From NCBI GenBank assembly GCA_028749255.1, contig JAQTYE010000014.1, forward strand, positions 1-32,530: a stretch of 32,530 nucleotides of DNA. The letters are read 5' to 3'. The position numbers were made by a program, and so were the translations under genes. Positions 1 through 32,530 of this stretch are shown piece by piece. Under the pieces are notes generated by a model that did not search any database, was not told where the DNA came from, and saw nothing but the letters and a program-made list of their open reading frames with translations. The DNA comes from Paracoccaceae bacterium. Lineage in GTDB: Bacteria > Pseudomonadota > Alphaproteobacteria > Rhodobacterales > Rhodobacteraceae. Numbering within the stretch: position 1 is the stretch's first letter; each line of letters opens with the position of its first letter.

Positions 1-2
1 AT

Positions 3-368
3 ATCGTGTCTTGCGCGACGCTGTCGCAAGCGCCGTTGATCCATGGTGATTGGCTGCACCCGGGCCAGCATATCGACCTGATCGGATCGTTCACGCCCGA
101 GATGCGCGAAGTGGACGATGCGGCGATGATGCGCGCGCGGATCTTTGTAGATACCGATCACGCAAAGGTCGAAAGCGGCGATATTGCGCTGCCGCTGGCC
201 TCTGGTGCGATCACCGAGGCCGATATCGAAGGCACGCTCGACGCATTGTGTCGTGACGACCGGCACCCGCGCCGGGGCCCCGGCGAGATCACGCTGTTCA
301 AGGGCGTGGGGTCCGCAGTCGAAGACCTGAGCGCGGCCATTCTGGCGTGGACCAGCCTGCGGCGCTGA
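3..368 (+). CDS. Ornithine cyclodeaminase / mu-crystallin family protein, C-terminal part (5' end outside window)
   Basis: Open frame from window start; IVSCATLSQAPLIHGDWLHPGQHIDLIGSFTPEMREVDD is typical of the OCD/mu-crystallin Rossmann region. Confidence 0.8.
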   Translation: MVSCATLSQAPLIHGDWLHPGQHIDLIGSFTPEMREVDDAAMMRARIFVDTDHAKVESGDIALPLASGAITEADIEGTLDALCRDDRHPRRGPGEITLFKGVGSAVEDLSAAILAWTSLRR

Positions 369-1283
369 CTACCCTGCCACCCGCGCCGCTTCAAAGGCGC
401 GGGTTTCGGCGCTGAGCCAAGTGCAAAACAGCCGCAGCGGCTCATAGCTTTCCTGATCGCGCGGCCAGCACAGATAATAGGCTTCGTCCGAGCGCATCGG
501 CGCATCGAACGCCCGCACCAGACGGCCTGCCGCGATCTCGTCCTCGATCAGAAACGTCGGCAGCAGCGCCACGCCCATTCCGGCGGCGGCGGCCTGCGCG
601 GCAGTGGCGAACTGGTCAAACAGCATGCCGTGGACATTTTGCGCATCAACGCCATTGCGGATGAAATACTTCTCCCAAGCGTCGGGGCGCGAGGTCAGGT
701 GCAGCAAGGGCGCGGCCCGCAGATCGGCGGCGGCGGCAAAACCAAACCGCGCGGCCATTTCGGGCGCGCAGGCAGGCACCACATCTTCGCCCATCAGATA
801 GGTGCAATCGGCGCCGGGCCAGTCAGTGCGGCCAAAATGGATCGCGGCATCGACCGTCTCGGCCGCAAAATCGAACTGCGTCAGCCGCGTCACCAGATTG
901 ATCGTGATTCCAGGATTTTCTGCCAGAAATGCAGGCAGCCGCGGTGCCAGCCAGCGCGTGCCGAAGGTCGGCAGGATCGCCAGCGACAGCGTGCCGCCAT
1001 GCGGATTGGCGCGCAGGTTCATCGACGCCTGCGAGATTTTCTGCAACGCCTCGCGCACCTCGCGGGCGTAGGAAACCCCGCCCAGCGTGAGCCGGATCGT
1101 CTGCTTTTCGCGGTGAAACAGGGTCGTGCCCAGCTGGTCTTCCAGCGCGCGGATCTGCCGCGATACCGCGCTTTGTGTCAGCGACAGTTCTTGCGCGGCG
1201 CCGGTGATGGATTGCAGCCGCGCGGCCGCCTCGAACGCCTGCAACAGCGACAGCGACGGCAGAAAGCGACGCGGGGTTTTCAT
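369..1283 (-). CDS. LysR-family transcriptional regulator (GcvA-like)
   Basis: N-terminal HTH PSLSLLQAFEAAARLQSITGAAQELSLTQSAVSRQIRALEDQLGTTLF plus LysR substrate-binding domain; start placed at MKTPRRFLPS inside the longer ORF 369..1343. Confidence 0.88.
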   Translation of the reverse strand: MKTPRRFLPSLSLLQAFEAAARLQSITGAAQELSLTQSAVSRQIRALEDQLGTTLFHREKQTIRLTLGGVSYAREVREALQKISQASMNLRANPHGGTLSLAILPTFGTRWLAPRLPAFLAENPGITINLVTRLTQFDFAAETVDAAIHFGRTDWPGADCTYLMGEDVVPACAPEMAARFGFAAAADLRAAPLLHLTSRPDAWEKYFIRNGVDAQNVHGMLFDQFATAAQAAAAGMGVALLPTFLIEDEIAAGRLVRAFDAPMRSDEAYYLCWPRDQESYEPLRLFCTWLSAETRAFEAARVAG

Positions 1284-1363
1284 CAGCAGGGCTCCGAGTT
1301 TGTCCCGTCTGATGTCGCCCGGGCTTCGCACCGAGACAAGCATTTTCTGCCCCCCGCCCCGCC

Positions 1364-2029
1364 TCAGACCGCCAGCCGTCGCAGAATGCGGGCCTCGATG
1401 CGCCCGACGATCCGGGTCAGCGGGAAGGCCACGGTGAAATAGATGATCGCCACGGCGGTCAGCATCTCGACCGGGCGTCCGGTGCGGTTGGCAATCGACG
1501 AACCGATGAACATCAGATCCGCCATCCCCACCGCCGAAATCAGTGCGCTTTCCTTGAACAGCGCCACCGCATTCGACAACAGCGTCGGGATCGCCCGCAA
1601 CAGCGCCTGCGGCAACACCACCCAGATCGCCAGCCGCAGGCCGGTGATCCCCAAGGCGCGGCAGGTGTCATATTGTTCACGCGGGATGGATTTCAGCGCC
1701 GCGCGGAAGGTCTCGGATGTGATCGCCCCGGCATAGAGCGACAGGCTCAGCACCGCCGAAATGAAGTTGCCGGGTTCGGCCCCGATCAGCATTGGCAGGC
1801 AGTAGAAAATCCAGAACAGCTGAATCAGTACCGGGGTGCCGCGGAACAGCTCGACATAGAAAGTCGCCACGGCGCGCACCGGCAACAGCCGGGATTGCCG
1901 CGCCTGCGAGGTCACGAACCCCAGCGCAATGCCAATGGCCAGACAGATCAGCGTCAACCGCAGGCTGGTGCCCAGGCCGATCAACAGCGCGTCCCAATAT
2001 TTGAACGGGATCGTCGGATCGAAATGCAT
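1364..2029 (-). CDS. Polar amino-acid ABC transporter permease (His/Glu/Gln/Arg type)
   Basis: ELFRGTPVLIQLFWIFYCLP and EAA-like loop (AALKSIPREQYDTCRALGITGLRLAIWVVLPQALLRAIPTLLSN). Confidence 0.92.
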   Translation of the reverse strand: MHFDPTIPFKYWDALLIGLGTSLRLTLICLAIGIALGFVTSQARQSRLLPVRAVATFYVELFRGTPVLIQLFWIFYCLPMLIGAEPGNFISAVLSLSLYAGAITSETFRAALKSIPREQYDTCRALGITGLRLAIWVVLPQALLRAIPTLLSNAVALFKESALISAVGMADLMFIGSSIANRTGRPVEMLTAVAIIYFTVAFPLTRIVGRIEARILRRLAV

Positions 2030-2039
2030 GGTGCTCTCC

Positions 2040-2708
2040 TCAGGCTTGGACGCGGTCGAACCGCGCCTCGATACGTTGCACGATCAGTGAAATCGGCGCC
2101 GAAATCGCGAAATAGATCGCCGCAACCACGGTGTAGGTCTCAATCGGGCGGTAGGTTTCGGTCGAGAGCATCTTGCCCTCGTACATGAGGTCCGGGATCG
2201 CCACGAGCGCGACCAGCGCGCTTTGTTGAAAGATCGTGATGCCGTTGGTCATCAACACCGGCAGCGCCGCGCGCAGGGCATGGGGCAGCACGACATGGCG
2301 CACCCGGGTCCAGCCGCCCAGCCCCAGCGCCGCGCAGGCATCATATTGTTCGCGCGGCACCGACTGGATCGCGGCGCGGTATCCTTCGGCGTTGAACGCC
2401 GCCAGGTTCAGCCCCAGCGCCAGCACCGCCATCACCATCGGATCGACGAACAGGTTGAACAGGATCGGCACGCAATAGAAAAACCACACGACCTGAATCA
2501 ACACCGGCGTGCAGCGAAACAGCTCGACCAGCGCGGTTGCGGGCACGCGCAACACCGGTGTGCGGGCGCGCAGCATCAGCGCAATCGCAAACCCCGCGGT
2601 CAAGCCAATCAGATTGGCCAGCCCGGTCAGTTCCAGCGACACCAGAACCCCCCGCCCCAACTTGTCGAGGTTCTGCCAGACATAGAAAAACTGCAGGTCG
2701 TAAGTCAT
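2040..2708 (-). CDS. Polar amino-acid ABC transporter permease
   Basis: ELFRCTPVLIQVVWFFYCVP; AAIQSVPREQYDACAALGLGGWTRVRHVVLPHALRAALPVLMTN; tandem with the preceding permease. Confidence 0.92.
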   Translation of the reverse strand: MTYDLQFFYVWQNLDKLGRGVLVSLELTGLANLIGLTAGFAIALMLRARTPVLRVPATALVELFRCTPVLIQVVWFFYCVPILFNLFVDPMVMAVLALGLNLAAFNAEGYRAAIQSVPREQYDACAALGLGGWTRVRHVVLPHALRAALPVLMTNGITIFQQSALVALVAIPDLMYEGKMLSTETYRPIETYTVVAAIYFAISAPISLIVQRIEARFDRVQA

Positions 2709-2711
2709 GGC

Positions 2712-3473
2712 TCATTTCTTCCTGGCAAAGACGCGCTCGACGAATTCGCGGGTGCGGGCGACCTGCGGGTTGTCCAGAACCTGCTCGGGTGGGCCATCTT
2801 CGACCACCACGCCGCCCGCGGCAAAGACCACGCGGCTGGCGATGTTGCGGGCGAAATGCATGTCATGGGTGACGATCATCATCGGCATGCCTTGATCGGC
2901 CAGCTCCATCATCACCGCCTCGACCTCGGCCACCAGTTCGGGGTCCAGCGCCGAGGTCACCTCGTCGAACAGCAGCAGGTCGGGGTCGAGCATCAGCGCC
3001 CGGGCAATCGCCACGCGCTGTTTTTGCCCGCCAGACAGTTGCGAGGGATAGGAGCGCGCCTTTGCGGCCAGACCAAACCGGTCCAGCAGTGCCATCGCCT
3101 TGGCCTCGGCTTCGGCGCGGGGGGTGCCGCGGGTTTTCACCGGCGCCAGCGTCAGGTTGCGCAAAATGTCCAGGTGCGGGAACAGCGTGTAGTGCTGAAA
3201 CACCATGCCGACGCGGGCCTGCAATTTGTGGTCGATCTTGGTCTTGCCGCCGTCGCGCAGGATATAGGGTTTGCCGTCCAGATAGACATCACCACCGACG
3301 ATGTCCTCCAGCCCCATCACGATGCGCAGAAGCGTCGATTTGCCCCCGCCCGAGGGGCCGATGATCACCAGCCGGTCGCCCCGGTCCATCGCAAGGCTGA
3401 GCCCCTTGAAGATTTCCAGATCGCCATAGGATTTATGCAGATTGTGAATTTTGAGGAGCTTGTTCTGAACCAT
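2712..3473 (-). CDS. Amino-acid ABC transporter ATP-binding protein
   Basis: Walker A GPSGGGKST, signature [15 protein letters not shown], Walker B LLLFDEVTSALD, H-loop THD; start placed at MVQNKLLKIHNLHKSYG within ORF 2712..3536. Confidence 0.92.
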   Translation of the reverse strand: MVQNKLLKIHNLHKSYGDLEIFKGLSLAMDRGDRLVIIGPSGGGKSTLLRIVMGLEDIVGGDVYLDGKPYILRDGGKTKIDHKLQARVGMVFQHYTLFPHLDILRNLTLAPVKTRGTPRAEAEAKAMALLDRFGLAAKARSYPSQLSGGQKQRVAIARALMLDPDLLLFDEVTSALDPELVAEVEAVMMELADQGMPMMIVTHDMHFARNIASRVVFAAGGVVVEDGPPEQVLDNPQVARTREFVERVFARKK

Positions 3474-3532
3474 CGTTTCCGTCGCTTTGCGCCAAGGGAA
3501 AAGGCGGGGACGCATGCCCCCGCCGTCTGGGG

Positions 3533-4366
3533 TCACTGGCCTTCGGCCAGAACCTGCTGCACGGCCTTGTCAACCAGCCGGTCAACCTGCCCCGTCGCGA
3601 CCTTCTCCTCGATGAAGATGTTCAGCGCGGCCACGTCCTTGGCCGGGAAGGCCGCGTTCAGGCCAAAGCCCACGCCCTGTTTGGCGATCGCGGGGGTCGG
3701 GGCCAGCGCCACGGCCCAATCCTTGTTCGCCTCGACGAACAGACGGTTGGTGTCGGACGGGTCCGCCAGCACATCGGCGCGGCGCGACATCACCGCAAGG
3801 CGCGCCTCGTCCGAGGACGGCAGCCGCAGGATCGTGGCGTGCTGGATCAGCGGCGAGACCGATTTGTCCATCGCGGTGCCCGAAGCCACGGCAATCGTCA
3901 TCCCCGCCACGTCGAAATCGGCCAGGCTTTTGGCATCTGCCGGGACTTTCGGGTTGGCCTTGTTATAGACCAGCGTGACCTCGTAGGGCACGGCAGGGTC
4001 CGAAAAGGTGACGGCAAGCGCCCGCGTCGGCGTGCGATTCAGCGCCATCGACATATCCCATTTGCCCGCCTGCAGGCCGGCCACGATATTGTCCCAGGTG
4101 GTATCGACGAATTCGACCGGCACGTTCAGCACCTCTTCGCCGAACTGGCGGCAGAGGTCGGCGAAAAACCCGGAATAGTCGCCGGTCACCGGGTCGCGCA
4201 TGACATAGGGGGGATAGACGGCGGCGCCGCAGCGCAGCTTGCCTTCGGCCTGAACGCCGCCCCAGCCCGCTTCGGGCGATCCGGCGAGGGCGGGGGTTTG
4301 CAGGGCTGCGGCAACGGCCAGTCCAAGGGCGAGGCTGCGGAGCGGGTGTTTGAGCGGGTTGGTCAC
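3533..4366 (-). CDS. Amino-acid ABC transporter periplasmic substrate-binding protein
   Basis: Signal peptide (LRSLALGLAVAAALQTPALAG), SBP_bac_3 pattern GKLRCGAAVYPPYVMRD..GFFADLCRQF; first gene of the - strand transporter operon; GTG start inferred. Confidence 0.87.
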   Translation of the reverse strand: MTNPLKHPLRSLALGLAVAAALQTPALAGSPEAGWGGVQAEGKLRCGAAVYPPYVMRDPVTGDYSGFFADLCRQFGEEVLNVPVEFVDTTWDNIVAGLQAGKWDMSMALNRTPTRALAVTFSDPAVPYEVTLVYNKANPKVPADAKSLADFDVAGMTIAVASGTAMDKSVSPLIQHATILRLPSSDEARLAVMSRRADVLADPSDTNRLFVEANKDWAVALAPTPAIAKQGVGFGLNAAFPAKDVAALNIFIEEKVATGQVDRLVDKAVQQVLAEGQ

Positions 4367-4479
4367 GGGAGGCTCCCTGTTGAGGCGGTTATCGGTCTCA
4401 CCCGGTCCTGTGGCGGCGGGCTTGGCCTCAGAACGGGGGCGCGCGGGGGCACAACACAATCAAGGGATAGGCAAAAGAT

Positions 4480-4496
4480 CATTCCAATTCGGAATG
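4480..4496. promoter_or_regulatory. Palindromic candidate operator, copy 1
   Basis: CATTCC-AATTC-GGAATG (perfect 6+6; 8+8 when extended to ATCATTCC..GGAATGAT), upstream of the ABC transporter SBP gene. Confidence 0.6.
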
Positions 4497-4581
4497 ATTG
4501 GCGCGATTTTCCTTGAAAAACCGGGGCTTGGTGCCGCGCTGCAGCATGTGCGGTGCGCAGGTTGTTTGGCGCAGTTTTATC

Positions 4582-4602
4582 TGTGCGTAAAATTTTCGCA
4601 CA
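4582..4602. promoter_or_regulatory. Palindrome TGTGCG-N9-CGCACA in divergent intergenic region
   Basis: TGTGCGTAAAATTTTCGCACA read directly. Confidence 0.4.
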
Positions 4603-4778
4603 TTTTGGGCGCTCATGGACGATTCTCAATCTATTTTCAAATTACTATTATAATTAACTGGTTGCGCTCCGGGTTTTGCCTGCGTGGTCGTGGTGGTGCA
4701 GATCTGTGTCGGTTTTGCGTAGATGTTGCGGGGTCGATCGCCTTTTGTGACTTCTGGGTCGCTGGGGTGGACGTTTGG

Positions 4779-4795
4779 CATTCCATATTGGAATG
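4779..4795. promoter_or_regulatory. Palindromic candidate operator, copy 2
   Basis: CATTCC-ATATT-GGAATG, identical arms and spacing to copy 1, upstream of the FAD oxidoreductase operon. Confidence 0.6.
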
Positions 4796-4887
4796 ACATC
4801 AGGCGCACACAGAACTGGCCTTCCGTGACGCTTTCGGGCACTCAAAAAGGGCGCGGCACTGTCGCCGCAGATTTTTGCCGGAGCCCG

Positions 4888-6174
4888 ATGATGCGCAACG
4901 ATCCCCGCAGCCATGGTCTTTGGGAGCTGTCCGCCCCCGCCGCCCCCGCGTTGCAGCCCCTGAACGGGGCCGCCGAAACCGATGTCGCGATTATTGGTGC
5001 GGGCTACACTGGGCTGTCGGCGGCGCTGCATCTGGCCGAGGCGGGGATGTCGGTGACGATCCTCGAGGCGGTCGAACCGGGTTTTGGCGGTGCCGGGCGC
5101 AACGTCGGGCTGGTGAATGCGGGCATGTGGGTGATGCCGCAGGAGTTGCCCAATGTTCTTGGTGCCGAATATGGCGCGCGGCTGCTGGACTTTCTGGGCA
5201 ACGCGCCCGCCGAAGTGTTCGGCGTCGTGCGTCGCCACGGGCTCGACTGTCAGGCAGTGCCGAATGGCACGCTGCATCTGGCGGTGGGCAAGGCAGGGCT
5301 GCAGGAAATCACGGATCGCATGACGCAGTGGAAGGCCTGCGGCGCGCCGGTCGAATTGCTGGATGCCGCGCAGACCCGGGCGCGGGTGGGAGGCGGGCGC
5401 TATACCGGCGCCCTGCTGGATCATCGCGCGGGCACCATTCAACCGCTGGCCTATGCCCGCGGGCTGGCGCATGCCGCGCTGAAGGCGGGGGCGGTGATTC
5501 ACAGCCATTCGCCGGTGGCCTCGGTGGCACGCGATGGCAATGACTGGCGGTTGCGCACCGCAGGCGGCACCCTGCGGGCGAAATGGCTGATCCCGGCGTC
5601 AGATGCTTACACCCAGAATGTCTTTCCCGAGATTGTGCGCGAACAGGTGATCCTGCCCTATTTCAACATGTCCACGCCGGCTTTGCCCGACGATATTCGC
5701 GCCACGATCCTGCCCGGCGGCGAGGGCTGCTGGGACACGCCCGAGGTGCTGTCGTCCTATCGGATGGATGCGGCGGGGCGGCTGATTTTCGGTTCGGTCG
5801 GTCGGCTGGGCGGGATTGACCGCGCGACGCATCGGGCCTGGGCGCTGCGGGCCATGCACCGGATTTTCCCGCAGTTGCGCGGGATCGGTTTTGAAACCGA
5901 ATGGTGGGGCCGGATTGGCATGACTTCGGATAACCTGCCGCGGCTGCATGTCTTTGGCGAACACGCGCTGACGTTCTGCGGTTACAACGGGCGCGGCATT
6001 GCGCCGGGCACGGTGTTTGGCAAGGCGCTGGCGCGGCATATTCTGGGGGATCTGCCGCTGGAGGCGATGCCGTTGCCGGTGACGCAGTCGGAAGCGGCCC
6101 GTTTGCGCAACGCGAAGTTTGCCTATTATGCGGCGGGCGCAGGGCTGCTGCATTTCGTGTCAGATCGGGTTTGA
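4888..6174 (+). CDS. FAD-dependent amine/amino-acid oxidoreductase (DAO family; L-pipecolate oxidase / PuuB-like)
   Basis: Dinucleotide motif DVAIIGAGYTGLSAALHLAEAGMSVTILEA, GAGRNVGLVNAGMW, C-terminal GYNGRGIAPGTVFGKALA; start at MMRNDPRS in ORF 4723..6174. Confidence 0.8.
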   Translation: MMRNDPRSHGLWELSAPAAPALQPLNGAAETDVAIIGAGYTGLSAALHLAEAGMSVTILEAVEPGFGGAGRNVGLVNAGMWVMPQELPNVLGAEYGARLLDFLGNAPAEVFGVVRRHGLDCQAVPNGTLHLAVGKAGLQEITDRMTQWKACGAPVELLDAAQTRARVGGGRYTGALLDHRAGTIQPLAYARGLAHAALKAGAVIHSHSPVASVARDGNDWRLRTAGGTLRAKWLIPASDAYTQNVFPEIVREQVILPYFNMSTPALPDDIRATILPGGEGCWDTPEVLSSYRMDAAGRLIFGSVGRLGGIDRATHRAWALRAMHRIFPQLRGIGFETEWWGRIGMTSDNLPRLHVFGEHALTFCGYNGRGIAPGTVFGKALARHILGDLPLEAMPLPVTQSEAARLRNAKFAYYAAGAGLLHFVSDRV

Positions 6175-6181
6175 GGCGATA

Positions 6182-7603
6182 ATGGCGGATATGCAGGCAA
6201 GTGGCATGGCGCTGACGCGCGGTGACATCATCGCGCGTCTGGCCGGAGTGCTGGCCGTGGTCATGATCGGCGCGCTCGTTGTGGGCCAGATCGGCGCGCG
6301 GTTTGTGCCGGGCTGGGCGGTGCTGAACTGGGTCGCGGCCGGGGCCGCAGTGGTGCTGGCGTTGATACGGCTGCCATATGTGCAACCGATCACGCGGAGC
6401 TTTGCGATCGGGGCGCTGGCGGTGGCAGCACTCGTCGCGCTGGCCGCCCCCGAAGCGCAGCCGGCGATGACCCGCGCGTTGTTTCAGGGCACCGCGTTTT
6501 CCGCGTTTCTGACCTCGCTCGGGTTGATCCGGGCGCCGGTGCGCGCCTCGCGTCTGATCGGGGTGGCGGCGTCCCGTCTGTTTGCCTATCCGGCAAGGAT
6601 GCGCAGTGCCGCGATGACCTTTGGTGCGCAGTTCCTGTCGGTGTTGTTCAATATCGGCACCATTGGCATGATGTCGGACATCGCCGCCGATCACGCCGCC
6701 CGCGCCCGCACCGAAGGCAAGCCGGGCATCGACCCGGTGCCGGTCACCTTGGCGGCGTTGCGTGGGACAATTTTGATGACTGTCTGGAATCCGATTGGCG
6801 TTGGTTTTGCGATTGTGACCTCGGCGATCCCGGGGCTGGACCCGATGCGGTTTCTGGCGCTGAGCTTTGGCGCCGCGATGCTGGTCTCGGCGGGAAGCCT
6901 GCTGATCGGGCGGGGCGCGGCCGCCGCTGACCCCGAAAGCACCGCGACGGGGCGGGGCGGGCGGGCGCTGGCGGCGATTCTGGCGGCTGTGGCCGGGCTG
7001 ATCGCGGTGACGCTGGCGCTGCATCGGGCGCTGGATATCAGTTTTCTGGTCGCCGCCTGTCTGGTGCTGCCGCTGCTGGCCGTTCTGTGGCCGCGACTGG
7101 AACCCGCCGCCCGCGCGCCCAAAGACACCCGCCCGCTGGATGCCCTGTCCGAGGCGTCGGCCACGATGGCGAATGAGGCGACGATTTTTCTGGCCGCCGC
7201 CGTGATCGGTGCCGGGGTGTCGGTGGCGCTCCATGCGTTGGGCATCGCGGCACTGATCGAAAATGGTGCGCTGCTGGCCCTGGCGATCATTCTAGGCTGT
7301 CTTGTGCTGATTCCGCTGGCCGCGGCGTTGATGATCCCGCATTCGATTGTCATGGTGATGGCTGCCCAATTGTTTGGTGCGGGGCCTGTCGGCGCTGCAC
7401 ACCCGTTTGCTCTGGCGCTGGCGTTGTGCTTTGCATGGGCGCTGGCAATTTCGGCCTCGCCGATTTCGGCCATGTCGATCATCACCGGGCGGCATTTGAA
7501 CCTGCCACCCACGCGCGTCACCTTTGCCGTCAACCGCGCCTTCACCCTGTACGGGTTGGCGACGGCGGCGGCGCTGATCACCCTCACCTATTTTCTGGAA
7601 TAA
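6182..7603 (+). CDS. Multi-TM integral membrane protein, possible transporter, family not recognised
   Basis: About 473 aa, many hydrophobic helices; NEATIFLAAAVIGAG and IPHSIVMVMAAQLFG...WALAISASPISAMSIITG; sits between the FAD oxidoreductase (7 bp gap) and the ALDH. Confidence 0.6.
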   Translation: MADMQASGMALTRGDIIARLAGVLAVVMIGALVVGQIGARFVPGWAVLNWVAAGAAVVLALIRLPYVQPITRSFAIGALAVAALVALAAPEAQPAMTRALFQGTAFSAFLTSLGLIRAPVRASRLIGVAASRLFAYPARMRSAAMTFGAQFLSVLFNIGTIGMMSDIAADHAARARTEGKPGIDPVPVTLAALRGTILMTVWNPIGVGFAIVTSAIPGLDPMRFLALSFGAAMLVSAGSLLIGRGAAAADPESTATGRGGRALAAILAAVAGLIAVTLALHRALDISFLVAACLVLPLLAVLWPRLEPAARAPKDTRPLDALSEASATMANEATIFLAAAVIGAGVSVALHALGIAALIENGALLALAIILGCLVLIPLAAALMIPHSIVMVMAAQLFGAGPVGAAHPFALALALCFAWALAISASPISAMSIITGRHLNLPPTRVTFAVNRAFTLYGLATAAALITLTYFLE

Positions 7604-7623
7604 GCCCCAAGGAAGGACACTCC

Positions 7624-9135
7624 ATGTCGCTTGCAACCGAAACCCGCACCCTGCTTGATACACTTGGCGTCGAGGCCGCCCGTTACACGACCGGTACGAT
7701 GGCCAGCTTCAGCCCGGTGACGGGCGAGCAAATCGGGACGCTGGTCACCGATACGCCCGACACTGCTGCAACCGCCATTGCCCGCGCCAAACTGGCCTTC
7801 AAGGAATGGCGGATGGTGCCTGCGCCCAAACGCGGCGAGCTGGTGCGCCTGATGGGGGAAGAGCTGCGCGCCTCGAAGGATGCCCTGGGCAAGCTGGTGT
7901 CGATCGAGGCGGGCAAAAGCCCGTCCGAAGGCTTGGGCGAAGTGCAGGAAATGATCGACATCTGCGATTTCGCCGTGGGCCTGTCGCGGCAGCTGTATGG
8001 TCTGACCATCGCCACCGAGCGCCCCGGCCACCGGATGATGGAAACCTGGCATCCACTGGGCGTGGTCGGCGTGATCTCGGCGTTCAACTTCCCGGTTGCG
8101 GTCTGGGCGTGGAATGCGGCGCTGGCCTTTGTCTGCGGCGATCCCGTGATCTGGAAGCCATCGGAAAAGACCCCGCTGACCGCGCTGGCCTGCGAGGCGA
8201 TTTTGGCCCGTGCCATCGCCCGCTTTGGCGCCGCGCCCGCAGACCTGAGCCAGGTTCTGATCGGGGCAGGCGATGTTGGCAATGTGCTGGTCGAAAGCCC
8301 GGATGTCGCGCTGATCTCGGCCACCGGATCGACCCGGATGGGGCGGATCGTCGGGCCGAAAGTGGCGGCACGGTTCGGGCGTTCGATCCTTGAACTTGGC
8401 GGCAATAACGCGGGTATCGTCTGCCCCTCGGCCGATCTGGACATGACGCTGCGCGCGGTGGCCTTTGGCGCGATGGGCACGGCGGGGCAGCGCTGCACCA
8501 CGATGCGGCGGCTGTTCGTGCATGACAGCGTTTATGACGCGCTGGTGCCGCGGCTGATCAAGGCCTATGCCAGCGTTTCGGTCGGCAACCCGCTGGAAAC
8601 CCAGGCGCTGGTCGGGCCGTTGGTTGACAAGCTGGCCTTCGATGCGATGCAAAACGCGCTGGCGGCGGCCAAGGCCGCGGGTGGCACGGTGCATGGCGGC
8701 GAACGCGAATCCGTCGCCTCGAACGCGGCGTATTACGTGCGCCCGGCGCTGGTCGAGATGCCCGAACAGACCGGCCCGGTGCTGGACGAAACCTTTGCGC
8801 CGATCCTGTATGTGATGAAATACAGCGATTTCGACGCGGTGATCGAAGGCCATAACGCGGTTGGCGCGGGTCTGTCCTCGTCGATCTTCACGCTGGACAT
8901 GCGCGAGATGGAAACCTTCCTGTCGGCGCGAGGGTCCGATTGCGGGATTGCCAACGTCAATATCGGCACCTCGGGGGCAGAAATCGGCGGTGCCTTTGGC
9001 GGCGAAAAAGAGACCGGCGGCGGGCGCGAAAGCGGCTCGGACGCGTGGCGTGGCTATATGCGGCGCGCGACCAATACGATCAACTTCTCGCGCGAGTTGC
9101 CGCTGGCGCAGGGCGTCACCTTCGACATCGACTGA
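7624..9135 (+). CDS. Aldehyde dehydrogenase, ALDH7/antiquitin-like (alpha-aminoadipic semialdehyde / piperideine-6-carboxylate dehydrogenase)
   Basis: ELGGNNAGIVCPSADLDM, GTAGQRCTTMRRLFVHD catalytic Cys, C-terminal GGGRESGSDAWRGYMRRATNTINFS typical of ALDH7/AmaB. Confidence 0.82.
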   Translation: MSLATETRTLLDTLGVEAARYTTGTMASFSPVTGEQIGTLVTDTPDTAATAIARAKLAFKEWRMVPAPKRGELVRLMGEELRASKDALGKLVSIEAGKSPSEGLGEVQEMIDICDFAVGLSRQLYGLTIATERPGHRMMETWHPLGVVGVISAFNFPVAVWAWNAALAFVCGDPVIWKPSEKTPLTALACEAILARAIARFGAAPADLSQVLIGAGDVGNVLVESPDVALISATGSTRMGRIVGPKVAARFGRSILELGGNNAGIVCPSADLDMTLRAVAFGAMGTAGQRCTTMRRLFVHDSVYDALVPRLIKAYASVSVGNPLETQALVGPLVDKLAFDAMQNALAAAKAAGGTVHGGERESVASNAAYYVRPALVEMPEQTGPVLDETFAPILYVMKYSDFDAVIEGHNAVGAGLSSSIFTLDMREMETFLSARGSDCGIANVNIGTSGAEIGGAFGGEKETGGGRESGSDAWRGYMRRATNTINFSRELPLAQGVTFDID

Positions 9136-9142
9136 GGCGAAC

Positions 9143-10384
9143 ATGACCGCACATCTTCCTGAAACGGCCGGGTTCGTCCCGGCCGATCGGATCGCCACGC
9201 TTGGCGTCTCCGAGATCCTGCAGATCGGCGCGCGCGCCGCGGCGCTGAAACGCGCGGGCCGTCCGGTGATCATTCTGGGCGCGGGCGAGCCCGATTTCGA
9301 CACGCCAGACTGCGTGAAAGATGCCGCCACCCAGGCGATGGCCGAGGGGCGCACAAAATATACCGCGCTGGATGGCACGCCCGAACTGAAGGCCGCGATT
9401 GCCGCGAAATTCAGGCGCGAGAATGGGGTGGAGTATACCCCGGCCGAAATCACCGTGGCGACCGGCGCCAAGCAGGTGCTGTTCAATGCGCTGATGGCGA
9501 CGCTGAACCCCGGGGATGAGGTCATCATCCCGACGCCCTGCTGGACGTCCTATTTCGACATCGTGCAGATCGCGGGTGGTGTGCCGGTGGCCGTGCCCTG
9601 CGAAGATGCACAGGGGTTTCGTCTGAACGCCACCGATCTGGCCGCCGCGATCACCCCGCGCAGCCGCTGGGTGATTTTGAATTCGCCTTCGAACCCGACG
9701 GGGGCGGCCTATTCCGAGGCCGAGTATCGCCCGTTGCTGGAGGTGTTGCTGGGCCATCCGCAGTTGTGGCTGATGGTCGATGATATGTATGAACATATTG
9801 TCTATGACGATTTTCGTTTCGTCACCCCCGCCGCGCTGGAGCCGCGGTTGAAATCGCGTATCCTGACGGTGAACGGTGTCTCCAAGGCCTATGCGATGAC
9901 GGGCTGGCGCATTGGCTATGCCGGTGGCCCGGAACCGTTGATCAAGGCGATGGCCGTGGTGCAAAGCCAGTCAACATCTTGTCCCTGCTCGATTTCGCAG
10001 GCCGGGGCGCTGGCGGCGCTGACCGGTCCGCAGGATTTTCTGGCTGCCCGGACCGAAAGCTTCCGCCGCCGTCGCGATCTGGTGGTGGGCGCGCTGAACG
10101 CCATTCCCGGGATCAGCTGCCGGGTGCCGGAAGGGGCGTTTTATACCTTCGCCTCTTGTGCCGGGATGATCGGCAGGACCACGCCGTCGGGCCGGGTGAT
10201 CGGGTCGGATCGCGACTTCTGCGCCTGGCTGCTGGACGAGGCGGATGTGGCGATGGTGCCCGGTGCGGCCTTTGGCCTGTCGCCCTATTTCCGTATCTCG
10301 TATGCGACCTCCGAGGCGGAACTGACCGAGGCTTTGGCGCGGATCACCACTGCTTGCGCGACGCTTGCGGCGCCGATGGCCTGA
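9143..10384 (+). CDS. PLP-dependent class I/II aminotransferase (aspartate aminotransferase-like)
   Basis: GAGEPDFDTPDCVKDAA, KYTALDGTPELKAAIAAKF, NSPSNPTGAAYS, PLP-Lys motif VNGVSKAYAMTGWRIGY. Confidence 0.92.
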   Translation: MTAHLPETAGFVPADRIATLGVSEILQIGARAAALKRAGRPVIILGAGEPDFDTPDCVKDAATQAMAEGRTKYTALDGTPELKAAIAAKFRRENGVEYTPAEITVATGAKQVLFNALMATLNPGDEVIIPTPCWTSYFDIVQIAGGVPVAVPCEDAQGFRLNATDLAAAITPRSRWVILNSPSNPTGAAYSEAEYRPLLEVLLGHPQLWLMVDDMYEHIVYDDFRFVTPAALEPRLKSRILTVNGVSKAYAMTGWRIGYAGGPEPLIKAMAVVQSQSTSCPCSISQAGALAALTGPQDFLAARTESFRRRRDLVVGALNAIPGISCRVPEGAFYTFASCAGMIGRTTPSGRVIGSDRDFCAWLLDEADVAMVPGAAFGLSPYFRISYATSEAELTEALARITTACATLAAPMA

Positions 10385-10405
10385 CAGGGCCTGCGCCAAC
10401 TGCAT

Positions 10406-10436
10406 CCGGTCGCATGGTTTCGTGCCATGTGACCGG
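10406..10436. terminator. Hairpin between convergent aminotransferase and GlxA-type genes
   Basis: CCGGTCGCATGG (10406-10417) pairs with CCATGTGACCGG (10425-10436) apart from one wobble position; 7-nt loop; no clear T tract. Confidence 0.5.
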
Positions 10437-10459
10437 CCCCCCGGGCCCGGGACATCGCC

Positions 10460-11452
10460 TTACCGGCCGCCGAACCGCGCCCGATACTCCGAAGGTGCCA
10501 CGCATTTGATCCGGTGAAATGCCCGGCGCATCCGCTCAGCGCTGCCAAAGCCCAGGCTATGGGCCAGTTTCGGCAGATCGGCCTCGCCATTTTGCAGCCT
10601 TTCGCAGGCCAGGTGCACGCGCAACTCTTCGACAAAGCGTCCCGGGCTGACCCCGATCTGCGCAGTGAATAACCGCGAGAAATTCCGCGGGCTCATATGG
10701 GCCATTGCGGCCAGTTTCGGCACGGACAGATCCGCGCCAGGCATGGCGGTCATATGTGCAAGCAGCGCATCGAAACTCCCGTTGCCACCTGAAACCTGAC
10801 GTCGGAGCGCCGCACTGAACTGGCTCTGACCACCCATCCGGCGGATATACAGCACCAGCGACTGTGCCAGCCAAAGCGCCGCTTTGCGCCCGAGATCCTG
10901 CTCGACCATGGCAAGTGCCATGTCGATGCCCGCGGTCACCCCGGCCGAGGTCCAGACCGCGCGATCCTCGACGAAAATAGCGTCCTGTTCGACGGTGATT
11001 GCGGGGTATTCTTGTTGCAGTCGGGCGGTGCCTTCCCAATGTGTGGTGGCGCGGCGGGTGTCCAGATGCCCACCCGCCGCTAGGATGAACGCGCCCAGAC
11101 AGACCGAGCAGAGGCGCCGGCATCTGCCCGACATGGCCGCGATGAAGGCCAGCATCGCGGGCGACCGCGCGGCCTGCAGCGCGCTGTCGCCTCCAGATAC
11201 GATCACAGTATCCACGGGCGCGGCGATCACGCTGTCAAAGGGCAGGGTCGTCAGTGCGATGCCCGCGTCCGTCATCACCGCGCCACCGCTTTCCGAGACG
11301 AGGGAAATTGCGTAGGCGGGCGCGCCGGACGGCAGCCGGGCGTCGTTGAAGACCTGCACCGGACCCGTGACATCAATCAGCTTGGTGCGGTCGAACAGCA
11401 CGAAGATAATTCTGCGCGGCTGGGGATCTGATTTGGCACAAAACGAGGGCAT
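10460..11452 (-). CDS. GlxA-family transcriptional regulator (DJ-1/PfpI-like domain + AraC HTH)
   Basis: IIFVLFDRTKLIDVTGPVQVFNDA, CSVCLGAFILAAGG, C-terminal AraC HTH (LSVPKLAAMAHMSPRNFSRLFTAQIGVSPGRFVEELRVHLA); start at MPSFCAKSDP inside ORF 10460..11488. Confidence 0.88.
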   Translation of the reverse strand: MPSFCAKSDPQPRRIIFVLFDRTKLIDVTGPVQVFNDARLPSGAPAYAISLVSESGGAVMTDAGIALTTLPFDSVIAAPVDTVIVSGGDSALQAARSPAMLAFIAAMSGRCRRLCSVCLGAFILAAGGHLDTRRATTHWEGTARLQQEYPAITVEQDAIFVEDRAVWTSAGVTAGIDMALAMVEQDLGRKAALWLAQSLVLYIRRMGGQSQFSAALRRQVSGGNGSFDALLAHMTAMPGADLSVPKLAAMAHMSPRNFSRLFTAQIGVSPGRFVEELRVHLACERLQNGEADLPKLAHSLGFGSAERMRRAFHRIKCVAPSEYRARFGGR

Positions 11453-11522
11453 ATTGTCATTTCTGCCAAATCGCGGGGGGGCTATCAATCAGAGATCGTC
11501 CCGCAACCCTGTTGGAGCCGAG

Positions 11523-11837
11523 ATGCTGGAATTGCGCCCGAACTGTGAACTTTGCGATTGCGATTTGCCGCCGGATTCGCGGCAGGCCAGGATTTGCAGC
11601 TACGAATGCACTTATTGCGCCGATTGCGTAGAGCGCGTGCTGCACGATGTATGCCCGACCTGCGGCGGTGGCTTTGCGCCGCGCCCGATTCGTCCGCAAC
11701 GGGCGTGGCGCGCAGAAAAACGGCTGGGCTTGGCGCATCATCCGGCGAGTGTGGTGCGTGTGCATTCGCCCTATTCGATGGCGGATATCAAGGCGCATAT
11801 CGCCCGAATTCTGCCGCTGAGCCCGCAGCAGCGCTGA
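11523..11837 (+). CDS. DUF1272 domain small Cys-rich protein
   Basis: MLELRPNCELCDCDLPPDSRQARICSYECTYCADCVERVLHDVCPTCGGGFAPRPIRP; regularly spaced Cys pairs as in the DUF1272 family. Confidence 0.85.
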   Translation: MLELRPNCELCDCDLPPDSRQARICSYECTYCADCVERVLHDVCPTCGGGFAPRPIRPQRAWRAEKRLGLAHHPASVVRVHSPYSMADIKAHIARILPLSPQQR

Positions 11838-12129
11838 GCGGCCGGCTGCGGTGCAAACCGACAGCGTGCAGGATTTTTTGGCACCTGGCCCCGCAAGGAC
11901 GATGCCGCAGATCGCGGGCGTTGGATCTTTTCAAAACGGTGTGGACACAGATCCCCGCAGGCCTCACCATGAGTGTGGCGGTGCGTGGGCCGCTGAGACG
12001 CGTGCGGGGTTTGCCTGAATTTTGCGGCCGCCCCCGGAAACACAGAGCATGGCCGCGGGGCGGATTTGCTTTGCATCGTTGCGGCGGAGACGGATGAGGT
12101 CACACCAGCAATCCCAGGGCCAGAACGAC

Positions 12130-13101
12130 ATGCCGCGTTTGCCTACCGCGACGGTGGGTCCGGTGGCCGTGCAGACCGCCACGCTGGAAGATGCCGGGGC
12201 GCAGGCGGCCATGCAGCCCTGGATCGAGATGGAATATTACCAGCTCAGCCGTGGCAGCCGCGTCGGCGATATTGAAAGTCTGGATCTGGGGGCGTTGCAG
12301 GTGGTGCGCGAGGGGCAACACGCGGCGGTGCAGAAGCTGGGCGCGACGCCTGCCAATCTTTGCACGATTTCCTTTTGCACCCCCGATCCCGGGTTCCGGT
12401 TTTCTGACCGCCGCAGTGCCAGCGCGACCGAGATATTTCTGATGCCCGAGCAGACCGCCTTTGATCTTTTCGTTCCGGCGGGCGCGCAGACCACCTATGT
12501 CAGCCTGGATCAGGCCGCCTTCCTGCGGGATGCGCGCGCGCTGAACCCGCGATCCTTTGAACGCGCACCGCAGCAGGTGATGACCTTTCACACTCCACAT
12601 CAGGCGGCCTTTGCTGATGCGCTGAGCGTGTGTTTCGCGGCGGCGGGTTCAGGGGCGGCGTCGGGGCAGCGGCTGGATTCCCGGGGAATCGCGCGCGCAA
12701 TTTTTCTGTCGGCGCTGCACCTTGTCAGCGCCGCAAGCGCGGATGCGTTCACGCCGCTGGCGGGATGGCGGTCGTTTCGCATCTGTCGCAAGGCCAGGGC
12801 ATTTGTCGAGGATCGGCACGATGCCGAAGGGGTGCCAAGTGTCGCTGATCTGTGTGCGGCCACCGGCGTTTCGGAACGCAGCCTGCAATACGCCTTTCGT
12901 GACTATATCGGCATGTCACCGGTTACCTATCTGCGGCTGTGCCGTTTGAACCGGGCCCGCGCGGCCCTGCTGGAGGCCGACCCACAGGCGAGCTCTGTCA
13001 CCGAGATCGCAATGCATTTCGGGTTCGAGCATCTTGGACGGTTCGCGGGGGACTACAGGCGTTTGTTCGACGAAACGCCCTCGGCCACGCTGGCCGGTTA
13101 A
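12130..13101 (+). CDS. AraC-family transcriptional regulator
   Basis: C-terminal double HTH: PSVADLCAATGVSERSLQYAFRDYIGMSPVTYLRLCRLNRARAALL...VTEIAMHFGFEHLGRFAGDYRRLFDETPSATL; start at MPRLPTATVG. Confidence 0.85.
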   Translation: MPRLPTATVGPVAVQTATLEDAGAQAAMQPWIEMEYYQLSRGSRVGDIESLDLGALQVVREGQHAAVQKLGATPANLCTISFCTPDPGFRFSDRRSASATEIFLMPEQTAFDLFVPAGAQTTYVSLDQAAFLRDARALNPRSFERAPQQVMTFHTPHQAAFADALSVCFAAAGSGAASGQRLDSRGIARAIFLSALHLVSAASADAFTPLAGWRSFRICRKARAFVEDRHDAEGVPSVADLCAATGVSERSLQYAFRDYIGMSPVTYLRLCRLNRARAALLEADPQASSVTEIAMHFGFEHLGRFAGDYRRLFDETPSATLAG

Positions 13102-13224
13102 GCCACGCGGTTTGCGGTTTTCGGATAGCGGCCTGCGGTGGGCCTGCCTATCGTGATCGGGTCTTCGTGCGGGGTCTGCCCGGTTCGCAGGGCGCGTTCC
13201 CCTCCTCTGAAAAGGGATGATCCG

Positions 13225-14442
13225 ATGCAAAAGACCGCAACCGCCTGCACCGGGCGACGTTTTGGCACGGCGTTGCTGCGCAGGGTGATTTTGGCGGGGA
13301 TCAGTGCCGTGTGGCTTGGGCCTGCGGCGGTGGCGCAGCCAGCGGATCTGTCGGCGTATCTGCAGCAGGTGCAGCAGGAATACGATCTGCCTGCGCTGGC
13401 GGCGGCAGTGGTCAAGGATGGCCAGGTGATTGCGGCGGCGGCGGTGGGCACGCGGGTCTGGCACGGCCAGGTGCCGGTCAGCATCAATGACCGCTTTCAT
13501 CTGGGGTCGAACACCAAATCCATGACCGCGACGCTGGCGGGCATGATGGTGGATGAAGGTCGCCTGAGCTGGTCCTCGACCGTCGGCGAGGTTCTGGGCG
13601 CCGACGTGCCGGGGCTGAGCCCGAGCCTGGCCAAGGCCACGCTGGAACAGCTGCTGTCGCATTCGAGCGGCATTCCCGGCGACACTGACGAAATGCTGAC
13701 GCTGTATTTCAACGAAAATGTCTTTGATTACAATCCGCCCGCGCTGCGCCTGCACACGCTGGCGGCCTGGAAAAACCACGATCTGGTGATGCCCGAAGGC
13801 TCACCGTTTCAGTATTCCAATTTCGGCTACATGATCGCGGGCTCGATGATCGAAAAGGTCGCGGGCACGCCGTGGGAACAGCTGATGTATGAGCGCATCT
13901 TCGGGCCGATGGGGATGGAAACGGCGCGGCTGGGTGCGCAGGCGACCTATGGTCTGGTTGATGCGGCTGTCGGGCACCGGGTGCAGCCCGATGGCACGAT
14001 CATGCCAATGCTGTGGGGGCCTGCGGCCGATGTGCCGACGGTGATCGCGCCTGCGGGCAACGCCAATATGTCGGTCCTGGATTACGCGAAATGGGCGGGG
14101 TGGAATGCGGGGCAGGGTAAACGTGGCCCCGCGCTGGTCACACCCGAAACGCTGAACGTGATCCAGTCCAGCCATGTCCAGACGCCGGTGCGCCGCAATC
14201 CGCCGCCGGGCACGCCGGAAACCGGCGGGTACGGGCTGGGCTGGGGGATCGTGGCGTTCGACTGGGCGGGCAAGCCCTTGTTGACGCATAACGGCTCGAA
14301 CTCGATGAACCTTGCCCGGCTGGTGATTGATCCTGATCAGGATCTGGGCGTGGTGGTGCTGACCAATTTCGCCAGCCAACCCGCCAATGTCGCGGTGGGT
14401 GAGGTGATGCAGCATCTCTATCAGACTTATGCCGATCCCTGA
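13225..14442 (+). CDS. Exported beta-lactamase-fold serine hydrolase (class C / S12-like)
   Basis: N-terminal signal-like segment; SxxK = SNTK, YxN = YSN (FQYSNFGY), HNGSNSM near C-terminus; start at MQKTATACTG with AAAGGGA upstream. Confidence 0.87.
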   Translation: MQKTATACTGRRFGTALLRRVILAGISAVWLGPAAVAQPADLSAYLQQVQQEYDLPALAAAVVKDGQVIAAAAVGTRVWHGQVPVSINDRFHLGSNTKSMTATLAGMMVDEGRLSWSSTVGEVLGADVPGLSPSLAKATLEQLLSHSSGIPGDTDEMLTLYFNENVFDYNPPALRLHTLAAWKNHDLVMPEGSPFQYSNFGYMIAGSMIEKVAGTPWEQLMYERIFGPMGMETARLGAQATYGLVDAAVGHRVQPDGTIMPMLWGPAADVPTVIAPAGNANMSVLDYAKWAGWNAGQGKRGPALVTPETLNVIQSSHVQTPVRRNPPPGTPETGGYGLGWGIVAFDWAGKPLLTHNGSNSMNLARLVIDPDQDLGVVVLTNFASQPANVAVGEVMQHLYQTYADP

Positions 14443-14497
14443 CCCTGTCCCCCTGATTGCGCCGCACGCGCAAGACCTCGCATTAAAGGAGATGGCC

Positions 14498-15205
14498 ATG
14501 TGCAACGACTGTTCCAACCAATCCGTCAGCCGACGTAACCTGCTTGTCGGCAGCCTGGCGCTTGCCGCTGCGGGCGCCCCGATGTCATCAGCGGTGGCGC
14601 AGACCGCCGAAGCCGCGCCGGTATCCCCCGACGAGGCCTTGCAACGTCTGATCGATGGCAATGCCCGCTATGTGGCCAATGCGCCGATCAACACCGACCA
14701 TTCGGTTGGGCGCGCTGAACGCGCCGCAGGGCAACGCCCCTTTGCCGCTATTGTCAGCTGTTCGGATTCGCGCGTGGCGCCCGAACTGCTGTTCGATCAG
14801 GGGCCGGGTGCGCTGTTCGTGGTGCGGGTCGCGGGCAATTTTCTGAATGAAGACGGGATTGCCAGCCTTGAATATGGCGCGGCCGTTCTGGGTATCAAAC
14901 TGATCGTGGTTCTGGGGCACAGTGCATGCGGGGCGGTTGGCGCGACGATTTCCTCGATTCAGGACAACGTTTTGCCGCCGGGCCATTTGCCCAGCCTTGT
15001 CAATGCGATCCGCCCTGCGGTCTATGACGCGATGCGGGACGGCGCCACCGATCTGCTGGGCGCAGCGACGGTGCAAAATGCCAAAAGCAACGCCGAACGC
15101 GCGCAGACCGAAGGCCCGATCCTGTCCGATCTGCACGGGGCGGGCAAGCTGCGGGCGGTGGCCGGGGTTTACGACATCAGCACCGGACAGGTGGGCTTTC
15201 TGTGA
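14498..15205 (+). CDS. Beta-class carbonic anhydrase with Tat-type signal peptide
   Basis: Zn ligands in CSDSRV and HSACGAVGA; VAGNF; N-terminus MCNDCSNQSVSRRNLLVGSLALAAAGAP. Upstream in-frame ATG at 14492 is an alternative start. Confidence 0.9.
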   Translation: MCNDCSNQSVSRRNLLVGSLALAAAGAPMSSAVAQTAEAAPVSPDEALQRLIDGNARYVANAPINTDHSVGRAERAAGQRPFAAIVSCSDSRVAPELLFDQGPGALFVVRVAGNFLNEDGIASLEYGAAVLGIKLIVVLGHSACGAVGATISSIQDNVLPPGHLPSLVNAIRPAVYDAMRDGATDLLGAATVQNAKSNAERAQTEGPILSDLHGAGKLRAVAGVYDISTGQVGFL

Positions 15206-15208
15206 ACC

Positions 15209-15239
15209 GGAGCGGGCAGGCGGCAGGCCTGCCCGCTCC
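15209..15239 (+). terminator. GC-rich hairpin downstream of carbonic anhydrase
   Basis: GGAGCGGGCAGGC (15209-15221) / GCCTGCCCGCTCC (15227-15239), perfect 13-bp stem, 5-nt loop, followed by a weak T-rich CTGTTTCG; lies between convergent genes. Confidence 0.65.
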
Positions 15240-15256
15240 CTGTTTCGTCCGAGATG

Positions 15257-16156
15257 TCAGCTCGCCAGCGCCATCGCGGGCGCGATCAGACGGTCAAGCG
15301 CCCCGCGCCCTGCCGCCGACAGCGGCATCAGGGGCAGGCGCAGATGTTCCGCGATCAACCCTTCACGGGCCAGCATGTGCTTGACCGGCGCCGGGCTCGA
15401 TTCCACGAACATCGCTTCGGCCAGCGGCACAATGGCCTCATGCAGGGCCAACGCTTCGCCTGCGTTGCCTGCAGCCCAGGCGTTATACAACGCCATGCAG
15501 ACTTCCGGGCGCCAGTTCGACAGAACCGAGGTCAGCCCGCGCGCGCCAAGCGCAAAGAACGGCAGCGCCAGCCCGTCATCGCCGCAATGCACCACGAATT
15601 CGGGGCCGGCGGCGGCCCGCAGCGCGGTCACCCGCGCCGGATCGCCGCCCGCTTCCTTGATCGCGACGATGTTGGCATGGCTTGCCGACAGCGCGGCTGC
15701 GGTTGCGGGGGTGATGGAAACCCCGGTCCGCCCGGGCACGGAATACAGCATGACATCGCACGGCACCGCATCAGCCACCGCGCCGAAATGCGCGATCAAA
15801 CCGTCTTGCGAAGGTTTGTTGTAATAGGGCGTGATCAGCAGCACGCCATCGGCGCCCGCATCGGCGGCGCGCTTGCTGGCGGTGATCGTGGTGCCGGTCA
15901 CGTTGCAGCCCGATCCGGCCAGAACATAGGCTTTGCCTTCGGCGCGTTTCACCGTGCGGGTGATCACGGCAAGGGCTTCGTCTTCGGTCAGGGTCGCGGC
16001 CTCGCCGGTGGTGCCGACGGGCACCAGCCCGGTAATGCCTGCCTCCAGCTGGCGATCCAGCAGCCGATCAAAAGCCGCCCAGTCGATGCTCAGATCGGCG
16101 TTGAACGGGGTGACAAGGGCGGTGAAAACACCGTCGAAGCGGGTGAGGTTGGTCAT
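15257..16156 (-). CDS. Dihydrodipicolinate synthase (DapA) family aldolase/lyase
   Basis: VGTTGEAATLTEDE, YYNKPSQDGLIAHF, LYSVPGRTGV, Schiff-base Lys in AIKEAGGD. Physiological role may not be lysine biosynthesis (see findings). Confidence 0.88.
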   Translation of the reverse strand: MTNLTRFDGVFTALVTPFNADLSIDWAAFDRLLDRQLEAGITGLVPVGTTGEAATLTEDEALAVITRTVKRAEGKAYVLAGSGCNVTGTTITASKRAADAGADGVLLITPYYNKPSQDGLIAHFGAVADAVPCDVMLYSVPGRTGVSITPATAAALSASHANIVAIKEAGGDPARVTALRAAAGPEFVVHCGDDGLALPFFALGARGLTSVLSNWRPEVCMALYNAWAAGNAGEALALHEAIVPLAEAMFVESSPAPVKHMLAREGLIAEHLRLPLMPLSAAGRGALDRLIAPAMALAS

Positions 16157-16821
16157 GCGGTTTCCTTGAACATATCGGTTGCGGAATAAAGGCCAGCCGG
16201 GCGGCCGATCAGCCAGCGTGCGGCGGAAAGGGCGCCCGCCGCATAGGCCGCACGCGAGCGGACGGTCATTGTCAGGTCGATCCGGCTGACGCCCAGATCG
16301 AGGGTGATCGTGTTGATCCCCGGCGTATCGCCGACCCGCCCGATTTCGGTGTCGGGGGTGCGGCCCGGGCTGGCCAGATCGGCCACCAACTGCTGCGTGG
16401 TTCCCGAAGCCAGGGGTTTCTTGGCGGCGTTATAGACCTCGCCGACGATCAGCCGGGCGTCGGGCAGGGCCGCGGCCAGAAGTTGCGCCGCCATGCGGAA
16501 CGGCTCGAACCCCAGGGTGAAATTCGCGGCCATCAGAACCGGGCGGATGTGGGCCTCGGCCTCGATCCGGGCCAGATCGGTGGCGGCGAACCCGGTCGTG
16601 CCGATCACCAGTGGCTGCGCGGTTCCAGCCATCCGGTCAAGCAGCGCGAGCGTGCCTGCGGGGGACGAAAAATCGACCACCACATCGCCAGTGAAGGTGG
16701 CCGCCGGCACCTCGGCACGCCCCGTGATCGCCTCGCCCAGCGTCAAATCGGGACTTTCGGCGATCTGCGCCAGAACGGCGGCGCCGACCTTGCCGCCTGC
16801 GCCATGAACGACCACCCGCAT
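16153..16821 (-). CDS. Divergent, short dihydrodipicolinate reductase (DapB)-like protein
   Basis: NAD motif VVVHGAGGKVGAAV, DVVVDFSSPAGTLALL, IGTTGFAATD, AANFTLGFE, EVYNAAKKPLASGTT; about 222 aa and lacking the usual HH of the active-site motif. Confidence 0.78.
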   Translation of the reverse strand: MRVVVHGAGGKVGAAVLAQIAESPDLTLGEAITGRAEVPAATFTGDVVVDFSSPAGTLALLDRMAGTAQPLVIGTTGFAATDLARIEAEAHIRPVLMAANFTLGFEPFRMAAQLLAAALPDARLIVGEVYNAAKKPLASGTTQQLVADLASPGRTPDTEIGRVGDTPGINTITLDLGVSRIDLTMTVRSRAAYAAGALSAARWLIGRPAGLYSATDMFKETA

Positions 16822-18218
16822 CAGTCGATCACCACGCGGGTTTCCGACATCTCGCGCAGCGCGATCCGCACGCCTTCGCGGCCCAGCCCCGACCGTTTGA
16901 TGCCGCCGAAGGGTACATGTTCGGCGCGGAAATCGGGGCCTTCGTTGATCATCACGCCGCCGACCTGCAGCCCGCGCGACAGTTTGCGGATCGCGGCGTG
17001 GTCATTGCTGAAAACCCCCGCCTGCAAGCCGAAATCAGAGCTGTTGATCTCGGCCATCGCGGTATCAAGGTTGCGGAACGGGCGGATCGCCAGCACCGGG
17101 CCAAAGGTTTCGTCCGCGATCAGTTTCGCATCCAGGGGCACATCGTCAATCACCGTCGGCGCGATCAGATTGCCGTCGCGGGTGCCCCCGGTCAGCAGCC
17201 GCGCCCCAAGCAATTTGGCCTCGTCCAGCCGTGCCATGATTTCCTGCGCGGCGGGGGCGTCGATCACCGGGCCCATCTGGGTGTCGTCCGAGGACGGATC
17301 GCCGAAGCGGTGCTGCGCGACCTTGTTCAGCAAGATCTCGGTGAAGGCGTCGCGCACCGTTTCGTGGACATACAGTTTTTTCACCGCGGCGCAGCTTTGC
17401 CCGGCGATTTCATAGCGGTGTCCGATGGCGGTTGCGGCGGCGGCCTCCAGATCGGCATCGGGCAACACGAACAGCGGGTCGTTGCCGCCCAACTCCATCA
17501 GACAGCGCACCAACCCCGAGGCGCGTTTCAGTGCCAGCCCTGCGACCGGCCCGCCGGTGAAGGACAGAAGGTCGATCGGCGCGCAGGCCAGCGCGGTCGC
17601 GGCGGCCGCCCCGCCGTGCACAATCTGCACCAGATCGCGCGGGAAGCCTGCCTCTTGGGTCAACTGCACCAGATGTTCGGCGGCGAAGGGCGCCTTCGGC
17701 GAAGGCTTCACCACCACCGCATTGCCCGCCGCGATGGCCGGGCCCAGTTTGTGGCACAAAAGGTTCAGCGGATAGTTGAACGGCGTGATCGCGGCGACGG
17801 TGCCGGTCGGCACATAGGTGATTGCCGCGTGACGGTCCACGCCGCCCTCGATCACCGCGCAATTGAGCACTTCGCCATCCAGAAACGACACCGCCTCGCC
17901 CGACAGACGCAGGGTGTTGACGGCGCGGCGCGACTCGTTGCGGGCTTCGGTGATCGTCTTGCCCATCTCGGCGCAGATCATCTGGGCCAGGATTTCGCGA
18001 TCCCGCACGACCAGATCGGCCAGACGGTCCAGCAGCGCGCGGCGTTCATAGGGCATCGAGGCGCGGAACGCCGCCGCAGCCTGACGGGCACGCAAAACAG
18101 TGGCCAGGATTTCGCTGTCCGAGGTTTCGGGCAGTTGCCCGATCCGCGCGCCGGAAAACGGGTTGCACACTTCGAATTCGGGGGCGGCGGCGATCATCGG
18201 GGAGGACAGGGTCATCAT
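16821..18218 (-). CDS. NAD(P)-dependent aldehyde dehydrogenase
   Basis: PFNYPLNLLCHKLGPAIAAGNAVVVKPS, LSFTGG, ELGGNDPLFVLPDADLEAA, catalytic Cys in GQSCAAVKKLYVHE, FGGIKRSGLGREG; start MMTLSSPM overlaps the preceding stop by 1 bp. Confidence 0.9.
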   Translation of the reverse strand: MMTLSSPMIAAAPEFEVCNPFSGARIGQLPETSDSEILATVLRARQAAAAFRASMPYERRALLDRLADLVVRDREILAQMICAEMGKTITEARNESRRAVNTLRLSGEAVSFLDGEVLNCAVIEGGVDRHAAITYVPTGTVAAITPFNYPLNLLCHKLGPAIAAGNAVVVKPSPKAPFAAEHLVQLTQEAGFPRDLVQIVHGGAAAATALACAPIDLLSFTGGPVAGLALKRASGLVRCLMELGGNDPLFVLPDADLEAAAATAIGHRYEIAGQSCAAVKKLYVHETVRDAFTEILLNKVAQHRFGDPSSDDTQMGPVIDAPAAQEIMARLDEAKLLGARLLTGGTRDGNLIAPTVIDDVPLDAKLIADETFGPVLAIRPFRNLDTAMAEINSSDFGLQAGVFSNDHAAIRKLSRGLQVGGVMINEGPDFRAEHVPFGGIKRSGLGREGVRIALREMSETRVVID

Positions 18219-19516
18219 CAGGTTCCTTCGGAGGGGAGGGGGGCCGCGCCCGTGTCGGACGTGGCCGCGATCAAATCGGCAATGGCAATCGGGGCAAGCG
18301 GCCACCGGGCGCGGCCGAGCGGGGTATCGGGGGGGGGCAGGCCAGGGTCATCGGCACTGGCCCGGGCGACCCATTCGCCGCACGATCGGCCCTGGCAGGG
18401 GCCCATGCCGAACCGGCCCAGCAGGCGCAACTCGCGCACCCGCGGCGTCGGCCCAAGCGCGCGCAGATCATCCAGCGTGCCGCCTTCGCAGCGGCAGATC
18501 ACCGTGCCACCGGGCAGATCGGCCAGCCGCGCCATTGCGTCATGCGCATAGATCCGCGCCAGTCGCTGTTGCGCCGCGCGTTCGCGGACCAGCGTGGTGG
18601 ACGGAACCGTCTCGCGCGGGGTGCCGTTTGTCAGCGCGCGGGCCAGCGCGATCCCCCCCGCCCGACCCGAGGCCAACGCCGCGCGGGCGCCCAGCACTTC
18701 GGCGCAATCGCCCAAGGCCAGCACCGGGACGGCGGCGCAGGCCGTCACGCCGCCATCATTCTTGCGGATGCCGTCATGCAGGCCGACACGATCCACGGTG
18801 AACACGCGCGGGCCTTTTGGTGTTTCGACCCGCACGCTCAGCGCGGTGCCTTCGGCGCGGATGGCCACAACCTCGGCGCGGGTCAGGATCGGCACGCGGG
18901 CGCGGATCAGCGTGGCCATATAGCCCGCCGCCTCGCGCAGATAGCTGAGCGGCAGGGCCAGGCTGTGCAGCGGGTGCGCGAAGGGCGCAGCGCTTTCCAC
19001 AATCGCCACAGGCGGGTTGCCCAGCCGGGTCATCTGCGCCGCGACGGCGATCAGCAGCGGGCCATTGCCAGCCAGCAAAACCCGGCCCTGCGGGGCCAGC
19101 CCCTGCGTTTTCAGCTCGATCTGCAAGGCGCCCGCCGTGGTCACGTTGGGCAGGGTCCAACCGGTGCGGGGCCGCACCGCCTCGCGTGCACCCAGTGCCA
19201 GAACCAGCGCTGCAGGCCGCATCAGCCGGTTTGTTGCGCCGGACAGCAGCGCGGTGCCGGTATGGTCGAGCCCGGCGAATTTCGTCTCGAACGCCCAGTC
19301 GATCGGCAGGGCTTGGGCCTCGGCGATCAGCCGATCCCAGCGCGCGGCATGCGACGAGATGGCGGCGCGCCCGGGCAGCGGTTGGCGGTGGATCGCACCA
19401 CCCGCGCGCGGCGCACGGTCTGCGACCAGAACGGGTTGACCCGCGCGGGCCAGTTCGACGGCGGCCCCAACTCCGGCCAGACCGGCGCCGACCACCAGCA
19501 CCTGAGCCTTAGTCAT
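18218..19516 (-). CDS. FAD/NAD(P)-dependent oxidoreductase subunit (opine oxidase A / HcnB / hydroxyproline dehydrogenase type)
   Basis: VLVVGAGLAGVGAAVELARAGQPVLVAD; C-terminal BFD-like Cys motif VICRCEGGTLDDL...GMGPCQGRSCGEWV. Confidence 0.87.
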   Translation of the reverse strand: MTKAQVLVVGAGLAGVGAAVELARAGQPVLVADRAPRAGGAIHRQPLPGRAAISSHAARWDRLIAEAQALPIDWAFETKFAGLDHTGTALLSGATNRLMRPAALVLALGAREAVRPRTGWTLPNVTTAGALQIELKTQGLAPQGRVLLAGNGPLLIAVAAQMTRLGNPPVAIVESAAPFAHPLHSLALPLSYLREAAGYMATLIRARVPILTRAEVVAIRAEGTALSVRVETPKGPRVFTVDRVGLHDGIRKNDGGVTACAAVPVLALGDCAEVLGARAALASGRAGGIALARALTNGTPRETVPSTTLVRERAAQQRLARIYAHDAMARLADLPGGTVICRCEGGTLDDLRALGPTPRVRELRLLGRFGMGPCQGRSCGEWVARASADDPGLPPPDTPLGRARWPLAPIAIADLIAATSDTGAAPLPSEGT

Positions 19517-19766
19517 GGTTGATCTCCTGTTCGGGGCCAACGCGCAGGCCGTCACGGCAGAGCGTCAGGCAGGCTTCGACCGTGCGTCCGTCAATCTGCA
19601 CAAGGCACATCTGACATTGGCCGATCCCACAAAATACCGCGCGCGGGACGCCCACGGGGCCGGGCCCGAAGGCGGCGATTCCGGCGCGGGTCAGGGCATG
19701 GGCGACGCTTTCGCCGGGGGTGAAGGCCAGTATCCGGTCGCGCCAATAGATCACAGGTCCGCTCAT
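19509..19766 (-). CDS. Small [2Fe-2S]-binding subunit of multi-component amino-acid dehydrogenase
   Basis: PRAVFCGIGQCQMCLVQIDGRTVEACLT; sandwiched between the FAD subunits as in opine oxidase / D-hydroxyproline dehydrogenase systems. Confidence 0.88.
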   Translation of the reverse strand: MSGPVIYWRDRILAFTPGESVAHALTRAGIAAFGPGPVGVPRAVFCGIGQCQMCLVQIDGRTVEACLTLCRDGLRVGPEQEINHD

Positions 19767-20920
19767 GCCGCGCCCTCCTGCAAAGCGGTGAATCGGGTGG
19801 GCGCGAGGGCGGCCAGATCGCCACTCAGCGCAGGCGTCGGGGCTTCGTCTGCGGCCATACGCGCCACTTCGCGCCCGATCACCGCTGACAGGCAAATGCC
19901 GTCGCCTTCAAATCCGGTTGCCAGCGTCACCCGCGTCGATCCCGGCGCAAGGCCGACAATGGGCAATCCGTCGCTGACTGCGGCACGAACCCCGGCAAAG
20001 GCGCGGATCACCCGGCGGTTGCGCAGCGCGGGCCAGGTTTCGGCGGCGCGTGTCATCAGTTTTTGCAGGGTCGCGAAATCGACGCGCCCGGGATCGGCGT
20101 GATCCTCGCGGGTCGAGCCGATCAGATATTGCCCGGTGCTCAGCGGGTCGATCACTACGGGCGGGCGCGGCAGTGCCGTCATGTCGGTGGTCTTGGCCAG
20201 CAGATAGGCCGCCGAGGTCAGCGCCCCGGGCAGCGCGCCGGGCGCGCCGCGGTCGGTCACGAACAGCTGGCCCGCGCGCGGGATCACCGGCATTTGCGGG
20301 AACAGCGTGGTGGTCGAGACGCCAAGGGCTGCGATCACGCGGGAGGCATGCAGCCGCCGCGTTCCCAGATCGACGATGACGCCCGCGTCGGTTTCTTCCA
20401 GACCGCGCACGCGTGCGGGCCAGATTTTCACGATGCGTGGATCGCGCAGATAGCCCGCCACGGCCACATAGCCGGGCATATGCCCCTCGCCGGTCAGTTC
20501 GACCAGACGTTCGACCGAAGCGCCGGTGCCGGGCAGCAGATCGGCCGCTCCGTCGCGCCGCAGCCGCACCGCATCGCCCAACGCATCGAGCTTGGCGATC
20601 AGCGCATCAATGGCCGCGCCTTCTGCGGGACCAGAGCCGAAAATATAGGTCGGGCGTGGGTGATAACCGTGCATCAGCGGCCCGTCAGCGGCCAGATTGC
20701 GGGTATAAAGCAACGAGGCTGTCGCCAGACGTGCCAGCGGCCCGGGCTTTTTCGAAGCGACCGAAACCGCCCCGTCCGAGGCCCCCGAGGCCGCAGCCGC
20801 TGGGCCTTCGGCATCGACCAGCGCCACCGACAGCCCGGCCTGCACAAGATGCCAGGCCGTGGAGGCACCGATAACCCCGGCCCCCAGAACAATGGCATCA
20901 TATCGGCCTAAATCGTCCAA
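19763..20920 (-). CDS. FAD-dependent DAO-family oxidoreductase subunit (opine oxidase B / HcnC type)
   Basis: DAIVLGAGVIGASTAWHLVQAGLSVALVDAEGPAAAASGASDGAVS; C-terminal GLAPGSTRVTLATGFEGDGICLSAVIGREVARM. Confidence 0.88.
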   Translation of the reverse strand: MDDLGRYDAIVLGAGVIGASTAWHLVQAGLSVALVDAEGPAAAASGASDGAVSVASKKPGPLARLATASLLYTRNLAADGPLMHGYHPRPTYIFGSGPAEGAAIDALIAKLDALGDAVRLRRDGAADLLPGTGASVERLVELTGEGHMPGYVAVAGYLRDPRIVKIWPARVRGLEETDAGVIVDLGTRRLHASRVIAALGVSTTTLFPQMPVIPRAGQLFVTDRGAPGALPGALTSAAYLLAKTTDMTALPRPPVVIDPLSTGQYLIGSTREDHADPGRVDFATLQKLMTRAAETWPALRNRRVIRAFAGVRAAVSDGLPIVGLAPGSTRVTLATGFEGDGICLSAVIGREVARMAADEAPTPALSGDLAALAPTRFTALQEGAA

Positions 20921-21225
20921 GCTCGCCTCCTGCCTGTATCTCTTGCAATCAGGCTAGGAGAGGTTCGGGGCGCCAGCGACATAAAGAAGTGCCGGAAACA
21001 TACAAAACTTCTTGTAGATTGCGTGCCCGAAAATTGGCCCGATGGCCGGGTCGATATAAATTCGGGTAATCAACCTATAGAATTTTTTGTATTTTGCCCA
21101 ACTGATCTTGTATTGAATGGCGGCCGGAAACGGGCTGACCTGACAGGGTAGTTCCGCGGCTGTCGATGCCAGTGCCTGCGGGGCCCAGACAAGATCTATA
21201 ACAAACTTCCAACACGGAGCGTGAC

Positions 21226-22068
21226 ATGAGCTTTCTGAAAACCCTTGCCGGCAGTGTTCTGGCGGCGGCGTTGTCGCTGGGCGCCAGCCTGGGCGCGGCG
21301 CAGGCGCAGGACCAATCGGTTGTCGATCAAATCCGCGACCGCGGCACCCTGCGGATCGCAGGCATCCTTAACGAAGATCCCTATTTCTCGAAAGACCCGC
21401 GCAGTGGCGAATGGCGTGGCTTTGTCGTCGAGATGGGCAAGGACATGGCGGCGACGCTGGGCGTCGAGTTGGAAGTGGTCGAATCGAGCTGGGCCAATTC
21501 GATCCTTGATGTGCAGTCGGGCAAGGTCGATCTGGCCTTCGCGCTGACCGCATTGCCGACGCGCGCGCTGTCGGTCAGCTTTTCCAGCCCGACCTATTAC
21601 AATTCCTTCGTGATGATCTCGCCGAAGGAAGAGCTGAAGGGCAAAACCTGGTCCGAGCTGAACGATCCGAAATACACCGTCGCGGTGGACATGGGGTCGT
21701 CGCAGGATCTGATCACCCAGCAATATCTGCCGAAAGCCAACGTGTTGCGTTTCAAGACCCGTGACGAGGCGATTCTGGCGCTGACCACCGGCAAGGCCGA
21801 TGCGGTGATCAACACGGTGCTGAACGGCATGGTGATGACCAAGAAGAACGCGGCCCTGGGCAAGGTGTACATTCCGCAGCCGGTGCTGTCCTCGCCGTCG
21901 GTGATCGGGATGAAGCTGGACGGCGATACGACCTGGAAAGGCTTCGTGTCGGCCTGGGCGGATTACAACCGCCGCGTTGGCAATAACCAGACCTGGATTC
22001 TGAAAGGGCTCGAACCCTTTGGCGTGACGCTCGAAGATCTGCCCGAAGGCTTTGATGTGAACGGCTGA
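21226..22068 (+). CDS. Amino-acid ABC transporter substrate-binding protein
   Basis: Signal peptide (LAGSVLAAALSLGASLGAAQAQ), IRDRGTLRIAGILNEDPYFSKD..GFVVEMGKDMAATLGVELEVVESSWANSILDVQSGKVDLAFALTALPTRALSVSFS. Confidence 0.92.
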   Translation: MSFLKTLAGSVLAAALSLGASLGAAQAQDQSVVDQIRDRGTLRIAGILNEDPYFSKDPRSGEWRGFVVEMGKDMAATLGVELEVVESSWANSILDVQSGKVDLAFALTALPTRALSVSFSSPTYYNSFVMISPKEELKGKTWSELNDPKYTVAVDMGSSQDLITQQYLPKANVLRFKTRDEAILALTTGKADAVINTVLNGMVMTKKNAALGKVYIPQPVLSSPSVIGMKLDGDTTWKGFVSAWADYNRRVGNNQTWILKGLEPFGVTLEDLPEGFDVNG

Positions 22069-22159
22069 TGCCGTGCCCCGGCGGCGGGCCCTCGTGGCCC
22101 CCGCCTTCCCCCCAAGGGCGCGCGTGACGCGACCACACCCCGAGGCAGGAGACGACCTT

Positions 22160-22822
22160 ATGTATCACTGGGACTTCTACACGGTCCTGCAGTCCTTTGA
22201 CCTGTTTTTGATGGGGATCTGGACGACCTTTCTTTACACGATCGGGTCGATCTCGATCGGTGTTGTTGTGGGCCTTGCCGCCTGTTTCGCGCGTCTGTCG
22301 CATCGCGCGCCAGTGCGCCTGCTGGCGCGGTCCTATCAGGAACTGTTCCGTTGCACGCCGCTTCTGGTGCAGATCCTGTGGGCCTATTACGCGCTGCCGA
22401 TGATCCTCGGGATCTCGATTTCCAACACGGCGGCCGGGCTTTTGATGCTCTCGCTCTATGTCGGCTCGTTCTACGCCGAGATTTTCCGCGGCGGCATTCT
22501 GGCGATCGACAAGGGTCAAAGCGAGGCCGCCCATGCCGTCGGCATGTCGGGGGTGCAGGCGATGCGCCACATCATTCTGCCGCAGGCGGTCAAGAAGATG
22601 CTGCCCGCCTTCATCAACCAGTCGGTGGTGCAGGTGAAGAACACGTCGCTGCTGTATGCGATCTCGATTGCCGAACTCACCTACATGACCTCGGTCGTGA
22701 ACTCCGAAACCTACCGTCCGCTCGAAGCCTATTCCCTGGCTGCCGTGCTGTATTTCGTGATGCTGTTCCCGCTCACGCAAGTGGCCGACTATTTCGAGCG
22801 CCGGATGCGCCGCAGCGATTGA
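22160..22822 (+). CDS. Amino-acid ABC transporter permease
   Basis: [64 protein letters not shown]; start at [10 protein letters not shown]. Confidence 0.92.
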
Positions 22823-22833
22823 GGAGCAAAGCC

Positions 22834-23598
22834 ATGACCCATTCTGACGAGACCGTCATCCGCCTACGTGGCCTGCGCAAGAAATTCGGCACGCTCGAGG
22901 TGCTCAAGGGGATCGACCTTGATCTGCATCGCGGCGAGGTGCTCAGCGTGATCGGGCCTTCGGGTTCGGGCAAATCGACGTTGATCCGCTGTCTGAACCT
23001 GATGGAAGAACCGACCGACGGCAGCTTTACCTTTCAGGGCCGCGAGGTCTCGCCGAAATTCCGTGCCAAGGCGCCGGCGATCGGCGCGGGCGAATTGCGC
23101 CGCCGTGTCGGCATGGTGTTTCAGCATTTCAACCTGTTCCCGCATCTGAGCGTGATCGACAATATCACCAAGGGCCCCCGCACCGTGCTGGGCGAAGACC
23201 GCGCGCCCGCCGAAGCCCACGCGATGGAGCTGCTGGAAGAGGTCGGTCTGGCCGACAAGGCGCGCGCCTATCCCGCGCATCTGTCGGGCGGTCAGAAACA
23301 ACGCGTGGCGATTGCCCGCGCGCTGGCGCTGCGCCCCGAGGTGATGCTGTTCGACGAGCCGACCTCGGCGCTGGACCCCGAACTGGTGGGCGAGGTGCTG
23401 GCGGTGGTGCGGCGGTTGGCCGAAGGCGGCATGACGATGGTGCTGGTCACCCACGAGATGGGTTTTGCCGCCGATGTGGCAAGCCGTGTGTTGTTCATGG
23501 AAAACGGAATGATTGCGGAACAGGGTAGCCCGCATGACATCCTGCGTGCACCGAAATCCGAACGTCTCAAGGGCTTTCTGGCCCGGTTCCACGCGTGA
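22834..23598 (+). CDS. Amino-acid ABC transporter ATP-binding protein
   Basis: Walker [71 protein letters not shown] upstream of ATG. Confidence 0.94.
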
Positions 23599-23606
23599 GG
23601 CCGGGA

Positions 23607-24704
23607 ATGGACCAGGTTGTCATTCTGGGCGCGGGGCGGATCGGGCGGCGGATCGCCGAACTGTTGCAGCCACGTGCCGCGGTCGTTCTGGTGGATCACG
23701 ACACCGACAAGCTTGATCTGGCGCAGTCTGCGGGGCTGGTCGTGGCGCCGCTGCCGCCCGGGGCCTCGCGCGTGGCGTTGCGGCAGGTTCTGGCGGGGGC
23801 GGCGGCGATGATTGTTGTCGATCCGTTCCTGCCTGCGCCCGATCTGGCGGCGCTCTGCGCCGAGGCGGGGTGCCATTACCTTGACCTGCTGGAAAGCGAT
23901 GACAGCGCGCGCGAGGTGGCAAGGGCTGCAGCGAATGCGCCTGCCGGGTTGCGCATTGCGCCCGGCTGTGGGTTGGCGCCGGGGTTTGTGACCGCGCTTC
24001 TGGCCGATGAAATCGCGCGCAGCCCGGCCAGTGCGGAAATCACCGCCTATGTGGGTGTGCTGCCGTTAAAGCCCGCGAACCGGCTGGGATACGCCAATAT
24101 CTGGGGCATTCAGGGGCTGATGCAGGAATATACCCGCCCGGTGGTGACGCTGCGCGAGGGGGCGCTGGCCCAGGACGCGCCGCTGAGCGGTCTGGAAACC
24201 GTGGTCTTGGGCGGGATCGAGCTGGAGGCTTTTGCGACCGCAGGCAGCATCGACGCGCTGGCGCGGCGCCATGCGGGCGATCTGCGCGGGCTGGGGTTCA
24301 AGACGCTGCGCTACCCGGGCCATCGCGATTACATGTTGTTTTTGCTGGATGACATGGGGCTGCGCCACCAATTGCACCGGCTGTCGAGCCTGCTGATGAC
24401 CGCACTGCCCGCGACCGAGGCCGACCGCGTGATGATCGCGCTGCGCACCGTCAGCGCACCGGGCGCGCGGCCGCGCTGGGGGATCTGGCACCATCTGGCG
24501 GCCCCGGGCCCGGATGGCCAGTTGCGTTCGGCGATGGCGACGCTGGCGGCGGCGCATGTGGTGGCGATGTGGGATTATCTGCGCACGACCCCGGAGGCCG
24601 GACCGGTGCTGATGGCGGGCGATGTGCCGCTTGCGTGCTTGCAGGCCAGCCCTGCCTTTGCTTTGCTGGCGCCAGAGCCGCCGATACACAGCGCCTCGGC
24701 CTGA
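23607..24704 (+). CDS. Saccharopine dehydrogenase / lysine 6-dehydrogenase family-like protein
   Basis: VVILGAGRIGRRIAELL, HYLDLLESDD, PGCGLAPGFVTALLADEI; overall resembles the Sacchrp_dh_NADP/lysine dehydrogenase fold. GTG start at 23595 is possible. Confidence 0.72.
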   Translation: MDQVVILGAGRIGRRIAELLQPRAAVVLVDHDTDKLDLAQSAGLVVAPLPPGASRVALRQVLAGAAAMIVVDPFLPAPDLAALCAEAGCHYLDLLESDDSAREVARAAANAPAGLRIAPGCGLAPGFVTALLADEIARSPASAEITAYVGVLPLKPANRLGYANIWGIQGLMQEYTRPVVTLREGALAQDAPLSGLETVVLGGIELEAFATAGSIDALARRHAGDLRGLGFKTLRYPGHRDYMLFLLDDMGLRHQLHRLSSLLMTALPATEADRVMIALRTVSAPGARPRWGIWHHLAAPGPDGQLRSAMATLAAAHVVAMWDYLRTTPEAGPVLMAGDVPLACLQASPAFALLAPEPPIHSASA

Positions 24705-24716
24705 GGGGGCAGCACC

Positions 24717-25643
24717 ATGGCAGAGCGGGAATTCAACGACGGTCCGGTGGGCTCGACCCGGCGTCAGCCGAAGGTCGATATCGCGCTGCTGCAGACCTTT
24801 CACCTTGTCGCGCGCACCGGGTCGTTTTCGGCCGCCGCACGCGAATTGAACCTGTCGTATCAATCGGCCGCCAACCATGTGCGCCGACTGGAACAGATGT
24901 ATGGCGCGCGGCTGCTGGAAACCGAACAGGGTTCGCGCAAGGTCACGCTGACCGCGCAGGGCAAGGCGCTGCATGCCTCGCTGGGCGAAGAACTGGACAC
25001 CATCCTGTCGCGGATTTCGGTGCTGTTGCACGATGTGCGGTCGGTGCTGCGGGTGGGCGTGCCCCAGGCGTTGTTTCACCATTTCTTTCCGGCGATCTTG
25101 CAGGATTTCCGCGCCGAGGCGCAGGATATCGACCTCGCGTTTTTCGAACGCGACACTTTGCTGGAATCGATGATGCTGGATGGGGCCCTGGATGCGGCGG
25201 TCAGCGAGCGCAGCTTCAATCAACCCGCGATCGCGCAGCACGAACTGGGCAGCTATCGGTTGGCACTGGTCTGGCCGCGCGCCTGGGGGGTGGATGTCGC
25301 CACGGATGGGTTCGAGGCGGTGATCGACCGGCCATTCATCAGCTATGAAACCGGGCAGGCGCTGCGCACGCGTTCGGTCGAGTATCTGACGCGGCGCACC
25401 GGGCGGGCGCCACGGGTCGCGACCTCGGCCTCGGGCAGCACCTCGGTCACGCAGCTGATCCGCGCGGGGCTGGGCTTTGGCGTAACACCCGACTGGGCGG
25501 TGCCCGACGACGATCCGCAGCTTGACAAGATCGTGCTGCATGAAATCGAGCCAGTGAAAATCTGGTTCTCGCATACCGCGTTTCTGGGGACGAACCGCTA
25601 TGTCCGGTTGCTCAAACAGGTGTGCGAGGCGCATCTGAGCTGA
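24717..25643 (+). CDS. LysR-family transcriptional regulator
   Basis: LLQTFHLVARTGSFSAAARELNLSYQSAANHVRRLEQMYGARLLE HTH; substrate-binding domain follows. Confidence 0.9.
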   Translation: MAEREFNDGPVGSTRRQPKVDIALLQTFHLVARTGSFSAAARELNLSYQSAANHVRRLEQMYGARLLETEQGSRKVTLTAQGKALHASLGEELDTILSRISVLLHDVRSVLRVGVPQALFHHFFPAILQDFRAEAQDIDLAFFERDTLLESMMLDGALDAAVSERSFNQPAIAQHELGSYRLALVWPRAWGVDVATDGFEAVIDRPFISYETGQALRTRSVEYLTRRTGRAPRVATSASGSTSVTQLIRAGLGFGVTPDWAVPDDDPQLDKIVLHEIEPVKIWFSHTAFLGTNRYVRLLKQVCEAHLS

Positions 25644-25658
25644 CGCCTGCCCCCGGAA

Positions 25659-25686
25659 TTGACCCGTCCCGGAATTCGGCTAACCT
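25659..25686 (+). promoter_or_regulatory. Candidate sigma70-type promoter for AraC gene
   Basis: TTGACC-N16-TAACCT located about 28 bp upstream of the ATG at 25715; a repeated CCCGGAATT (25652-25660, 25668-25676) overlaps it. Confidence 0.45.
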
Positions 25687-25714
25687 GACCTGGGAGACAG
25701 GGAGGGGTGACAAG

Positions 25715-26728
25715 ATGCTTGAGGAGGCGCTTGTCCTGGATGCGCACGGAACGCCGATACAACATGATCGGCCGACCCGGTCGCAGGATTGGGACGAAGT
25801 TCAGGAATTCTGCCAGAGTGTTTACATGCCCTACCGCGTGCGCCCCTTGCAGCGGCTGGCGCGGCCCGATGCGACGATGATTTCGGCGCGTTCGGGGGCT
25901 GTGACGATGACCCGGTTTTCCTATGGCACCGGCATCCATCTGGATCGGTTCGACCCGGAGGCGGGCAATATTCTGGTGCTCAACACCCTGCGTGGTGCGT
26001 TGCGCCATCAAGCCACGGCAGAGCCCGCGACGACGGCCCCGGGCGAAAGTTTCGTGGTCGATTGTTCGCGCACCGACTATTGGCTCGATGGCGATGCCGA
26101 TCACATGCAGCTGAACCTGACGATCCCGCATGACGTGATGGAACACACGGCGGAAAAATGGTTCGGCTTTGTCCCCGACGACGCGTTGTGGACGCGGCGG
26201 GTGAAGTTTGGCGGGGCGGGGTCGCGGTGGCTCAGCTTGCTGGATTATGCGACACGCACGGCGTCCGCCGATCTGCCGCTGGCCGCAGATGGCCCGTTGG
26301 GGCGGCATCTGGAAGAGGTGATCTGTCTGGAACTGCTGATGGAATGGGCCCGCGGTGCGGGGCTGTCGCTGCAACAGGGCGCGCGCTGTGCTGCGCCCCG
26401 CTATGTGCGGCAGGCCGAAGAAATTCTGACTGCCGAGGCGCGCGATGCCCCGACCATCGGTGATGTGGCGCGGCGGTTGGGCGTGTCGGCACGCACCCTG
26501 TCCGAGGGATTTCGACAGTTTCGCGGCCTCACGCCGCCCGCATTTCTGGCGACGCGGCGTCTGGAAGGGTTGCGCGCCGATCTGCAAACCGCGCCGCCGG
26601 ACCACACCGTCGCTGTGCTGGCGGCGGGTTGGGGGTTTGTGAACCTTGGCGCGCTGGCCGGGGCCTATCGGGATCGGTTCGCCGAACTCCCCTCGCAGAC
26701 CCGCGCCCGTGCCCGCTGCACGCAGTGA
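25715..26728 (+). CDS. AraC-family transcriptional regulator (AraC-binding-like N-terminal domain)
   Basis: PTIGDVARRLGVSARTLSEGFRQFRGLTPPAFLATRRLEGLRADL...VAVLAAGWGFVNLGALAGAYRDRFAELPSQT; GGGAGACAGGGAGG upstream. Confidence 0.87.
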   Translation: MLEEALVLDAHGTPIQHDRPTRSQDWDEVQEFCQSVYMPYRVRPLQRLARPDATMISARSGAVTMTRFSYGTGIHLDRFDPEAGNILVLNTLRGALRHQATAEPATTAPGESFVVDCSRTDYWLDGDADHMQLNLTIPHDVMEHTAEKWFGFVPDDALWTRRVKFGGAGSRWLSLLDYATRTASADLPLAADGPLGRHLEEVICLELLMEWARGAGLSLQQGARCAAPRYVRQAEEILTAEARDAPTIGDVARRLGVSARTLSEGFRQFRGLTPPAFLATRRLEGLRADLQTAPPDHTVAVLAAGWGFVNLGALAGAYRDRFAELPSQTRARARCTQ

Positions 26729-26745
26729 TCGCGCAGGCAGTTTTC

Positions 26746-26781
26746 TTCCGAAACCGGACAGGGGGTTCCGACGCGGGACAG
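26746..26781 (+). promoter_or_regulatory. Candidate AraC-type operator: two direct repeats at 20-bp spacing
   Basis: TTCCGAAACCGGACAG (26746-26761) and TTCCGACGCGGGACAG (26766-26781), 13/16 identical, just upstream of a serine hydrolase gene. Confidence 0.5.
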
Positions 26782-26836
26782 ATTTCGCCCCGCAGTCACG
26801 CTAACCTGCCCGTCTGAGTTGGTAAGGGAGGAAACC

Positions 26837-28030
26837 ATGACCAATCTTCAAACACGCTGCGATGCCATTCTGTCAGGGGTCTGCACAGGCGCGGCGCGGG
26901 TGCCCGGGGTTGTTGCAAGTGTGACGGACCGGCAGGCAGACATCTATTCCGGCGCCTTCGGCGAACGTCGCATCGGCGCGGATCCGATGACCGAAGACAC
27001 CGTCTTCGCGCTCTTTTCCACGACCAAGGCAATTGCTGGCACGACCGCGCTGCAATGCGTCGAAGACGGGCTGCTGGATCTGGACGCCCCTGCGAAAGAC
27101 TATGCCCCTGCGATCGGTGCGTTGCAGGTGATCGACGGCTTCGATGCGGCGGGTGCCCCGCGCCTGCGCGCCCCCAAAAGCGATGTCACCACGCGGCAGC
27201 TGCTGCTGCACACCGGCGGCTTTGGCTATGACTTCTTCAATGAGACCTACAAGCGGCTGGCCGAAGATCATGGCCAGCCCTCGGTCGTTACCGGATCGCG
27301 GGCGTGTATCGAAACGCCGCTGCTGTTCGATCCGGGCACGCGCTGGGAATACGGCACCAATATCGACTGGGTCGGGCAGGTGGTCGAAGGCATCCGCGGC
27401 AAGCGTCTGGGCGCGGTTATGGCGGAACGTGTTTTTGCCCCGTTGGGCATTACCGACATGGCCTTTACCCGCACCGCCGAGATGAAGGCGCGCACCGCCA
27501 CGATCCACGCGCGCGGTGCCGATGGCAGCCTGAGCCCGATGGACGGTTTCGCGCTGCCCGACAATCCCGAAGTGGATATGGGCGGGCACGGGCTGTATGG
27601 CACGGTGAGCGAATATATGAAGTTCATTCGCATGTGGCTCAATGACGGGGCCGGTCCGCAGGGCCGGGTGCTCAGGCCCGAAACCGTGGAATGGGCCGTC
27701 AAAGGGGGCCTTGTGCCGCCGCAAAAAGTGACGATGTTGCCCGGGGTGATCCCCAGCCTGTCCAACGATGCCGAATTCTTCCCGGGCCAGAAAAAGGACT
27801 GGGCCTATACCTTCATGGTCAATTCCGAAGAGGCACCGACCGGCCGACCGGCGGGGGCGCTTGGTTGGGCCGGGCTTGCCAACAGCTATTTCTGGATCGA
27901 CCGTAAGACGGGGATCGGCGGCTATTGGGCGACGCAGATCCTGCCCTTTGCCGACGCGGTATCCTTCGGCGGCTATATGGATTTTGAAACGGCGGTCTAT
28001 CAGACGCTGAACGCGGCCCGCACCGCCTGA
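26837..28030 (+). CDS. Beta-lactamase-fold serine hydrolase / family VIII esterase-like
   Basis: [14 protein letters not shown] (SxxK), [40 protein letters not shown]; no signal peptide; AGGGAGGAAACC before ATG. Confidence 0.85.
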
Positions 28031-28101
28031 TCCCCCCGGGGGTATCTGCGCCAACGGAAAGGCCGCATCTTCTTGGCAAAAGCCGTCGTTGTCGTCGGAT
28101 C

Positions 28102-28134
28102 AAAAAGAAACGGGGCCACAATGGGCCCCGTTTC
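28102..28134 (-). terminator. Rho-independent terminator of the TRAP operon
   Basis: GAAACGGGGCC (28107-28117) / GGCCCCGTTTC (28124-28134), perfect 11-bp stem, 6-nt loop; on the - strand followed by TTTTTG. Confidence 0.85.
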
Positions 28135-28151
28135 GGTCGGTTTTACCACAT

Positions 28152-29246
28152 TTACTGGGTGGCGCAGGCGCGGATTTTCTCGATGTCCGGGCCGTTCGGG
28201 TTGCGACCCAGATTGAACGGGGCCGAGGCCGAACGCCAGTTCGAATAGTCCTGCAGATATTCAAGCTGGCTCAGGTACACCTTGGCCGAGCTGGGGTTTT
28301 CGCAAGCGACTTCCGCGATCACGGCGTTGGCCATGGTCTGGATCTTGGCAAGCGCCTCATCATCCATGCGGGTGATTTCGTTCACTTCCTTGAACTGCTT
28401 GTAGGCGTCATTCGCCCGCCGCTCGGTGAAGGACAGCGACCACATCAGGTTTGCTTCGGCCGCGATTTCCAGCTTTTCCTGGGTTTCCGGGCTCAGCGCA
28501 TCCCAGGCCTGCTTGTTGATCATCACCCCAAAGACCGAGGCCGACTGGTGCCAGCCGGGCGTCGCCCAATAGTTCGTGACTTGCTGGAAGCCCCCCGACC
28601 AATCGACGTTCGGGGTCGAGAATTCGGCCCCGTCGATCACACCGCGTTCCAGCGACTGATAGATCTCGCCGCCGGCCATCGACACTTGCGACCCGCCCAG
28701 CTGGTTCAGCAGACGGCCCTGCTCCAGACCCGACAGACGCAGGCGTTTGCCTTGCAGATCGGCGATGGAGCGGATCGGTTCCTTGGTGTGGAAGCCGGAT
28801 TCGTTGTTGGTCACCGCATAGGGCAGATAGACCATGCCGAATTTGCCGTAGACTTCGTTATACAGCTCTTTGCCGCCCCATTGCTGGATCCAGTTCACGT
28901 AATCGACGGCGTTGAACAGGCTGGCGGTGGTGGCCAGCGGCGAGAAGGCCGCATCACGCCCCGCCCAATAGCCCGGCCAATCGCCGCCCGCCTGGATCGT
29001 GCCGCTTTCGACCGCGCCGAACACCTCGCCCGCGGGGACAAGGCTGCCGCCTTCGAAGAATTCGATCTTCAGATCGCCGGGGGTCAGCTTGTTCGCCAGT
29101 TCGACGAAGTGCTTGTCCATCTCGATCAGTTCGAGCGAGTTCGGCCAGGTCGTGGTCATTTGCCAGCTGGTTTCGGCCTGCGCGGAAACCCCCGCGCCGA
29201 TCAGTGCCAGCGTGAACACCCCGGTTTTCAAGGTCTTGGTATGCAT
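28152..29246 (-). CDS. TRAP transporter substrate-binding protein (DctP/TakP-like)
   Basis: Signal peptide MHTKTLKTGVFTLALIGAGVSAQA; GGEIYQSLERGVIDGAEFSTPNVDWSGGFQQVTNYWATPGWHQSASVFGVMINKQAWDALSPETQ. Confidence 0.92.
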   Translation of the reverse strand: MHTKTLKTGVFTLALIGAGVSAQAETSWQMTTTWPNSLELIEMDKHFVELANKLTPGDLKIEFFEGGSLVPAGEVFGAVESGTIQAGGDWPGYWAGRDAAFSPLATTASLFNAVDYVNWIQQWGGKELYNEVYGKFGMVYLPYAVTNNESGFHTKEPIRSIADLQGKRLRLSGLEQGRLLNQLGGSQVSMAGGEIYQSLERGVIDGAEFSTPNVDWSGGFQQVTNYWATPGWHQSASVFGVMINKQAWDALSPETQEKLEIAAEANLMWSLSFTERRANDAYKQFKEVNEITRMDDEALAKIQTMANAVIAEVACENPSSAKVYLSQLEYLQDYSNWRSASAPFNLGRNPNGPDIEKIRACATQ

Positions 29247-29277
29247 TAACTTCTCCTCCTCAGTCAGTGCAGATTGA

Positions 29278-30603
29278 TCATTGGGTCTTGTAGAGCGTAT
29301 CCGGCAGCCAGGTGATCAGCTGCGGGAACAGGGCCAGGGCCAGCGCCATCATCACGATCAATGCGATGAACGGCATCACGCCCAGGATGATGTCAGATGT
29401 CTTGATGTCGCGCGGCGACAGGGCGCGCATGTAGAACAGCGCATAGCCGAAGGGCGGTGTCAGGAACGAGGTCTGCAAGACCACCGCCGTCAACACCACG
29501 AACCACAGCTCGCTGATGCCCATTTCGCGCACCACCGGCAGGAAGATCGGGAAGGACAGCAGCACGATGCCGGTCCAGTCCAGGAACATCCCCATGATGA
29601 AGATCACGAACATCATCATCGTGATCAACATCCACGGTTCCATATCCAGCCCGCGCATCATGTTTTGCGCCGCATGCAGACCGCCGGTGATGTTGAACAC
29701 CCCGGTGAAGGCGGTGGCGCCAACGACGATAAACAGGATCATCGCCGAGGTCCGCCCGGTTTCCCACAGCGCCGAGGCAAAGGTCGCCCATTCGAACCGG
29801 CCGCGGAAAATCACGATCAGCAGCGCCAGGAACGCGCCGATTGCCGAGGCTTCGGTGGCGGTGGCGATGCCGGCCAGCATCGTGCCGAGGATCCCGAAGA
29901 TCAGCACCAGCGGCGGCAGCGCCTCGAGCAGCAGCATCGGCAGCAATTGCGACACCGGCACACGTTCTTCCATCGCCACCGGCGGCGCCAGATCGGGACG
30001 GAACAGCGCGACCAGCGCGACATAGCTCGCATACAGCAACCCCAAAATCACGCCCGGCACCATCGAACCGGCGAACAGCTCGCCCACCGACAGCGACGAG
30101 TTCGACGACATCAGAATCAGCATGATCGAAGGCGGGATCAGAATGCCCAGGCACCCCGAGGCCGCAATCAGCCCGGTCGTCAGCCGCTTGGAATAGCCGT
30201 ATTGCAGCATCGGGCGCAGGGCCATCACCCCCATCACGGTGATCGAGGCGCCGATGATGCCGGTGGTGGCCGCCAGCAAGATCGAGATGAACACGACCGC
30301 AAGGCCAAGCCCGCCGGTCACGCGCCCCATCAGCAGGCGCAGCGTCTCGAACATCCGGTCGGTCACGCCGCTGTCCGACAGAAACCGCGCCATCAGAACG
30401 AACAGCGGAATCGCGATCAGGATATAGTTGTCCAATACCTCGCCGAAGATCCGGTTGATGACGATGCCCAGCACCATCGGCTTGCCCGCGATCAGCGCGC
30501 CCAGCACCGCCGTGCCGCCCAGAACGAAGGCCAGCGGATGGCCCATGAACAGCCCAAGCAGCAACAACCCGGCCATGATCAGGCCAATAACTTCACCCGA
30601 CAT
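29278..30603 (-). CDS. TRAP transporter large permease (DctM)
   Basis: About 441 aa polytopic; LIAIPLFVLMARFLSDSGVTDRMFETL, GASITVMGVMALRPMLQYGYSKRLTTGLIAASGCLGILIPPSIMLI. Confidence 0.94.
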   Translation of the reverse strand: MSGEVIGLIMAGLLLLGLFMGHPLAFVLGGTAVLGALIAGKPMVLGIVINRIFGEVLDNYILIAIPLFVLMARFLSDSGVTDRMFETLRLLMGRVTGGLGLAVVFISILLAATTGIIGASITVMGVMALRPMLQYGYSKRLTTGLIAASGCLGILIPPSIMLILMSSNSSLSVGELFAGSMVPGVILGLLYASYVALVALFRPDLAPPVAMEERVPVSQLLPMLLLEALPPLVLIFGILGTMLAGIATATEASAIGAFLALLIVIFRGRFEWATFASALWETGRTSAMILFIVVGATAFTGVFNITGGLHAAQNMMRGLDMEPWMLITMMMFVIFIMGMFLDWTGIVLLSFPIFLPVVREMGISELWFVVLTAVVLQTSFLTPPFGYALFYMRALSPRDIKTSDIILGVMPFIALIVMMALALALFPQLITWLPDTLYKTQ

Positions 30604-31096
30604 GAGGATGCTCCTGCTTGTTCAGCGCCAGCTTCAGAACCTCGGACACGCCTTGCAGCAGCAACAGCCCCGCAGCGACGGCCATCGCGATCTTGACCGG
30701 ATAGACCGGCAGCTGAATCGCGCCATAGGTGGTTTCCTGTTGCGCCAGCGAACGCATGGCGAAATCCCAGCTGCGGGTGGTGAACACCCAGGCAAAGGGA
30801 AAGAAAAAGATCAGATAGCCGAGGATCTCGACCACCCGCCGCGGCCCGTGCCGTAGTGTTTCGGTCACCAGATCAACGCGCACATGCGCCTGATGGCGCA
30901 GCGCGTATCCGCCCAGCAAGATGAAGTAAAAACCGTAGAGTTGTTTCGTCAGATCGAACGCCCAGAGTGTCGGCGCGTTGAAGCCATAGCGCAGGACCAC
31001 GTCATAGATGATCATGCCCGCAAAGATGACAGCAACGAAGGCCACGACACGGCCCACAATCTCGTTCAACCCGTCGATCAGACGGATCAGCACCAT
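30593..31096 (-). CDS. TRAP transporter small permease (DctQ)
   Basis: Four-TM small subunit; VVAFVAVIFAGMIIYDVVLRYGFNAPTLWAFDLTKQLYGFYFILLGGYALRHQAHVRVDL; start at MVLIRLIDG with GGGAGGAAA upstream; overlaps DctM. Confidence 0.9.
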   Translation of the reverse strand: MVLIRLIDGLNEIVGRVVAFVAVIFAGMIIYDVVLRYGFNAPTLWAFDLTKQLYGFYFILLGGYALRHQAHVRVDLVTETLRHGPRRVVEILGYLIFFFPFAWVFTTRSWDFAMRSLAQQETTYGAIQLPVYPVKIAMAVAAGLLLLQGVSEVLKLALNKQEHPHVG

Positions 31097-31218
31097 TAGA
31101 TTTCCTCCCAAAACTCCGATGACCGGCGCGAACCGCACCAGTCACCTCCCCTCGGTCTGATTAAAGGGCGGGATGCGACGGTTTGACATGGGCAAACGTG
31201 CAGAGGTAAGTTGCAAAA

Positions 31219-32121
31219 ATGCAGACAAGTTTTGACTGGAATGATCTGAAGTTTTTCCTAGCGCTGTCCCGTTTGAAACGGATGACAGTGGCGGGCCGTG
31301 CCTTGGGGATCGACCAGACCACGGTCGCGCGCCGGATCCGGGCGTTGGAGAAATCTGTGGGCGCGCAGTTGTTCATCCGCGATGAGGTTGGATATGCGCT
31401 GACGCAGGCGGGCGAACGCCTGTTGCCGATCGCGCTGGATGTCGAGCGGTCAAGCACCCGCGTGCACGAGCAGATCGTGGGCGAGGCCGGGCGTCTGGCG
31501 GGCACCGTGCGGATAGGTGCCCCCGATGGTCTGGGCACCTATATTGTCACCCCGCTGCTGGCCCGGTTTCAGCGCGATAATCCCGACGTCGATGTGGCCC
31601 TGGTGGTGCGGTCGCGCCAGTTCCAGATGTCGCATCAAGAGGTGCACCTGTCGCTGGATTTGTCCTTGCCTACAAGCGGCAGGCTGCTGGCGCGACGGAT
31701 GACCGACTACCACCTGCATTTCTTTGCCGCGCCCGATTATCTGCGCCGCTATGGCCGCCCCGAAAAGCTGCGCGATCTGCGCCACCACCGGCTGGTCGGC
31801 TACATCCCCGAGATGCTGTTTTCCGATGAGTTGCGCTATCTCGAAGAGCTTGGGATCACCACGCCGGTGGGCTTTGCCTCGACCTCGATGATCGCGCAGC
31901 GCGAGGCCGTGCGCGAGGGGGCGGGGCTGGCGATTTTGCCGCGGTTCATGGCGCTGGACGACCCCGGGCTGGAGCCGGTTCTGATCGATGATTATGTGCT
32001 GACCCGCACTGTCTGGATCCTCAGCCACCAAAGCACCGAAGACCTGGCCCGGGTTCGGGTGGTGTCGGAATATTTGCAGCAGGTCGCGCGCAAGGAACGT
32101 AGCCGCTTTTTGATCAGCTAG
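31219..32121 (+). CDS. LysR-family transcriptional regulator
   Basis: FDWNDLKFFLALSRLKRMTVAGRALGIDQTTVARRIRALEKSVGAQLFIRDEVGYALTQAG; divergent from TRAP operon. Confidence 0.92.
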   Translation: MQTSFDWNDLKFFLALSRLKRMTVAGRALGIDQTTVARRIRALEKSVGAQLFIRDEVGYALTQAGERLLPIALDVERSSTRVHEQIVGEAGRLAGTVRIGAPDGLGTYIVTPLLARFQRDNPDVDVALVVRSRQFQMSHQEVHLSLDLSLPTSGRLLARRMTDYHLHFFAAPDYLRRYGRPEKLRDLRHHRLVGYIPEMLFSDELRYLEELGITTPVGFASTSMIAQREAVREGAGLAILPRFMALDDPGLEPVLIDDYVLTRTVWILSHQSTEDLARVRVVSEYLQQVARKERSRFLIS

Positions 32122-32254
32122 GTCCCCCAGGCGCAATTTGCATTCCCTGGCGTCAACTTTTCCGGCGATAGACAACCCTGCCGCGAATGCGCTCAGTTTG
32201 CCGCGGAGGAGGGCGCCCCGATACCGGGGGCGCCACGACAGGGGAGGAGAGCGC

Positions 32255-32530
32255 GTGCTGTCTTGCAAAGAGAGCTACGCCGCAACTGTGGCGGCGTTTC
32301 AGTGGGATATACCCGAATATTACAACATCGGCGCCGATGTCTGCGACCGCTGGGCCGCACGCGATCCTGATCGGGTGGCGCTGATCGAGGTGGCCGAGGA
32401 CGGTTATGGCCCGGTGCGCAAAACCAGCTTCGCCGAACTGCGCGCGGCGTCGAACCGCTTTGCCAATGTGCTGACCGGGCTGGGCCTTGGTGGCGATGGG
32501 GTCGGCGCCGGGGACCGTGTGGCGATCTTG
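32255..32530 (+). CDS. AMP-dependent acyl-CoA synthetase/ligase, N-terminal part (runs off window)
   Basis: GTG start after GGGGAGGAGA; translation LSCKESYAATVAAFQWDIPEYYNIGADVCDRWAARDPDRVALIEVAEDGYGPVRKTSFAELRAASNRFANVLTGLGLGGDGVGAGDRVAIL; not in the supplied ORF list because it lacks a stop. Confidence 0.85.
   Translation, partial: MLSCKESYAATVAAFQWDIPEYYNIGADVCDRWAARDPDRVALIEVAEDGYGPVRKTSFAELRAASNRFANVLTGLGLGGDGVGAGDRVAIL

What the first reader, a model, noticed from the sequence alone, without database searches (positions are those of the whole stretch)
16396..16443. DapB-like protein has lost the catalytic His-His of dihydrodipicolinate reductase
Seen: the position of the conserved E-x-HHxxKxDAPSGTA motif reads E-V-YNAAKKPLASGTT, so HH becomes YN while the Lys and SGT are retained. 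The protein is about 222 aa, versus about 270 in typical DapB. Nucleotide-binding GAGGKVG and NFTLG are kept. Established: the first His and the Lys of this motif are key DapB catalytic residues. Inference: a repurposed imine reductase/dehydrogenase with a different substrate, not lysine biosynthesis.
Basis: partly seen in the sequence, partly recalled or inferred. Interest (0 to 1): 0.7.

Follow-up and report, generated by a model that had tools for sequence, protein, structure and literature searches.

The report
DapB paralogue in a catabolic operon
This gene encodes an intact relative of the lysine-biosynthesis enzyme DapB whose active site has been altered; it sits in a conserved but undescribed amino-acid uptake and breakdown gene cluster of Alphaproteobacteria, so it is probably an imine-handling enzyme with a new substrate rather than a lysine gene.

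Summary
Window 16153-16821 (-) encodes a 222-aa DapB homologue whose HH..K..PSGT motif reads YN..K..ASGT. The change is not a decayed copy. Six related clusters carry orthologues, and all 7 proteins have Tyr at E. coli H159, keep K163 and lack D165. The second His is lost only in the window's pair of genomes (Asn/Lys) and is kept in 5 of 7. The 7 form one clade (100/100), score below NCBIfam's dapB cut-off, and dN/dS is 0.24. AlphaFold/Foldseek gives a complete DapB fold. The short length means nothing: T. maritima DapB is as short. Canonical dapB and dapA lie elsewhere in the genome.

The gene is the fifth of a tight six-gene operon: a three-subunit flavin amino-acid/amine dehydrogenase, an aldehyde dehydrogenase, this protein and a DapA paralogue. 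Divergent to it lie an amino-acid ABC importer, a lysine-6-dehydrogenase-like protein and a LysR regulator. The DapA paralogue keeps every catalytic residue checked and has lost the lysine-feedback site.

Best reading: a catabolic pathway in which the DapB paralogue interconverts a carboxylated imine with its amine. Substrate and direction are not established. One cluster lacks the gene and has a racemase-family gene instead.

The parts
16153..16821 (-). DapBL: DapB paralogue, 222 aa; Tyr130 (E. coli H159), Asn131 (H160), Lys134 (K163), SGT 139-141, Arg190 (R240)
16396..16443 (-). altered catalytic motif GEVYNAAKKPLASGTT (residues 127-142)
15257..16156 (-). DapAL: DapA (DHDPS) paralogue; keeps T44, T45, Y107, Y133, R138, K161; lysine-feedback residues S48, H53, H56, E84 lost
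16821..18218 (-). aldehyde dehydrogenase, nearest NCBIfam models sulfoacetaldehyde / lactaldehyde / phosphonoacetaldehyde DH (all below cut-off)
18218..19516 (-). alpha subunit of flavin dehydrogenase (FAD/NAD-binding, pyridine-nucleotide reductase type)
19509..19766 (-). gamma subunit: small 2Fe-2S (Fer2_4) protein
19763..20920 (-). beta subunit: DAO-family flavoprotein (amino-acid/secondary-amine dehydrogenase)
21226..22068 (+). amino-acid-type ABC solute-binding protein; carboxylate Arg kept, Asp at the ammonium position (compared with AncCDT-1) replaced by Thr
22160..22822 (+). ABC permease (HEQRo_perm_3TM family)
22834..23598 (+). ABC ATP-binding protein
23607..24704 (+). saccharopine-dehydrogenase-superfamily protein, nearest full-length solved relative PDB 3abi (PH1688, L-lysine 6-dehydrogenase)
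24717..25643 (+). LysR regulator of the cluster

Best explanation
DapBL is a functional, repurposed DapB-family NAD(P)-dependent oxidoreductase that acts in an amino-acid catabolic pathway, not in lysine biosynthesis. Proposed pathway: the ABC importer brings in an amino-acid derivative; the flavin dehydrogenase complex (DAO + 2Fe-2S + FAD subunits) oxidises a C-N bond to an imine/2-oxo acid; DapAL, a DHDPS-like lyase freed from lysine feedback, cleaves (or forms) the C-C bond of an HTPA-like 4-hydroxy-2-oxo intermediate to pyruvate plus an aspartate-semialdehyde-like aldehyde; and the aldehyde dehydrogenase oxidises that aldehyde to an acid. DapBL interconverts the cyclic or alpha-imine with its amine. 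Tyr in place of the first catalytic His would serve as proton donor or stacking residue, and K163 with the SGT loop would still hold a carboxylate. Shown: fold, family, active-site substitutions, cluster conservation, purifying selection, presence of the housekeeping copy. Inferred: the chemistry of each step, the direction, and that the changed residues change the substrate.
For: Canonical dapB and dapA elsewhere in the genome; G006 and G450 also hold both DapBL and a canonical dapB. Same gene set in Sinirhodobacter sp. WL0062 (G006), Ciceribacter, Ensifer canadensis, Pannonibacter, Martelella and G450. Clade 100/100 apart from 30 canonical DapBs. H159->Y 7/7, D165 lost 7/7, R240 lost 5/7, K163/SGT/T104 kept 7/7; in M. 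tuberculosis DapB these positions contact the substrate analogue PDC (K136, R214, T143, G142, T77, H133, D138 by water, H132 by stacking; PMC7793862). All 7 score 85-117.5 bits against the dapB cut-off of 122. dN/dS 0.24, like DapAL 0.22 and the flavin subunits 0.19-0.32. AF2 pLDDT 93.2; top Foldseek hits are all DapB, TM about 0.8. DapAL keeps T44/T45/Y107/Y133/R138/K161 in 8/8 and has lost S48, H53, H56 and E84.
Against: No substrate, cofactor or direction was measured. The Rhizobiales-type orthologues keep H160 and lose R240 while the window protein keeps R240 and loses H160, so the pocket itself is not uniform within the clade. DapBL is missing from an otherwise matching cluster in Chelatococcus, so it cannot be an obligate step there. 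A dehydrogenase direction is as compatible with the sequence as a reductase direction. Residual HTPA reduction is not excluded.
Confidence: 0.6

Rival explanations
1. Semialdehyde-sink: the pathway produces L-aspartate semialdehyde, and DapAL plus DapBL are a feedback-insensitive DapA/DapB pair that drains it (with pyruvate) into the lysine pathway; DapBL is then still an HTPA reductase, only slower.
For: DapAL keeps all DHDPS catalytic residues checked, including R138, and has lost the lysine-feedback residues. DapA and DapB genes are adjacent. A homoserine-dehydrogenase / ALDH / DapA / aspartase cluster in Agrobacterium pusense pairs an ALDH with a DapA in a setting where aspartate semialdehyde is expected.
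Against: DapBL has lost H159 and D165 in 7/7 and either H160 or R240, residues that contact the substrate analogue in M. tuberculosis DapB. The genome already has a normal dapB. The A. pusense ALDH is only 37% identical to the window's.
Confidence: 0.2
2. Stereo-inversion: the flavin dehydrogenase and DapBL work as an oxidase / imine-reductase couple that inverts the stereocentre of the imported amino acid, doing the job of a racemase.
For: The one cluster without DapBL (Chelatococcus) has an Asp/Glu-racemase-family gene directly after the SDH-like gene, and none of the 7 DapBL clusters has one in the stretches fetched. Clusters with related binding proteins pair SBP with that racemase family and a DAO-family oxidoreductase. 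The P. aeruginosa DauA/DauB pair is a precedent (own knowledge, not tested).
Against: Only one DapBL-less case; stereochemistry cannot be read from sequence.
Confidence: 0.2
3. Hydroxyproline-type pathway (D-hydroxyproline dehydrogenase, HypD deaminase, alpha-ketoglutarate-semialdehyde DH), with DapBL as a pyrroline-carboxylate reductase.
For: Same enzyme classes: alpha/beta/gamma flavin dehydrogenase, DapA-family enzyme, ALDH.
Against: DapA-family proteins next to proline racemases have S44, L/V107 and Y/S138, while DapAL has T44, Y107 and R138, and the DapA tree puts DapAL with DapA. No proline racemase/epimerase was found in the window's genome.
Confidence: 0.05
4. Decaying or non-functional duplicate of dapB.
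For: Active-site histidines lost; absent from the Chelatococcus cluster.
Against: dN/dS 0.24; one substitution pattern across 7 genomes in several families; complete confident fold; start/stop overlaps with neighbours kept.
Confidence: 0.04

Closest known systems
4-hydroxy-tetrahydrodipicolinate reductase DapB (TIGR00036; PDB 1vm6 T. maritima, 1arz E. coli)
   Same: Whole fold, Rossmann GxxGxxG, K163, S168-G169-T170, T104, Pfam DapB_N and DapB_C
   Different: H159->Tyr, D165 lost, H160 or R240 lost; below the family cut-off; catabolic operon; a housekeeping dapB exists elsewhere in the genome
4-hydroxy-tetrahydrodipicolinate synthase DapA (partner gene DapAL)
   Same: Over the TIGR00674 cut-off (294 vs 206 bits); every catalytic residue checked kept
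   Different: Lysine-feedback residues lost; N134->S and I203->T in all 8; in a catabolic operon
Hydroxyproline catabolic clusters (D-hydroxyproline DH + HypD + ALDH)
   Same: Classes of enzymes
   Different: DapAL has DapA-type, not HypD-type, residues; no proline racemase/epimerase in this genome
Three-subunit amino-acid/opine dehydrogenases (HcnABC, LhpBEF, Oox/Nox type; from own knowledge)
   Same: DAO-family beta, 2Fe-2S gamma and FAD/NAD alpha subunits in tandem
   Different: Substrate unknown; the other homologues listed in plasmid records are about 41% identical, in Sinorhizobium
Saccharopine-dehydrogenase superfamily: L-lysine 6-dehydrogenase (3abi), carboxyspermidine dehydrogenase
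   Same: Domain architecture of the SDH-like gene
   Different: No His-Glu-Glu triad of carboxyspermidine dehydrogenase seen; least conserved protein of the cluster

Membership tests
DapB (HTPA reductase) | DapB_N and DapB_C domains over Pfam cut-offs | tested here: met
   68.5/25.6 and 44.9/27 bits
DapB (HTPA reductase) | Score over the curated equivalog cut-off (TIGR00036, 122 bits) | tested here: not met
   85.4 bits; orthologues 92-117.5; own canonical copy 241.7
DapB (HTPA reductase) | Catalytic His-His | tested here: not met
   Y-N; first position Tyr in 7/7 cluster paralogues, His-His in 30/30 canonical
DapB (HTPA reductase) | Catalytic Lys and SGT loop | tested here: met
   7/7
DapB (HTPA reductase) | DapB fold | tested here: met
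   AF2 pLDDT 93.2, Foldseek 1vm6 E 2.8e-21
DapB (HTPA reductase) | Reduces HTPA/DHDP; needed for lysine and DAP synthesis | not testable with these tools
   A separate canonical dapB is present, which makes a lysine role unnecessary
DapA (for partner DapAL) | T44, T45, Y107, Y133, R138, K161 | tested here: met
   8/8
DapA (for partner DapAL) | Lysine-feedback site S48, H53, H56, E84 | tested here: not met
   S48->A, and H53, H56 and E84 absent in all 8
Hydroxyproline catabolic cluster | HypD-type DapA paralogue | tested here: not met
Hydroxyproline catabolic cluster | Proline racemase / hydroxyproline epimerase in the genome | tested here: not met
   0 matches in G000
Carboxyspermidine dehydrogenase (for the SDH-like gene) | His-Glu-Glu active-site sequence (PMC10413350) | tested here: inconclusive
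   No conserved HEE seen by eye in the alignment; no residue-level alignment to a CASDH was made

The most novel reading that the evidence does not exclude
The cluster is an undescribed catabolic pathway that runs DapA-type chemistry backwards: an HTPA-like cyclic imine produced by the flavin dehydrogenase is cleaved by DapAL to pyruvate and aspartate semialdehyde (or an analogue), with DapBL as a Tyr-based imine reductase acting on the same ring system.
Probability: 0.25. Interest if true: 0.7.

Novelty: new variant of a known kind. Interest (0 to 1): 0.48.

Why it matters
DapB is a drug and herbicide target treated as mono-functional, and annotation pipelines assign its paralogues to lysine biosynthesis (the Pannonibacter and Martelella genes carry that GO term). 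A clade with a conserved His->Tyr change, next to a feedback-free DapA paralogue and a flavin dehydrogenase, points to a catabolic use of the DapA/DapB pair and gives a concrete, testable gene set for finding the substrate.

Tried and rejected
Hydroxyproline pathway: rejected on DapA-family residues and absence of proline racemase. Length as a sign of repurposing: rejected (T. maritima DapB is as short). Pseudogene: rejected. Homoserine/canavanine-type cluster: only DapA and ALDH are shared, at 41% and 37%. A remembered paper on canavanine use was not held. Literature searches for the cluster or for DapB paralogues in catabolism found nothing that describes it. The genome-contig scan returned only G006; a phylum-wide draw of 349 genomes found only the window itself. 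The NAD+-driven reverse of true DapB (THDP to DHDP) was considered and thought unlikely on thermodynamic grounds (own estimate). PDB search gave no neighbour for the DAO subunit at the cut-off used.

Full report
OBSERVATION. The ORF at 16153-16821 (-) encodes 222 aa from an ATG; the motif GEVYNAAKKPLASGTT spans 16396-16443 exactly. The protein belongs to the DapB family: both Pfam DapB domains are over their cut-offs and all PDB sequence hits are DapB. Against 30 canonical DapBs, His159, His160, Lys163, Asp165, Pro167 and Ser168-Gly169-Thr170 are invariant in the canonical set and Arg240 is 29/30. The window protein has Tyr, Asn, Lys, Pro, Ala and SGT at those positions, and Arg at 240.

NOT THE LYSINE COPY. 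The genome (99.7% complete) has a canonical dapB on contig C224 (241 bits, cut-off 122) and a canonical dapA on C242. The window protein scores 85 bits, below the equivalog cut-off, as do all six orthologues (92-117.5). G006 and G450, which also carry the paralogue, each have a canonical dapB too.

A CONSERVED CLUSTER. On the minus strand, with overlapping or nearly touching reading frames, lie a DAO-family flavoprotein, a small 2Fe-2S protein, an FAD/NAD-binding protein, an aldehyde dehydrogenase, the DapB paralogue (DapBL) and a DapA paralogue (DapAL). Divergently on the plus strand lie a binding protein, a permease and an ATPase of the amino-acid type, a saccharopine-dehydrogenase-superfamily protein and a LysR regulator. 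The same set occurs in G006 (Sinirhodobacter sp. WL0062), G450 and, on plasmids, in Ciceribacter thiooxidans, Ensifer canadensis, Pannonibacter phragmitetus and Martelella mediterranea. It is rare: 1 of 397 genomes drawn from the family (the window itself), 2 of 386 from the class, 1 of 349 from the phylum, and 1 of 17 other genomes of the genus. In the class search the paralogues score 314-336 bits and the next match, a canonical DapB, 135 bits, so the group is well separated.

ANATOMY OF THE ACTIVE SITE. The 7 paralogues form one group with 100/100 support against 30 canonical DapBs. All 7 have Tyr at H159, keep K163, S168-G169-T170 and T104, and lack D165. H160 is kept in five and is Asn/Lys in the window pair; R240 is kept in the window pair and lost in the five. 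Simulations of M. tuberculosis DapB with the substrate analogue PDC report contacts with the matching residues K136, R214, T143, G142, T77, H133, D138 (by water) and H132 (stacking) (PMC7793862). The Lys/SGT carboxylate site is therefore kept and the rest of the pocket is changed. That H159 and K163 are the proton donors of E. coli DapB is from own knowledge and was not tested here.

FUNCTIONAL, NOT DECAYED. dN/dS between the window and G006 is 0.24 for DapBL, against 0.22 for DapAL, 0.16 for the aldehyde dehydrogenase and 0.19-0.32 for the flavin subunits (NG86). AlphaFold2 gives mean pLDDT 93.2, and Foldseek's best matches are T. maritima DapB chains (1vm6_A: E 2.8e-21, TM 0.83/0.86), with the listed top 50 all DapB/HTPA reductases. 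T. maritima DapB is 228 aa in its PDB entry with an intact HH motif, so the short length is no argument.

THE PARTNERS. DapAL passes the dapA equivalog cut-off (294 vs 206 bits). In 8 of 8 clusters it keeps T44, T45, Y107, Y133, R138 and K161 and has lost the lysine-feedback residues S48, H53, H56 and E84. DapA-family proteins beside proline racemases have S44, L/V107 and Y/S138 instead, and the DapA tree places DapAL next to canonical DapA. The window's genome has no proline racemase. A hydroxyproline pathway is therefore unlikely, and an aldehyde partner with a carboxylate, like aspartate semialdehyde, is the natural inference from R138. In all eight binding proteins the carboxylate-binding Arg position is kept, while the Asp of the reference AncCDT-1 at the ammonium position is Thr. 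Reading this as a ligand without a free alpha-ammonium is inference. The saccharopine-dehydrogenase-like protein is nearest to L-lysine 6-dehydrogenase 3abi.

DISPENSABILITY. Chelatococcus sp. CO-6 has the same cluster without DapBL, with 28 bases between the aldehyde dehydrogenase and DapAL, and with an Asp/Glu-racemase-family gene after the SDH-like gene. No such racemase was found in the fetched stretches of the seven DapBL clusters, and no DapBL in the Chelatococcus stretch. Binding-protein relatives elsewhere are paired with the same racemase family in A. pusense and Bosea, and possibly in G770, where the racemase is about 4.3 kb away. This suggests, on one case only, that DapBL plus the flavin dehydrogenase could replace a racemase.

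MECHANISM. Best reading: imported amino-acid derivative -> flavin dehydrogenase -> imine/2-oxo acid -> DapAL C-C cleavage (or condensation) -> pyruvate + carboxylated aldehyde -> aldehyde dehydrogenase -> acid. DapBL interconverts the carboxylated imine with its amine, with Tyr130 as possible proton donor. Only the gene set, residues, fold and selection are shown; every chemical step is inferred. Rivals are a semialdehyde sink using true DapA/DapB chemistry, and stereo-inversion; they are not separated by the present data.

NOVELTY. The paralogues are already annotated generically ('dihydrodipicolinate reductase C-terminal domain-containing protein'). No paper describing the cluster or its function was found in the library, which lacks most subscription journals. 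New variant of a known kind.

Noticed in passing
window 369-10384: A second amino-acid uptake and catabolic cluster: LysR, two permeases, ATPase and binding protein on the minus strand, and DAO-family oxidoreductase, aldehyde dehydrogenase and class I/II aminotransferase on the plus strand.
   Followed up: partly
window 26819-28030: Serine hydrolase that scores well over the NCBIfam cut-off for methyl acetate hydrolase AcmB (706.6 vs 550 bits), beside an AndR/AraC-type regulator.
   Followed up: no
window 14429-15205: Pro_CA (beta-type) carbonic anhydrase with a twin-arginine-like signal (SRRNLL), probably exported, convergent with the DapAL end of the operon.
   Followed up: no
window 28152-31138: TRAP transporter (DctP, DctM, DctQ) next to a LysR regulator; substrate unknown.
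   Followed up: no
L050 (Agrobacterium pusense plasmid IRBL74_p, record 190245-207090): Cluster with homoserine dehydrogenase, ALDH, a DapA paralogue, aspartate ammonia-lyase and homoserine kinase: another catabolic setting for a DapA paralogue.
   Followed up: partly
L047, L048 (Sinorhizobium pSymA): A related three-subunit flavin dehydrogenase (beta subunit about 40% identical) beside an amidase and an ABC transporter, with no DapA or DapB; diaminopropionate ammonia-lyase nearby in S. medicae.
   Followed up: no
window 23607-24704 and orthologues: The saccharopine-dehydrogenase-like protein is the fastest-evolving member of the cluster (dN/dS 0.38; 30-38% identity outside the genus) although its gene is always present.
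   Followed up: no
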